Source: Rhodobacter sp.
GTDB lineage: Bacteria; Pseudomonadota; Alphaproteobacteria; Rhodobacterales; Rhodobacteraceae
Reading direction: 5' to 3'
DNA length: 64,000 nucleotides
NCBI GenBank assembly: GCA_027489175.1
Contig: JAIYAE010000002.1
Coordinates: 1-64,000, forward strand
In this document: positions 1-64,000 of the stretch, one piece after another
How the letters are laid out: each line of letters starts with the position of its first letter
Position numbering within the stretch: the stretch's first letter is position 1
Notes under the pieces: generated by a model
Databases searched by the model: none
Told to the model about the DNA's origin: nothing
What the model saw: only the letters and a program-made list of their open reading frames with translations
Made by a program: the position numbers and the translations under genes

Positions 1-90
1 CGTCACCGTCACCGTCACCGTCACCGTCACCGTCACCGTCACCGTCACCGTCACCGTCACCGTCACCGTCACCGTCACCGTCACCGTCAC
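1..90 (+). repeat. Perfect hexanucleotide tandem repeat (cgtcac), 15 copies, running off the left edge
   Basis: Fifteen uninterrupted copies of cgtcac fill bases 1-90 and are broken only at base 91 onward by a cgtccc variant. Read in the frame of the gene that ends at 860, the repeat encodes alternating Ser-Pro. Because the unit is six bases, gain or loss of copies keeps the frame and only changes the length of an (SP)n linker. The array starts before the window, so its full length is unknown. Confidence 0.97.
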
Positions 91-860
91 CGTCCCCGGC
101 TGCGCCCGCCGCCCCAACCTTTCCCGTTGAGTCTGCTTTCGGCGACCCCTTTGCCGAAGCCCTGCCACCGCCTTTGGCCCCAACGCCTCCGCCCATTCCC
201 GCAGCGATCCCAGTGCCCGAACCGGTGCCAGCGCCGACGCCCTTCGCCGCGGCCCCTCGGCCGCCCGCCGCTGCCGCTGATCCCGGCGTGGTGGCGGCGC
301 TGCTGCGCGGCCTCGGCATTGACCCGCCCCCCGGCTTTCGTGGCACGCCGGAGGAGGTTGAGGCGCTGGGCCGCCGCTATCGGCAGATGACCGAAGGGCT
401 GGTGCAGCTGTTGCGGATGCGGGCGCAGGAAAAGGGCAGCGCGCGGGTGGCGCAGACGGTGATCGGTGCGGCGAACGTGAACCCTCTCAAGTTCATCGTC
501 AGTACGGATGAGGCGGTGGCTGCCGTCGTCGCCCCAAAAGGCGCGGGCTATCTGGACCCCGAAGCCGCGATTGCCGCCGCTCTGCGTGACCTGATGGACC
601 ACCACGCCCGGTCCTGGACCGGGGTTCAGGCGGCCCTGCGCCGGATGATCGACCGTTTTGACCCCGCCCTTTTTGAGGCCGAGATTGAAGATGTCGGCAT
701 GTTGAAAGCCATCGTGGCAGGCAGCCGCCCCGCCCGCCTTTGGCAGCTTTACGCCGACCGTTACCGCGACATCGCCAAGGCCGCCGAAGACCGGTTCCTG
801 GGCGATGTCGGTGCGGATTTCCGAGACGCCTATGAAAATGAGACCCGAAAGGACACATGA
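1..860 (+). CDS. tagH: T6SS FHA-domain protein TagH/Fha, C-terminal part (5' end outside window)
   Basis: The reading frame is open from base 3, so the true start and the expected N-terminal FHA domain lie to the left of the window. What is visible is a Ser-Pro repeat linker, then a Pro/Ala-rich stretch, then a compact helical domain from about base 285 to the stop. That domain contains segments such as LLRMRAQEK and NPLKFIVSTDEA, which are typical of the C-terminal domain of type VI FHA proteins. FHA proteins bind phosphothreonine and promote T6SS assembly after phosphorylation by a Ser/Thr kinase; the PP2C phosphatase at 14042-14812 would act against this. The stop overlaps the tssJ start (ATGA), so the two are translationally coupled. 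The family call is strong; the FHA domain itself is inferred. Confidence 0.85.
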   Translation, partial: SPSPSPSPSPSPSPSPSPSPSPSPSPSPSPSPAAPAAPTFPVESAFGDPFAEALPPPLAPTPPPIPAAIPVPEPVPAPTPFAAAPRPPAAAADPGVVAALLRGLGIDPPPGFRGTPEEVEALGRRYRQMTEGLVQLLRMRAQEKGSARVAQTVIGAANVNPLKFIVSTDEAVAAVVAPKGAGYLDPEAAIAAALRDLMDHHARSWTGVQAALRRMIDRFDPALFEAEIEDVGMLKAIVAGSRPARLWQLYADRYRDIAKAAEDRFLGDVGADFRDAYENETRKDT

Positions 861-1315
861 TGGAACGTCGTGATTTTCTGATTGCCACGCTGGGACTTGG
901 GGCTTTGGGTCTGGCGGGCTGCGCGCCCTCGGGGCCGGGGGTGGTTACCGTGGTGGCGCAGGGCACTGCCGGCATGAACCCTGGCCCGGATGGCGCCGAC
1001 CGGCCCCTGACCGTGCAGGTCGTGCAGATGCGCAGTGCAGGTGCCTTTGACGGGGCCGATTTCTTTGCCCTGCAAGACCCGCAGGCCGCCCTTGGGGGTG
1101 AGTTCATCAAGGCCGACCAGATTGCCTTGACACCTGGCGCGTCCAAGACCCTGACCATCGGGCTTGATGCGGGCACCACGGTGCTTGGGGTGATCGCGGG
1201 CTTCCGTGACCCGGCAGGCAAGGTGTTCCGGGCCAAGGCCAGCGTCTCGGCCACCGAAAGCGTGACCTTCAGCGTTGAAGTCAGCGGCTCGGGCGTAAAG
1301 CTTCGCGCGGCATGA
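857..1315 (+). CDS. tssJ: T6SS outer-membrane lipoprotein TssJ
   Basis: A 152-residue protein with a lipoprotein signal peptide ending in a lipobox (LAGC, Cys at about residue 22). It is followed by a beta-rich domain with the TssJ-like segment SVSATESVTFSVEVSG near the end. TssJ is the outer-membrane anchor of the TssJLM membrane complex and contacts the periplasmic end of TssM. Two consecutive ATG codons (857 and 860) sit 3 and 6 bases after an AAAGGA site, so the second may be the main start. The N-terminus reads ERRDFLIATLG, which matches a twin-arginine (Tat) signal as well as a lipobox, so export could be Tat-dependent. It sits between tagH and tssK in the usual place for tssJ. Confidence 0.85.
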   Translation: MMERRDFLIATLGLGALGLAGCAPSGPGVVTVVAQGTAGMNPGPDGADRPLTVQVVQMRSAGAFDGADFFALQDPQAALGGEFIKADQIALTPGASKTLTIGLDAGTTVLGVIAGFRDPAGKVFRAKASVSATESVTFSVEVSGSGVKLRAA

Positions 1316-1340
1316 AGCCTGTATTGGGCGGGAGAACGGG

Positions 1341-2672
1341 ATGACAGGCTCAAATAGGGTGGTGTGGTCCGAAGGGCTGTATCTGCGCACCCAGCATTTC
1401 CAGCAGCAGGACCGGCATGCCGACGCCCTGATGCGGGCCGGGCTGCAGGCGGCGGCGCATCAACCTTACGGCTTTTCCCGGCTGGAGCTGGACCGTGCAG
1501 CCCTTGACGCGGGCCAAGTGGCCATTCGCAGCGCCGAAGGGCTGTTTCCCGATGGCACGCCCTTTGCCATCCCCGACACGGCCGCGCCACCACCCCCGGT
1601 GCCGATTACCGCCGGTGCCGCTGGCCTCGCCCATCTGGCGGTGGCGGTCGAGCAGCAGGGCGTGGCGACGATGGACCCGTCGCAAGCCGAACCTTCCGGC
1701 GCGCGCTATAGGGGAGAGATTGTTCCGGTGCGTGACACGGTGCGCAACGGCTCAGACCCTGCGGATGTTGAGGTGGCGCGTCTCGCCTTGCGCCTTCTGG
1801 CCCCGGGCGAGGCGACGGCTGGCTTTGTCACCTTGCCGGTGGCCCAGGTGGAAGGCTTGCGGGCAGATGGGTCGGTGGCCATTCCCGATGGCGATCTGCC
1901 GCCAGCGCTGACCATCGCGGCGCTGCCCTGGTATGCGGGGTTCCTGAAAGAAGTCGTTACCGGGCTTGACCGCATCGCCGAGGCGCATGGCGCGCTGGTT
2001 CTTGGCGGGGCAGGGCGGTCGATCGAGAACCTGCTGATCCTGGAACTGGCCAATTCCGCGCGGCCGCGCTTTGCCCATCTTCTGGCGCAGAACCTGATCC
2101 ACCCTTGCGCGCTGTATGAGGACCTTGTGGCGCTTGCCGGGCGGATGGCGACCTATGGCTCCTCCTCTCGCCGGTTGTCGGACCTGCCGGTCTATGACCA
2201 CCGCGCCGCCTCGGCCGCTTTTGGCCCGCTGGCCGATACCCTGCGCAGCCTGATGCTGTCCTTGCGGCATGTTGAGCCGAAGTCGCGCGCGCTTCCGGTC
2301 GCGCGGCACAGCCAGAACGTGTGGAAAGTGCGGATCGACAACCCCGAGATCCTCAAGACCAGCCGGATCGTCTTGCGCATAGGCTCCCCCCTGTCGGAAG
2401 AAAGCCTGCGCAAGCTGTTTGTCGATCAGGCCACGGTCGGGGCAGCGGATGCGTTTGAATCGCTCTGGAAATCGCGGCTGCCGGGGATTGCGCTGAAACC
2501 GCTTCATTCGCAGCCGCGCGAGATCCCTTATGATGGGGAAAGGCTGTGTCTGGAGCTGAACCAGAAATCCGAACATTGGGCGCAACTTCTGAACGCGCCG
2601 GGCTTTGTGATCGGCATTTCCGGGCAGTTGGAAAGCGAGCCGCAGATTGATTGCTATGCGGTCAGCAGGTGA
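1341..2672 (+). CDS. tssK: T6SS baseplate protein TssK
   Basis: A 443-residue protein, the usual length for TssK. The N-terminus has the family signature VVWSEGLYLRTQHFQQQD, and typical later segments include AHLLAQNLIHP and the C-terminal GFVIGISGQLE. TssK is the cytoplasmic adaptor that joins the T6SS baseplate to the membrane complex through TssL and TssM. The ATG at 1341 follows a GGGAGAACGGG ribosome site. The gene lies 25 bases after tssJ and 18 bases before tssL in one operon. Confidence 0.95.
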   Translation: MTGSNRVVWSEGLYLRTQHFQQQDRHADALMRAGLQAAAHQPYGFSRLELDRAALDAGQVAIRSAEGLFPDGTPFAIPDTAAPPPPVPITAGAAGLAHLAVAVEQQGVATMDPSQAEPSGARYRGEIVPVRDTVRNGSDPADVEVARLALRLLAPGEATAGFVTLPVAQVEGLRADGSVAIPDGDLPPALTIAALPWYAGFLKEVVTGLDRIAEAHGALVLGGAGRSIENLLILELANSARPRFAHLLAQNLIHPCALYEDLVALAGRMATYGSSSRRLSDLPVYDHRAASAAFGPLADTLRSLMLSLRHVEPKSRALPVARHSQNVWKVRIDNPEILKTSRIVLRIGSPLSEESLRKLFVDQATVGAADAFESLWKSRLPGIALKPLHSQPREIPYDGERLCLELNQKSEHWAQLLNAPGFVIGISGQLESEPQIDCYAVSR

Positions 2673-2690
2673 CGGGAATGGACTGCAAAG

Positions 2691-4133
2691 ATGAATGACA
2701 AGGACGATCCCTTTGGCCTGTCGTCGGATGCCGGGCGGACACGCATCCGCCCGGTCTCGGGCGCGGCGGGGCAACGCCCTGTCACGCCGCCCTCCTATGG
2801 CACGACCCCGACGCCTGCCCCCACACCCGGCGGCGCCTTTGGCAGCTTTGGCGGCGGAGCCTTTGGCGGCGGCGCGCCTGCCCCCGGCCCGTCGCGCCCC
2901 CGCAGCCAGCGCCCCCACGCCAACCCCCTGATTGCCGCCTTCGCGCCTTTGTTGGAAATCGCCCCGGAACTGGAGCGTGCCGCCCCGCCCGGCCAGCCCG
3001 ACGTGCTGCGCCAGCGCCTGCAGAACAGCCTGATCGACGCGCGCGATGCCGCCGTGGCTTTGGGCCAGCCCCTGACCCGGGCCAATCAGGGGGCGTGGTT
3101 TGTGGCCGCCCTCGTCGATGACATCGCGCTCAACACGCCCTGGGGCGGCCATAGCGACTGGCCGCGCCAACCCCTGGTGACCGCCCTTTCGGGCGACGTT
3201 GACGCCGGGACTCGCTTCTTCCGCCACCTCGAGGACCTTGTTGCCCACCCCACCCGCGACCCTGACCTGCTGGAGCTCGCCTATACCTGCCTTAGCCTTG
3301 GCTTTCGCGGCCAGTACCGGCTGCAGGGCGCCTCGGGCGAAGCGTCGATCACAGCGATGCGCGGGCAGATCGCGCGGCTTTTGCGCAATGTCGAAACGCT
3401 GGCCGCCCCCCTTTCACCCCATGCCGATGGGGTGAAAGTCCCCGACACGCCGCGCCGCTTTGCGGTGCCGCTCTGGACGGTCTGGCTCGTGGCGGTGGCG
3501 CTTTCGGCGGGCATTTACACCCTTCTGTCGCTGCAATTGGGCAACAAGGCGGAACAGCTGTTCGTCTCGGCCGCTGCCCTGCCGCCGGCAGAACGGGCGG
3601 GCATCTTCCGCCCGGTTCGTGATACCGTGTCGCTTACCGAACCCGTGGTGCCGGTGGAACCGGTTGAGCCGGTGATGTTCGAACTTCTGCCCCTCTTCAA
3701 ATCCGCCGCCCCGGCCGAGACTGCCGCCGCCCTGACCGGACGTGAGGATGTGTCGCTGGTCGTTCTGGTGGTGCAGGGCACCGCGCCGGAACTGTTCCGT
3801 AGCGCCAAGGCCGAGGTGAATGAAGAATACGCCCCCCTGATGGCCGCAATCGCCAAGGTCATCGGCGAAAACGCCGAGGTGACGGGCCGGGTCACCGTGA
3901 TCGGGCATACCGATTCCGTGCCCGTGCAGTCGTCAAACCCTTTCCAGTCCAACCAAGGGCTAAGCGAGGCGCGCGCCGCCACGATTGCCGAAATTCTGGT
4001 GGCGGCGGGCGTGCCTGCAGAAAACGTCTCCTCCGAAGGGCGGGCGGATACCGAACCGGTGGGCGACAATGCCACCAAGGACGGCCGGGCCCAGAACCGG
4101 CGGATTGAGATCAAGATCGAAAAGAGGCTTTGA
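2691..4133 (+). CDS. tssL: T6SS inner-membrane protein TssL (DotU) with C-terminal OmpA/peptidoglycan-binding domain
   Basis: A 480-residue protein of the extended TssL type. Residues about 1-75 are a Gly/Pro/Ala-rich flexible tail. Residues about 80-245 form the cytoplasmic DotU domain, with the motif VDDIALNTPWGGHSDW and LELAYTCLSLGFRGQYR. One membrane segment lies at about 257-280. Residues about 350-480 form an OmpA-like domain with IGHTDSVPV and the closing KDGRAQNRRIEI, expected to bind peptidoglycan. TssL pairs with TssM in the inner membrane and recruits TssK. The OmpA domain means that this system carries its own cell-wall anchor. tssM begins four bases after the stop. Confidence 0.95.
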   Translation: MNDKDDPFGLSSDAGRTRIRPVSGAAGQRPVTPPSYGTTPTPAPTPGGAFGSFGGGAFGGGAPAPGPSRPRSQRPHANPLIAAFAPLLEIAPELERAAPPGQPDVLRQRLQNSLIDARDAAVALGQPLTRANQGAWFVAALVDDIALNTPWGGHSDWPRQPLVTALSGDVDAGTRFFRHLEDLVAHPTRDPDLLELAYTCLSLGFRGQYRLQGASGEASITAMRGQIARLLRNVETLAAPLSPHADGVKVPDTPRRFAVPLWTVWLVAVALSAGIYTLLSLQLGNKAEQLFVSAAALPPAERAGIFRPVRDTVSLTEPVVPVEPVEPVMFELLPLFKSAAPAETAAALTGREDVSLVVLVVQGTAPELFRSAKAEVNEEYAPLMAAIAKVIGENAEVTGRVTVIGHTDSVPVQSSNPFQSNQGLSEARAATIAEILVAAGVPAENVSSEGRADTEPVGDNATKDGRAQNRRIEIKIEKRL

Positions 4134-4137
4134 CGCC

Positions 4138-7100
4138 ATGTTCCGGATCCTCAAATCAATCCTGCGCTTCCTGATCTCACGCAAGCTGTGGACGATGATC
4201 GGGGTCATCGTTCTTTGCGCGCTGATCTGGCAATTCGGCGCCCTTCTGGCCTTTGGCGATCTGCATCCGCTTGAAAGCGACATGAACCGCCTGATCGCGA
4301 TCGGGGTGGTGCTGATCATCTGGCTTTTCTCGCATCTTCTGGCGCAGCTGCGGGCCGCCCGGAAGAACCGGATGTTCGTGACCGAGCTTGCCGCCCCCCC
4401 GCAACAGGCCGCCGCAAAGCCAGGTGAGGGCAACCTTGCGGCGATCAACACCAAGTTCCAGGATATCTTGGTCCAGATGAAGAAATCCAAGCTGGGCGCG
4501 AAGAAGTTCCTGCGTGAGATGCCCTGGTACGTCATCATCGGCCCGCCCGGCACCGGCAAGACCACCGCGCTGAAGCAGTCGGGCCTGCATTTCCCGATTG
4601 ACCTGTCCGATGACATCAAGGGCGTCGGCGGCACGCGCAACTGTGACTGGTTCTTCACCGACACCGCCGTTCTGGTCGATACCGCCGGGCGCTATGTCGA
4701 ACAGGCCAGCGACCCCGAGATTGACGCCGTCGAATGGGGCGGGTTCCTCGCACTGTTGAAAAAGCACCGGGGCAAGCGGGCCTTGAACGGAGTGATCGTT
4801 ACTCTGTCGATGCAAGAACTGCTCGGTGACGACGAGGCCCTGCGCACGCATGGCAAGACCATCCGCAAACGCTTGGCTGAGCTTCGCGAACGGCTGCAGA
4901 TCCAGCTGCCGGTCTATCTGATGATCACCAAGGCTGACCTTATCCCCGGGTTTGAACCCTTCTTCGCCGACCTGACCAGCCGCGACCGCGAACAGGTCTG
5001 GGGCGCCACCCTGCCAACCGATGCCCGCGCCGAACCCACCGCCATAGCGCGTGAGGTGCGGGGGCTGCTCAGCCGTTTGGAAACCCGGCTGTCTGCGCGT
5101 CTGGGTGAGGATGCGGCTTTGGGCTGGCGGGCAGAGGTCTTCCGCTTTCCCGCCCAAATGGAGCGGGTGGAAGCGCCCTTGAAAACGCTGGTCGACACCG
5201 TCTTTGGCGAAAGCCGCTACGAAGATGCGCCTTGGCTGCGCGGGTTCTATTTCACGTCCGCAGCGCAGGAAGGCAGCCCGATTGACCGGATGCTCGGCGA
5301 CATGGCGGCCTCGTACGGCCTGCGGGCCGAGCCGCCACCGCGCCGCGCCGCCAGCGACAACCGCAGTTATTTCCTGCATGACATGCTTGCCGGGGTAATC
5401 TTCCCCGAGGCAGGTCTAGGCCAGTTTGACCGCGCCGCGGAGGAGCGTCGGACCTGGATCTGGCGCGGGTCGGTCGCGGCAGCATCGCTGGCTTGCACGC
5501 TGGCGGGGCTGGCGTTTCTGTACAGTTTCCTCAATCAGTCCGGCACCATCACCGACCAAGCGCGGCTCACGGCCGATCTGTCGCAGCGGCTTGCCAATAT
5601 CGCGGCAAGGCAGGCGCCTACCGATCCCCTTGATCTGGACATCGCACTTGAGGCGATGAACGAGATCGAGGCCGCCCGGAGCCCGATGAGCGCTGGCATC
5701 CTGACCTTTACAGGACCCTCAGCCCGGACCGACCTGAACCGCGCGCAGAAGATTGCCTATGACCACGGTCTGAAAACCATTCTCGAACCCCGCATGGTGG
5801 CCCTTCTGGAAGCGACGATGTGGCGGGAAATTCGCAACCCCGAGTTCCTTCTAGGCGCGCTGAAATCCTACCATATGCTGACCGGGAAGGCCCCTTATGA
5901 CCGCGAGTTCCTGACCTTCTGGTGGACGGAAAAGCTCCCCGAAAGCGCGCCGATCCCGCCTTTCCCTACCGAAGCGGCACTGGCCCACCAGCTTGCCGCC
6001 ATCGAACGCGCCAGTGGTGATGAGGCGGCGGACCGCATCGCGCCCGATGATGTGCTGGTGTCCAAGGCGCTGGAGGCGATCTGCACGGTTCCCTTGTCGG
6101 TGCGAGCCTACAATAGTCTGATGGGCAACACGGCGGTCACCAGCCTGCCGGAGTGGATTCCGGCCGAAACCGCAGGCCCGAACGCCACAAAAGTGTTGAC
6201 CCGCCTGTCAGGCAAGACGCTGCGGGTGGGCCTGCCTGGGGCCTATACCTATCAGGGGTTTCACAACGTGATCCTGCCCTTGATCCCCGAAGTTGCGGCC
6301 GAGGCGGCGCTGGACCGGGCGGTCTTTGCCGGCGGATGTGCCGAAAGCAGCGACGCCTCTGTCGCCACGCTTGAGGTGGATATCCTGAAGCTTTACTCCG
6401 ACGATTTCATCGCCCAGTGGGACGGATTCCTGCGCGATGTGCGGCTGGCCCCGATCACCGATCTGACGGTGGCGACGGCCAACCTCAAGGACCTTGCCAG
6501 CGCCGACAGCACGCTGAAGCGCCTCTTGCGCGCCGTGGTGACCGAGACCGACCTGACTGCCGTCCCCCCTGAACCAGAGGAAGGTGCAGAAGCCACCGGT
6601 GGGATCGTCAAGGCAGCGACGAAAAAGCTGGGCAAGCTGGGCGCGCTGGTCAGCAAAGGGACCAAGACAGCAGACAAGATTGGTCTCGGTGGTGATGCGG
6701 GCGCTGCCCCTGCCGATCCGCCAGGCACGGCTATCGCCGAGCATTTCTCCCCTCTGAAGGCGACGATAGCCGAGGTGGATGGCAATCCTCCCTTGATCAC
6801 CGACGCCGAAACGGCTCTGGCGGCGCTGGCCAATGAATTGCAAACCGTGGCCGCAAGCCCTGACGCAGAGGCAGCCCTTCTGGCGCGGGGGGGCTTGCCG
6901 CAGCTGACCGGGCAATTGGCCAATGTCGCTTCTTTGCTGCCCGATCCGGTGGATGATTGGCTGACCGGTCTGGCCGGTGATACCGTCAGCGTGACGCGTG
7001 AAGCTGTGCTGGCCCAGCTTAACGCGCGATGGAAGGCAGATGTGCTGCCGTTCTGCACCAGCGCCACGGCCGGGCGTTACCCGTTTGAAGCTGCGTCGGC

Positions 7101-7701
7101 CATCGACGTGAACACCGCCGACTTCCAGCGCCTGTTTGGTCCCGGTGGCTTGATCGACACCTTCACCAACACCCATCTGATCCAGTATGTTGACACAACC
7201 GTCCGCCCCTGGGTCTGGCGGTCCGATTTCGGACTGCCCGCCACCACGCTGCAACCCTTTGAACAGGCACGCAGTATCCGGGACGGGTTGTTCCCCGGCG
7301 GTGCCGGCCCGATCATGGCCTTCTCGCTGGAGCCGAAAGATCTGTCCGGCAATTCTAGCCGGGTGACGCTGAATGTGGACGGGCAGACGCTGGTCTACTT
7401 CAACTCGGCCCCGCGACCGATGGCGATGACATGGCCGGGCAAGGACGGCACCAACCTGATCTCGCTGGCCTTTACGCCGCTTGATGGGACGGGCGACGTG
7501 ATGGCGTCGGAATCCGGGGCCTGGGCCTGGCTGCGGCTGATCCGCAAGGGCAACCTTGGCAAGACCAGCCTGCCAGAGCTTTTCAACCTGACGCTGTCCG
7601 CCGGGGGCCATTCTGCCACCTTCGAACTGCGTGCGGCGTCGGTCGAGAACCCGTTTGACCTGACCATGTTCGGCAATTTCCGCTGCCCGCAGGGGTTCTG
7701 A
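4138..7701 (+). CDS. tssM: T6SS inner-membrane protein TssM (IcmF family) with intact P-loop
   Basis: A 1187-residue protein starting at the ATG at 4138; the open frame extends further up, but that part overlaps tssL in another frame. Two membrane segments occur in the first 75 residues. A cytoplasmic NTPase domain follows, with Walker A GPPGTGKTT at residues 135-143 and LVDTAGRYVEQ as Walker B. Another membrane segment at about 446-466 leads into the long periplasmic region (IcmF-related and C-terminal domains), which contains GPGGLIDTF, PWVWRSD and GLFPGGAGP. TssM spans the periplasm and links TssL to TssJ. Its stop overlaps the tagF start. The C-terminal domain has a clear paralogue in the gene at 10655-13144. 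Confidence 0.95.
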   Translation: MFRILKSILRFLISRKLWTMIGVIVLCALIWQFGALLAFGDLHPLESDMNRLIAIGVVLIIWLFSHLLAQLRAARKNRMFVTELAAPPQQAAAKPGEGNLAAINTKFQDILVQMKKSKLGAKKFLREMPWYVIIGPPGTGKTTALKQSGLHFPIDLSDDIKGVGGTRNCDWFFTDTAVLVDTAGRYVEQASDPEIDAVEWGGFLALLKKHRGKRALNGVIVTLSMQELLGDDEALRTHGKTIRKRLAELRERLQIQLPVYLMITKADLIPGFEPFFADLTSRDREQVWGATLPTDARAEPTAIAREVRGLLSRLETRLSARLGEDAALGWRAEVFRFPAQMERVEAPLKTLVDTVFGESRYEDAPWLRGFYFTSAAQEGSPIDRMLGDMAASYGLRAEPPPRRAASDNRSYFLHDMLAGVIFPEAGLGQFDRAAEERRTWIWRGSVAAASLACTLAGLAFLYSFLNQSGTITDQARLTADLSQRLANIAARQAPTDPLDLDIALEAMNEIEAARSPMSAGILTFTGPSARTDLNRAQKIAYDHGLKTILEPRMVALLEATMWREIRNPEFLLGALKSYHMLTGKAPYDREFLTFWWTEKLPESAPIPPFPTEAALAHQLAAIERASGDEAADRIAPDDVLVSKALEAICTVPLSVRAYNSLMGNTAVTSLPEWIPAETAGPNATKVLTRLSGKTLRVGLPGAYTYQGFHNVILPLIPEVAAEAALDRAVFAGGCAESSDASVATLEVDILKLYSDDFIAQWDGFLRDVRLAPITDLTVATANLKDLASADSTLKRLLRAVVTETDLTAVPPEPEEGAEATGGIVKAATKKLGKLGALVSKGTKTADKIGLGGDAGAAPADPPGTAIAEHFSPLKATIAEVDGNPPLITDAETALAALANELQTVAASPDAEAALLARGGLPQLTGQLANVASLLPDPVDDWLTGLAGDTVSVTREAVLAQLNARWKADVLPFCTSATAGRYPFEAASAIDVNTADFQRLFGPGGLIDTFTNTHLIQYVDTTVRPWVWRSDFGLPATTLQPFEQARSIRDGLFPGGAGPIMAFSLEPKDLSGNSSRVTLNVDGQTLVYFNSAPRPMAMTWPGKDGTNLISLAFTPLDGTGDVMASESGAWAWLRLIRKGNLGKTSLPELFNLTLSAGGHSATFELRAASVENPFDLTMFGNFRCPQGF

Positions 7702-8219
7702 TGGCTGAACCCGTTACTGCGTCGCTTCAGGACGTGATCACGGGCTTTCATGGCAAGCTGCCGACGGCGGGTGACTTCGTCATGCGGGGCCTGCCAACTG
7801 GTCTGGCCGCGTTCTGGGATGCTTGGGCCGCGCGCAACCTGGCCCGGCGCAGCGGCTGGCCCGAGGGCGGCTTGCGGCTGCGGCTACAGTCAGGCGGCAA
7901 GGTCGCGGCGGGTGTGGCGGTGCCGGGGGCTGACCGGGTGGGGCGGCGGTTTCCGTTGGCGGCCTTCGTCATCGCGCCCGCGCTGCCCGCGCCCAACGGG
8001 CTGACCGATTGGGGCGATGCCGCGGCGGCGATTCTGGTGGCGGCCGGGCAGGGAGGCATCGACCCTGATGCCCTTCTGGACCGTCTTGAGGCACTGCCAC
8101 TGCCGACCGGCGATGAGCCAGGGCCCATGATGCAGCTTTGGCAGGCCGGGGGAGCGCCGCAAGCCTGCGACCCCTCCGATTGCGACGCCGTTCTGCAGAC
8201 CCTCTTCAGTTGTTCATGA
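7701..8219 (+). CDS. tagF: T6SS-associated regulator TagF
   Basis: A 172-residue protein with the TagF family opening GFHGKLPTAGDFVMRGLP and the segment WDAWAARNLARR. TagF acts as a negative, post-translational regulator of T6SS assembly, in concert with the threonine phosphorylation pathway and the FHA protein. The start overlaps the tssM stop (TGATG). The 3' end overlaps the end of the convergent vgrG by 14 bases, so both genes use the same DNA for their last codons. The protein ends soon after QTLFSCS and is on the short side for the family. Confidence 0.88.
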   Translation: MAEPVTASLQDVITGFHGKLPTAGDFVMRGLPTGLAAFWDAWAARNLARRSGWPEGGLRLRLQSGGKVAAGVAVPGADRVGRRFPLAAFVIAPALPAPNGLTDWGDAAAAILVAAGQGGIDPDALLDRLEALPLPTGDEPGPMMQLWQAGGAPQACDPSDCDAVLQTLFSCS

Positions 8220-10518
8220 TCTTTGCGCCCTTGACGGTCACATTCCCCGTCGCCTTGACGTTGATCTTGCCAGACCCTTTGATCGTGATGTCCTTGCCTT
8301 CGATATTGATCGTGCCGTCCTTCTTCATCGAGATCGAGGCTGAGCCGGTTTTCAGCACGATGGCATCGGCGGCTTCGATGGTGATGGTCTTGCCCGCCTT
8401 GATCCCCAAGGCCCCTGCAATGTCGTGCAAGGCGTCCTTGCCGACCTTGGTGGCCTGAGAGCCGCCAACCTCGGTCGCCTGATCCTTCGCGACCTTGACC
8501 GACATGCCGCCACCCACGGTGACGCCCTGGTCTGACCCGATCGTGACAGATTGCTTGGCGCCAATCGTCCAACTGTCATCGCTGCCGATTGTGTGGGTCT
8601 GGTCATTGCCCACGGTGACCGCGCGGCTTGCACCAATCGTGTTGACCTGTTCGGCCCCTACGCTGCGGACTTCGGCCGCCCCAACGGTATCCGTCCGTGC
8701 GGCTCCAACCGTAATTGTCTGGGCGATGGCTACGGTTTGGCTATGGTTGCCGCCGATGGTTTCATCCGAATTCGCGCCGACACTGATCGTCTCATTTGAC
8801 CCCACGGTCAGGGACCGGTTCGACCCCACCGTTTCATCATCATTCACCCCGATGCTGACCGTTCGGTTGTTGCCGACCGTCACCGACTTGTCATTGCCCA
8901 CGCTTTCGGTGCGGTCATGGCCGACAGACTGCGTGCCATCATGGCCGACATCCTCGACCCAGTCATTGCCGATGGTGCGGGTTTCGTTGTTCTTGACCAG
9001 TTCGGTGTGGTCTTTCTCGGCCTGGAAATAGACCTCTTCCGCGCCCGCCTTGTCTTCGAACCGCAGCTCGTTGAACCCACCAGAGGACGGCGTCGACCAG
9101 CTTTTCCAGCCCGACTGGCTGGCATTGCCGGGCAGACCGTAAGGTACCGTGTTCTGGCCGTTGTAGACCCGCCCGGTGATGATCGGCTGATCGGGGTCTC
9201 CTTCCAGAAAGTCGACGATCACCTCATGCCCGATGCGCGGGATCTGGATGAACCCCCAGCCCGCCCCCGCCCAAGCCGCCGAAACGCGGACAAAGCAGGA
9301 GGAGTTTTCGTCCTTGCCGTCCAGCCGGTCCCAGTGGAAATGCACCTTCACGCGGGAGTATTCGTCGCAGAAGATCTCGGCCCCCGAAGGCCCCACAACA
9401 ACGGCCGTCTGTGGCCCGGCCATGCGCGGCTTTGGCGTTATGCGCGCGGGGCGGAAGGGTACGGAAGCGGGCGAAAGCTCCATCGTCACTTCATAGCCCG
9501 ACCCATAGCGCGACTGCCCGGCGCGAAGTTCTTCATCCCACATCACATAAGAGGCTGAGATCACCAGATAGGCGATGTTCTCTGCCTCACGCGGGAACAG
9601 CTCCAGCGTGAAGCTGTGGCCTGACCACAGCTGCCGCGCGGTGCCCTTGGCTGTCACCCGGTGCTGATTGGCCTGCAATTCGTGCAAGCGGCGTTCGGTG
9701 ATCTTTTGCCCCGGGTCCAGTTCGGTATAGCGGCCGGGGTAGTGATAAACCTCAGCCTTGTCCTCCTTGTGGCCGACCGGGGCCTCGGTCAGCGCGGTCA
9801 GATCGAACGAGGGTTTGACGAAATCATAGTCGGTCGCGGTGTACTTGCCGCTGCGCACCTGCGCCTTCGGCACCCATTGGGTGATGAAATCGCCTTCGCG
9901 AAAACTGACGCGGCTGTCGGGTTCGTAAGGCACCTTCTCACTGCCCTCGGCGGGTTCCAGCGCCTCATTCGCGTCCGAGATCACCAGGGTGTGCCCGTCT
10001 TCGGCATGGGTGAAGTGGTAGAAGATGCCGTCATCCTCCATCAGCCGCTGCACGAAATTCAGGTCGCTCTCGCCGTACTGCACGCAGTATTCGCGCTTGT
10101 CGTACTTGCCGCGCAGCGCCAGCTTGAACTTGGCATTCGGGTAGGCCTTGAACACCTCTTCCACGATGTCCGGGGTGCTTTTGGCCTGAAAGATGCGGTT
10201 GTCGCTGTCCAAGGACAGAAACCACAGCCAGGGCCGCAGGGTCATGCGGAAGAAGGCCAGATCGTCGCGAATCTCTTCCAGCGCGAAATCGGCCACCAAC
10301 CCGTGAAAGTGGCGCGGGGTCTCGCCCTTGACGGTGATCACCGCCGGGGTGCCCAGCACGTCCAGGGGCTTTAGGTCCATGTCTTTGCAGGAAATCAGCA
10401 GCGAATAGGCGAAGGGTTGGGAAATCTGATCCTCGCCCTCCATCCGCGCAAAAAAGATCTCAGCCTCGATGGCGGGAATGGAAATGTTGATGTCGCGGTC
10501 AGCTGTCACGGGGGCCAT
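8206..10518 (-). CDS. vgrG: T6SS spike protein VgrG with long octapeptide beta-helix
   Basis: A 770-residue VgrG. Residues about 1-380 correspond to the gp27-like base, with QPFAYSLLIS and LEEVFKAYPNA-type segments. They are followed by the OB-fold gp5-like part with VGPSGAEIFCDEYSRVKVHFHWD and GHEVIVDFLEGDPDQPIITGRVYN-type family signatures (quoted here as two shorter overlapping motifs: CDEYSRVKVHFHWD, FLEGDPDQPIITGRVYN). From residue 515 to the end it is built of about 32 eight-residue repeats forming a triple-stranded needle. No extra effector domain follows the helix, and no cargo gene follows because vgrG runs into tagF. It is the last gene of the leftward T6SS operon, 136 bases after the tssM-like gene. 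Confidence 0.95.
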   Translation of the reverse strand: MAPVTADRDINISIPAIEAEIFFARMEGEDQISQPFAYSLLISCKDMDLKPLDVLGTPAVITVKGETPRHFHGLVADFALEEIRDDLAFFRMTLRPWLWFLSLDSDNRIFQAKSTPDIVEEVFKAYPNAKFKLALRGKYDKREYCVQYGESDLNFVQRLMEDDGIFYHFTHAEDGHTLVISDANEALEPAEGSEKVPYEPDSRVSFREGDFITQWVPKAQVRSGKYTATDYDFVKPSFDLTALTEAPVGHKEDKAEVYHYPGRYTELDPGQKITERRLHELQANQHRVTAKGTARQLWSGHSFTLELFPREAENIAYLVISASYVMWDEELRAGQSRYGSGYEVTMELSPASVPFRPARITPKPRMAGPQTAVVVGPSGAEIFCDEYSRVKVHFHWDRLDGKDENSSCFVRVSAAWAGAGWGFIQIPRIGHEVIVDFLEGDPDQPIITGRVYNGQNTVPYGLPGNASQSGWKSWSTPSSGGFNELRFEDKAGAEEVYFQAEKDHTELVKNNETRTIGNDWVEDVGHDGTQSVGHDRTESVGNDKSVTVGNNRTVSIGVNDDETVGSNRSLTVGSNETISVGANSDETIGGNHSQTVAIAQTITVGAARTDTVGAAEVRSVGAEQVNTIGASRAVTVGNDQTHTIGSDDSWTIGAKQSVTIGSDQGVTVGGGMSVKVAKDQATEVGGSQATKVGKDALHDIAGALGIKAGKTITIEAADAIVLKTGSASISMKKDGTINIEGKDITIKGSGKINVKATGNVTVKGAKIMNN
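8209..8976 (-). repeat. Octapeptide (24-bp) repeat region of VgrG, about 32 units
   Basis: Residues 515-770 of VgrG divide evenly into 32 consecutive octads. About 23 of them have the pattern [TSED][VI]G at positions 1-3 (for example TVGNNRTV, TIGGNHSQ, SVGAEQVN). The last eight are less regular and richer in Lys (KGSGKINV, KATGNVTV). This is the gp5C-type beta-helix pattern, in which three chains wind into a rigid spike. The DNA is diverged between units, so it is an old protein repeat rather than a recent expansion. Confidence 0.9.
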
Positions 10519-10654
10519 CCTTGAAGGAACGGTGCAGTTGAAAAGGGCGTCCGAAAAAATACTGGGTCAAAGTATAGCGCCATTTGACGGTCTTGGCGCG
10601 TAGGAAGTTCCATCTTTCAGCGGTTGAAATTCAAGCTGCAGATCTCGTGGTTGG
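10519..10654 (-). promoter_or_regulatory. Leader region of vgrG with a small AT-rich inverted repeat
   Basis: The 136-base gap ahead of vgrG is longer than the 3-base gaps elsewhere in this operon. It contains an AT-rich segment with an inverted repeat (ATACT at 10569-10573 region paired with AGTAT nearby, around 10558-10574) next to TTTGACCC on the minus strand. The ribosome site of vgrG is weak, with AAGG touching the ATG. A separate promoter or regulated leader for vgrG is possible, but this is inference from spacing and composition only. Confidence 0.3.
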
Positions 10655-13144
10655 CTACAACACCGCCGGGCAGGCAAAGCCCTGCAGCAGCTTGCGCAAA
10701 GCAAGGGGGTTTTGCGGTCGGTCGAAGACGATTTCGAGGAACAGCCGTGACTGATCGGCCCTGAGGTCGACAAGAAAACGGGTGCCATTATCGCGGTCGC
10801 GCAGGCGCAGCGGAGCCAGCAACCGCAACAGACCCCAATAACCTGGCTGGGTCAGCCGCGCTTCTCCCTCGCCCGAGTTGAAGGTGACCTCAATTCCTGC
10901 GTTTGGCTGGGCGCCGGGCCAGGCCAGTACCAGACTGTCGGTCGTGGCTTCGACCGGCCCCCCCGCGCCACTCAGGCTGACAAAGGCGCGGCCCCGCTCT
11001 GCCAGTGCCGAAAGGGTCAGTTCCAGCCCTGGCTGACCTTCCGACGCGCCTGCCGGGAAAAGGCCTGCCCCAATCTCGACGGCGCGCTGCAGGAAGACCG
11101 CACTTTCCTGCGTCAGGCCTTCAAACAGTGCCTCGGGCTTCCAGCGCCAGGGGGTTTCCGTCATGTCCAGCATCTCGACGGCACGACCTTTGACGAAACG
11201 GTCCACCAGCCCGCCCGGAGCAAGAAGAACGGCCACCTGATCAGGTTCTGCATCGGCCCCTTCGGCAAAGGGAAAGCGGTTGGCGGTGACGGCCATGCAG
11301 GTTTCCAGCACCTCGGTCTGCCAGACGCGGGTCAGGTCGTTCGACATCAGGTCCGCATGGGCGGCCCCAGTCTGGGCCAGCGTATCCTCAACCAGCTGCA
11401 CAACGACCTTGGGCGCCACCCCAAGTGTCGCAACCGAGGCCGCACGGTCCTGCACGCTCATCAATCGGTTCTGGCCTTTCTCGCCATCACGGTCCTGTGC
11501 CGCAAGGGCCACGTTCAGCCCGGCGAAGAGCGTTGCAATGTCCTGCATCCGCCCGCCTTCGACATATTGGATCATTGGGCCAAAAACGGCGGCAACCTGC
11601 AATTGCTGCGAATGTGTGCGGCGGCGGTCTGTGCCGCCGGCCTGTACCCAAACCTCACGCAACAGCCCCTCAAGCGGTGAGGCACGCCGCGCCAACTCCC
11701 CCGAGATGCGGATGGAGGCTTCGGGCGACACGAAGGCTTGCACACGCAGGTCGGCAAGATAATCGGACCAATGCTGTAGTGTCTGTTCCTGCAGACGGTC
11801 CATCAGAATGTCGGGCGTGTCGTTCTGTGGCGGCTGCGGGGTGTCGAAAAGCCGCGCCGCTTGATCTCGGGCCGCCTGGACCGCCAGCCCTGCGCCAAAG
11901 TCGCGGGCATAATCCCAGCCGGCTTGCGTGAAGAGGCCCGGCAAGGGTTGGTCCATCGCCAGACCGGATTTACGGCTAAGGATGACGGACAGTCCGGGCA
12001 CGGCGGTATCGGCGTCCCAGCCAGGGAGGCCGACCACCGGCGCCGAGCGGCGCAGTTCCAGGTATGCGCGGTCAGGCTCTGCTGCTTCGGCGGCGATGTT
12101 GCGGGCCTGGGCCAGCAGTTCGGCGTCGGGCGATTGGGGCAAGGCGTCCAAGGGCTGCAGGCGCAAAATATGGGGGGAAAGGCCGTTCAAGGCTGGATCA
12201 GCACTTGCCCGTTCTTCAGCCCAGCCCGCAAGCCAGGCCGGTTGCCAGTCCGGCGGAGCATCGGCTGTGTCGGTCGCTCCCGCACTCGCGAGAATCGACC
12301 AGGCGCGCAGCGTGTCGTATGCGGCGGCGGGGTCACCTTCCGTTGCCAGCGCCCGGTCGATCCCTGCGGCCAGCACCGGCGGTAAATGCCGCTGCAGGGC
12401 GGCCTGATAGGTAGCCTCTGCCGTCTCTTGTGCGTCGGGGCCGATCATCCCGGCAAAGAGGTTGACCGGTGCTTTGGCGCGGGCTGTGGCGGTATTGCGC
12501 GCCTCTGCGCCAAGATCATCCAGCCTTCTGGCAAGGTCGGGGAACGGACCATCGCGGTCTAGGCCGATGCTCAGGGCGCGGGCGGCGAAAGTCGCCCCAA
12601 GATCGCGGTGGAAGCGGTATTCGACCAGCGCCGCCCAGCCCACCACAGCCAGAAGAAAGCCGATACCCAGCACGACAAGGATACCGGTCCAACCCGCCGT
12701 CGCGGGAGAGGTGTCAAAAGCCCGACGGCGGTTGTCCAGCCGCAGAAGGCAATCGGCGACAAAGGCCACCGTTCCAGCGTGATCGGGCTGCCCGGTCGCA
12801 CGGCGCTGATATTCGGCAAGGTCGGCGGGTGACACCTCTCGCCCTTCGAACATCAACCGCCGTGCCTCAAGCCCCCATTCGGCCACGTTGATCGACGGAT
12901 TGTCCCGCGCCTTCTGGTCCAGGATCAGCGCCAGCGCCGCGCGGGCCGGTGGCACCGCCGCCCCCGGCACACCCGCCCGCTGCAGGCCGGTAGCAAATCG
13001 GTCCAGCAGGGTGGCGGCATGACGCAGCAGGTCAGACTGGCGTTCCCCGGTGACAAAGGGCAGCCGGTCGGCATAGGCCAGCACCGGTTCAGCCAGCCGC
13101 GCGATCAGGGCATCGGGTGCATCGGGCCCTCTCGCACTTGCCAT
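10655..13144 (-). CDS. TssM-like protein without NTPase domain (T6SS-associated)
   Basis: An 829-residue protein. Residues about 1-150 are a helical, probably cytoplasmic domain. A single membrane segment lies at about 152-172 (GILVVLGIGFLLAVVGWA). The rest, about 650 residues, matches the periplasmic half of TssM. Its C-terminus parallels the TssM of this locus point by point: APGGLVDRF against GPGGLIDTF, TPWRWKPE against RPWVWRSD, GLFPAGASE against GLFPGGAGP, and LVLAWPGA against MAMTWPGK. There is no Walker A or Walker B, so it is not a second complete TssM. The N-terminal domain occupies the place of a TssL/DotU cytoplasmic domain but shows no clear DotU motif. It is in an operon with the PP2C phosphatase, the M15 peptidase and vgrG, with 3-base spacing to the peptidase gene. 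It may replace or regulate TssM, or build a variant membrane complex. Confidence 0.8.
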   Translation of the reverse strand: MASARGPDAPDALIARLAEPVLAYADRLPFVTGERQSDLLRHAATLLDRFATGLQRAGVPGAAVPPARAALALILDQKARDNPSINVAEWGLEARRLMFEGREVSPADLAEYQRRATGQPDHAGTVAFVADCLLRLDNRRRAFDTSPATAGWTGILVVLGIGFLLAVVGWAALVEYRFHRDLGATFAARALSIGLDRDGPFPDLARRLDDLGAEARNTATARAKAPVNLFAGMIGPDAQETAEATYQAALQRHLPPVLAAGIDRALATEGDPAAAYDTLRAWSILASAGATDTADAPPDWQPAWLAGWAEERASADPALNGLSPHILRLQPLDALPQSPDAELLAQARNIAAEAAEPDRAYLELRRSAPVVGLPGWDADTAVPGLSVILSRKSGLAMDQPLPGLFTQAGWDYARDFGAGLAVQAARDQAARLFDTPQPPQNDTPDILMDRLQEQTLQHWSDYLADLRVQAFVSPEASIRISGELARRASPLEGLLREVWVQAGGTDRRRTHSQQLQVAAVFGPMIQYVEGGRMQDIATLFAGLNVALAAQDRDGEKGQNRLMSVQDRAASVATLGVAPKVVVQLVEDTLAQTGAAHADLMSNDLTRVWQTEVLETCMAVTANRFPFAEGADAEPDQVAVLLAPGGLVDRFVKGRAVEMLDMTETPWRWKPEALFEGLTQESAVFLQRAVEIGAGLFPAGASEGQPGLELTLSALAERGRAFVSLSGAGGPVEATTDSLVLAWPGAQPNAGIEVTFNSGEGEARLTQPGYWGLLRLLAPLRLRDRDNGTRFLVDLRADQSRLFLEIVFDRPQNPLALRKLLQGFACPAVL

Positions 13145-13147
13145 AGG

Positions 13148-14038
13148 TTACAGCTTTCCTTCAGCCGCCCAGGCCCGCAGCGTTTCCTCGCCCACTTCGA
13201 AATGCATCGAATCTTCACGGTTGTAGGCGGCACCCCAGAACCAGCCCTCATCATTGAAATACTCGGCCAGGATCAAAAGCCCAAACTGCGTTCCCCCATC
13301 GGCGAAACCGTCCAGCTCCCCCTCAAGCGTCAGGTCAATCGCCGTGGCCCAGGAGTGGTTTGAAATCCCGGTCGAAGATCCGCGAATCAGCCGCACGCAT
13401 AGGGCACCGGCCGTGCCGACCTTGGCGTAAATGTCGGGGTCAGTCTCTTTCAGCCGGTTCATCACGCGTTCCAGACTGTCCAGCGCCGGGCGCAGCATGG
13501 TCACCTTGATCGGGCCGATCTGGCGGGTGTCCAGCAGGTCCTTGAGGCGCGGGTTGGTCATCGGCTGGCAGTCGGTGTTGTAGCTTTCGCGTGGCTGCCC
13601 CAGAATCTCCAGCATGGTCTTGTTGCGGGGCTGGGTGATGCCGTTGTTGAAGCGCGTCTTTGCCAGCTTCATCTGTTCGGTCAGATTTTCGGTGCCTTCC
13701 TGGCTTTCAAAATCTTCATCCGGGAGCAGTGCAGCCGGATCAATCTGGATCACATCTGGGGCGGCATCGGGGGCAGGCATGGCAACCGGGGCGCGGTTTG
13801 CCAGAAGGCTCAAATCCTCACGCAGGCGGGTCAGGTCGGCGTCCTGCGCTTCGGCCTTTGTCCGGCTTTCGGCAACGGCGGCCTCAAGCTTTGACGCGCT
13901 TTCTTCCAGCCGTTGCAGGCGCAGGTCGGTGCCGCCATCCGCCGTGTCGATCAGCGTGGTCACCACGGCAAAGACGATGGCCGCGACGATGACGCCAATG
14001 GCCACGATGATCGGGCCGATCAGGGTTCCCTTGCCCAT
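13148..14038 (-). CDS. Membrane-anchored M15 family (VanY-like) peptidoglycan peptidase, T6SS-associated, TagX-like
   Basis: A 296-residue protein. It has an N-terminal membrane anchor at residues 7-29, a coiled coil at about 35-82, a linker, and a C-terminal M15 zinc peptidase domain. The zinc and catalytic residues are visible: SNHSWATAID (H228, D235) and REDSMHFE (E275/D276, H279). M15 enzymes of this kind cut peptide stems of peptidoglycan (L,D- or D,D-peptidases). With an inner-membrane anchor inside a T6SS operon, the likely job is to open the cell wall locally so the TssJLM complex can assemble, as described for TagX in Acinetobacter. An alternative is a secreted antibacterial effector, but the anchor and coiled coil argue against that. 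Three bases separate it from each neighbour. Confidence 0.8.
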   Translation of the reverse strand: MGKGTLIGPIIVAIGVIVAAIVFAVVTTLIDTADGGTDLRLQRLEESASKLEAAVAESRTKAEAQDADLTRLREDLSLLANRAPVAMPAPDAAPDVIQIDPAALLPDEDFESQEGTENLTEQMKLAKTRFNNGITQPRNKTMLEILGQPRESYNTDCQPMTNPRLKDLLDTRQIGPIKVTMLRPALDSLERVMNRLKETDPDIYAKVGTAGALCVRLIRGSSTGISNHSWATAIDLTLEGELDGFADGGTQFGLLILAEYFNDEGWFWGAAYNREDSMHFEVGEETLRAWAAEGKL

Positions 14039-14041
14039 CGG

Positions 14042-14812
14042 TCAGCCCACCCTCAGATCGACCACGATCACCGACACATTGTCCGGCGCACCTTCAGCCA
14101 GCGCCCGCTGCAGAAGCGCTTGGCAAATGGTTTGGGCGGGGTCGGGCTGCAACAGGATCGCCTCGATATCCTGAGCATAGACGCAGCGCGGCAGCCCATC
14201 GGAACATAGAAGGAGCCTGTCCCCTGCCAGCAGCGGCACGGCGGCATGGTCCACCTCGATCTCAGACGCGGCACCCACGGCCCGCGTGATCACATGGGCC
14301 TCTGGGTGGCCCTCGGCCTCGGACAGGCCAAGCTCGCCCCGGTCAACCATATCCTGCACCACTGTATGGTCGTGCGTTAGCAGCCGCAGCCGTCCGCCGC
14401 GCAAAAGATAGGCCCGGCTGTCGCCCGCCCAAGCCACGTGCGCAATGCCTTGCGAGATGAAAAGCGCCACCACGGTCGCCCCCATGGTCCGCGCCCCAAG
14501 CGATCCGGCAGCCGCCCGGATGCGGCCATTGGCCAGCTCGATCGCATCTTCCAGCGCTTCCGCCGGGGGGGCGTCGTCAGCAATGTCGGCCAGTGTATCG
14601 ACGACAAGATCGGCCGCGATCGCGCCCCCTTCATGGCCGCCCATCCCGTCTGCAACCGCCCATAGGATACCGGTGGGATCGGCCAGTATGGCATCCTCAT
14701 TCTTTGACCGGACCGCGCCGCGATGGGTCAGCGCATGGCCTTCGGGTCGGGGAAAAGCGGTGTGGCCCAATCTCGGCACAACGGTTGTAGGCAGGTTCAT
14801 CACTGCAGCCAT
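14042..14812 (-). CDS. PP2C-type Ser/Thr protein phosphatase (PppA/Stp-like) of the T6SS
   Basis: The core motifs of bacterial PP2C phosphatases are all present: SKNEDA near the start, VADGMGGHEGG (metal-binding Asp/Gly), AWAGDSRAYL, LTHDHTVVQDM, LLLCSDGL and GAPDNVSVIVVD at the end. PppA-type enzymes dephosphorylate the FHA protein and switch T6SS assembly off. The chosen ATG at 14812 leaves a 41-residue lead before the SKNEDA motif. An ATG at 14890 in the same frame would add 26 residues, and ribosome sites are weak for both. It heads the leftward operon phosphatase, peptidase, tssM-like, vgrG. The matching kinase is not in this window. Confidence 0.88.
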   Translation of the reverse strand: MAAVMNLPTTVVPRLGHTAFPRPEGHALTHRGAVRSKNEDAILADPTGILWAVADGMGGHEGGAIAADLVVDTLADIADDAPPAEALEDAIELANGRIRAAAGSLGARTMGATVVALFISQGIAHVAWAGDSRAYLLRGGRLRLLTHDHTVVQDMVDRGELGLSEAEGHPEAHVITRAVGAASEIEVDHAAVPLLAGDRLLLCSDGLPRCVYAQDIEAILLQPDPAQTICQALLQRALAEGAPDNVSVIVVDLRVG

Positions 14813-14993
14813 CCCGTTTTGCGCAAGGCCGCGCTCAAATGGCGGCACCGTGGCCGAGAGGCGGGAATGGGGCTGGGCGAGCGATGGCAAACCAGATGCA
14901 TGCCTGAGGATCCGATGAAATGGCTACGATTGAAAACAGGCGGAATATAGCATAGGCTACAAATGCTCTTAACATAAATTTTGGGGTGATTTG
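14813..14993. promoter_or_regulatory. Divergent intergenic region between the phosphatase operon and the OmpA gene
   Basis: This 181-base gap separates two head-to-head genes and should carry both promoters. The part from about 14935 to 14985 is clearly AT-rich against the surrounding DNA (GGAATATAGC, CTTAACATAAATTTT). The region nearest the phosphatase can also be read as an N-terminal extension of that protein. No specific operator was recognised. Confidence 0.4.
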
Positions 14994-15704
14994 ATGCTGC
15001 CCAAAGGCCTTTTTGCCGCCGCCCTTGTCCTGTCGTGCCTGACCGTGCCGGTCGCGGCACAGACCCTGACGGACGAGGAAATCCTTGAACGCTTCCTGAT
15101 CCAGCGTGAGGCATATAATGCCGTGCGCACCGGTCTGGGCCCGACCCGCGGCCTGACCATCGTCACCGTCGAGACGCCGGAAGAGACCGCACCTGTGACC
15201 GAGTCGATTGCCGCTGAAACGTCTGTCAGCGAAGCGCCTGCCGAAGATTCCGGTGCTGTGGTGGTCGCGGGAACCGACCCGGCCCCTGACGCTGGCGGGG
15301 GCACTGTCAGTCTGACGGAAGTTGCCGCCGACGCGGTCAGTGCAAATGAAGTGGGTCGCCTGCCGGCCGAGCTTGAGGTCGATGTCCGCATCAGCTTCGA
15401 TTACGACAGCGCTTCGATCAAGGCCGATCAGAAACCGGTGCTCGAACAGATGTGCCGGGTGATGAAGGCCAGCGATGTGCAGCTGTTCCGAATCATGGGG
15501 CACACCGATTCCGCCGGGTCTGATCTTTACAACGAAAACCTTTCCCTTCTGCGCGCCGAGGAAGTGAAGCGCCGGTTGGTCAGCGATTGTGGAATCGAAC
15601 CTGCACGGCTCGAAGCGATGGGTCTGGGCGAGCGTTTCCCCAAGGTAACCACCGACCCCGCCGCATCGGAAAACCGCCGGGTAGAGTTTCAGGCGCTCAG
15701 CTGA
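14994..15704 (+). CDS. OmpA-family peptidoglycan-binding protein, exported
   Basis: A 236-residue protein with a signal peptide at residues 1-22 (MLPKGLFAAALVLSC to VAAQ). It continues with an acidic, Ala/Thr/Glu-rich middle and a C-terminal OmpA-like domain from about residue 125, with ISFDYDSASI, MGHTDSAGSDLYN, LSLLRAEEVK and the closing ENRRVEFQ. This domain binds peptidoglycan non-covalently. The ATG at 14994 is preferred over an in-frame TTG three bases earlier because a GGGG tract lies at the right distance. It is divergent from the T6SS phosphatase operon. It may be a T6SS cell-wall anchor of TagL type, or a general OmpA protein that happens to be adjacent. Confidence 0.85.
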   Translation: MLPKGLFAAALVLSCLTVPVAAQTLTDEEILERFLIQREAYNAVRTGLGPTRGLTIVTVETPEETAPVTESIAAETSVSEAPAEDSGAVVVAGTDPAPDAGGGTVSLTEVAADAVSANEVGRLPAELEVDVRISFDYDSASIKADQKPVLEQMCRVMKASDVQLFRIMGHTDSAGSDLYNENLSLLRAEEVKRRLVSDCGIEPARLEAMGLGERFPKVTTDPAASENRRVEFQALS

Positions 15705-15715
15705 CGGAGCGTCCG

Positions 15716-16648
15716 CTACAACGGCGTCATCGGTCCGCTGCCGCGCAACGGCCGCACCATTGCCCGCGCCCGGGCCGACGCTTCGGCGTCTAGCCGGGGC
15801 AAGGCCAGACCCAAAGCGTCGTCTAGCCGGGTTGCCAATTCCTCGGAAAAGGCAAGGCGATCGGCTTGGTTGCTTACCTCGGCGGCGATTCCGTCCCAGT
15901 ACCGGGCAAATTCGTTGTAGTCGGCAATGATCTGCGGCGGGGCACGGTCCAGCGCGGTTCGTACCGCTCCAAGACGCGCGCCAAAAATGGCCCAGTCCCC
16001 ATTCGGTTGATCGCAACCGATCGAACACCAGATCCGCAGCCGTTCAAGGTTAGTCTTGCCCAGATGCTTGGCAAAGGCCTCGGGAAGGGGAAGGTCCGGA
16101 TAGGCGTCGGCGGGGGCCTGCGCGCGGATCAGGCAAAGCTTCACTCCCTCGCGATAGCCAGACCGAAAGGCCTGCGCCGGGGTCGCCGCCATGCGGACCT
16201 CGGAAACCTGACGGTGAATCAGAAAAAAGGGAACAGTCCAGAAATCAAGCTGGCCCTCCAGCCGCGCGCTTTGTTCGTGGCTGCGCAGGTCCTGCAATAG
16301 AAAGCGCGGCCAAAGCTTTACCCCGCCATTGCCATAGCTGAGCCCGTTCAGCCCATTGCGGGCCGAGAAGGAAAAGACTTGGCCAAGGTCCCGCGGTGCC
16401 ACGTCCATCCAGCCGTCAAAAAAGCCCGGATCGGTCACTCGGTTGTCCCCGTCGATGGTAAAGACCCAGTCAGATGCCCCCTCTGCTGCACGGCGATGGG
16501 CTGCATCAAACCCTTTGACCCCATGCACCCGCCGCGCACGTGGAAGGTGCTGCTGAAGGTCGGCGAAATTGGCATCCGCTTCGGGCTCGTCATAGCTGAT
16601 GAACACGACATCGGCGCGGGAAAGGTTGATCATGCTACCACTCGGCAT
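15716..16648 (-). CDS. Glycosyltransferase-like protein with DGDN motif (GT-A fold)
   Basis: A 310-residue protein whose first 70 residues read like a GT-A nucleotide-sugar transferase. It has DVVFISYDEPEAD, then HGVKGFDAAH and VFTIDGDNRV, with D66-x-D68 as the probable metal-binding DxD. Similar proteins with this ISYDEP...HGVKG...DGDN layout occur in bacterial and phage genomes as uncharacterised glycosyltransferases. No signal peptide or membrane segment is seen. ATG codons at 16648 and 16633 are both possible; the first overlaps the preceding gene by 14 bases, the second leaves one base between them. It is the last gene of a three-gene leftward set and ends 11 bases from the convergent OmpA gene. 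The acceptor is unknown. Confidence 0.6.
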   Translation of the reverse strand: MPSGSMINLSRADVVFISYDEPEADANFADLQQHLPRARRVHGVKGFDAAHRRAAEGASDWVFTIDGDNRVTDPGFFDGWMDVAPRDLGQVFSFSARNGLNGLSYGNGGVKLWPRFLLQDLRSHEQSARLEGQLDFWTVPFFLIHRQVSEVRMAATPAQAFRSGYREGVKLCLIRAQAPADAYPDLPLPEAFAKHLGKTNLERLRIWCSIGCDQPNGDWAIFGARLGAVRTALDRAPPQIIADYNEFARYWDGIAAEVSNQADRLAFSEELATRLDDALGLALPRLDAEASARARAMVRPLRGSGPMTPL

Positions 16649-17078
16649 GGGTGCCCAAATGGACGATGGCCGCTGGCTGCCACTTGTTGGCCAGCAGTTG
16701 TCGACAGCGCGCTACATAAGCGGACCAGTCCCGGCTGGGCATGGGGTCTGGCAGACCGGCGTTGGCGGCGACATCGGGCAGCGTATCATAGGCCAGGTCC
16801 GTTCGGCGCACGGCAACTATATCGGCGCGGTCCACCACCAGCACTGGCACCATGTCCTTTTCCGCCGCCATGCTGGTAATCAACGGGACAAGGGGTTCGA
16901 TGGCGGGCCAGTCCAGCCCTGTAAGATCAACCAGCATCACCGTGGTCTGAAGGCCCCTCATAAGCCTGTCGCCAAGCACCTTGGCATTAGTATTGAAGGG
17001 CCATGCAAGATCTTCCGGCAGCGGCACCGGCGGGGGTGTCAGGGCTTTGTCATTCGCGGGGGGAACGTCAGTGTTCAT
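16635..17078 (-). CDS. Hypothetical protein between two glycosyltransferase genes
   Basis: A 147-residue protein I do not recognise. It begins with a Pro-rich tail (residues 1-25), then shows alternating beta strands and helices (TTVMLVDLTGLDW, MVPVLVVDRADIVAV) that look like a small Rossmann-type domain. It has no signal peptide. The start overlaps the stop of the upstream glycosyltransferase (ATGA) and its end overlaps the next one, so it is co-translated with them and probably works in the same glycan step. Confidence 0.65.
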   Translation of the reverse strand: MNTDVPPANDKALTPPPVPLPEDLAWPFNTNAKVLGDRLMRGLQTTVMLVDLTGLDWPAIEPLVPLITSMAAEKDMVPVLVVDRADIVAVRRTDLAYDTLPDVAANAGLPDPMPSRDWSAYVARCRQLLANKWQPAAIVHLGTHAEW

Positions 17079-18166
17079 GATCCAATTTTCGACCTTGCCA
17101 GCCCCAGGATCAAGTCTGTCCAGCCAGCGGCCAGCATCGCTGGGTCACGCCCTGCCATGGCACTGCGGGCAGCCTTACCCCTTGTCAACCAGACCTCCGG
17201 CCCCTCTGCCAAAGCGGTTGCCAAGGCAGCCCGCAATCCGCCCTCGGGGTAAAGCGTTCCGGTAAGCCCGGACACGACCGCATCACGCAAACCGGGGCAA
17301 TCGGGGCCCAGCACGCCTCGCGCCAGCGTGGCCGCCAGCAATGCCGACCCAGAGGTCAGCGATAGCTGATAAGGCAGAACAATAAAATCAGCGGCAGCAT
17401 GCAGGGCAGCAACTTCGGTGGCATCAGCGTGCGCCGTGCGCAGGATGATGCGACGGTCGGTCGGCTTTGGCAGGACAAGCCCCGCATCAAGCTGTCCGGC
17501 CACAACCATCCGGTCCTGTGGCCCAGCCACGGCAAGAAACGCTCCGATCAGGGCCTGGGGTTGCTTGTAAGCGGCAATGCGTCCAGGCAAGAGAACGACC
17601 ATCGAGGCATCCTCAACCCCAAGCGCCGCCCGCGCGTCTTTGCGGTCAGCCTGTGGATACTGCCCATCATAGGACGGATGTGCGATAACCCTGACCTTGT
17701 GCAAAGGCAGGGTCCAGCGCTGTCGGGCCGCGGCCACAGCGGGCAGCGAATGCAAATGAATCACGTCGGCCAACTGAAATAGGCCTTCGCGCAGGTCGGC
17801 CAACCGCACCTCAAGCGCCGGGTCATGCGCAGCGAGGTTGTGGATCGTCCATATCACCCGGCCACCCCGGCCCCGAAAGGCGTGGAGGTCGTCCAGAAAC
17901 CCCTCTGCTGTGGTACCGGGCTGGCGCAGGACCGCGTCTTCCCAATGCAGATGGAACACCGACGAATGACCCGGCAGCGCGCCGATGTCCTTCACCGTGC
18001 TGGGCTTGGGCAGAATCATCAAGGGCAGACGGTCGTAAAGCTGGCTTTGAACCGGGTTCGCGGCCCGGTAATCGGGAAAGTACGCCAGCGTGATGGGAAA
18101 TGCCGGATGATCGTTCATGTCGAACGGCGTCCCTTCAATCCTCAAGCCCGATGCGGGCAGCGGCAA
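17075..18166 (-). CDS. GT-B glycosyltransferase (GT4-like)
   Basis: A 363-residue protein with the two-domain layout of GT4-type transferases. The N-terminal half has TLAYFPDYRAANP and VIWTIHNLAAHDP. The C-terminal half has VVLLPGRIAAYKQPQALI, LHAAADFIVLPYQLSLTSGS and LGPDCPGLRDAV, which corresponds to the donor-binding domain with its family-typical Pro-Tyr and Ser-Gly-Ser segment. It would add a sugar to a polysaccharide or lipid-linked glycan on the cytoplasmic face. ATG codons at 18166 and 18118 are both possible; the second begins directly at the conserved domain. It is the first gene of the three-gene leftward set. Confidence 0.75.
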   Translation of the reverse strand: MPLPASGLRIEGTPFDMNDHPAFPITLAYFPDYRAANPVQSQLYDRLPLMILPKPSTVKDIGALPGHSSVFHLHWEDAVLRQPGTTAEGFLDDLHAFRGRGGRVIWTIHNLAAHDPALEVRLADLREGLFQLADVIHLHSLPAVAAARQRWTLPLHKVRVIAHPSYDGQYPQADRKDARAALGVEDASMVVLLPGRIAAYKQPQALIGAFLAVAGPQDRMVVAGQLDAGLVLPKPTDRRIILRTAHADATEVAALHAAADFIVLPYQLSLTSGSALLAATLARGVLGPDCPGLRDAVVSGLTGTLYPEGGLRAALATALAEGPEVWLTRGKAARSAMAGRDPAMLAAGWTDLILGLARSKIGS

Positions 18167-18259
18167 GGAAATACATCTTGATCCACAGACTTAACTTATG
18201 ATTTCAATTGAAGAACAATTCTACTACAATGCGAACATTGATTTACGTTGGAGGAATTT
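18167..18259. promoter_or_regulatory. AT-rich divergent promoter region
   Basis: The 93 bases between the leftward glycosyltransferase and the rightward small exported protein are far richer in A and T than the flanks (ACTTATGATTTCAATTGAAG, ACAATTCTACTACAATGCG). An imperfect palindrome ATTTCAATTGAAGAA lies near 18200. It ends in a near-perfect GGAGGA ribosome site at 18250-18255 for the next gene. Promoters for both directions are likely here. Confidence 0.5.
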
Positions 18260-18556
18260 ATGTCCAAGTGGGTGTTTGCCAAGTTGGCAGCCATAGCCGT
18301 GGCTTTGGCCACACCGGCAAGATCGAGCGAAGGCGACAAGTCGCCTTTGCTGCAGTTTCCGACCGAAGAGGCCGCTCGCAACTATCTGCGAGAGAATCCG
18401 ACCGGTGAACTTGCCCGGCTCGCCTTTCTGGCCCTGGTCGAATACCGTCTGATGCGTGAAAACCCGGGCATGACCAAGGCGCAGGCCATGGCCGTCTTTT
18501 CCAAGCAACCCGTTGTGATTCGCCGCCAGCGTGAAGTGGTGGCTCCGATCTACTAA
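18260..18556 (+). CDS. Small exported protein upstream of the caspase-like gene
   Basis: A 98-residue protein starting at the ATG at 18260, four bases after a GGAGGA ribosome site; an in-frame TTG at 18248 is not needed. It has a signal peptide (MSKWVFAKLAAIAVALATPA), then an acidic helical domain (FPTEEAARNYLRENP, LAFLALVEYRLMRENP) and ends VVAPIY. I do not recognise the family. It precedes the caspase-like gene by 23 bases and is probably made with it. The strong ribosome site suggests that it is made in larger amounts than the downstream protein. Confidence 0.7.
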   Translation: MSKWVFAKLAAIAVALATPARSSEGDKSPLLQFPTEEAARNYLRENPTGELARLAFLALVEYRLMRENPGMTKAQAMAVFSKQPVVIRRQREVVAPIY

Positions 18557-18579
18557 GGTCTATCAGCGGAGAGCACACC

Positions 18580-21510
18580 GTGGCAGGTGGGGTGGCAATC
18601 TACAGCTGGCGACGCAGGATGGTTGCGCAGCTCTGTGGCCTCGTTCTTGGTGCGACGGTCCCGCAGGGTGCTACCGCGCAAGATGCGGCGCCAGAAGGGC
18701 CCGCCGCCCCTCGGGTGGCCCTCGTGATTGGAAATTCCGCCTACGTCAGCGTAGAGCCCCTGCCCAACCCGTCCAACGACGCGCGCCTTGTTGCGGAAAA
18801 GCTTTGGCTTGCCGGGTTTGAAGTGATCGAATCGATCGATTCAGACCGGGCGACGATGCTGGCCGACATCGCCACCTTTCAAAGCCGGCTTCGCGAAGGA
18901 AGCGAGGCCCTGTTCTACTATGCCGGCCATGGGGTTCAATTGGATGGGCGGAACTATCTGCTGCCTGTCTCGGTTGCGCCGGCTTCGGTTGATCAGCTGA
19001 AGGCTCAGTCCATCGACGCACAGTTTGTGGTCGATATCATGTCCGGTTCGGGCGCGAAGCTGAACCTTGTCCTCTTGGACGCCTGCCGCAACAACCCTTT
19101 TGCCACCCTTTCGGCCGAAGCGTCGGAGCAGATCGCCTCGCGGTCTATCGCCCTTGGACAGACCGAGGATCAGGTCAGCCGTGGCCTGACAATCCTTTCG
19201 GGCGTGGCCAGCGAAGGCCTGGCTGAAATGACGGCTGGATCGGTTGAGACGATGATCTCCTTCGCGACGGCCCCTGGGTCGGTGGCGCTGGATGGGGCAG
19301 GGCGGCACAGCCCCTACACCGAGGCGCTGGCCCAGAACATCGACGAACCGGGAATGGAAATTGGCGACTTGTTCCGCGCCGTTCGCGCCCATGTGCGTGA
19401 GGCGACGGGAGGGACGCAAATCACATGGACGACCTCAACCCTGGAAAGCCGGTTCTACTTTTCGCCAACGGGGGGTGATCCGCGCCAGACGACGGCAGGC
19501 ATGGCCGTGGCGGGAGACACGCTGGGCATTCTTCCACCGGAAAGAGTGGTAGACCGCGCCTTCTGGCGGGCAATCCGTGACAGTGGCAAGGCCGAGGCTT
19601 ACGCATCCTACTTGCGCACAATGCCAGAGGGCGCGTTTCGTGCAGATGCCGAGGCCGGGCTGAAAGCGGCAGGGGGCGATCCGGCAACGCTGATTGCAGA
19701 CGACCCGCTTTTGCCTGCCCTTGCCCCGGCCCGGTCGCCCGAAGAGCAGGCCGAGGCCCGTCAGGATGCGCTGGAGAGCCTTGATGGCCCGGCGCTGGAT
19801 GTGACCATCGGCACGGCCGCCCAGCCCCTTGACCTACAGGGGAATGGTGGCTGGTTCTGGGTTTCGGACCCGGCACATCTGGGTGAGGTTTCAGGTGCTG
19901 GAGGCACCGTGCTTGCGGACGGCGCAGTCCAATGGCTTCCCCCAGGGGCGGGTCTTGCCTATCTGCCAAAGGTGGGTGTCAACGGCGGGGTCGATACCCT
20001 GAAGGGCGCAATTCTGGGTGATGGCGGGACGGCAACCCCAATTGAAGCGCAGTTCGAGACTGTAGTTGACGCCTGTGACCTTCTGGCAGGTAACCCCTAT
20101 GACGGCGAACGTGTGACCGCTGGCACGCGGCAATTCATCATTGATCGGAACTTCGACGCCGCCATCGCGGTCTGCGAAATTGCGGTCCAGAATTATCCGG
20201 ATGTGCCGCGCTTCTGGGCCCAGCTTGCGCGCAGCTACCGCGCCGCCGGGCGGTATGAAGAGGCGCTCGTCTGGCAGCAAAAGGCGGTGGATGCGGGCTA
20301 TGTCAACGCCGCCGTCTACCTCGGCCAGATGTATCTGGACGGGCAGGCCGTGCCGCAGGACTACGCCAAGGCCAAAGAACTCTTTGAATTCGCCGCTGCA
20401 AAAGGTGACACCGCGGCCTTTACCGCACTGGCCTGGATTTACCGCGCCGGGGTCGGCGTGCCGCAGGATTATGCCCGCGCCCTGTCCTACTATCGCGAAG
20501 GGGCCGCCCTCGGGAATGATTGGGCGATGACCAACATCGCTGAATTCCACAAGGAAGGGTTTGGCGTCGCCGCTGATCCTTCAGAGGCGGTGCGCTGGTA
20601 CACCGCCGCCGCCAAGAGCGGCGAGTTGACGGCGCAAACCCGCCTTGCCCGGATGTATCAAGTGGGCGACGGGGTAACGAAGGACTTCACCCTCGCCCGG
20701 TTCTGGTTTGAAACCGCCGCCTCGCGTGGGGTGCCGAACGCGCTGACGCGGCTTGGCCTCATGTATGAGGAAGGCCAGGGCATGGACAAGGATATTGACG
20801 CCGCCGTCCGGCTTTACACCACCGCCGCGCGTGAAGGCGACATGGAGGCGCGCTTTCGGCTTGGCAAGGTCTATGCCTCCAAGTCGCCGCTTTACGACGA
20901 CCCTGTTCGCGCGGCGGGCCTATTGACCGCTGCGGCCGAGGCGGAGGTGTTTGGCGCAAACCGGGAATTAGGCAAGCTTTACGAACAAGGGCGCGGGGTC
21001 GAAAAGGATCTTGCCCGCGCCCGCGCGCTTTTCCTTACCGAAGCCGACAAGAATCCTTGGGCCGCGCGCGACGCGGCACGGGCCTTCGTCTCTGACGATG
21101 GGGTTGAACCCGACTTTGCCGAGGCCGTGCGGCTTTACCAGATCGCGGTTGCAGGCAAGGTGCCGCCAGCAGCTCTCGAGCTGGGGCGGCTGGTGGCCGC
21201 AGGCAAGGGCACCGAAAAGGATACCAACGCCGCACTGATCCTCTTTGCGCGGGCGCTGGGCCAGGCGGGCAGTGACCAGAAGCTGGCCGATGCCGCGCGA
21301 GAGGCGGCAGCCGGAGCGACGACCACGGACATCACCCGCGCCATACAGACCTTGCTCGCCGACCTGGGCTATTTCGCCGGGCCGGTCGACGGACAGCCTG
21401 GCCCTGCCACCACGGCGGGCCTTGCCGATGCCTTCGCTGCCCAAGGGCTCGACGCCCCGACCGGCGATGTACCGACATTCGACGATCTTGCCATTCTGGC
21501 CGCCATTTGA
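18580..21510 (+). CDS. Caspase-like (peptidase C14) protein with Sel1 repeats and C-terminal peptidoglycan-binding-like domain
   Basis: A 976-residue protein with a GTG start preceded by GGAGAG. A signal-type N-terminus (residues about 13-34) leads to a caspase fold at about 45-280: RVALVIGNSAY, catalytic His117 in YYAGHGVQ, and catalytic Cys169 in LLDACRNNPF. Both catalytic residues are present, so activity is plausible. A linker domain follows. From about 577 to 890 there are about nine Sel1-type repeats (for example LGQMYLDGQAVPQDYAKA). The end (AIQTLLADLGYFAGPVDGQ) is like a peptidoglycan-binding repeat. Sel1 arrays are scaffolds for protein contacts. The protein is predicted to be exported to the periplasm. 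Substrate and partner are unknown. The small exported protein lies upstream and a lipoprotein starts 12 bases downstream. Confidence 0.85.
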   Translation: MAGGVAIYSWRRRMVAQLCGLVLGATVPQGATAQDAAPEGPAAPRVALVIGNSAYVSVEPLPNPSNDARLVAEKLWLAGFEVIESIDSDRATMLADIATFQSRLREGSEALFYYAGHGVQLDGRNYLLPVSVAPASVDQLKAQSIDAQFVVDIMSGSGAKLNLVLLDACRNNPFATLSAEASEQIASRSIALGQTEDQVSRGLTILSGVASEGLAEMTAGSVETMISFATAPGSVALDGAGRHSPYTEALAQNIDEPGMEIGDLFRAVRAHVREATGGTQITWTTSTLESRFYFSPTGGDPRQTTAGMAVAGDTLGILPPERVVDRAFWRAIRDSGKAEAYASYLRTMPEGAFRADAEAGLKAAGGDPATLIADDPLLPALAPARSPEEQAEARQDALESLDGPALDVTIGTAAQPLDLQGNGGWFWVSDPAHLGEVSGAGGTVLADGAVQWLPPGAGLAYLPKVGVNGGVDTLKGAILGDGGTATPIEAQFETVVDACDLLAGNPYDGERVTAGTRQFIIDRNFDAAIAVCEIAVQNYPDVPRFWAQLARSYRAAGRYEEALVWQQKAVDAGYVNAAVYLGQMYLDGQAVPQDYAKAKELFEFAAAKGDTAAFTALAWIYRAGVGVPQDYARALSYYREGAALGNDWAMTNIAEFHKEGFGVAADPSEAVRWYTAAAKSGELTAQTRLARMYQVGDGVTKDFTLARFWFETAASRGVPNALTRLGLMYEEGQGMDKDIDAAVRLYTTAAREGDMEARFRLGKVYASKSPLYDDPVRAAGLLTAAAEAEVFGANRELGKLYEQGRGVEKDLARARALFLTEADKNPWAARDAARAFVSDDGVEPDFAEAVRLYQIAVAGKVPPAALELGRLVAAGKGTEKDTNAALILFARALGQAGSDQKLADAAREAAAGATTTDITRAIQTLLADLGYFAGPVDGQPGPATTAGLADAFAAQGLDAPTGDVPTFDDLAILAAI

Positions 21511-21521
21511 GGAGAAACATA

Positions 21522-21965
21522 ATGCCAAACTACCTTCGTCTTGCCGGGGCAGTTGCTCTGTGCGGCACCCTTGTCTTGACCGGCTGCAGCGGCGCGATGA
21601 TGGCTGGCGGTAGCATCAAGGACTCAGAGACCATCGCCAGCCTGCGGGCAAAGGGTTTCAAGCCGGTCGCCCGAGACAGCGAAGGCCAGATCGTCGCGAT
21701 GTCCTATACCGGGCCGGTAACAGATGCCGTGGTCTGCGGCTCCAGAAAAGGACCAAAGAAACCGATCGGGCCCCACATCAAAGACCTCGACGGCGTTGAA
21801 AAACAAGTCACGCTGGACGCCTACTTGATCTTGGATGAGGGTGATCTGAAGCAGGGAATCTATGCCATCGTTCTGCGCACAAAGGCGGGTGCGCTGGAAG
21901 GCATTGACTTCTCCCCCGGTGAATTCCGGTCCTTCGCGTCGGGTCTAACCTGCACTAGCGCATGA
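21522..21965 (+). CDS. Putative lipoprotein
   Basis: A 147-residue protein starting at the ATG at 21522 after GGAGAAA. The signal peptide ends in lipobox LTGC at about residue 22, followed by SGAMMAGGS. The mature part has VICG-like and beta-rich segments (IVAMSYTGPVTDAVVCGSR, DAYLILDEGDLKQGIYAIV). I do not recognise the family. It is 11 bases downstream of the caspase-like gene and overlaps the next start (ATGATG), so the three are one operon. Confidence 0.7.
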   Translation: MPNYLRLAGAVALCGTLVLTGCSGAMMAGGSIKDSETIASLRAKGFKPVARDSEGQIVAMSYTGPVTDAVVCGSRKGPKKPIGPHIKDLDGVEKQVTLDAYLILDEGDLKQGIYAIVLRTKAGALEGIDFSPGEFRSFASGLTCTSA

Positions 21966-24157
21966 TGCCAACGCCGGTTCGGCTGGACGTTTGCGTTTTG
22001 GCCGATCAGCGCCTTGGCGATTCGGCAGGAGATTGCCATGCCGCAGGGCTGGCCGCCCTTGCGGCTCTTGGCTACCGGATTGGCGTTCTGGCTGTGGCAA
22101 CCGATGCGATTGCAAGGGATACGGGCGCACTCTCTCCTGCCTGGGCCGCCTTGGTTCAGGGAAAACAGATCCTGCAGCTTGCACCGACTGCGCGGGTTGA
22201 GGCCCTGGTGGCGTTGGCCCTCGACAGCCGGCTTTTTGCTCATGACATCCCAAAGCAGTTTGGCCTGACGGCAGGACAAGCCTTTGTCACGGTTGACCGG
22301 CCATCCCACTTGTCCGGTTTGACGGCGCGCGAGATTGACCTGATCGCCCAGCGCGCGCGCTTGGCGCTGGGTGCCCCAGTGACATGGGCGCCAGGCACGG
22401 TGCTGGCGCGCGATGCGCTGGCCCATCTGGCCCCGCATTGGCAGCTGACCGAAACCGACTGGCCCCTTGCCATGCCCAATGCGCAGCTGTCGCCTCCCCG
22501 GCAAGTCCAGCGCAGCCGCCCGGTGGCCGGCGTGGCCCGGCTTGCCCGTGCTCGTAGCGCGCCGGATGAATTGCCCCAGGCCTGGATGGACGATCCGCGG
22601 ATCTCGTGGCGCTTGCGTCTTGGGCCCAGGGCCCAGCGTCCGCCCTGGCCCCAACGCTCCCCGGTAGAGGCTTGGCCCGATACGTCTTTGGATATGCCGG
22701 ACTTCCTTGCCCGGATCGATGCGCTGGTTCTGCAGGATGACCCGGCAGAAGACCCCTGCCCGCCCGAACTCCTGTTCGCGCTGGCCGCCGGTGTGATTCC
22801 TCTGCTGGACCCCGGGTATCGCCCTGTCTTTGGCGGGGCCGCGCTTTACGCCCGACCGCATGAGGTGCCGGATCGCCTGATTTCCCTGCACGAGGACCGC
22901 GCCCTGTCCGCCGAAACCCGCGATGCGGGCCAGGGTTTGCTGCAGCGACTGCACGACCCCCAAAGCTTTGCCCAGCGTGTGGCCGGCCTGATCGGACCAC
23001 CAAATGCGAATTCCTTCGCCCCTAATGTTCTGGCAAGGCCGCCGCGTCGGGTGATGTTTTTTTCGTCGAACGGAATCGGCATGGGGCATCTGACCCGGCA
23101 ACTTGCCATCGCGCGACGCCTGCCGACTGAACTTTCCCCGGTGTTTGTCAGCCATTCCCAAGCGGTCGATGTGGTACGCGGCTTCGGCTTTCCGGGCGAA
23201 CATCTGCCGTATCACACCACTTATCGCCAGAACCGCGCGCATTGGAATGAAGCTTTGGCCGAAAGGCTGGACGCTGCACTGGCCTTCTGGCAGCCTTCGG
23301 CGCTGGTCTATGACGGCAATATTCCTTTTCCTGGCCTCTTCGCCGCGCTGCGGCTGCGCCCTGAGGTTGCGCGGGTCTGGGTGCGCCGCGGGCTTTGGGG
23401 GCCCAACCGTGACCTTGATGTGCTGGAGGCAAGTTCAGCCTTCGACCTGATCCTGGAACCCGGTGAACCGGCCGATGTCCTGGACAACGGCCCGACAGCC
23501 CAACGTCCGGGCGAAACCGTGGTCGTGCCGCCGATCCGCCTTTTGGACGAAGGTGAAAAGCGAAGTCGCGCCGAAGCCTGTGCCGCCCTCGGGCTGGATC
23601 CAGAGGCGGTGAACGTACTTCTGGCGCCCGGGTCCGGCAACAATGCGTCTACCAGCGCACTGACGGCCAAGGTGTTGGATGAGCTGGCCTTCAGACCTGG
23701 GATCGGTGTTGTTCTGGCTGAATGGCGCATCGCGACACGAACGATGACGTTGCCTCCTGGAGTGGTCCGGCAGTCGGACTACCCCTTTTCCCAGCATTTG
23801 GGTGCTTTCGACTTTTCAATCGCCGCGGCAGGTTACAACACCTTTGCCGAACATCTGTCAGCCGGGTTGCCGACGATCTGGCTGCCAAACGAAGCGCCCG
23901 AACAGGATCAGCAAATCCTACGGGCCCGTTTTGCCAGCGAAATGGGTCTTGGCCTGACAGTGCGCCTGAACGAAAGTTTTTCGCTGCGTGCCGCCCTTGA
24001 TGCGATGCTAAGCCCTGCCTCGCGCGCCGCATTTGCCGCGGCGGGTCGGAACTATGCCCTGTCCAATCTGGCCAGTAATGGGGCGGTTGCTGCGGCCAAC
24101 GCCCTGTCCGCGATCTGTGGAATGACCCTGTCTAGACGGCCTGCGAACCTCGGATAG
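21962..24157 (+). CDS. Double glycosyltransferase: GT-B-like N-terminal half, MurG/GT28-like C-terminal half
   Basis: A 731-residue protein. The C-terminal half (from about residue 360) is MurG-like: MFFSSNGIGMGHLTRQLAIA is the Gly-rich N-terminal loop, LLAPGSGNN the donor-domain Gly loop, and AGYNTFAEHLSAGLPTIWLP the nucleotide-sugar binding segment. The N-terminal half ends with LLFALAAGVIPLLDPGY, which resembles the C-terminal domain of a GT4-type transferase, so two transferase units may be fused. No membrane segment is seen. The start is coupled to the lipoprotein stop. The MurG-like part would use a UDP-sugar; acceptor and product are unknown. Confidence 0.7.
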   Translation: MMPTPVRLDVCVLADQRLGDSAGDCHAAGLAALAALGYRIGVLAVATDAIARDTGALSPAWAALVQGKQILQLAPTARVEALVALALDSRLFAHDIPKQFGLTAGQAFVTVDRPSHLSGLTAREIDLIAQRARLALGAPVTWAPGTVLARDALAHLAPHWQLTETDWPLAMPNAQLSPPRQVQRSRPVAGVARLARARSAPDELPQAWMDDPRISWRLRLGPRAQRPPWPQRSPVEAWPDTSLDMPDFLARIDALVLQDDPAEDPCPPELLFALAAGVIPLLDPGYRPVFGGAALYARPHEVPDRLISLHEDRALSAETRDAGQGLLQRLHDPQSFAQRVAGLIGPPNANSFAPNVLARPPRRVMFFSSNGIGMGHLTRQLAIARRLPTELSPVFVSHSQAVDVVRGFGFPGEHLPYHTTYRQNRAHWNEALAERLDAALAFWQPSALVYDGNIPFPGLFAALRLRPEVARVWVRRGLWGPNRDLDVLEASSAFDLILEPGEPADVLDNGPTAQRPGETVVVPPIRLLDEGEKRSRAEACAALGLDPEAVNVLLAPGSGNNASTSALTAKVLDELAFRPGIGVVLAEWRIATRTMTLPPGVVRQSDYPFSQHLGAFDFSIAAAGYNTFAEHLSAGLPTIWLPNEAPEQDQQILRARFASEMGLGLTVRLNESFSLRAALDAMLSPASRAAFAAAGRNYALSNLASNGAVAAANALSAICGMTLSRRPANLG

Positions 24158-24324
24158 GAAGCGCAGCTGGCGCGACAGCGGCATCCCGTTGATCTTGGCC
24201 TCTGGCTAAAGACGCGCCCACTGGCTGGCTCTGGCAAAACAAAGAATTCGCCACCGCCTTGGGCGCCAACTTCCTGTCCTGGCACTAAACGCAGTCCGAC
24301 CTCAAACCCACGGCCGCAACCAGT

Positions 24325-25002
24325 CTAGTTTGGATCCTTTGTGGGCCTAGCAGTCTCGACAAGAGTGCCGTTGCTCGCAAGTTCCTGCGCAGCAAGAAGC
24401 ACCTCCACACGATTGCGCACATTCAACTTCTGAATCAGAACTGTCATGTGATGCTTGACGGTCTTCTCGCTGATCAGAAGCTCAAGCGCGATCTGCCGAT
24501 TGGTTTTGCCGCGAAGCAAAAGCCGAAGCACGTCCTCTTCGCGTTTGCTGAACGTCACTCTTGGCACGGACCGTTTCGTATGTTCCTTCCGCAGCGCCGC
24601 GACAACCTTCGTCGCGAAGCTTGGGGTGATGTAGGTCTCGCCGGCATTGACCCGCTCGATCGCATCCCGAAGGTCTTCAAGGCTGCTTCCCTTCAGCACG
24701 AAGCCCAAGGCCCCTGCCTCAAGTGTCGCTACAGCCGTGTCGATGCATTCCGAGGCCGTAAAGACCAGGATCTTGGTCTCAGAGCTTCGCGAGGTAACCT
24801 TCGCGATCGCTTCAAGAGCGTTGCCCGGCATCCCAAGATCAACCACCATGACCCGGGGCCGTACCGTCTGGGCAATCTCGACAATGTCGTCAGCGGTCTT
24901 GCCGATCGCGATCACATTCATGTCCGACCCGGACGAGAAGAGACGCGCCAGCCCTGCAAGCAATATTGGATGATCGTCGATAAACGCTACGGTAGTAGTC
25001 AT
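24325..25002 (-). CDS. NarL/FixJ-type response regulator
   Basis: A 225-residue protein with an N-terminal receiver domain (acidic pair D9-D10, phospho-acceptor D55 in VVDLGMPG, Thr in VFTASE, Lys in FVLKGSS). The C-terminal LuxR-type helix-turn-helix has FSKREEDVLRLLLRGKTNRQIALELLIS-type sequence; the recognition segment is KTVKHHMTVLIQKL. It would bind DNA once phosphorylated by the histidine kinase encoded just upstream on the same strand. The kinase gene faces the peroxidase gene, so the peroxidase and exporter are the obvious candidate targets. The direct repeats at 26832-26963 are possible sites. The 167 bases between this stop and the gene ending at 24157 hold nothing I recognise. Confidence 0.92.
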   Translation of the reverse strand: MTTTVAFIDDHPILLAGLARLFSSGSDMNVIAIGKTADDIVEIAQTVRPRVMVVDLGMPGNALEAIAKVTSRSSETKILVFTASECIDTAVATLEAGALGFVLKGSSLEDLRDAIERVNAGETYITPSFATKVVAALRKEHTKRSVPRVTFSKREEDVLRLLLRGKTNRQIALELLISEKTVKHHMTVLIQKLNVRNRVEVLLAAQELASNGTLVETARPTKDPN

Positions 25003-25318
25003 GCTGTATCAAAACCCAACCCTGAGTCAAAAAAGCTCAAGAACTTGAAATCCTCAATCAAAAGTTTAGTGACGGGTAGTTCTGGCCTGCCCGCGCAAAC
25101 AGTGTACACCGTTCCTTGGTGTTTGTTGCCAGTATTTCATTACTTGCAGATGACACAATCCTACCGAAGGCAGCAGAGAGTGGGGCACTGTGATTCAGTG
25201 CGCCCTTCAGCGGATGAGCTGGGTCTGGCACGCCACGAAAAAATTCTCCTGCGCGCACACAGGCATAGTGGCAATTTGCCAGACGATCCCCGCTGCAGGC
25301 TTACCGTCTCGCCACGCT
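25003..25318 (-). other. Intergenic region between kinase and response regulator genes
   Basis: A 316-base stretch without a convincing gene. It is more AT-rich near the response regulator start (around 25005-25070) and probably holds a separate promoter for the regulator, since such pairs are normally only a few bases apart. A 66-codon frame on the minus strand has no recognisable features. Confidence 0.5.
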
Positions 25319-26704
25319 CTAAGAGAATGGCAGCCGTACCACCAAACGCGCCTGATCTCCGAGAGGCTCAAGCTCTACTGTGCCACTAAAAGCGGCAATT
25401 CGTCTGCGCATGCCTTGCAGACCAAGCTTCTGTTTCGTGTCGTCTCCCTGAACATCAGTACTAGGCCGCCGCGCGCTGACGATGTTAACCACGAGAGATG
25501 CCTTTTCAACCGACAAGGACACCTGGACCGGACCTTCGCCGCCGTGTCGCGTGGCATTCGACAGACCTTCCTGAAGAACCCTGTAGAGGCAAATGCGCCG
25601 CGATAGGTCCAGTCCCGGCAGGGATGAGGGTCCATCAATCGACAGATCCACGGATGTCCCGGTAAGGGAACGGTGCCGACTGACCGCCAACTTTACGGTC
25701 TCCAACGGCCCAAGCTCCTCGATTTCGGGCAGGATCAATCCCGCTGAAATGCGTCGCAATTCCCCAACCGCTTGCTGAACAAGACTGGGCGCCGCGGCAT
25801 CACCGTTCAATTTGGGTTCGGCCGTCGTCGATCCCATCAAAGCGGCCAATCCCAGCAGCTGCAGCGGGCCATCGTGGATTTCCGCGCCGATGAAATTCAG
25901 CGTCTGCTCATTGGCTTCCGCCGCTGCATACCGCGCCTTCTCAGCCTCCTGCCTGAGGGCATGGTTCTGGCTGACAAGAAGCTGCTCGGCCTCCAGCCGT
26001 GCGCGCAGCACTTCGCTTTGGCGCGCGCTAAGGCCCAACATTCCGATCATCGCAACCATTGCCGATCCGATCGAAAGCCACACCGTCCGTTCAAACTGAC
26101 CGGAGCTGTCGATAAGTCCCTTGGCATCAAGGTAAATCTCGCCAACCGCAATTGGGGTGCTCTGGCTGGGGTCCATGATCGGCATGTAGACTTCAAGGTA
26201 GGGAAGGGCGATTGGGCCAACTTCGTGCCCATCTTCGACCGTTTCAAGCTGGACCACCCGCTGCCCGCGCAGCGCCTCGACCAGGTCTGAGTCGTCGTGA
26301 TCTTCAACATGCAGGCCGTTCGTGCTTGAGTAGAGAAGCTGACCGTCTGGAAGCCAGATCTGTGCAGCGATCATCGGCTTGGTGCCCAGGTGCCTTGCCA
26401 GCGCTGCCTCAAGTGCCTCTCGCTGTTGCGCGCTTGTTCCGCTGCTGCTGAGCCTGGTCCGGGCGTAAGGTTCAAGAAAATGGGTCAGAAAGGTTTCGGC
26501 AATTTCGATCTGGACTTGCATCCGGGTCTCCCGGAACTCGCTCATGATCCTGCTTCCCGTTCCAACCATCATGAGCGCGGTTAGAACCGTCAGAACGACG
26601 GGAAACATGCGAAGCCGAAACTGGGGAAAGCGGAATCTTGCCGGGTCTGAAAGTCTCGCTCGGTGATCGGTGGTGCCGCTGGACGAATCAGGCTTCACGT
26701 TCAA
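25319..26704 (-). CDS. HisKA_3-type sensor histidine kinase with periplasmic sensor domain
   Basis: A 461-residue kinase. A membrane segment at about 34-52 and a second at about 207-226 enclose a periplasmic sensor domain of about 150 residues. That domain has LPDGQLLYSSTNG and PYLEVYMPIMDP, resembling a dCache/PAS-like double sensor. A coiled coil (231-268) leads to the dimerisation helix with phospho-accepting His277 (GAEIHDGPLQLLGL). An HATPase domain follows, with VLQEGLSNATRHG (N box) and LGLQGMRRRI. This is the kinase type that partners NarL-like regulators. It diverges from the peroxidase gene; the signal is unknown. Confidence 0.92.
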   Translation of the reverse strand: MNVKPDSSSGTTDHRARLSDPARFRFPQFRLRMFPVVLTVLTALMMVGTGSRIMSEFRETRMQVQIEIAETFLTHFLEPYARTRLSSSGTSAQQREALEAALARHLGTKPMIAAQIWLPDGQLLYSSTNGLHVEDHDDSDLVEALRGQRVVQLETVEDGHEVGPIALPYLEVYMPIMDPSQSTPIAVGEIYLDAKGLIDSSGQFERTVWLSIGSAMVAMIGMLGLSARQSEVLRARLEAEQLLVSQNHALRQEAEKARYAAAEANEQTLNFIGAEIHDGPLQLLGLAALMGSTTAEPKLNGDAAAPSLVQQAVGELRRISAGLILPEIEELGPLETVKLAVSRHRSLTGTSVDLSIDGPSSLPGLDLSRRICLYRVLQEGLSNATRHGGEGPVQVSLSVEKASLVVNIVSARRPSTDVQGDDTKQKLGLQGMRRRIAAFSGTVELEPLGDQARLVVRLPFS

Positions 26705-27092
26705 TCTCCAAACCAGGCACCGCTACCGCAACGGTTGAATAGTCTCGCAGCTCGCGTGCACTGACACACTCTCCACACGCATCGCGCACATTGAATGCAA
26801 TTACATATATTTACTGAATGTTAACTGATTGCAACTTTGCGATCTATCAGACTTTGGTCTTAGCTGGCGTCAGACTTTCTGCCCAGGCAGCACTGCAACT
26901 TTGGGTCGGGACATGCCGCCGACCTTGGGCAATTCCGACCGCAGCTAATTTGTGTCAACTTTGGGAAAATCAAGTGTCCTGCTGCCATTAAAAGGACACA
27001 AACCGCCCAACCTGCTGCAACTGCAAGATAACCATTTGAAATTAAAGATAAAACCCGCGCCTTTGCGTGTCGGGTAACAGGGAGAAATTGCC
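26705..27092. promoter_or_regulatory. Divergent regulatory region with repeated ACTTT boxes upstream of the peroxidase gene
   Basis: This 388-base region lies between the kinase gene and the peroxidase gene. The middle is AT-rich (TTACATATATTTACTGAATG near 26800). CAACTTTG occurs three times, starting at 26832, 26896 and 26956 (spacing 64 and 60 bases, close to whole helical turns). TCAGACTTT occurs twice, near 26847 and 26870. All five share ACTTT on the same strand. They are candidate binding sites for a regulator of the peroxidase. The peroxidase ATG follows a GGAGAAA ribosome site at 27081. Confidence 0.5.
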
Positions 27093-30000
27093 ATGACTGT
27101 GAAGCTCAACGCTGCGGACCTCAGCTTCATCCTGCGCCAGATCAAGATTTCCGAGGCGCATTCAAGCGGAACTGCGTTGACCGACATCTGGGTGGACGCA
27201 AATGGCAATGTCGTTCCGGCCAACACACCCGGCGCAGTGCCAGCGCTCTCGGATCCGCATGTGCCCTATGGTCTTCGCACTGTCGACGGCACTTTGAACA
27301 ACCTTGTGGAAGGGCGCGAAACCTGGGGTGCGTCAGACCAGCCAATGCCGCGGCTGTTCGACCCGAACTGGCGGAACGATGCAGACGGCGACATGATGCC
27401 GCTTGGCCCGCCGGGCGGTCCGCGCGTCACCAACAACGATTACGGCGTCATCGGTGGCCCATCAGCCGGCAATGGTGGACACAGCGCGAATGTGGCCGAT
27501 GCTGATCCTCGGATCATCTCGAACCTCGTGGTCGATCAATCGATCAGCAACCCGGCCGCCGTTGCCGCATGGTTTGCCAATGATGCGGCCATTGCGGCCT
27601 TCCATGTGCGCCATGGCGAAGATGCAATCCCCGTTGCCCCCGGCGACCCGACGGCCGGGACCGGCAACAGGATCGCAATCGACAACATCGATCTGGCTAC
27701 CCTGCCAAACATTGCTCCGGATGATGGGATTTCGGCCCCGTTCAACGCGTGGATGACGTTCTTTGGCCAGTTCTTCGACCACGGTCTTGATCTGATCTCC
27801 AAAGGCGAAAATGGCACGGTCTACATCCCGCTGCAAAGCGATGACCCGCTGGTGCTGGGCGCGGACGGAGTTCTTGGCACGCCCGATGACCTGCCAAATC
27901 ACCTTCGTTTCATGGCCCTGACCCGGGCCACGCCGACGGCAGGCCCCGGGGTCGACGGGGTTCTCGGCACGGCCGACGATACCGAGCACGAAGGCAACAA
28001 CGTCACCACGGCCTTTGTTGACCAGAACCAGACCTATACCTCGCACGCCTCGCATCAGGTCTTTCTGCGGGAATACAAGATGGGGCCGGATGGGCCCATC
28101 GCCACTGGCAAGCTCCTCGATGGCGAGACCGGTGGACTGCCAACCTGGGCCGATGTGAAAAAGCAGGCGCTGGAAAAGCTTGGCATTCAGTTGTCAGACG
28201 TCGATGTGCTGAACGTGCCGCTGTTGCGCACCGACCCCTACGGCGAATTCATCCGCGATGAGAACGGATTTGCCCAGGTGGTCGTCGGCCTAGGCCCGGA
28301 CGGTATCCCGAACACGGCTGATGACATCGTGGTTTCGGGAACGCCCGAATCCCCCGTTGTGCTCAGCACGTTGAACGGTGGGCTGGGCCCGGTCCGTACC
28401 GCGCATGCTTTCCTGGACGATATCGCCCATGCTGCCACACCGGGCGGCGGAAAGGTGGCAGACGCAGATTTTGGCGTGAACGACGCCAATGCGAACGGAA
28501 TCGTCGATGAGGGTGACACCTTCAATGACGCGAACGGAAATGGCCAGATTGATCCAGGTGAAGGCCATGTTTCACGGACCCAGTATGACAACGAACTGCT
28601 CGACCGGCACTTCATCACCGGCGACGGGCGCGGAAACGAAAACATCGGCCTGACGGCAGTCCACCATGTCTTCCATCAGGAACACAACCGCCAGGTCGCC
28701 GCGCAGAAGCTGACGGTCCTCGATACCGGGGATATCAATTTCATCAATGAATGGCTGGCCGATGACATCTCGGCAGAAGATCTTGCCGGCTATGCCTCGA
28801 TGACCGCCGTGCAGAAGACCGAATTTGCAGACACTTTGGGCTGGGACGGTGAGCGGCTGTTCCAGGCTGGGCGTTTCGCCACCGAGATGCAGTATCAGCA
28901 CCTCGTGTTCGAAGAGTTTGCCCGGAAGATCCACCCGAACATCGATCCGTTCATCTTCAACAACGTCACGGACATCAACCCGGCCATCTTCGCCGAGTTT
29001 GCCAATGTCGTGTACCGGTTCGGCCATTCGATGCTGACCGACTCGATGCCGCGGGTGTTTGCCAACGGCACGACCGATGATATGGGGCTCATCACCTCGT
29101 TCCTGAACCCCGTCGCTTATGACAACGACACTGCGCTGACCGCTGATGAAGCTGCCGCTGCGGTGATCCGCGGCATGACGGCCGAGCGTGGCAATGCGAT
29201 GGACGAATTCATCGTCGGATCGCTGCGCAACAACTTGGTTGGCCTGCCACTTGACCTTGCGGCGCTGAACATCGCCCGCGGCCGGGACACTGGCATGCCG
29301 TCGTTCAATGAGGCCCGGGCGCAACTCTTTGCTCAGACCGGATCCAGCTGGCTGAAGCCCTACGCGACCTGGGCCGAGCTTGCTGCGAACCTCAAGAACC
29401 CGATGACGATCGTGAATTTGATCGCCGCCTACGGCACACTTCCAGAGATCGCTAATGCTACGACCCTCGAGCAAAAACGCGCGCTTGCCTTTGACGTCGT
29501 CTTCGGTGGTGGGGCCTTCGATGAAGATTTCCGCAAGGATTTCCTGCATGGGCGAAATGGCTGGACGGCAGAGAATTCTGGCCTGAACGATATCGACCTT
29601 TGGGTTGGCGGCCTGGCCGAACGCATCATGCCCTTTGGCGGGATGCTCGGGTCCACCTTCACTGCGATTTTCGAGGCGCAGATGGAAGCGCTGCAGTTCG
29701 GTGACCGGTTCTACTACCTGTCCCGGACCCAGGGTCAGAACTTCCTGAACGAACTGGAGCAGAATTCGTTCTCGAAGATGCTCTTGGCCAACACAACCCT
29801 TGCCCAACCCGGAGCCGACGGCATCCGCGGCACTTCGGACGATATCATCGCGCACCACATCGGCGTCGATGCGTTCGCCAAGTATGACTTCGTGCTGGAA
29901 GTGAACAAAGACAACCAGCTTGTTGACGATCCGGAAGGCATCGACCCGCTTTTGGAAGCGATCGGGCTGGGCAAGGTCATGCGCGACGACCCGACAACGG

Positions 30001-33000
30001 CCGCGGTCGAGACGAATTACCTCCGCTTCACCGGGGGCGAGCATATCGTCGTCGGCGGCACAGCCGGCAATGACACGATCATCACCGATGACGGCGATGA
30101 CGGCATCTGGGGCGATGCGGGAGACGACTTCATTCAGTCCGGCTTCGGTGTCGACCTCGTGAACGGTGGTGCCGGCAACGACATCATCCTGGATGCAGGC
30201 GACGAGGCCGACTTCCTAAAGGGCGAAGAGGGTGATGACGTGATGGGCACGTCAAGCGGCCTCGACATCCTGATGGGCGGCAAGGGCAAGGACGTCATCT
30301 TCCTTGGGGCCGACGCCTCCGAAATCTTCGGCGGTGAAGGCGATGACTTCATGCTGGGTGGCGAGGGTGCCGACTTCCTGATGGGGAACGAAGGCAGCGA
30401 CTGGATCGAAGGCGGCAACGGGTTTGACGGTATCGCCGGCGACAACACCGAGCTTTTCTTCAACAGCCGCATCATCGGCCATGACGTGATGTTCGCAGGG
30501 TCCGAAGAACAGGATTTCGATGCCGAATCCGGCGACGATATCATGGTCCAGGGCGAAAGCGTGATGCGGAACGAGGGCATGTTCGGCTTCGACTGGGTTA
30601 CCTACAAGGGTGTCCAGACGGCCGCTGATGCCGACATGCGCATCAAGATCTTCACCACGGAAGAGCAGGACATCCTGCGCAACCGCTTTGACAAGGTCGA
30701 GGCACTGTCCGGCTGGGAAAAGGATGACCAGCTGCGCGGGGACGATCGTGTCTCGGGAGCCGGTGCGGTCGGCGCTGGCGCCAATGAAGGCATCTTTGAC
30801 CGGGACGGCCTTGACCAGGCCGGGATTGACCGGATCGCAGGCCTTGAGCAACTTGTCACACTGGGATCCGAGCAGCTGACTTGGGAAGAAGGCAACATCC
30901 TCCTTGGCGGCGGCGGCTCTGACAGCCTGACCGGTGGCGGCGGCAACGACATTCTGGATGGCGACCGCTGGCTGAACGTGCGCATTCGGATCACCGATGC
31001 AGCGGGGGCAGAGAACACTCAAGCGAACGAAATCGCGACGGTCGACACGCTGAAGCACATCTTCACCGCGACCGACGGTGTTGACCCGTCCTGGGTGGGC
31101 AAAAGCCTGTTCGAGCTTCTGGTGGCCCGTGTGGTTGTTCCGGCTCAGATGCATATCGTGCGGGAAATCCGTGACGGCAGCAGCGAAAGTGACGTGGACG
31201 TCGCTGTCTTCAGCGATGACCGCGACCAGTATACCATCACCTACCTGCCAGACGGCCTTGTGCGGGTCTCCCATACCGGGTTTGGCACGAATGAAGATGT
31301 TCTGATCGACGATGGCACGGATACGCTGCACAACATCGAGGTTCTGCGGTTCCGCGACGGCGATTTCACCGTCGCAGGCGGGGCCGCTATTGGGGTCCCG
31401 GCAATCAGCGACACCACACCGCTGGAAGGCCAGGCACTGACCGTCGATCTCGGCGGTATCGAAGGCGCTGTCGGTCCGATTGCGGTCCAGTGGCGGGTTT
31501 CGGAGGATGGAACGACCTGGACCAACATACCGGGTGAGACCAACACCACCTTCACGCCGCAGAATCTGGCCGGCATCCTGCAGGGCGCGCAAACCGGGCT
31601 GCTCCTGCAGGTGGTTGCGACCTACACCAACGCCGCGGGCCAAGTGGTGACTTCAACCTCCAGCGCAACCGCCCCGGTCGGTTGGAATTGGACCGGGTTG
31701 AACGGTCAGCGGAATGACTTTTCGGGCACCGAAGGCGATGACGTCGCCGTCGGAGGCAATGATCGCGACGATCTGGAAGGCAACGGCGGTGCTGACAACA
31801 TGCATGGCGGGGCCGGCGATGACCGGCTGCGCGGCGGCGAGGGTGCCGATACGCTTGACGGTGGCGCGGGCGAAGACCGGGTCATTGGCGGAAACGGTGA
31901 TGACGTATTGCACGTCGATTTCAACTCCGGGGCCAGTGGTCAGGACATCATCGAAGGTGACCTCGGCACCGATACGCTTGAGATCATCGACACGGCGGCC
32001 ACGTCAAGCTTCACGATCATGACCCGTGCCGTGGCCGAAAGCCTTGGCATCACCCTCCTTGAAGACACCAGCGAGATCGTCATCACCCGCAACGGTATCA
32101 ATCAGGGGTCGGTGGTTGCAGAGATTGCGACCATCGAAGAAATCGTCATCGACACAGTCGGGGCAAGCGGTTCAGGCACCGTTGGCACGCCGGGTGGGGA
32201 TACGATCACCATCATCGGTGACTTCACCCCGACCAGCCTGCTTCTCAGCACGATCACCATCAATGGCTCGGCAGCGGATGATACGGTCGACCTGTCGGCC
32301 TTCGCTTCGGCCCACCGTGTGGTCTTCCGCAGTGCTGGCGGCAATGACACCATCATCGGCAACATCCGGGCCCAGGACGTCATCGACCTGCCTGGAACCG
32401 GTGAGACCAGCGTCACCCACGGCGCGAACGGAATGGTGACCGTCAGCCGTGGTGGTGCCTCGGTGACCTTCGACGGCTCTGGCGCCATGCCGACCGTGCC
32501 AGGCCTGGCAGCGGACGATGACGCAGCGGCTGGAGGCTTCTTCCTGACGGCTTCCGACCTTGCCGGGCTGAAGAACCTGGTCAACGGACGGCCCGCGTTT
32601 GAAGGTGACGATGACACCGCAGGGGCGACGGGCGTCCGCACACTCAGCGGCGAAGGCAACAACGTCGACAACCCGCTTTACGGTACGGCTGGTGAAAGCT
32701 TCATCCGCCTTACCGACGCGCGCTATGGCGAATACAACCCGGCCACCGGCAACCGCGACATCAACCCGATCTTCGACGGACTGGATCCAAGGGAAATCTC
32801 CAACATCCTTGGCGAACAGGAAGCCGGACTGGCCAAAAGCGCGGTCAATGCCAACATTCTGTTCATGGCCTTCGGTCAGTACTTCGACCACGGCCTCGAC
32901 TTCCTGCCGAAAAGCGCGGTCAACGGCATGATCGAGATCGGCGGCCCGGGCATGTCGCGGGGTCCCGGTTCGGATAACCCTGCTGACCTGACCCGCGCGA

Positions 33001-35699
33001 AGGTTGACTACATCGACGCGAATGGCGTGCCCCAGCACGAAAACATGACCTCGCCCTTCGTGGATCAGAACCAGGCCTACGGCAGCCATGAGCTTGTCGG
33101 CCAGTTCCTCCGCGAAAGCGATGGCGAGCAGGGCTACGGCATGCGCCTTCTGCAGGGCGAGCCTGATCCATCGGATCCGGATTTCACCCTTCTGCCGACG
33201 CTCCGCGACGTCATCCTGCACCATTGGGAGGCCAATACGATCTTCCGGGATCCCGGTCTGCCGGGTGGGGCAGTTGCCTTCCAGACCGCCTATGCGGGAC
33301 TGGTTGATGGGACGGGCGCAATTGATGCCGCGATGGTCCGGTCGCTTGCCGGCAACTTCCTCGGGTCTGGGCAGCCGCTCTTGCTGGACGCCAACCCGTT
33401 CATCAATCTGCTTGACCACCGCGTGGCCGGCGATGGCCGGGCGAACGAGAACTTTGCCCTCACATCGATCCACACGATCTGGGCGCGCAACCACAACTTC
33501 CATGTCGAAAACCTGATCGATCAGGGCTTTGTCGGAACGGCCGAAGAGGTCTACCAGGCCGCGAAGATGCTGAACGAAAGCGACTACCAGCGCGTCGTGT
33601 TCCAGGAATTCGCTGACAAGCTCATCGGCGGCATTCGCAGCGCAGACGGTGGTAACGACAACCACGGCTGGGATGGCTACAAAGACTCAGTGGACTCGCG
33701 CATCAGCCACGAGTTTGCCTCGGCGGTCTACCGTGTCGGTCATTCCCTGATCGGGCAAACGCTTCAGGTGATGGGGCCAGATGGCAATCCGATCGAGGTG
33801 CCGCTGTTTGATGCCTTCCTGAACCCGACAAATGCACCGTCGGCGTTCACCGGCCCGCTGCCTCCCGGCTATGTACCGCAGCCTGGCTATGCCCAACACG
33901 GCGTGGCGGCGATCATGGAAGGAACCGCGACGCAGCTGGCGGAAGAGATCGACTTCAACATCGTCGATGCCGTCCGCAACGACCTGGTGCGGATCAACGC
34001 TGACCTCTTTGCCTTCAACGTCGCAAGGGGTTGGGATGTCGGCCTTGGCACACTGAACCAGGTTCGGGCCGGTCTTGCCGCGTCGAACAACATCTACATC
34101 GCACAGGCGGTCGGCTTGGCCGGTGATCTGTCACCCTACACCAGCTGGGACGATTTCCAGGCCCGCAACGGGCTGAGCGATACCGTCATCACCCAGTTCA
34201 AGGAGGCCTATCCCGATCTGGTGCTGTCGACGGCCGAAGATATCGCCGCCTTCGTTGCGGTGAACCCGGACATCGAACTGCTTGATGGTCCGAACGGCAC
34301 CAAGATCGTCAAGGGCATCGACCGGGTCGATCTTTGGGTCGGCGGCCTCGCCGAACAGCACATCAACGGCGGTATGGTCGGCCAGACCTTCTGGGTTGTT
34401 CTGCACGAACAACTTGACCGTCTGCAGGAAGGCGACCGGTTCTACTACCTTGACCGGTTCGAGAACTTCGACTTCTACGGCACCTTCGGCGAGGACACGA
34501 CCTTCGCCAACATCATCGCCCGCAATACCAGCCTGACCGGCCTCGACTCGTCGATCTTCGACGCGGTCAATGATGCCGAAGAGGAGGAAGAAGACGGCGA
34601 AGACAACGACGACGACGGCGACGCCGATGATGACGGTGACGGAGACGGTGACACCGGCAGTGGCGGTGACAACGACGGCGATGCCGACGATGACGACGAC
34701 AATGACGATGACGACGACGGCGACACCGACAATGACGGCGACACCGGCGAAGACTCTGACGGAGAGTCCGACGAAGACGACGAAGACTCCGATGAGGATG
34801 ATGACGAAGACACTGACCACGATGATGACGATGCAGACAATGGCACGGATGATGATGTCGGCGTCCCACCACTGGCCGCTTCGGGTATCATCGCTGGCAC
34901 TGCAAACGGCGAGGCCCTGTTTGGAGCAGCCGAAGCTGAGAACATCATGGGTCTGGGTGGCCGGGACATGATCTTCGCAGGGGCAGGGGCGGATAACATC
35001 CTTGCCGGTGCGGGCAATGACATCGTCTTCGGCGACGGTGGCGATGACCGGATCTTCGGCGAAAGTGGAGACGATTTCATCGAAGCTGGTGCCGGCGGCG
35101 ATTTTGCCGTCGGCGGGGCGGGGGATGATGTCTTCAGGGCCACGGTCGGAGACGGAAGCGATGTCTACTACGGTGACGATGTTCTCGGCGGGGTTGGCAC
35201 GGACACGCTCGACATGTCGGCCATTCTTGCCGACGCTGTAGTGGACCTTGGCTCTGGCCCGAATGGCCGAGGGATGGCGCAAAGTTCGGCCACCGGGACG
35301 GATGTTCTCTGGAATTTCGAGAACTTCGTCGGCGGTGCCGGTGACGATGTGGTCATCGCCGGCCGGTCAGCCAACGTCATGGATGGCGGGGTCGGTGACG
35401 ACACCTACACTTTCCTGACCACCGAAGATGCCGACGGTGACGTGATCGCAAGCTTCGAACCTGGCGACAAGATTGACCTGTCCCAGATCGACGCAAACGG
35501 CAGCGGTGCTGGAAATGGCACTTTCACGCTGGTGTCAGGCGCTTTCACTGCGGTGGGTCAGCTTGCCATCAGTCTGGAATCGGGCAGCGATGGCGACTTC
35601 ACGGTGATCGAGGGCAACACCACCGGCGACGCCGGATCCGAGTTCTCGATCAAGCTTCGTGGCCACCACACTCTGACTGCGGATGATTTCCAGATGTAA
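27093..35699 (+). CDS. Tandem animal-type haem peroxidase with RTX repeats, MopA-like, type I secreted
   Basis: A 2868-residue protein with no signal peptide. First peroxidase domain, about 130-930: distal His230 in FGQFFDHGLD, Arg513/Glu516 in GDGRGNEN, proximal His645 in YRFGHSML, then ARGRDTGMPSFNEAR. RTX block at 985-1118, smaller blocks at 1270-1293 and 1544-1611, with an Ig-like domain at about 1430-1510. Second peroxidase domain, about 1850-2480: His1933 in FGQYFDHGLD, Arg2116/Glu2119 in GDGRANEN, His2217 in YRVGHSLIG. Then a 93-residue acidic tract (2496-2588), RTX repeats from 2599 and a C-terminus typical of type I substrates. Both domains keep the catalytic set. The double-domain, RTX layout matches Mn(II)-oxidising peroxidases (MopA) of Aurantimonas and Erythrobacter type. 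Mn oxidation is inference; halide oxidation or superoxide production is possible. The exporter genes follow directly. Confidence 0.9.
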   Translation: MTVKLNAADLSFILRQIKISEAHSSGTALTDIWVDANGNVVPANTPGAVPALSDPHVPYGLRTVDGTLNNLVEGRETWGASDQPMPRLFDPNWRNDADGDMMPLGPPGGPRVTNNDYGVIGGPSAGNGGHSANVADADPRIISNLVVDQSISNPAAVAAWFANDAAIAAFHVRHGEDAIPVAPGDPTAGTGNRIAIDNIDLATLPNIAPDDGISAPFNAWMTFFGQFFDHGLDLISKGENGTVYIPLQSDDPLVLGADGVLGTPDDLPNHLRFMALTRATPTAGPGVDGVLGTADDTEHEGNNVTTAFVDQNQTYTSHASHQVFLREYKMGPDGPIATGKLLDGETGGLPTWADVKKQALEKLGIQLSDVDVLNVPLLRTDPYGEFIRDENGFAQVVVGLGPDGIPNTADDIVVSGTPESPVVLSTLNGGLGPVRTAHAFLDDIAHAATPGGGKVADADFGVNDANANGIVDEGDTFNDANGNGQIDPGEGHVSRTQYDNELLDRHFITGDGRGNENIGLTAVHHVFHQEHNRQVAAQKLTVLDTGDINFINEWLADDISAEDLAGYASMTAVQKTEFADTLGWDGERLFQAGRFATEMQYQHLVFEEFARKIHPNIDPFIFNNVTDINPAIFAEFANVVYRFGHSMLTDSMPRVFANGTTDDMGLITSFLNPVAYDNDTALTADEAAAAVIRGMTAERGNAMDEFIVGSLRNNLVGLPLDLAALNIARGRDTGMPSFNEARAQLFAQTGSSWLKPYATWAELAANLKNPMTIVNLIAAYGTLPEIANATTLEQKRALAFDVVFGGGAFDEDFRKDFLHGRNGWTAENSGLNDIDLWVGGLAERIMPFGGMLGSTFTAIFEAQMEALQFGDRFYYLSRTQGQNFLNELEQNSFSKMLLANTTLAQPGADGIRGTSDDIIAHHIGVDAFAKYDFVLEVNKDNQLVDDPEGIDPLLEAIGLGKVMRDDPTTAAVETNYLRFTGGEHIVVGGTAGNDTIITDDGDDGIWGDAGDDFIQSGFGVDLVNGGAGNDIILDAGDEADFLKGEEGDDVMGTSSGLDILMGGKGKDVIFLGADASEIFGGEGDDFMLGGEGADFLMGNEGSDWIEGGNGFDGIAGDNTELFFNSRIIGHDVMFAGSEEQDFDAESGDDIMVQGESVMRNEGMFGFDWVTYKGVQTAADADMRIKIFTTEEQDILRNRFDKVEALSGWEKDDQLRGDDRVSGAGAVGAGANEGIFDRDGLDQAGIDRIAGLEQLVTLGSEQLTWEEGNILLGGGGSDSLTGGGGNDILDGDRWLNVRIRITDAAGAENTQANEIATVDTLKHIFTATDGVDPSWVGKSLFELLVARVVVPAQMHIVREIRDGSSESDVDVAVFSDDRDQYTITYLPDGLVRVSHTGFGTNEDVLIDDGTDTLHNIEVLRFRDGDFTVAGGAAIGVPAISDTTPLEGQALTVDLGGIEGAVGPIAVQWRVSEDGTTWTNIPGETNTTFTPQNLAGILQGAQTGLLLQVVATYTNAAGQVVTSTSSATAPVGWNWTGLNGQRNDFSGTEGDDVAVGGNDRDDLEGNGGADNMHGGAGDDRLRGGEGADTLDGGAGEDRVIGGNGDDVLHVDFNSGASGQDIIEGDLGTDTLEIIDTAATSSFTIMTRAVAESLGITLLEDTSEIVITRNGINQGSVVAEIATIEEIVIDTVGASGSGTVGTPGGDTITIIGDFTPTSLLLSTITINGSAADDTVDLSAFASAHRVVFRSAGGNDTIIGNIRAQDVIDLPGTGETSVTHGANGMVTVSRGGASVTFDGSGAMPTVPGLAADDDAAAGGFFLTASDLAGLKNLVNGRPAFEGDDDTAGATGVRTLSGEGNNVDNPLYGTAGESFIRLTDARYGEYNPATGNRDINPIFDGLDPREISNILGEQEAGLAKSAVNANILFMAFGQYFDHGLDFLPKSAVNGMIEIGGPGMSRGPGSDNPADLTRAKVDYIDANGVPQHENMTSPFVDQNQAYGSHELVGQFLRESDGEQGYGMRLLQGEPDPSDPDFTLLPTLRDVILHHWEANTIFRDPGLPGGAVAFQTAYAGLVDGTGAIDAAMVRSLAGNFLGSGQPLLLDANPFINLLDHRVAGDGRANENFALTSIHTIWARNHNFHVENLIDQGFVGTAEEVYQAAKMLNESDYQRVVFQEFADKLIGGIRSADGGNDNHGWDGYKDSVDSRISHEFASAVYRVGHSLIGQTLQVMGPDGNPIEVPLFDAFLNPTNAPSAFTGPLPPGYVPQPGYAQHGVAAIMEGTATQLAEEIDFNIVDAVRNDLVRINADLFAFNVARGWDVGLGTLNQVRAGLAASNNIYIAQAVGLAGDLSPYTSWDDFQARNGLSDTVITQFKEAYPDLVLSTAEDIAAFVAVNPDIELLDGPNGTKIVKGIDRVDLWVGGLAEQHINGGMVGQTFWVVLHEQLDRLQEGDRFYYLDRFENFDFYGTFGEDTTFANIIARNTSLTGLDSSIFDAVNDAEEEEEDGEDNDDDGDADDDGDGDGDTGSGGDNDGDADDDDDNDDDDDGDTDNDGDTGEDSDGESDEDDEDSDEDDDEDTDHDDDDADNGTDDDVGVPPLAASGIIAGTANGEALFGAAEAENIMGLGGRDMIFAGAGADNILAGAGNDIVFGDGGDDRIFGESGDDFIEAGAGGDFAVGGAGDDVFRATVGDGSDVYYGDDVLGGVGTDTLDMSAILADAVVDLGSGPNGRGMAQSSATGTDVLWNFENFVGGAGDDVVIAGRSANVMDGGVGDDTYTFLTTEDADGDVIASFEPGDKIDLSQIDANGSGAGNGTFTLVSGAFTAVGQLAISLESGSDGDFTVIEGNTTGDAGSEFSIKLRGHHTLTADDFQM
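34578..34856 (+). repeat. Low-complexity acidic tract (93 residues of mostly Asp/Glu) inside the peroxidase
   Basis: Residues 2496-2588 of the peroxidase are almost entirely Asp, Glu, Gly, Asn, Ser and Thr, with runs such as DNDDDGDADDDGDGDGD and DEDDEDSDEDDDED. The DNA is a degenerate repeat of gac, gat, ggc and gaa codons. The frame is open through it on both sides, so it is real protein, not an assembly error. It separates the second peroxidase domain from the C-terminal RTX block and could bind many divalent metal ions. Confidence 0.9.
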
Positions 35700-35715
35700 T
35701 CCGCAGGGCACGATA

Positions 35716-35750
35716 CGGTCCGGGATATGGCTTGGCCTGATCCCGGACCG
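35716..35750 (+). terminator. Perfect 11-bp stem-loop between peroxidase and exporter genes
   Basis: CGGTCCGGGAT (35716-35726) and ATCCCGGACCG (35740-35750) form a perfect 11-base-pair GC-rich stem with a 13-base loop, 17 bases after the peroxidase stop. There is no U tract directly after the stem; a short ATTTTT lies about 20 bases further. It may act as a partial terminator or as an mRNA-stabilising hairpin that makes much more peroxidase than exporter. The exporter ATG follows at 35793. Confidence 0.7.
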
Positions 35751-35792
35751 AAGACGTTAGACGGACACATTTTTAGAACGTGAGGAAATCGG

Positions 35793-37601
35793 ATGTCATC
35801 GCGTAACAAGAGACCGAAGGGGGCTGCTGCAGCAGCCGTTGGCAAGATCAAGGGTTTGGTCCTGTTCCTGGTTTTCGTCTCGGCGGTCATCAGTATTTTG
35901 GCTTTGACCGGTTCATTTTACATGCTGCAGATTTACGACCGCGCTTTGGTCAGTGGCAGCGTTCCGACCCTTGTCGTGATTTCGGCATTGGCCATCGGGC
36001 TTTACCTGTTCCAGGGCATGTTCGACATCATCCGCTCGCAGGTTCTGGTGCGTGTTGGCGCGCGGCTGGACCGGCGGCTGGCCCCCCTCGCGCACCGGGT
36101 GGCCATCGACATGCCGCGGCTTGGCTATTCAACGTCAGAAGCGCTTGAGCGTGGCCGTGATGTGGACACCATTCGCGGTTTTTTTGGGTCCCAAGGCCCT
36201 GCCGCCATTTTTGACCTGCCTTGGGTGCCACTGTTCCTTGGGTTCGTCTACTTGCTGCACCCGACACTTGGCGCCCTGACCCTTGGCGGTGCCATTGTCC
36301 TGACGCTGATCGCCGTCCTGACCGAACTTCGGACCCGGAAGTGGAGCCAGGCGACGATCGGCGCGACGGTTGAAAGGAACGCAATCGCCGACTCCAACGC
36401 GCGCAATGCCGAAGTTCTGAAGGCGATGGGTTTTGCGTCCCGGGCGGTTGACCGCTTCAACACCGCCAACGAACGCCATCTGGAACTGCAAACCCAGACC
36501 AGCGACATCTCGGGCACTTTTGGTGCCATCTCGCGCGTTTTGCGCATGCTGCTGCAGTCGGCTGTCCTTGGTCTTGCAGCCTACCTGACAATTCAGGGTG
36601 AGCTTTCGGCCGGGGCGATCATTGCGGCCACAATCGCCTCGTCGCGCGCCATGGCGCCAATCGATCTTGCCATCGGGAACTGGAAGCAGATCGTCGCCGC
36701 CCGGGGTGCCTGGGCACGCGTGACTGACACCATGGAAGTGCTTGATCGTCAGCCGGTCCCGATGAAACTGCCTGCGCCCGTGCGCTCGCTGAAAATCGAA
36801 GGTGTCACCGTCGCAGCCCCGGCAAGTGGCCGCGTCCTGCTCAGCGACGTCACCTTCGAAGCCGTGGCAGGCCAGGCCATCGGCATCATCGGGCCAAGCG
36901 GGGGCGGGAAGTCGACCCTTGCCCGCGCGATCACCGGCATCTGGCCGGTGTTGCGCGGCTCCGTCCGGCTTGACGAGGCCGAGCTTTCGCAATGGTCCGA
37001 TGCCGACCGCGGGATGCATGTCGGCTACTTGCCGCAAGAAGTGGCGCTTCTGGATGCAACGGTCGAAGAAAACATCGCCCGGCTGGACCCAACCCCGAAC
37101 CCGAACACGATTGTCGAGGCTTCGCGGGCAGCTGCCGTGCATGAAATGATCGTCCGGCTGCCCGACGGGTACCGGACGCATCTGGGGCCGATGGGGGCGT
37201 CAATCTCGGGCGGCCAGCGCCAGCGTTTGGGGCTGGCCCGTGCCCTTTACGGCAACCCCTTCGTCGTTGTGCTGGACGAACCGAACGCAAACCTCGACCC
37301 TGAAGGCGAAGCCGCACTTTCTGCCGCCATCGAAGGCATCAAGCGCCGCGGCGGCATCGCCATCGTGATCGCGCACCGGCCCTCGGTCCTGCAGTGCTGC
37401 GACCTGATCGGCGTCGTCCAGCGCGGCAAACTGACCGCCTTCGGCCCCAGAGAGCAGATCATGAACCCGCGTCCGGTGCCGAACGCAACTGTCGCCTCTG
37501 CGGCGGCCCCGATCGGGGCGCAACCAGCGCGCCGGGCGAAAACGTCCAAGCGCGTGAACCAGGCGTCTAGTAGCGCAATCCCCGGGGGCCCCGTGTCATG
37601 A
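35793..37601 (+). CDS. Type I secretion ABC transporter (PrtD/AprD family)
   Basis: A 602-residue fused permease-ATPase. Membrane segments lie in the first 300 residues (LVLFLVFVSAVISILALTG, VISALAIGLYLFQGMF). The ATPase has Walker A GPSGGGKST at residues 367-375, signature SISGGQRQR and Walker B FVVVLDEPNANLD. There is no N-terminal C39-like domain, which fits the PrtD/AprD group that exports RTX proteases and related proteins. It should export the peroxidase, working with the HlyD-type adaptor at 39806 and an unlinked TolC. The last four bases overlap the next gene. The C-terminal 50 residues are an Ala/Pro-rich extension. Confidence 0.93.
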   Translation: MSSRNKRPKGAAAAAVGKIKGLVLFLVFVSAVISILALTGSFYMLQIYDRALVSGSVPTLVVISALAIGLYLFQGMFDIIRSQVLVRVGARLDRRLAPLAHRVAIDMPRLGYSTSEALERGRDVDTIRGFFGSQGPAAIFDLPWVPLFLGFVYLLHPTLGALTLGGAIVLTLIAVLTELRTRKWSQATIGATVERNAIADSNARNAEVLKAMGFASRAVDRFNTANERHLELQTQTSDISGTFGAISRVLRMLLQSAVLGLAAYLTIQGELSAGAIIAATIASSRAMAPIDLAIGNWKQIVAARGAWARVTDTMEVLDRQPVPMKLPAPVRSLKIEGVTVAAPASGRVLLSDVTFEAVAGQAIGIIGPSGGGKSTLARAITGIWPVLRGSVRLDEAELSQWSDADRGMHVGYLPQEVALLDATVEENIARLDPTPNPNTIVEASRAAAVHEMIVRLPDGYRTHLGPMGASISGGQRQRLGLARALYGNPFVVVLDEPNANLDPEGEAALSAAIEGIKRRGGIAIVIAHRPSVLQCCDLIGVVQRGKLTAFGPREQIMNPRPVPNATVASAAAPIGAQPARRAKTSKRVNQASSSAIPGGPVS

Positions 37602-39784
37602 TCGAAGTCAAGGGAACACGGTCCGCACGGACCGAACAGGATCCGACCGATCCACTGGGCCTGATGAAGCCCGTCGCGACGGGCAGCGGGCTCCTTGGTG
37701 CCTTTGTCGTTGGGCTTCTTGGTCTTGCTGCCTATCTGCGTTCGTTTCTTTGGTTTGAACCCGCGCCCGCATTTACAGCGGAAGAGCGTAAGCCCCCCGC
37801 CGAAGAGGATGACAGCACGTCTGCAGCACGGCACTCGGACGCGGTCCTGGCCGTTGCAAGTTCGTCAAGCGCTGGCAACTCCCGGTCTCCGGAACCCGAA
37901 ACCCAAGACGAAACGACAATGACCCTGCCGGTGGTTTTCGGGCCGTTCGACAGTGGTTTCTTCCCTCTCAAATCGGCGCCATTGGCGTCCGGCTTTTTGC
38001 CAAACGCGCCGGCAAACTCTGGGCTTCCCCCGTTTGGGACGAACAAGGTCCCGGTCGATACCACGGGGCTGAACGGTCCGGGGACCGGCGGTCCATCGGG
38101 CGATCAGCCCGATAGCATCGATATCGACCTGCCCGACGACTTCGACAACGTTGCTCCTCCATCCGGCGTCAACCCGCCCCAGACCCGGAACCGTGCGCCG
38201 CAGAATTCCGGTCCGGTCAACCTTGGCGAGGTTGGCAGTGGCGCGGCGCTGGCCATCGTGCTGTCCAGCCTCGTCGCGAACAGCAGCGATGCCGATGGCG
38301 ACCCGCTCACCGTGACCAGGGCCAGCGCCTCCTCCGGCAGCCTTCAGGCAAAGCCCGGCAGCGTCCGCTTCGTCGCTGATACGGAACAGTTGGGGACCGT
38401 GCAGATTTCCTACCAGGTGACAGATGGGGTGAACGCCGTCACGCAGACCGCTTTCGTCACCGTCGTCGAAAATCAGTTCAATGGCAGCGCCGATGCCGAT
38501 CTTATCTTGGGCACCGAAGGTCGTGACCGTGTGATGGCCTTTGCAGGCGATGACAACATCGCCGTTTTCGGCGGCCGCGATGTTGTTTTCGGCGGGTCTG
38601 GAGATGACAACATTTCCGGCGGTGCAGGGCGGGACTCCCTCTACGGTGATGATGGGAATGATCTGATATCGGGTGGTCTCGACGCCGACTGGATCTCTGG
38701 CGGTGAGGGCGATGACCGGCTCTATGGGGAAGCCGGCGATGACCACATCCAGGGCGACGGGGGCCATGACCTGCTTGACGGCGGCGCGGGCAAAGACACG
38801 CTGCTGGGAGGAGATGGGGACGACACCGCGTCTGGCGGTGACCAGGACGACGTGATTGCCGGTGGACTTGGTGACGACGCCCTGTCGGGTGACGCCGGCA
38901 AGGACATCCAGTTTGGTGATGACGGCCAGGATACCGTTTTGGGTGGGACTGGCGAAGACGTCCTCTTCGGCGGGCTGGGGGCAGACCACCTCTTTGGCGG
39001 CGCCGACAATGACGTGATGTCCGGCGATGAGGGGGGCGATACCCTGCTTGGCGAAGCCGGGGCCGACCTCGTGACCGGCGGTGAAGGCAACGACATTGTC
39101 CATGGCGGTGAAGGCAACGATTTCGTTCTGGGAGAGGCTGGCAATGACGTCCTTGCTGGCAACGAAGGCGCAGATACCCTTGTCGGCGGCGCTGGCGACG
39201 ATGTTTTCCACGCCGTCAGTGACGGTCTTGCCGATCAGTTTGACGGTGGCGAAGGCGAAGACGAACTCAGCTACGCCACTGAAACCGCTGACCTGACCAT
39301 TGACCTTGTGCTGGAACAGGTCTTCGTCGCAGCGGTGCCAGAGGACAGCTTTTCCGCCGTTGAGGCCTTCGTTGGCGGATCGGGCGATGACACTTTCATC
39401 GCCGATGCGGGCGAGGCGACCTTTACCGGCAATGAGGGCGCGGACACCTACAATTTTGTCCAAGGAGATACGGTGGAAGCCCCGCCCTCTGCGTTCCGGA
39501 TCACCGATTTCGGCTGCGAAGACCTCGTCTCGCTCCGCTACACCGGAGCGCACTATTCGATCCAGCGGGCGCAGCGAGAGCTGGAGGATCGGATCGAAGA
39601 CCTGTTCGAGGACTTTGCCGAACGCTTGACCCTGGATGAACCGAAGCTGCGGTACTTCCACGAATGGTCGGAAGACTATCGCCGCACCGTTGTCGAGGTA
39701 GACTTCGACCGTGACAACACCGTTGACCTGACCCTGACGATGGACGGCGAGCTTGTCCTTGACGTCTTCCGCGAAAGCACCTGA
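37598..39784 (+). CDS. Membrane-anchored RTX protein with cadherin-like domain, inside the type I secretion operon
   Basis: A 728-residue protein with an unusual layout. A single hydrophobic segment lies at about 29-52 (GSGLLGAFVVGLLGLAAYL), followed by a Pro/Ser-rich linker to about 208. A cadherin-like domain spans about 209-291 (SDADGDPLTVTRASASSGS). About 25 RTX nonapeptides run from about 296 to 590 (GGSGDDNIS, GGEGDDRLY), which bind calcium. The C-terminus (about 600-728) is acidic and helical (RELEDRIEDLFEDFAERL) and ends in EST. Type I substrates normally lack an N-terminal membrane segment, so this one may stay anchored in the inner membrane with the RTX part in the periplasm. Its start overlaps the exporter stop, and the adaptor gene follows 21 bases later, so it is probably a dedicated part of this secretion system. 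An alternative is a second exported substrate. Confidence 0.8.
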   Translation: MIEVKGTRSARTEQDPTDPLGLMKPVATGSGLLGAFVVGLLGLAAYLRSFLWFEPAPAFTAEERKPPAEEDDSTSAARHSDAVLAVASSSSAGNSRSPEPETQDETTMTLPVVFGPFDSGFFPLKSAPLASGFLPNAPANSGLPPFGTNKVPVDTTGLNGPGTGGPSGDQPDSIDIDLPDDFDNVAPPSGVNPPQTRNRAPQNSGPVNLGEVGSGAALAIVLSSLVANSSDADGDPLTVTRASASSGSLQAKPGSVRFVADTEQLGTVQISYQVTDGVNAVTQTAFVTVVENQFNGSADADLILGTEGRDRVMAFAGDDNIAVFGGRDVVFGGSGDDNISGGAGRDSLYGDDGNDLISGGLDADWISGGEGDDRLYGEAGDDHIQGDGGHDLLDGGAGKDTLLGGDGDDTASGGDQDDVIAGGLGDDALSGDAGKDIQFGDDGQDTVLGGTGEDVLFGGLGADHLFGGADNDVMSGDEGGDTLLGEAGADLVTGGEGNDIVHGGEGNDFVLGEAGNDVLAGNEGADTLVGGAGDDVFHAVSDGLADQFDGGEGEDELSYATETADLTIDLVLEQVFVAAVPEDSFSAVEAFVGGSGDDTFIADAGEATFTGNEGADTYNFVQGDTVEAPPSAFRITDFGCEDLVSLRYTGAHYSIQRAQRELEDRIEDLFEDFAERLTLDEPKLRYFHEWSEDYRRTVVEVDFDRDNTVDLTLTMDGELVLDVFREST

Positions 39785-39805
39785 CTGAGATAACGGAGTA
39801 GCGCC

Positions 39806-41131
39806 ATGAAATCCAAAGATCTGCAACCGGCGGTCCAGGGTGAAGACAAGTCCTTCGACAAGCTGGGTGGACGCGTCATCTTCGGGATGGTGCTTGCGGT
39901 TGCGCTGCTTGGGGGTGTCGGAGGCTGGGCGTTTACGGCCAGGATCAGCGGCGCGGTGATTGCGACGGGATCAGTGCAGGTCGACCAGAACCTCAAGCAG
40001 GTCCAACATCTGGATGGCGGCATCGTCTCTGAAATCCTGGTGCGGGAAGGTGACACCGTCGCGGAAGGCCAGCTCCTGTTCCGCCTGAACGACACCCAGA
40101 CCCGCGCCGAGCGTTCGATCCTGACGGCGCAGATCAATGAAGTCGAGGCGCGCCGCGCCCGTCTTGTTGCTGATCGGGACGGACAGCCTGAAATCATCTT
40201 CCCCGCGCGGCTGACGGTCGATGACCCGGCGCTGTTCGAAGTCGTTGCCGGGGAAACCCGGCTGCATCAGGGCAATCTGACCAACCGCAAAAACCAGCGC
40301 CAGCAGCTTGAACTGGGGATCCTCCAGATCAATGACGAAGTCGCAGCCCTCAAGGCGCAACGCGACGCCCTGGTCGACGAACTGGTGCTGGTCGAGGACA
40401 GCTATCAGCGGATCAAGGAATTGCACGAGAACGGACTGGTCGAGACGCCTCGGATCGAGGAAGCGAAACGGGAACTCGTTCAGCTCCGCGGCCGCCTTGG
40501 CGAACTCGATGCCAACATTGCACGGTCAAAGTCACGGATCAGCGAAGTGCAGATGCGTGTTCTGGCCATCGATGAAGTGGCAAGGACTGAGTCCCAGCGG
40601 GAACTCGTGGTCGTGGAATCCCGGCTGCAAGAGCTTTATGACCGCTTGGCCGCCGTCGAGGATCGTCTGCTTCGCACCGAGATCCGCGCGCCGATTGCGG
40701 GTCGGATCAATGAACTCTCGGTCTTCACCATCGGCGGTGTTGTCACCCCTGCAGAAGTTCTGGCGACGATCGTGCCGGAAGGGGCAAAGCTCAGCATCGA
40801 AGTGCAGCTTCCGATCACCTCCATTGACCAAGTCTATCTTGGGCAGCCGGCACGCGTGAAATTCTCGGCTTTCAACCACAGGACCACGCCGGAATTGGCT
40901 GCCAAGATCAGCTACATTTCAGCGGCCACCACGGTTGCAGGCCCGGACTCCCAGCCCTTCTACATCGGCAATGTCGAGCTTTTGCCGGAAGAGATGGCCC
41001 AGCTTGCCGGTCTGGAACTGATGCCCGGCATGCCGGTCGAGATTTACCTGACCACTCAGGAACAGACGGCCATGGCCTATTTTTCCAGACCGCTGATCGA
41101 CCAGTATGAAAGGGCGCTGCGCGAGGAGTGA
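39806..41131 (+). CDS. Type I secretion membrane-fusion protein (HlyD/PrtE family)
   Basis: A 441-residue adaptor. It has a short cytoplasmic N-terminus, one membrane segment at about 24-44, a lipoyl half (QVDQNLKQVQHLDGGIVSEI, then VREGDTVAEGQLLFRL), a long coiled-coil hairpin (about 95-280), the second lipoyl half (IRAPIAGRINELSVFTIGG) and a beta-barrel end. PrtE-type adaptors link the ABC exporter to TolC. The order exporter, RTX protein, adaptor in one operon makes it the partner of the 35793 gene. GGAG precedes the ATG. A 6-bp stem (GGCTGG/CCAGCC, 41174-41196) lies after the gene and may help termination. Confidence 0.93.
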   Translation: MKSKDLQPAVQGEDKSFDKLGGRVIFGMVLAVALLGGVGGWAFTARISGAVIATGSVQVDQNLKQVQHLDGGIVSEILVREGDTVAEGQLLFRLNDTQTRAERSILTAQINEVEARRARLVADRDGQPEIIFPARLTVDDPALFEVVAGETRLHQGNLTNRKNQRQQLELGILQINDEVAALKAQRDALVDELVLVEDSYQRIKELHENGLVETPRIEEAKRELVQLRGRLGELDANIARSKSRISEVQMRVLAIDEVARTESQRELVVVESRLQELYDRLAAVEDRLLRTEIRAPIAGRINELSVFTIGGVVTPAEVLATIVPEGAKLSIEVQLPITSIDQVYLGQPARVKFSAFNHRTTPELAAKISYISAATTVAGPDSQPFYIGNVELLPEEMAQLAGLELMPGMPVEIYLTTQEQTAMAYFSRPLIDQYERALREE

Positions 41132-41247
41132 CAGCCCACACCCCAAAGGTGGCTATTGGCCGACGGGATGATTGGCTGGACTGCCAAAGACCAGCCTAAG
41201 CATGGTCGACTGCTGCAGCGTCTTGGCGGGCAAGCCCGGCACCGGGT

Positions 41248-41850
41248 TCACCCCCGCATCGGCAACAGAAACAGCAGTTTCTGCGCGCCTTCCTGAATCA
41301 TGGTGCTGACCGAAAGGTCCGGCGCGACCTTGGCGTAGTCGCCGTCGATTGTCAGGCTGGCCGCGCCATGGACCAGCGTCCACAGCTGCACCGCAATCAT
41401 CATCGCGTCACCTGCGACCCGGTGGAACGCGCAGTAGTCGATCACTTCCTGCAAGACATAGCCAAAGCAAGCCCGGCCTTGCGCGGTCACGATATCGTCT
41501 TCCGACAGGTTGGGCTTCTGGCTGAACATCATGCGGAAAAGGGCCGGTTCCTGGATCGCGAAGGCCAGATAGACTTGGCCGACCGCCACGATGCGGTCCG
41601 GTGCGCCCGCCGGGAAAGCTGCCGTCGCCGCGCGAAACTGGTTGCCCATGTCGGTGAAGCCCTGCGCCACCACTTCGTTGATGATTGCGGTCTTGTCCGG
41701 AAAATGGCGGTAGGGCGCGGCGGTAGATACACCCGCCCTTCGGCAGGCATCCGACAGGCTGAAATCATTCCCCTGCCGTTCCGCAATCAGATGGCGCGCT
41801 GCATCGATCAGCGCCTGCCGCAGTTCGCCATGGTGATACGTGGTCTTCAC
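41248..41850 (-). CDS. TetR-family repressor of the adjacent efflux operon
   Basis: A 200-residue protein from a GTG start at 41850, which has a good AAAGGA ribosome site; the frame could begin 16 codons earlier at another GTG. The N-terminal DNA-binding domain is clear: YHHGELRQALIDAARHLI, then FSLSDACRRAGVS, and TAAPYRHFPDKTAIINEV as the recognition helix and Tyr-Phe motif. The C-terminal domain is of the WHG type (LYLAFAIQEPALFRMMF-like, here VYLAFAIQEPALFRMMF). It faces the RND operon with a doubled palindrome between them, the standard layout of a local, ligand-released repressor. Confidence 0.92.
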   Translation of the reverse strand: MKTTYHHGELRQALIDAARHLIAERQGNDFSLSDACRRAGVSTAAPYRHFPDKTAIINEVVAQGFTDMGNQFRAATAAFPAGAPDRIVAVGQVYLAFAIQEPALFRMMFSQKPNLSEDDIVTAQGRACFGYVLQEVIDYCAFHRVAGDAMMIAVQLWTLVHGAASLTIDGDYAKVAPDLSVSTMIQEGAQKLLFLLPMRG

Positions 41851-41932
41851 ACCTGATCCTTTGCCCTTACGGCCTTGGTTTCTTCTAGTCGCTTGCACCG
41901 GTGATGCAAGTCCAGCGGGCCTTCAGATATCG

Positions 41933-41982
41933 CTTGCCATGTTAGAGACACTAACATAAGTTAGAACCACTAACATGGCAAG
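41933..41982. promoter_or_regulatory. Doubled palindromic operator between tetR and the RND operon
   Basis: Two adjacent 19-bp elements: ATGTTAG-5-CTAACAT at 41939-41957 and AAGTTAG-5-CTAACAT at 41958-41976. In addition, the outer arms form a perfect 13-bp inverted repeat, CTTGCCATGTTAG (41933-41945) with CTAACATGGCAAG (41970-41982), centred between the two elements. This is the pattern expected for two TetR-family dimers binding side by side. The right arm ends six bases before the AGGAGG ribosome site of the next gene, so binding would block transcription of the pump and probably of tetR itself. Confidence 0.88.
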
Positions 41983-41999
41983 ATTCCAGGAGGCTCGGC

Positions 42000-43151
42000 A
42001 TGGTAAGGTCACGCATGGTCAAGGCAGGATGGACCTTTGCCCTGCTCGCTCTCCTCGGGGTGGCAGGCTACGCTGGGCGAGACCGTCTGGCAGACCTTTT
42101 GCCTGCCCCCGCCCCCGCAGACGCGGCACGTATCGCAGCCCCCCGGCCGCCGCAGCCCGTCCGGGTGACGCTTGTGGCCTTCGCGCCAGCCGCCAACGTC
42201 GAAACCTACACCGGCACAATCCGCCCCCGGCATGAGTTGTCCCTTGGCTTCCGGCAGCCGGGCAAGATCGTCGCCCGGATGGTCGAAGTTGGGGACCGCG
42301 TGACACAGGGCCAGACCCTGGCCCGGCTGGATGACACTGACGCCAGGCTTGACCTCGATACTGCCCGCGCCGAAGCCGCTGCCGCCGCAACTGACCTTGA
42401 CCGCGCGCAGGCCGACCTTGTCCGCAGTCGTGAACTCTTTGCCGCCGGCCATGTTGCGCAGGCAGCGCTTGACCGTGCCACCAGTGCCGCAGCCGAGGCC
42501 ACGTCGCGCGCCGATCGCGCCCTGAAGGCCATGGCGCTGGCTGAAAACCGGCTTTCCTACACAACCCTTGTGGCTGAGGCTGATGGCGTCGTCACTGCCA
42601 CCCCCACCGAAGCGGGTCAGGTGATCGGCGCGGGCCAACCCGTTGTTCTGGTCGCCCGAACGGACGCGCTGGATGTCGTCTTTGCCTTGCCGGAAGACTC
42701 GCGCGCCTTGCCGGAAACGGCCACGGCAACTGCCGAACTCTGGGGTTCTGACGGCACCGCCTATGCGCTGACCCTGCGCGACATCTCGCCCGACGTTGAC
42801 CCTGTTGGTCGCACCTACAGGGTGCGCATGGCGCTTGTCGCCCCCGATGCCGCCACGGCGCTTGGCCGGACCGTGACCATCAGGTTCTCCACCAAAAGCG
42901 GCGCGCCAGTGGTTGCTCTACCGCTGGCGGCGGTGCTGAACGACGGCGAAGGGCCTGCCGTCTGGCGTTTGCCGCAAGGGCAAGACTTCGTTCAACGGGT
43001 CGCCGTCGATCTTGTCTCGGTCAAAGGGGACCGCGCGTTGGTACGTGGGCCCCTGGCCGAGGGGGACAGGATCGTCAGCCTTGGCGCGCACAAGATCGAC
43101 GCCACGCGTCCCGTCCGCGTGGTGGAAACCACCGTCACTCCGGAAAGCTGA
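42000..43151 (+). CDS. RND efflux periplasmic adaptor (AcrA/MexA-like)
   Basis: A 383-residue adaptor with an N-terminal membrane or signal segment (WTFALLALLGVAGYAG). The first lipoyl half has ETYTGTIRPRHELSLGFRQ and VGDRVTQGQTLARLD, followed by a helical hairpin, the second half (VTATPTEAGQVIGAGQPV) and a beta-barrel domain. There is no lipobox. The ATG at 42000 follows AGGAGG with six-base spacing. The pump gene starts three bases after the stop. Expression is expected to be under the TetR repressor. Confidence 0.93.
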   Translation: MVRSRMVKAGWTFALLALLGVAGYAGRDRLADLLPAPAPADAARIAAPRPPQPVRVTLVAFAPAANVETYTGTIRPRHELSLGFRQPGKIVARMVEVGDRVTQGQTLARLDDTDARLDLDTARAEAAAAATDLDRAQADLVRSRELFAAGHVAQAALDRATSAAAEATSRADRALKAMALAENRLSYTTLVAEADGVVTATPTEAGQVIGAGQPVVLVARTDALDVVFALPEDSRALPETATATAELWGSDGTAYALTLRDISPDVDPVGRTYRVRMALVAPDAATALGRTVTIRFSTKSGAPVVALPLAAVLNDGEGPAVWRLPQGQDFVQRVAVDLVSVKGDRALVRGPLAEGDRIVSLGAHKIDATRPVRVVETTVTPES

Positions 43152-43154
43152 GCC

Positions 43155-46100
43155 ATGGACCGCCTCAACCTTTCACGCTGGTCGGTCACCAATCCCGCCG
43201 TCACGCTTTTTGCCATCCTCGTGGCGCTGGCCGCCGGGGCCTTTGCCTATGTCACGCTGGGCCGGGCTGAAGACCCCACCTTCACCATCAAGACCATGGT
43301 CGTGCAGGCCGTCTGGCCCGGGGCTACGGCGGAAGAGATGCAGAACCTGGTGGCCGAGCCGATCGAAAAGCGCATCCAGGAACTGCCGGAACTTGACTAT
43401 GTCCGCACCTTCTCGCGTCCCGGGGCGGTTGTTCTTCAGGTCCAGCTCAAGGATTCCGTCCGGCAAGAGGCAGCCGGGGTCTGGTATCAGATCCGCAAAA
43501 AGGTCAGTGACCTGCGCCCCACGCTGCCTCAGGGCCTGATCGGCCCCTTCTTCAACGATGAATTCGGCGATGTCTTTTCGGCCATCTACATGGTCACCGG
43601 TGAAGGCTTGGGCCGGTCGGAATTGAAGACCTATGCCGAACGCCTGCGCACCCGGCTTCTCGGGGCCGAAGATGTGGCCAAGGTCGCGCTGATCGGCGAG
43701 GTTAAGGAACGCATTTACGTTGAGATCAGCCACCACCGCCTTGCCACTTTGGGGTTCTCTCCTCAGGCGATCTTTGACGCCATCGCCGAGCAGAATGCGA
43801 TGACAGCCGCAGGTGCCTTCCAGACCAGCGCGGATGAAGTTCAGGTTCGCGTCAGCGGCGATCTTGGCAGCCTTGCCGCCCTGCGTGACCTTCCCATCCG
43901 GGCCGGGGCAACCGTGCTGCGCCTTGGCGATATCGCCGAAGTCCGGCGCGGCTATGAAGACCCTGCCGCCTACTTGGCCTATCTGAACGGCGCGCCGACC
44001 GTCGGCGTCGGTGTCGCCATGGCCGATGGTGCCAACGTCGTCCATCTGGGCGAGGTGCTGGAGGCCGAGGTGGAAGCCTTCCGCGCCGATCTGCCCCTGG
44101 GGGTCGAGGTAACGCAAACCTCAGACCAAGCCGACATCGTCGAACACGCCTTTGACGAATTCATCCACACCTTCCTTGAGGCGCTGGTCATCGTGCTTCT
44201 GGTATCCTTCGCCACACTTGGCCTCAGGACCGGGATCGTGGTGGCGCTGTCGGTGCCCATCGTGCTGGCGGTGGTCTTCGTCATCATGCAGGCCATGGGG
44301 CTGAACTTTGACCGGATCACGCTTGGCGCGCTCATCATCGCGCTGGGCCTTCTGGTCGACGACGCCATCATCGCGGTCGAGATGATGGTCGTGAAGATCG
44401 AACAGGGCTATGACCGGATCGCCGCCGCGTCTGCCGCGTGGTCCAGCACCGCCTTCCCGATGCTGACGGGCACGCTGGTCACGGCGGCGGGGTTCCTGCC
44501 CGTGGGCCTTGCCCAGTCCACCAGCGGTGAATACGCGGGCAACATCTTCTGGGTCGTCGGCATCGCGCTGATTGTGTCTTGGTTCGTGGCCGTGATCGTC
44601 ACCCCCTACCTTGGGCTGAAGCTGCTGCCGCCGCCCAAACCCGGCGCGCATCACGCTGCCTATGATAGCCGCCTTTACCGCATCTTGCGGGCCGGGGTGA
44701 ATGCCAGCCTGCGTGCGCGCTGGGCGGTCATCGGGCTGACCCTTGCCGCCCTTGTCGCGACCGGCGTGGGCATGGGCTTCGTCCAGCAGCAGTTCTTTCC
44801 CACCTCCGCCCGGGCCGAGCTCTTCATCGAAACCCGCATGCCCGAAGGCTCATCGATTGAGGCCACTGCCAAAGCCGCCCTCGCCGCTGAGGCGCTGGTC
44901 AAGGGTGACCCGGACGTGCGCTATTCCTCAACCTACGTCGGGGCCGGTGCACCGCGCTTCTTCTTCGCTCTGAACCCCGCGCTGCCAAATCCCAGCTTTG
45001 CGATGACCGTCATCATGGCCCAGGACGCCGAAGCCCGCGACCGCCTGCGCGCCAAGATCGAGGCTGCGGTTTCCGCCGGTGCCGTGCCGCAGGCCCGCGT
45101 CCGGGTTGACCAGATCGTCTTTGGCCCACCCGTGGGTTTTCCGGTCCAGTTCCGCGTCATCGGCCCCGACCCGGCCGAGGTGCGCCGGATCGCGGCCGAT
45201 GTGCGGGCGGTCATGGTCGCAAATCCCAACACGGTTGAGCCGCAGTTTGACTGGAACGAACAAGCCAAGACCGTGCAGGTCCGCCTCGATCAAGACCGCA
45301 TCCGCAGCCTTGGTCTGAACACAGCCGACGTGTCGAACACGCTTCAAACGCTGCTTTCGGGCGTGAAGGTCACCGAATACCGCGACGGGACCGAACTAAT
45401 CGACGTCATCGTCCGCGCCCCCGCGCCCGAACGCGCCGATCCGTCGGCCTTGGCTGACCTGACGGTCCTTCTGCCCGGCGGCGGGGCAGTCCCGCTGCGC
45501 CAACTGGCAGAGGTCAGCTATGCCTTTGAAGAGCCAATCCTCTGGCGGCGCAACCGCGACATGGAACTGACCGTCCGCGCCGACATCGTGCCCGGCGTGC
45601 AGGCCCCGACCGTCACGGCTGAGATCCAGCCCCTGCTGCAGCCGATCATCGATGCCCTGCCCACCGGCTACCGGATCGAAACCGGCGGCGCGGTCGAGGA
45701 AAGCAACAAGGCAAACGGCGCGCTTTTCCAGGTGTTCCCGCTGATGTTCGTGGTGATGCTGACGCTTCTGATGCTGCAACTGCGCAGCTTCTCCAAGCTG
45801 TTCCTCGTGTTCCTGACCGCACCCCTTGGCGCCATCGGCGCGGTCGCAGCCCTTCTGTTGTTCAACGCGCCCTTCGGCTTTGTTGCCCTTCTGGGGGTGA
45901 TTGCGCTGGCTGGGATGATCATGCGCAACACGGTCATCCTGGTCGACCAGATCGACCACGACCTCGCCGCAGGCGCCGCCCCGTGGGAGGCGATCGTCGA
46001 AAGCACCGTGCGCCGCGCCCGTCCTGTGGTGCTGACCGCCCTGGCGGCGATCCTTGCAATGATCCCCCTCGCGCGGTCGGTCTTCTGGGGGCCGATGGCA

Positions 46101-46262
46101 TTGTCGATCATGGGAGGGCTGATCGTGGCCACCGTCCTGACCCTGTTCTTCCTGCCCGCCCTCTACGCCGCCTGGTTTCGCGTGCGACCCAGCCAGCCGC
46201 TTCAGACCTCTACCGTTTCTGATACCCCGGACGCCCCAACGCTGCAGCTTGCCGCTGAATGA
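43155..46262 (+). CDS. RND efflux pump inner-membrane transporter
   Basis: A 1035-residue RND permease of normal length. It has the start SVTNPAVTLFAILVALAAG, the proton-relay Asp pair D402-D403 in GLLVDDAIIAVE, the large loops, and the C-terminal bundle with IALAGMIMRNTVILVDQI and MALSIMGGLIVATVLTLF. The N-terminal motif and adaptor type place it with the multidrug (HAE) group rather than metal pumps, although no substrate can be read from sequence. The partner adaptor is upstream; an outer-membrane factor is not in the window. Confidence 0.95.
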   Translation: MDRLNLSRWSVTNPAVTLFAILVALAAGAFAYVTLGRAEDPTFTIKTMVVQAVWPGATAEEMQNLVAEPIEKRIQELPELDYVRTFSRPGAVVLQVQLKDSVRQEAAGVWYQIRKKVSDLRPTLPQGLIGPFFNDEFGDVFSAIYMVTGEGLGRSELKTYAERLRTRLLGAEDVAKVALIGEVKERIYVEISHHRLATLGFSPQAIFDAIAEQNAMTAAGAFQTSADEVQVRVSGDLGSLAALRDLPIRAGATVLRLGDIAEVRRGYEDPAAYLAYLNGAPTVGVGVAMADGANVVHLGEVLEAEVEAFRADLPLGVEVTQTSDQADIVEHAFDEFIHTFLEALVIVLLVSFATLGLRTGIVVALSVPIVLAVVFVIMQAMGLNFDRITLGALIIALGLLVDDAIIAVEMMVVKIEQGYDRIAAASAAWSSTAFPMLTGTLVTAAGFLPVGLAQSTSGEYAGNIFWVVGIALIVSWFVAVIVTPYLGLKLLPPPKPGAHHAAYDSRLYRILRAGVNASLRARWAVIGLTLAALVATGVGMGFVQQQFFPTSARAELFIETRMPEGSSIEATAKAALAAEALVKGDPDVRYSSTYVGAGAPRFFFALNPALPNPSFAMTVIMAQDAEARDRLRAKIEAAVSAGAVPQARVRVDQIVFGPPVGFPVQFRVIGPDPAEVRRIAADVRAVMVANPNTVEPQFDWNEQAKTVQVRLDQDRIRSLGLNTADVSNTLQTLLSGVKVTEYRDGTELIDVIVRAPAPERADPSALADLTVLLPGGGAVPLRQLAEVSYAFEEPILWRRNRDMELTVRADIVPGVQAPTVTAEIQPLLQPIIDALPTGYRIETGGAVEESNKANGALFQVFPLMFVVMLTLLMLQLRSFSKLFLVFLTAPLGAIGAVAALLLFNAPFGFVALLGVIALAGMIMRNTVILVDQIDHDLAAGAAPWEAIVESTVRRARPVVLTALAAILAMIPLARSVFWGPMALSIMGGLIVATVLTLFFLPALYAAWFRVRPSQPLQTSTVSDTPDAPTLQLAAE

Positions 46263-46287
46263 TCCTGACCCGAAAGGCCCCTTTCCG

Positions 46288-47082
46288 ATGACATCCGCAC
46301 TCACCACAAAGTTTGGCCCCACAGCCCTCGTCACCGGCGCCAGTGACGGCATCGGTCGCGCCTTTGCCGAGGCTCTGGCCGTTCAGGGTTTCGACCTGAT
46401 CCTCGTCGCCCGCCGGGAAGCCCTGCTGCAAGAACAGGCCGCCGAATTGCGCCGCGTCCACGGCATCAAGGTCGAGGTCATTGCGACCGACCTGTCAGAC
46501 CCGGCCGCCGTCACGACCCTGCTGGAACGTACCACGACCGCGCCGATAGGCCTTCTCGTCGCCTCTGCCGGGTTCGGCTCGCTCGGGCCGTTTCTGTCAC
46601 AGGACTTGGCGTCCGAGCTGAACATGGTCGACGTGAACTGCCGCGCGGTCGTGGCCTTGACCCATGGCATTGGCAGCCGGATGGCGCAGGCGGGGCGGGG
46701 GGGCATCATTCTCTTTTCCTCGGTCGTCGGCTTCCAGGGCGCGCCCAACTCGGCCATCTATGCCGCCACCAAAAGCTTCGTGCAGTCCTTCGCCGAAGGT
46801 CTTGCCTCCGAACTGAAACCGCAAGGCATCGCTGTCCTCTCGGTCGCCCCTGGCCCGGTCGGCACCGGCTTTGCCGCCCGGGCTGGCATGCAGATGGGCC
46901 AGGCAGAGTCGCCCGAGACTGTGGCCCGCGTCGCCTTGCGCGCCTTGCCGGGCGGCGGCACGGTCCGGCCGGGGTTTCTGGCAAAACTCCTCGGCTGGTC
47001 GTTGGGCCTAATGCCGCGCTGGGGCAGGGTGCTTGTGCTGGGGCAGATCATGCGTGGCATGACGCCCAAGCGAAGGGGCTAA
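46288..47082 (+). CDS. Short-chain dehydrogenase/reductase
   Basis: A 264-residue SDR starting at the ATG at 46288. An in-frame start at 46249 would overlap the pump gene and adds nothing conserved. The cofactor loop TGASDGIG is at residues 16-23, and the acidic residue region DLSDPAA follows. Catalytic Ser lies in LFSSVVG and Tyr-Lys in YAATK. The C-terminal end is hydrophobic (LAKLLGWSLGLMPRWGRVLVL) and may touch the membrane. It is a classical NAD(P)-dependent oxidoreductase of unknown substrate, carried in the efflux operon. Confidence 0.9.
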   Translation: MTSALTTKFGPTALVTGASDGIGRAFAEALAVQGFDLILVARREALLQEQAAELRRVHGIKVEVIATDLSDPAAVTTLLERTTTAPIGLLVASAGFGSLGPFLSQDLASELNMVDVNCRAVVALTHGIGSRMAQAGRGGIILFSSVVGFQGAPNSAIYAATKSFVQSFAEGLASELKPQGIAVLSVAPGPVGTGFAARAGMQMGQAESPETVARVALRALPGGGTVRPGFLAKLLGWSLGLMPRWGRVLVLGQIMRGMTPKRRG

Positions 47083-47086
47083 GGCG

Positions 47087-48466
47087 ATGGCCACCAACCC
47101 CTGGGTCGTCTTCGCCATTGCCAGCGCCGCGGTGTTCCTTGTCTCGGTCGATGCTACCATCGCTGTCGCGGCATTTCCCGCGCTGCGGGCGTCCTTTGCC
47201 GAAACCTCTCCCGCGACCCTTTCCTGGGTGCTGAATGCCTACACCATCCTTTACGCGGCCCTTTTGGTGCCCGCCGGGCGGCTGGTTGACCTGCATGGCG
47301 CGCGCAGGCTTTTCCTCTTCGGGGTTACGCTTTTTACCCTGGCCAGCGCTGCCTGTGGCATGGCACCCGGCACCGGCAGCCTGATCGCCGCCCGCACCGT
47401 GCAGGCGGTCGGCGGGGCCGTCCTTACCCCCGCCTCACTGGCGCTGATCCTCGGGGCCTTCCCCGCCGAAAAGCGCAGCGCCATCGTCGGGCTGTGGAGC
47501 GCCGCCGGTGCCCTGGGAGCCGCCGTCGGCCCAGGAGCGGGCGCCATCCTGATCGAGCTTGCCACCTGGCGCGCGGCCTTCCTTGTCAACCTGCCCTTCG
47601 GCGCGCTGATCTTGTGGTTCGCCCTCCGCCGACTGCCCACGCTGAAGGGTGCCGATGCCGGTGAGGGCCTTGATATCCCCGGCATCGCCTTGATTGCGGG
47701 CGGTGTGGCCGCGCTAACCTGGGGCGTGGTTCAGGTTGAGGCCGCAGGCCCCGCTGCCCCCACCGTCTGGGGCCCAGCGCTGGCAGGAATCTCGCTTTTG
47801 GTCACTTACTCCCTCTGGGCACGCGGGCGCAAAGCCGCTGCCATCGACCTCAGTCTTTTTGCCAACCGCACCTACACGATGGTCACCATCGCCAGCTTCG
47901 TTTTCGGCATCGCGTTTTCCATGATGTTCTTGTCGTCCTTCCTGTTCCTCTTGGGGATCTGGGACTACTCGCAAGGCCTGACCGGGCTGGCCGTCACCCC
48001 CGGTCCCCTGGTGGTGATCGCGGTCGCCATCGCCTCGTGGCGATTGGTGGCGCGGGTTGGCCATCGGTCGGTTCTGGTGGCCGGGGGGCTGCTTTACGCG
48101 GTGGCGCAGATCTGGCTTGCGGTCCATGTCACGGCGGCCCCAGCCTACCTGACCCTGTGGTTCCCGATGCAGATCATCGGCGGCACCGCCGTAGGGCTTC
48201 TGCTGGTGGGCCTCTCGGGCGCTGCCGTCACTGGCTTGCCGCCCGCCCGCTTTGGCGTCGGCGGCGCTGTGAACAACGCCGTGCGCCAGTTGGGCGGCGT
48301 CTTCGGCACGGCGTTGGCTGCCGTTCTGGTCGGCCAATCCGGCGCAGGGATCGAGGCGTTTCGCCTGTGCTTCCTGTGCCTTGGGTCCATCGGGCTGGTG
48401 ACGGCGCTTCTGTGCCTGCCTTTGCCGCGGGCCAGCGGCCGGGCGGTGCCCGCCCCAGCCGGATGA
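47087..48466 (+). CDS. MFS drug transporter, DHA2 (EmrB/QacA) type
   Basis: A 459-residue MFS protein with many membrane segments. The opening FLVSVDATIAVAAFPAL is the DHA2 family D1-type motif. Motif A is GRLVDLHGARRLFLFG, and motif C is present as GAAVGPGAGAIL. The length and second-half pattern fit the 14-segment DHA2 group, though some segments are short. It follows the dehydrogenase by four bases and ends the efflux operon, converging on the glycosyltransferase locus with 35 bases between stops. Confidence 0.9.
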   Translation: MATNPWVVFAIASAAVFLVSVDATIAVAAFPALRASFAETSPATLSWVLNAYTILYAALLVPAGRLVDLHGARRLFLFGVTLFTLASAACGMAPGTGSLIAARTVQAVGGAVLTPASLALILGAFPAEKRSAIVGLWSAAGALGAAVGPGAGAILIELATWRAAFLVNLPFGALILWFALRRLPTLKGADAGEGLDIPGIALIAGGVAALTWGVVQVEAAGPAAPTVWGPALAGISLLVTYSLWARGRKAAAIDLSLFANRTYTMVTIASFVFGIAFSMMFLSSFLFLLGIWDYSQGLTGLAVTPGPLVVIAVAIASWRLVARVGHRSVLVAGGLLYAVAQIWLAVHVTAAPAYLTLWFPMQIIGGTAVGLLLVGLSGAAVTGLPPARFGVGGAVNNAVRQLGGVFGTALAAVLVGQSGAGIEAFRLCFLCLGSIGLVTALLCLPLPRASGRAVPAPAG

Positions 48467-48501
48467 TGCCCAGCCGGTCAGTCACGTACCGCGCCGCACC
48501 C

Positions 48502-49998
48502 TTAGTCCAGTTGCAAGACCGACAGACTGCCCTTTCCAGGGCCAAAGTCCGTGGATGAAATCGCCGCCCCGCACAGCCCCTGCACGCGCAATCGGTCAGC
48601 AAAGCGCAGGCCCCCATCGCCGCTGGCCGAGGCTGCAATGACCATGGCCCCCTCGGCAAGCAACGGTCGCGCCGCCATCAACGTCCGCAGCGCGTAGATG
48701 TCGACATCTGTGAACAGCATCAGGTCAAACAGCCCGTCAGAAGGCTGAAGGCCAGCCAGGAATGCGCTTTCCGGCTGGCTGTCGATCACCAACCGGTCCG
48801 GAAAACCCTGCGCCAGCCAATCCCGCGCCAACGGCACATATCGGGCGCGCTGCGGCGGGTCTTCGTCACCCTCATCTGGCCAGCGCCCGGCGTCGGTCGC
48901 GCAAACCGTCAACTCCGGCTGCACATGCAGCGCCGACAGGATCAGATGCCCGGTATCATAGCCAATCACCAACGCCCGCCGCGCCGTGCCAAGCCAGCCC
49001 AGAAGCTGGCGGCGCATCGCGGCGGACCGGGTGCGCAACTTGCCCTCGGTCAGGGGTTGCTGCTGCATATGCCGGTAGAAATGCGCACCTTGAAAGCGCG
49101 GGGGCAGTCCAGCCGCCACCATGCCGTCGCACAAGGTGGCGTTCAGCGCAGCGAAATCCGTTGCCACCTGCGGCAGGTCCAGCACGCCACTCAGCCGATC
49201 GCCCTCAACCTTTGCGGCGGCCTGCCGTTCGGCAGTCGCGGGCCGGTCGGCGCCCTGCCTGTCTCCAAACGCCCCGGCCAATCGGTCCAGAATGCCCGCA
49301 TGCCGCGCCTGGATCTCCGCCGCCGGCAGAAGCTCGGCCGAAGGCCCATTCTGCCGATTGTAGGCAAAGGTCGAGGTGCCCCATTTCTGCTCGGCGTAAA
49401 CCTTGTCCGGCCCGTCGTACCAGACGTTCGGCGCGCTTTTCTGCCAAGGGATGAAGTAATGCGTCGGGAAGATCTGCAGCACCTCCGGCCCTGGCGCGCG
49501 GTCCTTGATCATCCGCATGAGAAAGCGGTTGCCGGTCGAAACCTCGGGCTTGCGCAGCTCCCACGGCTCCAGCTTCGCCAACTCGTCGATCACCGCGCCG
49601 ACGAAGGGGTTGCCTGGTTCGCAGGCCAGAAACGGGCAGACGCCGCGAAACTTGTCGGTCTCGGGCCGGTCAAAGACCGTATAGGCGCGCGGCTGGTCCA
49701 GAAGCTCGTCCACGGCATGCAGGCTGATCGCATCGGCATCGGCCATGAAGCCGCCATAGCGATACAAAAGCTCATACCGCATCATGTCCTGCACGCCAGC
49801 CCAGGCCCCGCGCCAGGCGTATTCGTTGATCAGGCGGCGCAGGCGGAACGGATAGCCGATCAGCGTGTCGTTGCCATAAACGGTATAGGACCAGTCCGGG
49901 TGCACCTTGGGCCAGCTGTCCATCCACAGCTTCGGCGCGGGCTTCGGGCCAATCCAGATATGGCCCAGCCGCTTTGGAATGGCCACGGCAGTGGTCAT
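48502..49998 (-). CDS. Glycosyltransferase (GT32-like, DxD) fused to a C-terminal methyltransferase-like domain
   Basis: A 498-residue protein. Residues 1-230 match the GT32/capsular sugar transferase type: RLGHIWIGPKPAPKLWMDSW, then DMMRYELLYRYGGFMADADA with D87-x-D89 as metal site. Residues about 330-498 look like a class I methyltransferase-type Rossmann fold (ARRALVIGYDTGHLILSA, then FDLMLFTDVDIYALR), but the usual GxGxG loop is altered, so activity is uncertain. The start overlaps the upstream stop (ATGA). It is probably a cytoplasmic enzyme of a surface glycan pathway. Confidence 0.75.
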   Translation of the reverse strand: MTTAVAIPKRLGHIWIGPKPAPKLWMDSWPKVHPDWSYTVYGNDTLIGYPFRLRRLINEYAWRGAWAGVQDMMRYELLYRYGGFMADADAISLHAVDELLDQPRAYTVFDRPETDKFRGVCPFLACEPGNPFVGAVIDELAKLEPWELRKPEVSTGNRFLMRMIKDRAPGPEVLQIFPTHYFIPWQKSAPNVWYDGPDKVYAEQKWGTSTFAYNRQNGPSAELLPAAEIQARHAGILDRLAGAFGDRQGADRPATAERQAAAKVEGDRLSGVLDLPQVATDFAALNATLCDGMVAAGLPPRFQGAHFYRHMQQQPLTEGKLRTRSAAMRRQLLGWLGTARRALVIGYDTGHLILSALHVQPELTVCATDAGRWPDEGDEDPPQRARYVPLARDWLAQGFPDRLVIDSQPESAFLAGLQPSDGLFDLMLFTDVDIYALRTLMAARPLLAEGAMVIAASASGDGGLRFADRLRVQGLCGAAISSTDFGPGKGSLSVLQLD

Positions 49999-51077
49999 GC
50001 CGGCCCCATCGCAAGGCGGGTCATGTTGGGCGGTGGCCCGCCCCGCAGGTCAAGAACCGGACCGCCGGCCGCAACTTCGGCCATGCCCGGCAGCCCGGCG
50101 CGGAGGAACCCCAACTCCACCAGCCGCTGAAACAAGGCCGCCATGTCCAGTTCTCCGATCGAGGCATAGTCGATCCGCGTCCCGCCTTCCTTGACCCAGC
50201 ACGCCGTCAGGCAGTCCACGATATCGACCGTGGCCCCTGAAAACCGCCGCAACTGGTCCGCAAGTCTTGGCAGGATCGCCGACCGCCGCCGCGCGATCAT
50301 CGCGACGTGGGCATCGGGGCGCAGCGCATAGGCCGCCATATGCAGGGCTGACCCGTCCAGCCCGATGATCTTTCGTGCCGCCGCATAACGCTCCAGCTGC
50401 TCCCGCTGGGAATGGCGCTGCGGGTGAAAGATCTCATACCCGTCCTCGGCCAGCACCGCCTCGATCTCGGCCTCGCCGAAGATGCCACCCCGGTTGTCAT
50501 TCAGCCCGCTGCGCGAGATGTACAGCTTCTCCGGCCCCGCCGCCGTGATTTCCGCCGCCACCCGGCCCCGCGTGAAGGCGCGGTAGCGGTCGGTCCCCTT
50601 CATCCGCGCCTCATGGCCAAAGCCAGGGTCGGGCACCACAAGTTCGGCCACCCGCGTTGGCTGGCTGACCCGCTCGATCGGCAGTCCGCCACACAGCAAC
50701 TCAAGAAACGGCGCATAGGCCTTGCGCGCGCGCCAGTAGGATTTCGGGCCGATCGGGATGAAAAGAACCGAAGCCACCACTTCCGTGTCAAGCGCCCACA
50801 GCCTTGGAGTAGACTCCAGCAGGAAATGCCCGAAATGCGGGTGCATCGGGCCGGCGAACAGATGGCGTCCCGGCAACTCCAGCAACGGTTCGGCCAAAAG
50901 CGCTGGGTCCGGCGTCTCGCGGGCCTTGCGCGGACGGATATGGTCCAGCGAAAACTCGACAAAGGCCCCGTCCCGGTCCAGCACGCCGCAACGCCCGCTC
51001 TCATCCGGCGGGCAGACCACCGCATTCTGCAGCACGACGACCCGGTCGCTCATCGCGGTCGCGTTGTAACTGGCCAC
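49995..51077 (-). CDS. GT61-family (DUF563) glycosyltransferase-like protein
   Basis: A 360-residue protein of the GT61/DUF563 type. It has the family's MHPHFGHFLLESTPRLW near residue 80, LYISRSGLNDNRG in the middle and IIGLDGSALHMAAYALRP near residue 240. A GTG at 51077 with AAGGGA upstream is the best start; an internal ATG at 51053 has no ribosome site. Bacterial members of this family sit in capsule and O-antigen loci. Its stop overlaps the next gene, so the two are co-translated. Confidence 0.8.
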   Translation of the reverse strand: MASYNATAMSDRVVVLQNAVVCPPDESGRCGVLDRDGAFVEFSLDHIRPRKARETPDPALLAEPLLELPGRHLFAGPMHPHFGHFLLESTPRLWALDTEVVASVLFIPIGPKSYWRARKAYAPFLELLCGGLPIERVSQPTRVAELVVPDPGFGHEARMKGTDRYRAFTRGRVAAEITAAGPEKLYISRSGLNDNRGGIFGEAEIEAVLAEDGYEIFHPQRHSQREQLERYAAARKIIGLDGSALHMAAYALRPDAHVAMIARRRSAILPRLADQLRRFSGATVDIVDCLTACWVKEGGTRIDYASIGELDMAALFQRLVELGFLRAGLPGMAEVAAGGPVLDLRGGPPPNMTRLAMGPA

Positions 51078-51114
51078 GTCCCGGTCCCTTTGTCCTTGGC
51101 TCAGCGCAGCCCGG

Positions 51115-51903
51115 TCACAGCCCGCGCGCCTGATGTATGGCAGAGCTTATCTGACTTGGAAACCAGTCGTGCCAACGGCCACCCTCCCCAGCCAGAAGTT
51201 CCCGCACCGGCCGGTTATGCTGGCCGTACGGGATCATCTCGACCTGCACCGGGCACCCCCGGGCCTGCAGGTCCGCATCCAGCCGTTGAACGGCCGCGCG
51301 TGGCATGATGGGATCGCCCCGCGCGATCAGAAGGGCGCTGCGGCAGGAATGGCCCGGCAGGATCCGCCAGGGCTGCGGCGGAACCGCCGCAATCCCCAGC
51401 GCCAGCACCGGGGCCACGCCACCGCCTGTCCCATCCAGACCATAGGCATAACCCAGCGCCGCCATTCCGCCCGCCGAAAGCCCGGCGACAATCAGCGGCA
51501 GATCGCCCAACGCGGGCCCGGCGCTGTCATGGCGAAGCCAGTCGACAGCCGCCCTGAAATCCTGTGTGGCCCGGTAAAGAAGTGGTCCGAACAGCCGCGC
51601 TGCAATCTCCGGATAGAACGCAGCGCTCTGCAGTGCTGCCGCTTCAACGGCAGGCCGGTCGTCCTCGGTCAGGTCGCGCCATGGGTCACCACCCTTGCGA
51701 TAGTCGATTGACGCAAAGGCTAGCCCCATCCCGGGCACCAGTGCCGCGAAGTGTCGGGCCAGCCGGTCCGTGCGTGCGCCTGAGATGAAGCTGCCGCCAT
51801 GGGCATAGACCACCAGCGCTGCAGGTCGCGCAACGCTGCACCAGTAATCCAGCTCCACGCCCTGCCGGTAAGCAAAGCTTTCCACAGGTGCCGGGTCAGC
51901 CAT
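51115..51903 (-). CDS. Alpha/beta hydrolase (esterase-like)
   Basis: A 262-residue protein with the oxyanion loop HGGSF at 35-39, nucleophile Ser143 in GLSAGG, acid Asp197 in LLIARGDP and His229 in PYGQHN. The triad is complete, so it should be an active esterase or deacylase. There is no signal peptide. Its start overlaps the upstream glycosyltransferase stop by eight bases. In this setting, removal of acetyl or other acyl groups from a glycan precursor is plausible but not shown. Confidence 0.85.
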   Translation of the reverse strand: MADPAPVESFAYRQGVELDYWCSVARPAALVVYAHGGSFISGARTDRLARHFAALVPGMGLAFASIDYRKGGDPWRDLTEDDRPAVEAAALQSAAFYPEIAARLFGPLLYRATQDFRAAVDWLRHDSAGPALGDLPLIVAGLSAGGMAALGYAYGLDGTGGGVAPVLALGIAAVPPQPWRILPGHSCRSALLIARGDPIMPRAAVQRLDADLQARGCPVQVEMIPYGQHNRPVRELLAGEGGRWHDWFPSQISSAIHQARGL

Positions 51904-53473
51904 CGCCGCCCGCCCCCGCCAGCCGCAGGATCGCAGCTTTCAGGTCCAGGTCCTGCAACCCTTCCCGCAGAATGTCAGCTTGCCGGAACCGCAAAAGCCC
52001 GGGAAGCGGCTCACGCAGTGGCCCTTTCGGCGTCAGCGCCATCCGCTTGCGGGTGATGGATGGCCGGGACGGCCCTGACAGCGCGCGCAACGTCGTCCCG
52101 TCGCCTTCCGCCATGACATCCATCGGCGCCACCGTCATCGGCGCCTGACCGGTGGCGAACAGCGCATCCAAGTGATCCGGCAGCGCCGCCCCGTCCAACG
52201 GCGTCAGAATATCCTCAACCTCGGCGCAGAGCACCCAGTTGTAGTACAGCGTCAAACCGCTTGCGAAATGTGACAGCGTGGACCAGCGGCGTTCCTCGGG
52301 CGTCTCAGCTTCGCCAAAGGCGGGCTGGTGCACCACATTCGCCCCTTGCGCAATGCGGTCAACCTCGGCGTCATGGCCCTGACGCAGGATGTAAAGGTTC
52401 TCTCGCCCGATCAGCCCGCCGTAGTATTCAACCCAACGCTCCAACGCCAAGTGATCGCCCTTCACCATGGTCACCGCCGCCATCCGCGCCTTTGACGGGT
52501 CCGGGCCAAAGACCGGCGGCGGGGCATGGGTGGTTTCTTCTACCGGCTCGACCGCGAGGTCTGGCGGAAACCCCTCAGGCCCGACCAGCGCCATCCCTGC
52601 CGGGGGCGGAACCTTGAAAACCCAGCGCACCCGGCTCGTGCCCACCTGATCGGCCAGGAACTGCTCTGGCAGGTCCTTCAAACCCGCCTCGGCCAGGATG
52701 TTCCGGCTGCGGTAGTGCAGCAGGGTCACGTCCGCCTCCTCCGGGACCGGCTTCCCGCGCATCATGCCGTTGATGCTGTAATTGTATTTCTCGGGCAGGA
52801 TGTTCCAGGTCATTCCGGCCCGCAGGGTCGCTACAGGCAGGGTCATCTGGTCCAGATAGGGCCGCCGGTTTTCAATCCCCGTGCGGTCCAGGATTTGCGC
52901 GCTGTCCATCCAGACTTCGGCAAAGCGCTGGCCGTCCGCGCTGCGCCAGCGCTCATCCACCACGATCAGCCCGGCGTTGAAATAGGGGGCAACTGGCTTC
53001 CGCTTGTCGCGGTTCATCGTGATCCGCTCTTCCGGCACGGCCATCCCAAAAGCGCCGTAGATCTGATCCCAAACCGTCTGCGGCGCCCATCGCATCGAAC
53101 TTGCCGCGACCATCCCGACCTGCCCCGGGCTGACGATCTCTTCCACCAGACAGGGCTGCAGAAACAGCATGTCACTGTCCAGGAAGGCGGCAAAGTCGGT
53201 GTCCTTCGGGGCGAGGGTCGCGAGGATCTTGTTGCCATGCGGATAGGCCGGGTCAAAGGCCCCCTCCGCCTCGATCGGGCGCACCTCGACGCGCAGGCGG
53301 CGCAGAACTTCCAGCGGTTCCCGCTCCATTTCGGCCCAGCGATGCTTGGGGCAATAGCCGATCACCGTGACCTCGGGCGGCAGGTATTTGCGGATCGAGG
53401 CCGCCAGATGACACCCCATGTAAAGGTAATTCGGCGGCTCGACGATGAAGAACAGGGTCAGGGTGGGGGGCAT
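51896..53473 (-). CDS. Double glycosyltransferase-like protein: GT8-type N-terminus plus a second GT-A-like unit
   Basis: A 525-residue protein. Residues 1-300 look like a GT-A transferase: LTLFFIVEPPNYLYMGCHLA, DSDM with D99 and D101 as DxD, and PYFNAGLIVVDERW, a GT8/GT77-type segment. From about residue 325 a second unit begins with MAAVTMVKGDHLALERWVEYYGG, the opening of GT2/GT92-like proteins. At the place of its expected DxD it has EVEDILTPLD, so the second unit may not be catalytic. The ATG at 53473 with AAGG upstream is chosen over a GTG 15 bases earlier. Confidence 0.75.
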   Translation of the reverse strand: MPPTLTLFFIVEPPNYLYMGCHLAASIRKYLPPEVTVIGYCPKHRWAEMEREPLEVLRRLRVEVRPIEAEGAFDPAYPHGNKILATLAPKDTDFAAFLDSDMLFLQPCLVEEIVSPGQVGMVAASSMRWAPQTVWDQIYGAFGMAVPEERITMNRDKRKPVAPYFNAGLIVVDERWRSADGQRFAEVWMDSAQILDRTGIENRRPYLDQMTLPVATLRAGMTWNILPEKYNYSINGMMRGKPVPEEADVTLLHYRSRNILAEAGLKDLPEQFLADQVGTSRVRWVFKVPPPAGMALVGPEGFPPDLAVEPVEETTHAPPPVFGPDPSKARMAAVTMVKGDHLALERWVEYYGGLIGRENLYILRQGHDAEVDRIAQGANVVHQPAFGEAETPEERRWSTLSHFASGLTLYYNWVLCAEVEDILTPLDGAALPDHLDALFATGQAPMTVAPMDVMAEGDGTTLRALSGPSRPSITRKRMALTPKGPLREPLPGLLRFRQADILREGLQDLDLKAAILRLAGAGGDG

Positions 53474-53494
53474 CTGGGGGCCTTGCACTAAAGG

Positions 53495-54397
53495 TCAGAA
53501 CACGCCGTTGAAACGGTCGGGCAAGCGGTAAATCTCGGGCGGGCGACCACCGCCCATCAGCGTGAAGGGCGGCCGCAAGATCCGGTCCTCCAGCATGGCA
53601 CGGCGAAAGGCGGGGTGGTCCACGGTTTCCGCCACCGGCGCGCGCTGCGACAGGGCCTTGAACGTCGCCTCGACCGAGGTCCAGCCCCAGCCGCCCGCCT
53701 GCATCGCCTGCCGCTCCGCCTCGGTCTTGCCCGCCAGCCGCCGGTCCAGGCTTTTCTGGAACCGGGCCATGCACAGGTCATAGTCGATGAACCGCAGATG
53801 GAAGTTGTAAAGGTTCGGGTCCAGCGTGATCTCGGCATGGTTGGCCCCATGGCCGCCGGCCTTGAATTCGGTCGGCCGGCTGATCAGACAGGGCTTTGCA
53901 TAGTTGGCGTTCAGCCGGTAACAGCGCCGCGCGCCCAGGATCGGCGTGCCGGGTGCCAGGGGCGTGGTCTCGGTCTCAACATTGTGCACCATCTCGATGG
54001 CAAAGGTCGTCAGCGCGGGTGGCACCACATCTTGCGCCGCGATGGTGTCCAGATAGGCGACCAGCCCGCCTGGCACCTCAGGGTCCAGGACCACAAACTC
54101 ATCCACATCGTTGCAGGCCACCCAGCGATAGGCCCCCGTCAAGGCCGAGGCATGCAAGGACAGGATCTGCCAGCGCCGCTGGTTCACCGATTTCTTCAAG
54201 TGGTCATAGGGCAGGCGGATCACGTTGCAGCCTTCCGCAATCCGCGCCACATCGGCATTGCCGCCATGGTTCAAGACATAGATCGCGTCATCCGGCAGGA
54301 CCTTGCGCCAATGCGCAATCCAGCGCTCAAGGAAGAAATCTTCCTCATGCACCATGGTCAGCGCGGCCAGCGGCGCACGAGAGCGGTCAAGCGCCAT
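53495..54397 (-). CDS. Glycosyltransferase family 2/92-like protein
   Basis: A 300-residue protein with LTMVHEEDFFLERWIAHWRKV at the start and WVACNDVDEFVVLD with D97-x-D99 as metal site. The C-terminal NFHLRFIDYDLCMARFQKSL is common in this family. The ATG at 54397 follows AAAGGGG; an upstream TTG in frame is less likely. It closely resembles the second unit of the gene at 51896-53473, suggesting duplication within the locus. The expected role is transfer of one sugar to a glycan precursor in the cytoplasm. Confidence 0.8.
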   Translation of the reverse strand: MALDRSRAPLAALTMVHEEDFFLERWIAHWRKVLPDDAIYVLNHGGNADVARIAEGCNVIRLPYDHLKKSVNQRRWQILSLHASALTGAYRWVACNDVDEFVVLDPEVPGGLVAYLDTIAAQDVVPPALTTFAIEMVHNVETETTPLAPGTPILGARRCYRLNANYAKPCLISRPTEFKAGGHGANHAEITLDPNLYNFHLRFIDYDLCMARFQKSLDRRLAGKTEAERQAMQAGGWGWTSVEATFKALSQRAPVAETVDHPAFRRAMLEDRILRPPFTLMGGGRPPEIYRLPDRFNGVF

Positions 54398-54442
54398 GGC
54401 ATCGGCCCCTTTTGCCTTGCCATTCAACGGGCGCGCCGCCCC

Positions 54443-56785
54443 TCATGCCGACTTTTCCCGCTTCTTGCGCTTGGACGCGGGCTGTGGAACCGGCCCGTCG
54501 ATCTGGGCCAGAACGGCCGCAGGATCGCGCACCCCATGCAGGTCGATCACCGAAAGGGCCAGCCGCAGCTGCACCCGGCCTGCGCCAAGGCCCGTGATCT
54601 CGGGCATCCGGGGCCAGCCCGACAGGTTCAGCCGCATCTCCGGCCCCCAGCGCCGGATCACCGTCACCCCGCCATAGGCGATATGGAACACCACCGCCCC
54701 GGTGCCGGCATCAATCTGGTTCACGCCACTGCCCACATGCAACACGTCGTCGCCATCGCTCAGCGTGACCACATTCCGCCCCGGCCCGGTGTGGATGGTC
54801 GACGACCCATCGCCATCGACGATCCGGTCATTGCCGTGCCCGCCATAGATCCGGTTGTTGTTCCCGCGGCCAAAGATCACGTCATCCCCCGTGCCCCCGT
54901 CCAGCGTATCCTTGCCCGGCCCGCCGATCAGCGTGTCATTCCCCGCCCCACCATAAAACGCGTGGCGGCTGGAGGTGAGCGTGGCAATCGCCCGCAACTC
55001 ATCATCCCCCGCACCGCCCCGAAACGTGGCACTGCCGTACTTCGGGCCGAGCATGATATCGCCCCGGTCGGACCCGGTCACGTCCACCTCTACCCGCTCG
55101 GACGTCTCGAAGTGGATCGGGCTGTCCGGGTGCGCCACGATCTTCAGGGTCTTCCTGACCTCGCCGCCACCCTCCTCATTTCGGGCGACGACCGTAGCAA
55201 TCCGGATGCGTTCGACATGCGGCGGGCAGCGCAAGATGTAATCATCCGGCCCCGCCATATACCACAGCGTATCCAAGCCCCCGCCACGCTCCTCCCGGAT
55301 CTTTTCGGCATCGGCGCCATAAGCCCAATAGTCGGTATCGCCGCCGCCACCCGCCAGAATGACGCTGCCATCCACCGCCATCATCGCGTTGACGCCCGCC
55401 TCGGGGTTCTCAAACCCCCGCAGGTCCAGCCCCAAGGCCAGCGCGCCCTCCACCAGTTCCGCCCGCAACGCCGTCAAAGGGGCGGTGTCCTTCAGGTTGG
55501 TCGTTTCCCCGGGGTCGGCGACGATGTCATAGACATGCTCTTCCCCATTCGGATAGCGGAAATAGCGCAGATGGCTGAGGCCCTCGGTTGACGGCCGCAC
55601 CGACAAAGTCCCAAACACGCTGGTCACCGGCGACTGGCTGCGGTCATAACTTCCGAATGACGCATCCAGCAACGGCAGCAGGCTTTGCCCTTGGGTCCAG
55701 TCCGGCCGCGGCGGCAGGCCCGCGATCTGCATCAGCGTCTTCGGCACGTTGCCCAGCGAGACCGGCAGGTCAACTTCCCCCGCCGCAATCCCCTTGTGCC
55801 AGATCGCCAGCGGGACATGGGCGGCGCTGTCCCACTGGCTCATCTTGTGGAAACTGTCGTGGTTGCCCAGGTTGAAGCCGTTGTCCGACAGGAACACCAC
55901 CGTGGTATTGTCCCCCAGCGGCGACGCCTCCAGCGCGGTCATGAAGCGGCCAATCTCATGGTCCACATGGCTGATCGCGGCGAAATAGGCGCGCACAACC
56001 TGCCGCCACGCCTCATCGCTGGACCGTTCGGGCGTCCAGTGGCCGTTGGCGATATAGGCCGCCTCATAGACCGCAAAGCCGGGCTGGGGGCCGAACTGGT
56101 CTTCGGGCGCGGCGATGCTGGGCCAGCGAATGTCAGCGGGGTCATACAGCTGGTAGAACCGGTCCGGGCAATCAAGGTTGTAATGCGGATGCTTGAAGCC
56201 CAGCTGGATCAGCTGCCGCCGCGCAGGGTCAGCCCGGTCAAGATAGCGGATGGCGTTTTCCGCCACCCAGAAGTCATAGAACCGGTCATCCTGTTCGCCC
56301 TTGTCATTCGGGTGGTTCGTGCCCTGAATGCCGGGGCCGCCCTCCAGATAGACCTTCACCCCCGTTCGTTCGCCAGAATCCTGCACCAGCGGGTTTTCGT
56401 GGAATAGCAGGCGGCGGTAATCCTCGCGCATCGGGCGATAATTCGCGTCGACCTTGCCGGTGGTAAAGGTGTGAAACCCCGCCCGGCGCAGGTCATAGGC
56501 CCAGGCCTTTTCCGGGGTCAGAAGATCGCTCCAGAACCGGTTCAGGTCGACAAGCCCGCTGCGAAAGGGTGACAGCCCCGTGGCCAGTTCCGCCCGGCAG
56601 GGCGCGCACAGGGGCACCGTCGCATAAGCATTGCTGAACCGCACCGCGCCCGCCATCAGCCGGTCAAGGTTGGGCGTCTGTATCGCCAGACCGAACGTGT
56701 TGCGCCAGGTGTAGACGTCGATCATGTCGTCCACCCAGATCACGCAGAGGTGGCCGTTCCGGATGGCATCGGCAGTGAACGCCAT
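54443..56785 (-). CDS. Sulfatase with C-terminal RTX repeats
   Basis: A 780-residue protein. Residues about 10-480 form a type I sulfatase: metal Asp19-Asp20 (VIWVDDMIDVY), formylglycine motif with Cys60 in VPLCAPCRAELATG (CxPxR), TFTTGKVD, and VVFLSDNGFNLGNHD for metal binding. Residues about 585-690 carry RTX-type repeats (GGAGNDTLIGGPGKDTL, GGTGDDVIFG). The end is basic (SKRKKREKSA). There is no signal peptide, unlike most sulfatases. The RTX part points to type I secretion, for which the exporter at 35793 is a candidate. The substrate would be a sulfate ester, perhaps on an extracellular glycan; some relatives are phosphonate or phosphodiester hydrolases. Confidence 0.88.
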   Translation of the reverse strand: MAFTADAIRNGHLCVIWVDDMIDVYTWRNTFGLAIQTPNLDRLMAGAVRFSNAYATVPLCAPCRAELATGLSPFRSGLVDLNRFWSDLLTPEKAWAYDLRRAGFHTFTTGKVDANYRPMREDYRRLLFHENPLVQDSGERTGVKVYLEGGPGIQGTNHPNDKGEQDDRFYDFWVAENAIRYLDRADPARRQLIQLGFKHPHYNLDCPDRFYQLYDPADIRWPSIAAPEDQFGPQPGFAVYEAAYIANGHWTPERSSDEAWRQVVRAYFAAISHVDHEIGRFMTALEASPLGDNTTVVFLSDNGFNLGNHDSFHKMSQWDSAAHVPLAIWHKGIAAGEVDLPVSLGNVPKTLMQIAGLPPRPDWTQGQSLLPLLDASFGSYDRSQSPVTSVFGTLSVRPSTEGLSHLRYFRYPNGEEHVYDIVADPGETTNLKDTAPLTALRAELVEGALALGLDLRGFENPEAGVNAMMAVDGSVILAGGGGDTDYWAYGADAEKIREERGGGLDTLWYMAGPDDYILRCPPHVERIRIATVVARNEEGGGEVRKTLKIVAHPDSPIHFETSERVEVDVTGSDRGDIMLGPKYGSATFRGGAGDDELRAIATLTSSRHAFYGGAGNDTLIGGPGKDTLDGGTGDDVIFGRGNNNRIYGGHGNDRIVDGDGSSTIHTGPGRNVVTLSDGDDVLHVGSGVNQIDAGTGAVVFHIAYGGVTVIRRWGPEMRLNLSGWPRMPEITGLGAGRVQLRLALSVIDLHGVRDPAAVLAQIDGPVPQPASKRKKREKSA

Positions 56786-56788
56786 GCC

Positions 56789-57562
56789 CTATCGTCTCCA
56801 CAGGTAGTAGCGCGCCAGCTTGACGCGCTGGGCGTCATCGGCCGGGGTCTGCGGCAGCAGCAGCGACTTGCCCGGCCAGATCAGCACATCCTCGATCACC
56901 GCCTCGCCCAGCGTCTTCTGCAGACCGCCCCGGTGACTGCGCACGCCGATGAAAAGCGACGCAGGCTTCGGCAGCGCGGGCGCTACCCCTTCGCCCCGGT
57001 GTACCGGCCCGGCGCTGTCCTGCAGCGCAATCTGGCCCCGGTCGATTGAGACGAGCACGCAGTGCAGCCCATCCACCCCCGGGGTTTTCGGCACCTCCAA
57101 CGAAAGGCCCTCGCTGGTGTCCTTGACCAATAGTTTGTCACCATAGTCGGCCAGAAACAGATAGGGCGCGCTGCCACCGTCACCCTCACCGTTGATGGTC
57201 AAAAGGGTGCGCCCCTCCACTTCCGGGTCGGACCGGTAAAGCACCGCCATGCTGAACCGCTCCGCCCGGTCAAGGACGCCTGGCAGAACCAGCCCGCAGT
57301 GCACCCCGGTCTGGCACTGCAACCCGCCGCCCGTGTCGGTCTGAACCCAGCGCCCATGGCCTTCGTTGGGCTTCGTCGGCTGGGCCTCAAGGCTGCCATC
57401 GGTGGTCCGCCAGCCCAGAACTGCGCCCTCGGCATCCAGCCGCAGATGCCGCGCGTCGCCATGCAGCCACAGGCCCCCAGCCGCAGCCATCGACGCGGCA
57501 AGGTCAGCGCTTGAGCCGTCCAGCAGCGCCGCACCCGGCAGATCATCCTCTACCCGGATCAT
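56789..57562 (-). CDS. Hypothetical protein with LamG/concanavalin-like features
   Basis: A 257-residue protein of beta-rich composition (RFSMAVLYRSDPE, RTLLTINGEGDGG, YLFLADYGDKLLVKD, LHCVLVSIDRGQIAL, SLFIGVRSHRGG). This resembles a concanavalin-like (LamG-type) jelly-roll fold used for sugar binding. There is no signal peptide. Its start overlaps the upstream stop (ATGA) and three bases separate it from the sulfatase, so the three are one operon. The function is unknown; binding of the sulfatase substrate is a reasonable guess. Confidence 0.6.
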   Translation of the reverse strand: MIRVEDDLPGAALLDGSSADLAASMAAAGGLWLHGDARHLRLDAEGAVLGWRTTDGSLEAQPTKPNEGHGRWVQTDTGGGLQCQTGVHCGLVLPGVLDRAERFSMAVLYRSDPEVEGRTLLTINGEGDGGSAPYLFLADYGDKLLVKDTSEGLSLEVPKTPGVDGLHCVLVSIDRGQIALQDSAGPVHRGEGVAPALPKPASLFIGVRSHRGGLQKTLGEAVIEDVLIWPGKSLLLPQTPADDAQRVKLARYYLWRR

Positions 57563-59070
57563 GCCGCCCCGCCCTCGCGGATCGCCAACCGGCAGGGCAG
57601 GGCCCAGCGGTGCAGCATCCGCCCATCCGCCGCCGCAAGCGCCCAGCCGTCGCGGATGGCCACTTGCCCCGGCCCTTCGGGTGCGACCCCATAGCCATAG
57701 CGCAGGACGGCCTCGCCCTTGGGTCGTTTGTCCAGCGTGACCAGCACCGCCTGCGCATCGCTTGGGTCCACCTCGACCGACAGGATCTTCGCCCCCGCCG
57801 TATCGCCATCCAGCGCCAGACCCACGGGACGGTCTCCACCGATACTGTCGCCCGGCGCCAGCACCAGATCTCCCAGCGCCCGCAAGACCAGCCGCAGGAC
57901 CACCGCGCCTTTCGGCCCACCTTCAAGTTCCGCCAGATGGATGACCGGACAGCGCCAGCCGTCAATGAGCGGGTCAGGCTTCAAACTTTGCGCCCCTGCC
58001 GCACTCGCCGCTGCGGCCGACATCGCTGCCATCTGCCGGCGCGCTTCGGCCGTCGGGCGGTCATATTCGTCATGGGCAAACATCGTGCTTGGGGCCGCGA
58101 TCACCAGCCGATGCGCCCCGCAATTCCACGCCAGTTCCCACTGCGCGTCGATCACCCGGTCGTCGGTCAGACCGGGCCGCCCGGCCTCAAACCGCGCAAC
58201 AAAAACCGGCCGGTCAAAGCCCAGCCGGGCCAGCCCCGCCGCAACCTTGTCCATCAAGGCCAGCATCCCGTCACGATAGTCTGTGGCCGACCCCTCCACC
58301 GCCTCCAGCGCGAAATCGAGGGTGACCGCAAAGATCCGCGCCGGTTTGCCCAGACGCGCCGCCGCCCGCTTCAGGTTCCCCGCCGCGCGCAACAGGTTCT
58401 CCACCGCCACCCCGCCCGCCAGTGCCGTGGCTGAGGCAGAGCTGTCGGTTTCCACCCGCGTCACGAACAAGGGCAGGCCCGCGTGTTTCTCCAGCTGCCA
58501 GTCCAGGCAGACCTCGGCCATCAGCGCCTCATGCGTCATCTCGCGCAAGTGGGCCAGAAGATCAGTCGCCGCCGCCCGCTCCACCCCCGCATGGCCGACC
58601 GCGCCAATGTCATCGGCCGGGGCAAGGATATGAAACGGGTAGGCCGCGCCCTCCGCGTTCGCCAAGGCCGCCCGTGGTCCGCCGATGCCAAGGATGCCCA
58701 CCACAGCGCCCGGCGCATCGGCCACCACATCACCGCCCGCCCGGCACAGCCGGAAATCGCGCGGCCCCTGCCGCCCCGGCAACCGCCCGGAAAACCGCAG
58801 CCACTCCCCCTCGGCCCGGATGTTCCAGACGTCGCGGCCCTCCAGCATCGCCTCAAGCTCGGCCAGATCGTGCGGCTCTGCAGTCGGAGCCTCGGCCTGC
58901 AGCCGTCCGCCCAGCCGCAGCGCGATGTCGTCGATCACCTTGTCGGCAAGTCGCAACACAAGGCCGGACGGATCATAGCCGATCACATCGCCATTCCTTG
59001 CCCGCACCAATACGCCATGACCCGCCCGCATCTTCGTGCCTGCCGGGATATTGTCAGTCTTGTCGGTCAC
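57559..59070 (-). CDS. Large hypothetical protein heading the sulfatase operon
   Basis: A 503-residue protein from the GTG at 59070 (gaaaga upstream); the frame could extend to 59139 but without conserved sequence. I do not recognise it. The first 40 residues include GVLVRARNGDVIGYDPSG. The middle has alternating strands and helices (ARIFAVTLDFALEAVEG, RPVFVARFEAG, HRLVIAAPSTMFAHDEYDRP) with a layout faintly like SGNH or sialate-esterase enzymes. The end has beta-rich repeats. The Asp/His pair in FAHDEYD would be the place to look for catalysis. There is no signal peptide. It is the first gene of an operon with the LamG-like and sulfatase genes. Confidence 0.55.
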   Translation of the reverse strand: MTDKTDNIPAGTKMRAGHGVLVRARNGDVIGYDPSGLVLRLADKVIDDIALRLGGRLQAEAPTAEPHDLAELEAMLEGRDVWNIRAEGEWLRFSGRLPGRQGPRDFRLCRAGGDVVADAPGAVVGILGIGGPRAALANAEGAAYPFHILAPADDIGAVGHAGVERAAATDLLAHLREMTHEALMAEVCLDWQLEKHAGLPLFVTRVETDSSASATALAGGVAVENLLRAAGNLKRAAARLGKPARIFAVTLDFALEAVEGSATDYRDGMLALMDKVAAGLARLGFDRPVFVARFEAGRPGLTDDRVIDAQWELAWNCGAHRLVIAAPSTMFAHDEYDRPTAEARRQMAAMSAAAASAAGAQSLKPDPLIDGWRCPVIHLAELEGGPKGAVVLRLVLRALGDLVLAPGDSIGGDRPVGLALDGDTAGAKILSVEVDPSDAQAVLVTLDKRPKGEAVLRYGYGVAPEGPGQVAIRDGWALAAADGRMLHRWALPCRLAIREGGAA

Positions 59071-59154
59071 GCGGTTTCTTTCGGTTCCTGCAACCCCGGC
59101 CCATGGGACCGCAGCACCCACCCGGACGCCGGATTGCAAACATGTGGAAAATAC

Positions 59155-59171
59155 CCTAACCCACGGTTAGG
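59155..59171. promoter_or_regulatory. Short inverted repeat in a divergent promoter region
   Basis: CCTAACC (59155-59161) and GGTTAGG (59165-59171) form a 7-3-7 inverted repeat in the 133-base gap between the divergent genes at 59070 and 59204. Its position fits an operator for one or both genes, but the short loop also allows a hairpin. No regulator is adjacent. Confidence 0.4.
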
Positions 59172-59203
59172 TTTCGTTCCAGTAGGTCGAAGGCCATGCC
59201 AGC

Positions 59204-60109
59204 TTGACCGACACAGCCCTCACGCCCCTGCCGCCAATCCTGCCCGACGCAACAGCCGCGGACGCCGCAAGCGCTTTCCGGGTTGTCTCCCCCAAGGCTG
59301 CCCTCTGGTTTGAACCGGGCTCACGCCAACTCGTTGTCAGCTTTGACAATCTGGCCACCGTCGATGATCCCTATCCCCGGCCCCCGTGGCTTTTGGCCCG
59401 CCTTCAGGCCGAGGGCTATGCGGTGCTGGGCGTCCAGACCTTCGCCAAGGATTGGTATCGCAACCCCGACGCCGCCCCGTTGGTCCAAACCCTCGCCGCG
59501 ACCGGGTTCTTCGCGCAGTTTGAACGCGTGGTCTTCATCGGCGCGTCGATGGGGGCCTTTGCCGCGATCAACCTGGCCACGCTGGTGCCGGGGGCGCTGG
59601 TCATCGCCTTTTCGCCCCAGTCGACCATGGCCACCGCCATCGCCCCGTTTGAACGCCGCTTCGGCTGGGCCGTCCGCAAAAGCGACTGGACGACCCCGGC
59701 CTTCCTTGACGTCCGCGATGCCCTGCCGAACGTGGCCGGGATCATCCTGCTTTATGATGGCCGGGTGCCCGAAGACCTGGCCCACGCCCGCCGCCTGACC
59801 GCGCCCAATGTCCAGGCCCTTCGCGTGGATCATTCCACCCACGAAGCCATCCGCGTGATCCTGAAATGCGGTGCCCTGCCGCCCTTGCTGGCCGAGGTGA
59901 TGCAGACCGGCCGCGCTGGCCCCGCCTTCTGGCAGGCCATGCGCGCCCGCCGCACCGTGCGCAAGTGGGCCCGCGCGATGATGGAGGCGGTGGTGGCAGA
60001 AGGTCACCCCACCCGCATCCGCGCCACGGCGACGGCCCTTCTGCGGCAAGAGGATTACCTGTTCGCGCAAGTCGCCTTGCGTGACCTGAAAGCCAAGCCG
60101 CCCGCCTGA
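59204..60109 (+). CDS. Alpha/beta hydrolase-fold protein
   Basis: A 301-residue protein with a TTG start and weak AAGG ribosome site; no better ATG exists before the conserved part. It has RQLVVSFDNLATVD, then the nucleophile-elbow motif GASMGAF with Ser115, ALVIAFSPQST, and DHSTHE as possible His region near residue 205. The layout matches uncharacterised alpha/beta hydrolases found beside glycosyltransferases in marine and freshwater Rhodobacterales. It is the only rightward gene in this locus. Its stop abuts that of the convergent gene, the two sharing a TGATCA. Confidence 0.65.
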   Translation: MTDTALTPLPPILPDATAADAASAFRVVSPKAALWFEPGSRQLVVSFDNLATVDDPYPRPPWLLARLQAEGYAVLGVQTFAKDWYRNPDAAPLVQTLAATGFFAQFERVVFIGASMGAFAAINLATLVPGALVIAFSPQSTMATAIAPFERRFGWAVRKSDWTTPAFLDVRDALPNVAGIILLYDGRVPEDLAHARRLTAPNVQALRVDHSTHEAIRVILKCGALPPLLAEVMQTGRAGPAFWQAMRARRTVRKWARAMMEAVVAEGHPTRIRATATALLRQEDYLFAQVALRDLKAKPPA

Positions 60110-61879
60110 TCAGGCCCGCAGAAAAAGAAGCGACCCGCCGTCTGCCGTCTTCGCATCTTCCTGGAAACCCACTGATACCAGCGCTCCAGTGAACCCTTCG
60201 CGCAGCGCGTCCCGCTCGGCCGCCGTTTCAAACGGCAGGATGATCCGCCGAACGCTTTCCAGCGGGGCCGCCGCCAGCGCCTCCGCCATCACTCCCGCCC
60301 GCCCGTTCACCCGCAAAGCATCAGGGCGGTAGTCGCGCAGATAAGCATCAAGCCCCCCTGCGACCCCGAGCTTGCCGCCAACCAGCTTCAAGATCGAGGT
60401 ATCCTCAAACCCATTGCGCCGGAACACCTCAGCCGCGGCCTTGGTCATGCCGGGGGCCTCGTCCTGCAGCATCACCACCAGCCCCGGCGCGTCACGCAGC
60501 GCCTTCATAGCGCAAAAGCCGATGCCGCCGCCCAGTTCCAGCAGCCGTTTCGCCCCGCCCAGATAGCCCGCGATGTTGCGCGCATGTTTGCGGTCGAACT
60601 TGCCCGCAAGGATGGCCATCACCGCCTCGGCCCCGAACAACTGCGGGTCGGCGGGCAGCAGAAGCTTCTGGTTCTCCACCCACTCCACCTTGTCCGACAG
60701 CGCCACCTTCGGCCCCGCATAGGCACCGGGAGGCGCAGCAGGCGGCTGCGCTGCCCGCACCTCTGCCGCCGCATCGACGGTGCGCTTTTCGACCTTGCTC
60801 ATCTTCTCGGCAATCTTGGCCGGGTCGCGGGCTTTCGGGGGCTTCGCCTCAACCTTGGTGATCGGCACCTTCCCGGCCTCGATCAACCCGGCCTTCAAAT
60901 CGGCATAGGCCGCCGTCCCGCGCAGTTCGGCCAGCCGCGCCTCAACCCGCGCCAGTGCCGCCTCATGCAATTCGCGCAGCACGGGGTCTTTCAGCAACTC
61001 CGCCATGATCTCGGCCCGCCGGGGGGCATGGCGCAGGATATGGGTATCGGACACCTCATTGCGGTCCTGCAGCGCCCAGTAATCGGCGTTGTACTTGTCG
61101 GCCTTGTTGTTGACGTTCCCCCGCAGCCGCCGGATCGCATAGCTTTCGATCGACTTCACCGCATAGTGGTTCATCTGCGCCCAGTCGAAGCCCACGGTCC
61201 GCCGGATCGACCGCCAGCCGCGAAACTTGAAATAATCCTCCATCTTCTGGCCAGACCCGTTCAGCCACAGCACCGTTTCGGGAAACCGCTCCTTCAGGTG
61301 CTTGTTCTTGATCGAGGGGCGATGGATGCCCAGCTTCCAGTACTCCGGGTCATACTTGAACAGCGTCTTCACCCCCCAGCCCATGTGCCACAAGGGCGGG
61401 GCAGCGCGGGTGTATTGTTCGGTCACCGGGGCAGGGGACCAGTCCACCACCCCGCCGGACCCAAAGATGCGCCAGGTGACCACGATCCCGTTCGCGCCCG
61501 CCGCCACCGCGTCATCCAGCATCCCGTCCAGATGGCCCGAGGGGTGGTTGACCGACAGAAACTCATCCGCGTCAAACACCATCACCCAGTCGGCATCGGC
61601 GACCAGCACCTCCTCCTGTGCGTGGCTCAGTGCCGAAGGCTGCGGCTTGCCCCCGGGCTTGATGACATTGGGCCGGTGGTAGCCAAGGCCAAGCTCTTCC
61701 AGCCGCTCCAGCATCTCGACCGTGCCATCGGTGCAGTCGTTGGTGTAGACGAGGATATCGGTGAACCCGACCGCCAGATGATGCGCGAACCATTCCAGCA
61801 GGAACGGCGCTTCGTCCTTCATCATCGACACCGCCATCACCACGCCATGGCGGCTGATGGGCTTTTTCAGGGTCACCAC
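60110..61879 (-). CDS. Glycosyltransferase family 2-like domain fused to a SAM methyltransferase-like domain
   Basis: A 589-residue protein. The chosen start is a GTG at 61879, 11 bases after the upstream stop; the frame continues further but only across the upstream gene. Residues about 1-270 are a GT2-type (Glyco_tranf_2_4) domain: MAVSMMKDEAPFLLEWFAHH, VYTNDCTDGT and VFDADEF with D103-x-D105. A helical, Lys/Ala-rich linker (about 330-400) joins it to a methyltransferase-like domain from about 430 (RLLELGGGIGFCAMKAL, glycine loop intact). A bifunctional sugar transfer and O-methylation enzyme is plausible, as is methylation of a different part of the glycan. Confidence 0.78.
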   Translation of the reverse strand: MVTLKKPISRHGVVMAVSMMKDEAPFLLEWFAHHLAVGFTDILVYTNDCTDGTVEMLERLEELGLGYHRPNVIKPGGKPQPSALSHAQEEVLVADADWVMVFDADEFLSVNHPSGHLDGMLDDAVAAGANGIVVTWRIFGSGGVVDWSPAPVTEQYTRAAPPLWHMGWGVKTLFKYDPEYWKLGIHRPSIKNKHLKERFPETVLWLNGSGQKMEDYFKFRGWRSIRRTVGFDWAQMNHYAVKSIESYAIRRLRGNVNNKADKYNADYWALQDRNEVSDTHILRHAPRRAEIMAELLKDPVLRELHEAALARVEARLAELRGTAAYADLKAGLIEAGKVPITKVEAKPPKARDPAKIAEKMSKVEKRTVDAAAEVRAAQPPAAPPGAYAGPKVALSDKVEWVENQKLLLPADPQLFGAEAVMAILAGKFDRKHARNIAGYLGGAKRLLELGGGIGFCAMKALRDAPGLVVMLQDEAPGMTKAAAEVFRRNGFEDTSILKLVGGKLGVAGGLDAYLRDYRPDALRVNGRAGVMAEALAAAPLESVRRIILPFETAAERDALREGFTGALVSVGFQEDAKTADGGSLLFLRA

Positions 61880-61889
61880 GGCCGCCCGA

Positions 61890-62732
61890 TCATTCTTCCA
61901 GCGCTGCGCCCGGGTCGATGCCAAGCGCGTCACACATCCGCGCGACGTAGGAATTGGCAAGGGGCGGGTTCCGGCGCCAGTAGGGCTTGGTCCCGTTGGT
62001 ATAAAGGTGGACAGATACGGTTGCATCGGTGAAATGCCCCTCAACCCGGCCGTAGGGGTCAAAGAACACGTCGTTCAACTGGAACGGCACCGGGTAAAGC
62101 ACATCCGGCGTCATCGCCTTGGCAATGTCCCCGGTCTGTTGCGCAAACCAGGTAAAGGCCTGCGGGCCAAAGGCCGTGCGTTCCGTCTTGTAGATCGCCG
62201 CGGCGTGGGAAAGGTCACCCTTCTCGGTCACCCGGTCCATCATCTTGCGCTGCTTCTTGTTCCACCATGCGGGGTAGTCGGGCAGGTTGTCGTAGTAGTC
62301 CAGCAGTTGATCCATCAGCGCGCATTCGGCCGGCAACCCTACCACCCCGCAATTCAGCGCGCCCCGCATCCCGTGACCGGCAAAGACATAGTCCCACTCA
62401 TCCGGGAAAGGCGCATGGCAGAACGCGTCGCAGTCGATCCACAAGGCCCCGGTTTTCCGGATCATCTTGTAGCGGAACACGTTCGACAGGAACGAGGCTG
62501 ACGTCGCCTCTACCAGCCCCATGTCCAGCTCCATGATCTCTTCTGCCGGGCGGATGACCACGCCGTCAGGGGCGTTCTGCACGTCATCGGTGCAGTAAAG
62601 CGTCACCGGATGGCCATGCATCAGGTGCGATTTCAGGCAAAGCTGGTTCAGGTAATGCAGCCTGTCCCCGATCCAGAGCGAGGCGACAGGGCGACGGTCA
62701 AGCTTCATTGCCGGGGTTCCAGATGGGGTCAT
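61890..62732 (-). CDS. GT32-like glycosyltransferase
   Basis: A protein of about 280 residues. ATG codons at 62732 and 62708 are both possible; the second begins at the conserved part (MKLDRRPVASLWIGDRLHYL). It has LFRYKMIRKTGALWIDCDAF-type sequence; the visible core is FLSNVFRYKMIRKTGALWID, with Asp-Cys-Asp as DxD. GALNCGVVGLPAECALMD and SVHLYTNGTKPYWRR follow, as in other GT32/capsular transferases. The frame is open up to 63101, but that part runs through the cobalamin riboswitch on the other strand and is not coding. It heads the leftward set with the 60110 gene. Confidence 0.78.
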   Translation of the reverse strand: MTPSGTPAMKLDRRPVASLWIGDRLHYLNQLCLKSHLMHGHPVTLYCTDDVQNAPDGVVIRPAEEIMELDMGLVEATSASFLSNVFRYKMIRKTGALWIDCDAFCHAPFPDEWDYVFAGHGMRGALNCGVVGLPAECALMDQLLDYYDNLPDYPAWWNKKQRKMMDRVTEKGDLSHAAAIYKTERTAFGPQAFTWFAQQTGDIAKAMTPDVLYPVPFQLNDVFFDPYGRVEGHFTDATVSVHLYTNGTKPYWRRNPPLANSYVARMCDALGIDPGAALEE

Positions 62733-62899
62733 GTTGCGGCCAAGTCCTAAAGGATCAGTCCGGTCGAAACAACCGCTTTGGCCGCGCCGCACCCCCCGCC
62801 GCCAATCCCGTTCCCGGCAGCGCCCTCTGCCGCAGGCCAAGCCGGACCTGTCGTTTTCTGCCTTGCCCGCCGGCCCGTTCCGTCGCACACAAGGGCATA

Positions 62900-63085
62900 G
62901 ATGGTTCCCGGCCAAACCACGCGCGGCCGGGTGAAAAGGGAATACGGTGAAGGTGTAGGCAACAGCCGCCAACTCCGTGACTGCCCCCGCAACTGTAAGC
63001 GGCGAGCGACCCCCACAGGCCACTGGTCCGACCGGACCGGGAAGGCAGGGGCAAGCCCAGACCCGCGAGTCAGGAGACCTGCCAT
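62900..63085 (+). ncRNA. Cobalamin riboswitch
   Basis: The conserved landmarks of the class I cobalamin aptamer are in order. GGGTGAAAAGGGAATACGGTG spans 62931-62949 (quoted here only by its core GGGAATACGGTG), ACTGCCCCCGCAACTGTAAG lies at about 62980-62999, and the B12 box AGTCAGGAGACCTGCC is at 63068-63083. A variable hairpin (GGTCCGACCGGACC) sits between them. Binding of adenosylcobalamin or a relative would reduce expression of the downstream operon. It lies 130 bases ahead of the ABC ATPase gene. Confidence 0.96.
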
Positions 63086-63100
63086 CAGCGTCAGTAACCA

Positions 63101-63124
63101 CCGGGCGGGGTGCCCCGGAAGGAG
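63101..63124 (+). promoter_or_regulatory. Hairpin next to the ribosome site, probable expression platform
   Basis: CCGGG (63101-63105) can pair with CCCGG (63114-63118), with a nested GGGG/CCCC option, and the stem directly abuts the AAGGAG ribosome site at 63119-63124. This is consistent with control of translation by the riboswitch rather than of transcription, as there is no U tract. Confidence 0.5.
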
Positions 63125-63130
63125 CGTTTG

Positions 63131-63220
63131 ATGACCGTCACACCAGGGCCCATGGCCTTTGTCCCGGCTGAGTCCCCGCAGCCCGACCATGTCCTGTCAC
63201 AGGGCCGGGCTTTGCCATGA
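63131..63220 (+). CDS. Leader reading frame of 29 codons between riboswitch and ABC ATPase
   Basis: An ATG at 63131 sits six bases after a near-ideal AAGGAG site and opens a 29-codon frame (MTVTPGPMAFVPAESPQ at its start). It ends in a TGA overlapping the ATG of the ABC ATPase gene (ATGA). The ATPase gene has no ribosome site of its own, because its upstream bases lie inside this frame. The small frame therefore most likely serves translational coupling, so that the riboswitch controls the operon through this start. The peptide has no recognised domain. Confidence 0.6.
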   Translation: MTVTPGPMAFVPAESPQPDHVLSQGRALP

Positions 63221-63987
63221 CCGCCACAGTCGAACTTTCCGGCGTCTTCTGGGGCCCCGCGCGCCAGCCGGACATTCTGCACGACCTCAGCTTCGCCGTC
63301 GCCAAGGGTGAGGTTTTGGCCATCTGCGGCGCGAACGGGGCGGGGAAATCCTCGCTCCTCCGCCTGCTTTACCGCCATCAGGCACCCCGCCGCGGCACCG
63401 TCCGGCTGATGGGCCGTGACATCTGGCAGATGAAAGCGCCCGAGACCGCCCGCATCGTCGCCGCCGTTCTGCAGGAACAACCGACCGACTTTGCCCTGAC
63501 CACGCGGCAGATCGTGGCCCTTGGCCGCCTGCCGCATCGCCGCGGCTTTGGCCCGGGGGCAACGGACGGCACGGCGGTTGACGCGGCTCTCTGCCGAATG
63601 GACCTTTCGGCCTTCGCCGACCGCGCTTTCGGCACGCTCTCGGGCGGTGAACGCCAACGCGTCATGGTGGCCCGGGCGCTGGCGCAGGACCCGCAGGTGA
63701 TCGTCCTCGACGAACCCACGAACCACCTCGACATCCGGCATCAGCTGGAACTCTTGGCACTTCTGCGCGGCCTTGGCCTGACCGTCATCACCACTCTGCA
63801 TGACCTGACCCTCGCCGCTGAATTCGCTGACCGGGTTCTGATCCTGCGCCAAGGCCGGATCATCGCCGATGCCCCCCCCGACCAAGCGCTGTGCGAGGCC
63901 ACCATCGCCCAAGCCTTCAACGTCACTGCCCGGGTGGACCGCACCGGCCCATCCCCCCGCTTCTCTTTTGAACTGCATGGACACTGA
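63217..63987 (+). CDS. ABC transporter ATP-binding protein, BtuD/FecE-like (probable cobalamin uptake)
   Basis: A 256-residue ATPase with Walker A GANGAGKSS at residues 38-46, signature LSGGERQRVMVARAL, Walker B VIVLDEPTNHLD and the H-loop in ITTLHDLTLAAEF. It belongs to the iron-siderophore/haem/B12 import group (BtuD, FecE, HmuV). The upstream cobalamin riboswitch makes B12 or a corrinoid precursor the likely cargo. The permease and binding protein should follow to the right, beyond the window. Confidence 0.88.
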   Translation: MTATVELSGVFWGPARQPDILHDLSFAVAKGEVLAICGANGAGKSSLLRLLYRHQAPRRGTVRLMGRDIWQMKAPETARIVAAVLQEQPTDFALTTRQIVALGRLPHRRGFGPGATDGTAVDAALCRMDLSAFADRAFGTLSGGERQRVMVARALAQDPQVIVLDEPTNHLDIRHQLELLALLRGLGLTVITTLHDLTLAAEFADRVLILRQGRIIADAPPDQALCEATIAQAFNVTARVDRTGPSPRFSFELHGH

Positions 63988-63988
63988 C

Positions 63989-64000
63989 ATGAAATACGCC
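63989..64000 (+). CDS. Start of the next operon gene (cut by the window edge)
   Basis: One base after the ATPase stop an ATG opens a frame reading Met-Lys-Tyr-Ala up to the window edge. A Lys soon after Met would fit a signal peptide of a binding protein, but four codons cannot identify the gene. Confidence 0.35.

Follow-up and report, generated by a model that had tools for sequence, protein, structure and literature searches.

The window that we analysed, 64,000 nucleotides from Rhodobacter sp., contains a locus that probably makes and controls an extracellular, MopA-type haem peroxidase that oxidises Mn(II). Tandem MopA-type peroxidases and the oxidation of Mn(II) by MopAs are already in print. 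The control layer, which consists of a palindrome and a two-component pair, looks new.

The peroxidase and its catalytic residues

The open reading frame of the peroxidase starts with ATG, has no internal stop and encodes 2,868 amino acids with two animal-type haem-peroxidase domains. The Pfam match to An_peroxidase (6.8e-125) was split over five stretches, and HemolysinCabind was matched with 2.9e-30. An N-type domain is followed by two RTX blocks, a C-type domain, a strongly acidic stretch, a third RTX block and a serralysin-like C-terminus. This last region, where the NCBIfam match to Zn_serralysin (aa 2744-2864) stays under the family cut-off, is presumed to be the type I secretion signal. 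The motif GGxGxD was found 15 times, in three blocks and one pair. The frame and its parts are as follows.

27093 to 35699, + strand: MopA-type tandem haem peroxidase, 2,868 aa (ORF, Pfam, residue scan, relatives' alignments)
27093 to 29810, + strand: N-type peroxidase domain, aa 1-906 (residues, motif scan, identity to MopAs)
30060 to 30452, + strand: first RTX repeat block, about aa 990-1120 (GGxGxD at 1025-1107, NCBIfam RTX matches)
31713 to 32162, + strand: second RTX repeat block, about aa 1541-1690 (GGxGxD at 1572-1599, Pfam and NCBIfam)
32613 to 34532, + strand: C-type peroxidase domain, aa 1841-2480 (71% identity to the C domain of A. manganoxydans MopA; structure model)
34890 to 35696, + strand: third RTX block and serralysin-like C-terminus (GGxGxD at 2674-2765; Zn_serralysin match)

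A sequence-only reading of this DNA had claimed two animal-type peroxidase domains, each with an intact catalytic centre. The An_peroxidase match and the residue scan bear out the two domains, and the named residues were all found in place: His230, Arg513, Glu516 and His645 in the N domain and His1933, Arg2116, Glu2119 and His2217 in the C domain. Further residues of the catalytic set are Asp229 and Asp1932, which precede the distal His, Gln226 and Gln1929, and the proximal Asn726 and Asn2309; their roles we take to be those familiar from the peroxidase-cyclooxygenase fold. Among the relatives, the set was conserved in 125 of 126 N-type domains (one gap) and Asp229 in 124 (one Ser), counts that for Gln, Asp and the distal His hold partly by construction, because the relatives were scanned with the pattern FGQFFDH. 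This selection bias does not touch Arg, Glu, the proximal His, Asn or the residues of the C domain. The C-type domains kept the set in 44 of 45 cases (one gap) and the Asn in 42 (three gaps).

Scanning with the strict PERCAL pattern G-x-D-G-x-x-[GN]-[TN]-x-D-D gave four motifs, at aa 256, 286, 401 and 907, and none in the C domain. The first three are Ca-binding inserts inside the N domain, and the fourth lies just past it. In two-domain homologues other than that of P. putida, PERCAL is reported to be restricted to the N-terminal domain (PMC3396595). The placement in the window, inside the N domain or just after it, agrees with this report and supports the MopA-type reading. With its haem domains, PERCAL and RTX motifs and its grouping with MopA, the protein carries the marks of the 'long peroxicins'.

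The AlphaFold model of the C domain (pLDDT 76, pTM 0.82) was matched by Foldseek to a cyanobacterial peroxidase (8s6c), DdPoxA (6erc) and myeloperoxidase. The structural alignments showed 17-22% identity to the peroxidases among the matches listed, with 17-20% for myeloperoxidase and lactoperoxidase.

Relationship to tested Mn(II) oxidases

A scan of GTDB contigs returned at least 506 confirmed relatives, and we retained the best 80 of these. Two tested Mn oxidisers are in this set, Erythrobacter sp. SD-21 (L106) and Aurantimonas manganoxydans SI85-9A1 (L107). The identity of L106 as the SD-21 mopA was established with both published cloning primers (PMC6247904), which match at 10001 and 12886. 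To the SD-21 protein, the N domain of the window is 54% identical over 957 aa. To that of A. manganoxydans, the identity is 58% for the N domain (913 aa), 71% for the C domain (650 aa) and 64% for the ABC protein encoded next to it. The nearest named relative is Roseovarius mucosus, with 71% for the N domain, 75% for the C domain, 76% for the ABC protein, 58% for the response regulator and 39% for the kinase.

For the phylogeny, a FastTree was made from 175 domains: 124 of the 126 N-type and 42 of the 45 C-type domains that passed the length filter, and 9 short peroxidases. It was rooted at the midpoint since the short peroxidases did not group as one clade. The 124 N-type and 42 C-type domains split into two clades (support 0.952 and 0.95). 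Within the former, the N domain of the window falls into a 33-member clade that includes both tested MopAs (0.925) and into a 27-member clade that includes A. manganoxydans (0.976). A quick IQ-TREE run with 84 N domains concurs, with supports of 92 and 96 for these clades. For the C domain of the window, the clade has 10 members and includes the C domain of A. manganoxydans (0.957). The phylogenetic check that had been proposed for the MopA assignment came out in its favour: in these midpoint-rooted trees, with the mammalian enzymes outside them, both domains group with MopA and not with halide-oxidising or unrelated peroxidases. The mammalian peroxidases were compared by alignment only, and the protein is nearer to MopA (54-71%) than to myeloperoxidase and lactoperoxidase (17-20%, from the structural alignments of the C domain). 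By its sequence, the peroxidase of the window is an orthologue of Mn(II) oxidases that have been tested elsewhere.

The likeness to A. manganoxydans (L107, L280) extends beyond the tandem of N-type and C-type domains with RTX repeats. Its mopA cluster also holds an ABC protein, a cadherin-RTX protein, HlyD and a response regulator, and the palindrome described below stands upstream. The A. manganoxydans MopA is however longer (a 3,332-aa frame), and its regulator follows the exporter operon instead of lying upstream. The SD-21 MopA resembles the window protein in its N-type domain, whereas it has a single peroxidase domain and no exporter or two-component genes above our thresholds in the stretch examined. 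Haem- and Ca-dependent oxidation of Mn(II) has been shown for the SD-21 domain (PMC6247904). The MopA/PepA proteins of Pseudomonas are also two-domain peroxidases with PERCAL and RTX motifs, and MopA of P. putida GB-1 has been implicated in Mn(II) oxidation (PMC9765421). In the Pseudomonas loci of our set, which P. putida itself is outside of, the second domain is instead N-type or absent, and exporter genes, where found, are mostly upstream on the opposite strand. Myeloperoxidase, lactoperoxidase and DdPoxA share the fold and the catalytic set but are only 17-22% identical to the C domain of the window in structural alignments. To our knowledge, these three have neither PERCAL nor RTX motifs, tandem domains or type I export.

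The type I secretion genes

Downstream of the peroxidase gene, three genes follow on the same strand.

35793 to 37601, + strand: type I secretion ABC permease/ATPase of the PrtD family (TIGR01842, 631 bits, cut-off 510)
37598 to 39784, + strand: cadherin-like RTX protein, 728 aa (Pfam Cadherin_5 and HemolysinCabind)
39806 to 41131, + strand: HlyD-type membrane fusion protein (TIGR01843, 333 bits, cut-off 209)

The genes for the ABC protein and the membrane fusion protein adjoin that of an RTX substrate, which is the arrangement of a type I secretion system. The sequence-only reading had described a two-component system and a type I exporter at the flanks of the peroxidase, and the Pfam and NCBIfam searches found both. 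It had also called the secretion locus complete. This holds for the ABC and HlyD proteins beside the peroxidase but not for the outer-membrane protein: TolC is absent from the peroxidase locus, and a profile search of the own genome found one above the family cut-off on another contig (G000:C16). The cadherin-RTX gene is a recurrent member of the exporter operon, and 8 of the 9 cadherin-RTX proteins examined, that of the window included, have an N-terminal hydrophobic segment (19-residue mean of at least 1.4).

Gene order, distribution and mobility

The loci examined contained 116 matching frames: 60 with one N-type domain, 42 with N+C, 11 with N+N, 1 with N,N+C, and 2 fragments. The peroxidase of the window is of the N+C kind. 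For the gene order, we counted homologues that exceeded set scores and lay no more than 8 kb away, and required at least 4.5 kb upstream or 2.5 kb downstream. Downstream, an ABC homologue was present in 26 of the 27 N+C loci other than the window, in 29 of 41 one-domain loci and in 1 of 5 N+N loci; in 22 of the 27 N+C loci, it lay within 210 bp. With 4.5 kb or more upstream, 15 of the 34 N+C loci had both kinase and regulator, 4 the kinase only and 3 the regulator only. Both genes were near the peroxidase in 20 of 47 one-domain and 2 of 10 N+N loci. In A. manganoxydans, the peroxidase and exporter genes are arranged as in the window: mopA is followed by the genes for the ABC protein (64% identity), the cadherin-RTX protein (31%), HlyD (42%) and, about 8 kb past mopA, the regulator (46%). 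No kinase was recognised beside this response regulator.

Among 394 sampled genomes of the family, 26 matched the N domain and 15, the own genome included, did so with an identity of at least 50%. In the 31 other genomes of the genus, no match to the peroxidase part was among the matches listed (to E of about 5e-6), where only the RTX and C-terminal parts matched. The N domain was matched by 32 of 72,556 plasmid records, by 28 of them across at least 80% of its length; these include Agrobacterium, Shinella, Paracoccus, Bosea, Limimaricola, Azospirillum and Plesiomonas. The G+C content is 60.6% at 24325-41131, compared with 63.9% to the left and 65.8% to the right. The low G+C content of the locus and the plasmid matches fit a mobile locus, which may have been acquired by transfer. 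An assignment of the window itself to a known plasmid was rejected; its flanks match plasmid records in short or low-identity pieces only.

The two-component pair and its proposed operator

Two genes on the opposite strand precede the peroxidase, and two palindrome copies lie in the divergent intergenic region.

24325 to 25002, - strand: NarL/LuxR-type response regulator, 225 aa (Pfam Response_reg 2.2e-16, GerE 1.3e-18)
25319 to 26704, - strand: membrane sensor histidine kinase, 461 aa, TTG start (HATPase_c, H-box alignment, structure model)
26847 to 26862, no strand: operator palindrome TCAGACTTTGGTCTTA (14.9 bits)
26870 to 26885, no strand: second, weaker operator copy TCAGACTTTCTGCCCA (10.0 bits, 23-bp pitch)

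The architecture is that of the NarX/DesK class, with H-box and ATPase domain in the kinase and receiver and LuxR HTH domains in the regulator. The HATPase_c match of the kinase (3e-4) is under the Pfam curated cut-off. In an alignment of 35 sequences, the H-box His277 was present in more than 90%, and D278 and G279 were invariant. A periplasmic sensor is predicted at about aa 57-205, flanked by two hydrophobic helices. The structure model (pLDDT 80.6) matched kinase cores, that of DesK included, and none of the 50 best Foldseek matches gave a fold for the sensor. The response regulator is 58% identical to that beside the R. mucosus peroxidase and 46% to that of A. manganoxydans.

The upstream regions of the 42 kinase-linked peroxidases, the window included, have a 16-bp palindrome in common with the consensus TCnGACYWWRGTCnGA. 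Upstream regions were taken from 95 of 109 loci (96 with the window); 14 were left out, where the start pattern failed or fewer than 200 bp were available. At 12 bits or more, the palindrome was found in 35 of the 42 kinase-linked regions compared with 0.2 of 42 in shuffles, and in 16 of 54 other peroxidase upstream regions. Five-fold cross-validation found it in 34 of 42 against 0.65. In the window, 26847-26862 is the sole site of at least 14 bits in 64 kb, and it is located 230 bp from the ATG of the peroxidase and 142 bp from the start of the kinase. When the model was trained without the presumed Rhodobacterales loci, this site still reached 14.8 bits, and 12 of the 13 held-out loci reached 12 bits, Limimaricola L089 being the exception. 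The commonest spacing of site pairs was 23 bp (22 pairs), followed by 46 bp (10) and 69 bp (4). A. manganoxydans mopA did not contribute to the training set, and its upstream region shows sites at -224 (17.7 bits), -201 (10.9) and -70 (11.7). In R. mucosus (L146), one of the 14 loci left out, which was read by hand, the sites are at 9727 (8.2 bits), 9750 (16.0) and 9772 (10.0).

Over all loci, 90 sites reached 14 bits, and 58 of these were near a peroxidase start, in about 5% of the bases. Of the 32 distant ones, 14 fall on codons for the haem motif FDHG and are thus coding look-alikes, which the remaining 18 are not. Operator and two-component genes occurred together in 38 of 84 loci and were both missing in 29, with the operator only in 10 and the genes only in 7 (Fisher 5e-8). 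Across 18 independent tree pairs, they changed in the same direction in 9.5 and in the opposite direction in 0.3 (median p 0.004, range 0.001-0.07). The recurrent linkage to the peroxidase and the operator in common support the earlier suggestion that the sensor pair is dedicated to it.

Genome-wide, a regulon based on a degenerate pattern with one mismatch was rejected, with no clear excess over the reversed control. The own genome had 33 strand-hits against 21, a mild excess, and three other genomes had, per strand, 13 against 13, 12 against 18 and 18 against 6. We therefore put weight on sites that precede orthologous genes and not on genome counts. Two places in the own genome match the pattern exactly, and one of them, flanked by genes for RelA/SpoT and DUF2062 proteins, does not fit the regulon model. 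A Mn riboswitch or other known RNA was also rejected, as Rfam gave no match at gathering thresholds in 24000-42000.

A multicopper oxidase as a second candidate target

The single Pfam Cu-oxidase_2 match at E of 0.001 or below in the own genome is a multicopper oxidase. An SCO1/SenC-cytochrome c gene follows its gene, and type II secretion genes flank it at the opposite end. Against NCBIfam, it gave sub-threshold matches to CueO, PhsA and FtsP only. From the neighbouring genes and a twin-arginine-like N-terminus (RRELMKWG), we infer that it uses the type II export route.

About 210-235 bp ahead of the conserved start of this oxidase are sites of 14.5 and 13.0 bits, 24 bp apart; none of the multicopper oxidase upstream regions was used in training the palindrome model. 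Sites also precede the orthologous oxidase in Fuscovulum ytuae L093 (18.1 bits), in Tabrizicola L148 (17.8) and in G423 (18.6, 18.1 and 13.9); L093 and G517 were counted once because their coordinates are identical. In Limimaricola L089, the multicopper oxidase adjoins the peroxidase, yet no operator of at least 9 bits was seen ahead of the oxidase. This makes four of five genomes with the operator, the own and three of the four others. In G423, the oxidase and its sites are present, and the peroxidase query matched weakly, in short frames. Of the 394 genomes of the family, 63 match the oxidase at all and three, the own included, near full-length at 58% identity or more. It is matched by 500 plasmid records; two of these reach 60-80% identity, and each of the two has the peroxidase as well. 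Since the palindrome precedes both the peroxidase and the oxidase operon, one regulator may switch on two types of oxidase.

Two-component control of Mn-oxidase genes is known from MnxS1/S2-MnxR of P. putida, where the mnxG operon includes an SCO gene (PMC8218464) and the mnxG and mcoA promoters are of the IHF-sigma54 type (PMC11930936). The window differs in having a NarL-type regulator and a palindrome array, placed before the peroxidase and the multicopper oxidase.

Alternative explanations

The peroxidase could act on Mn(II) indirectly, making superoxide as the oxidant and removing the resulting peroxide, as proposed for Roseobacter AzwK-3b. Such a route is described for MopA homologues of a related marine alphaproteobacterium, and the SD-21 MopA-hp is not stimulated by H2O2 (PMC6247904). 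Two haem sites of unlike type might divide the two activities between them. However, MopA-hp shows saturable kinetics of Mn(II) oxidation and needs NAD+, not H2O2 (PMC6247904), and the sequence holds nothing that would separate direct from indirect oxidation. We regard the indirect route as unlikely. A general extracellular peroxidase for phenolics, halides or peroxide defence, or a Ca-dependent surface or adhesion protein, for which Mn(II) oxidation would be a side activity or absent, is improbable too. The two-domain homologue PepA of P. putida has peroxidase activity, and adhesion and oxidative stress are discussed for it (PMC3396595). The modelled fold is that of myelo- and lactoperoxidase, and a cadherin-RTX protein is encoded in the operon. 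Against this stand the 54-71% identity to tested Mn oxidases, compared with 17-20% to the solved halide-oxidising enzymes, and the operator shared with the multicopper oxidase-SCO operon. The known Mn oxidases of the other class are multicopper oxidases.

The palindrome may also be real but bound by another regulator, with a different target for the two-component pair. In ten loci, the site is present and no two-component genes were recognised in the stretch available. For one of these, A. coralicida L117, a search of the genome gave no regulator that exceeded 32% identity over its length. Some of the ten end on short contigs, though, and A. manganoxydans, also one of them, has its regulator farther off in the same cluster. 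Considering in addition the co-occurrence across independent tree pairs and the position of the window site between the divergent kinase and peroxidase genes, we find control by another regulator rather doubtful.

Proposed function

For the presumed Mn(II)-oxidising peroxidase and its control, we propose the following course. The peroxidase would be exported through ABC, HlyD and TolC, the latter supplied from elsewhere in the genome, and would fold outside the cell on Ca2+, with haem bound in both domains. There it would oxidise Mn(II), with Mn(III) as the product. The linked kinase would sense a periplasmic signal, with Mn(II) or a redox cue as candidates. The response regulator is predicted to bind the palindrome array in the intergenic region from which the kinase and peroxidase genes diverge, and to activate the peroxidase gene. 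It might also turn on the multicopper oxidase-SCO operon, giving two oxidase types with two export routes.

The activity in the host deserves some caution. MopA-hp, where tested, was slow (kcat 1.6 per min) and required NAD+ and Ca (PMC6247904). For P. putida MopA, activity was never seen in the wild type or in mutants without both copper oxidases (PMC11930936), so that membership of the family is no proof of oxidation in the host. Regulation by Mn(II) is reported in A. manganoxydans, where the MopA protein increases with Mn(II), and in P. resinovorans, where the mop genes are positively regulated by it (PMC9765421). The operator is a candidate for the Mn(II) control of mop genes in Alphaproteobacteria.

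In its widest form, our proposal is tentative, and we hold it at somewhat less than even confidence. A single NarL-type regulator, acting on an array of TCnGACYWWRGTCnGA with a 23-bp pitch, would run an alphaproteobacterial two-enzyme regulon of extracellular Mn oxidation. Its members would be a tandem haem peroxidase (MopA), secreted by the type I route, and a multicopper oxidase, secreted through Tat and type II, that is partnered by an SCO-cytochrome c protein; the set would often be mobile and carried on plasmids. This system would be the Mn-responsive control that has so far been missing for A. manganoxydans mopA. No description of the two-component pair, the palindrome or joint control of the multicopper oxidase was found in the open-licence literature, as far as its text was available, and papers beyond it could mention the neighbours. 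The regulatory mechanisms of Mn(II) oxidation are called unknown in the abstract of PMC11930936.

The finding bears on what turns on Mn(II) oxidation in bacteria and on the reason that some of them have both peroxidase-type and copper-type oxidases. A conserved operator before both enzyme types and before the mopA of a tested oxidiser offers a handle on this question, with one regulator, one DNA element and two enzymes. The operator would also predict which uncharacterised peroxidase loci share the same programme.

Operator-type palindromes and gene neighbours in related loci

The palindrome that precedes most kinase-linked peroxidase genes was also found at other places. In the genome of the window itself, a perfect operator-type palindrome, TCGGACCTTGGTCCGA, scores 19.7 bits on contig C25 (L225:2555-2570) and sits in a short intergenic gap between a RelA/SpoT and a DUF2062 gene. 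Two more loci with an N-plus-C peroxidase have strong palindromes (L182:2116-2222 and L183:1028-1043) before exporter-type ABC genes, some kb away from the peroxidase.

In Limimaricola variabilis, a multicopper oxidase and an SCO gene directly adjoin the peroxidase (L089:8544-10841). There, the region upstream of the multicopper oxidase has no operator, and a 17.3-bit site lies immediately 5' of the kinase gene. On a plasmid of Bosea sp. Tri-49, a divalent metal transporter of the Nramp family (L090:7740-9086) adjoins the regulator of the peroxidase locus.

Other genes of the window

The features outside the peroxidase locus were the following.

1341-14890, type VI secretion gene group, including VasE/TssK, DotU-OmpA and IcmF/TssM
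8206-10518, VgrG-type spike among the type VI secretion genes
18580-21510, caspase-fold (Peptidase_C14) protein of 976 aa with Sel1 repeats
54443-56785, sulfatase-domain protein carrying an RTX repeat, with glycosyltransferases around it

The type VI group also encodes another IcmF-like protein, and a gene for a PP2C phosphatase lies nearby. The Peptidase_C14 protein, which gave a weak peptidoglycan-binding match, has glycosyltransferase-like genes on both sides and lies near the peroxidase locus.

The peroxidase and the cadherin-RTX protein

Between the C-type domain and the last RTX block of the peroxidase, residues 2493-2588 (window 34569-34856) are extremely acidic, with Asp or Glu at 62 of the 96 positions. 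This stretch is possibly a cation-binding linker. In Fulvimarina pelagi, broken frames past the main gene repeat the peroxidase C domain (L109:17518-21831), as if it had been duplicated and had then decayed, or had been mis-sequenced.

A hydrophobic N-terminal helix, unusual in a type I substrate, was observed in 8 of the 9 cadherin-RTX proteins examined from the exporter operon (window copy 37598-39784). The cadherin-RTX protein may be a component of the exporter that is anchored in the inner membrane.
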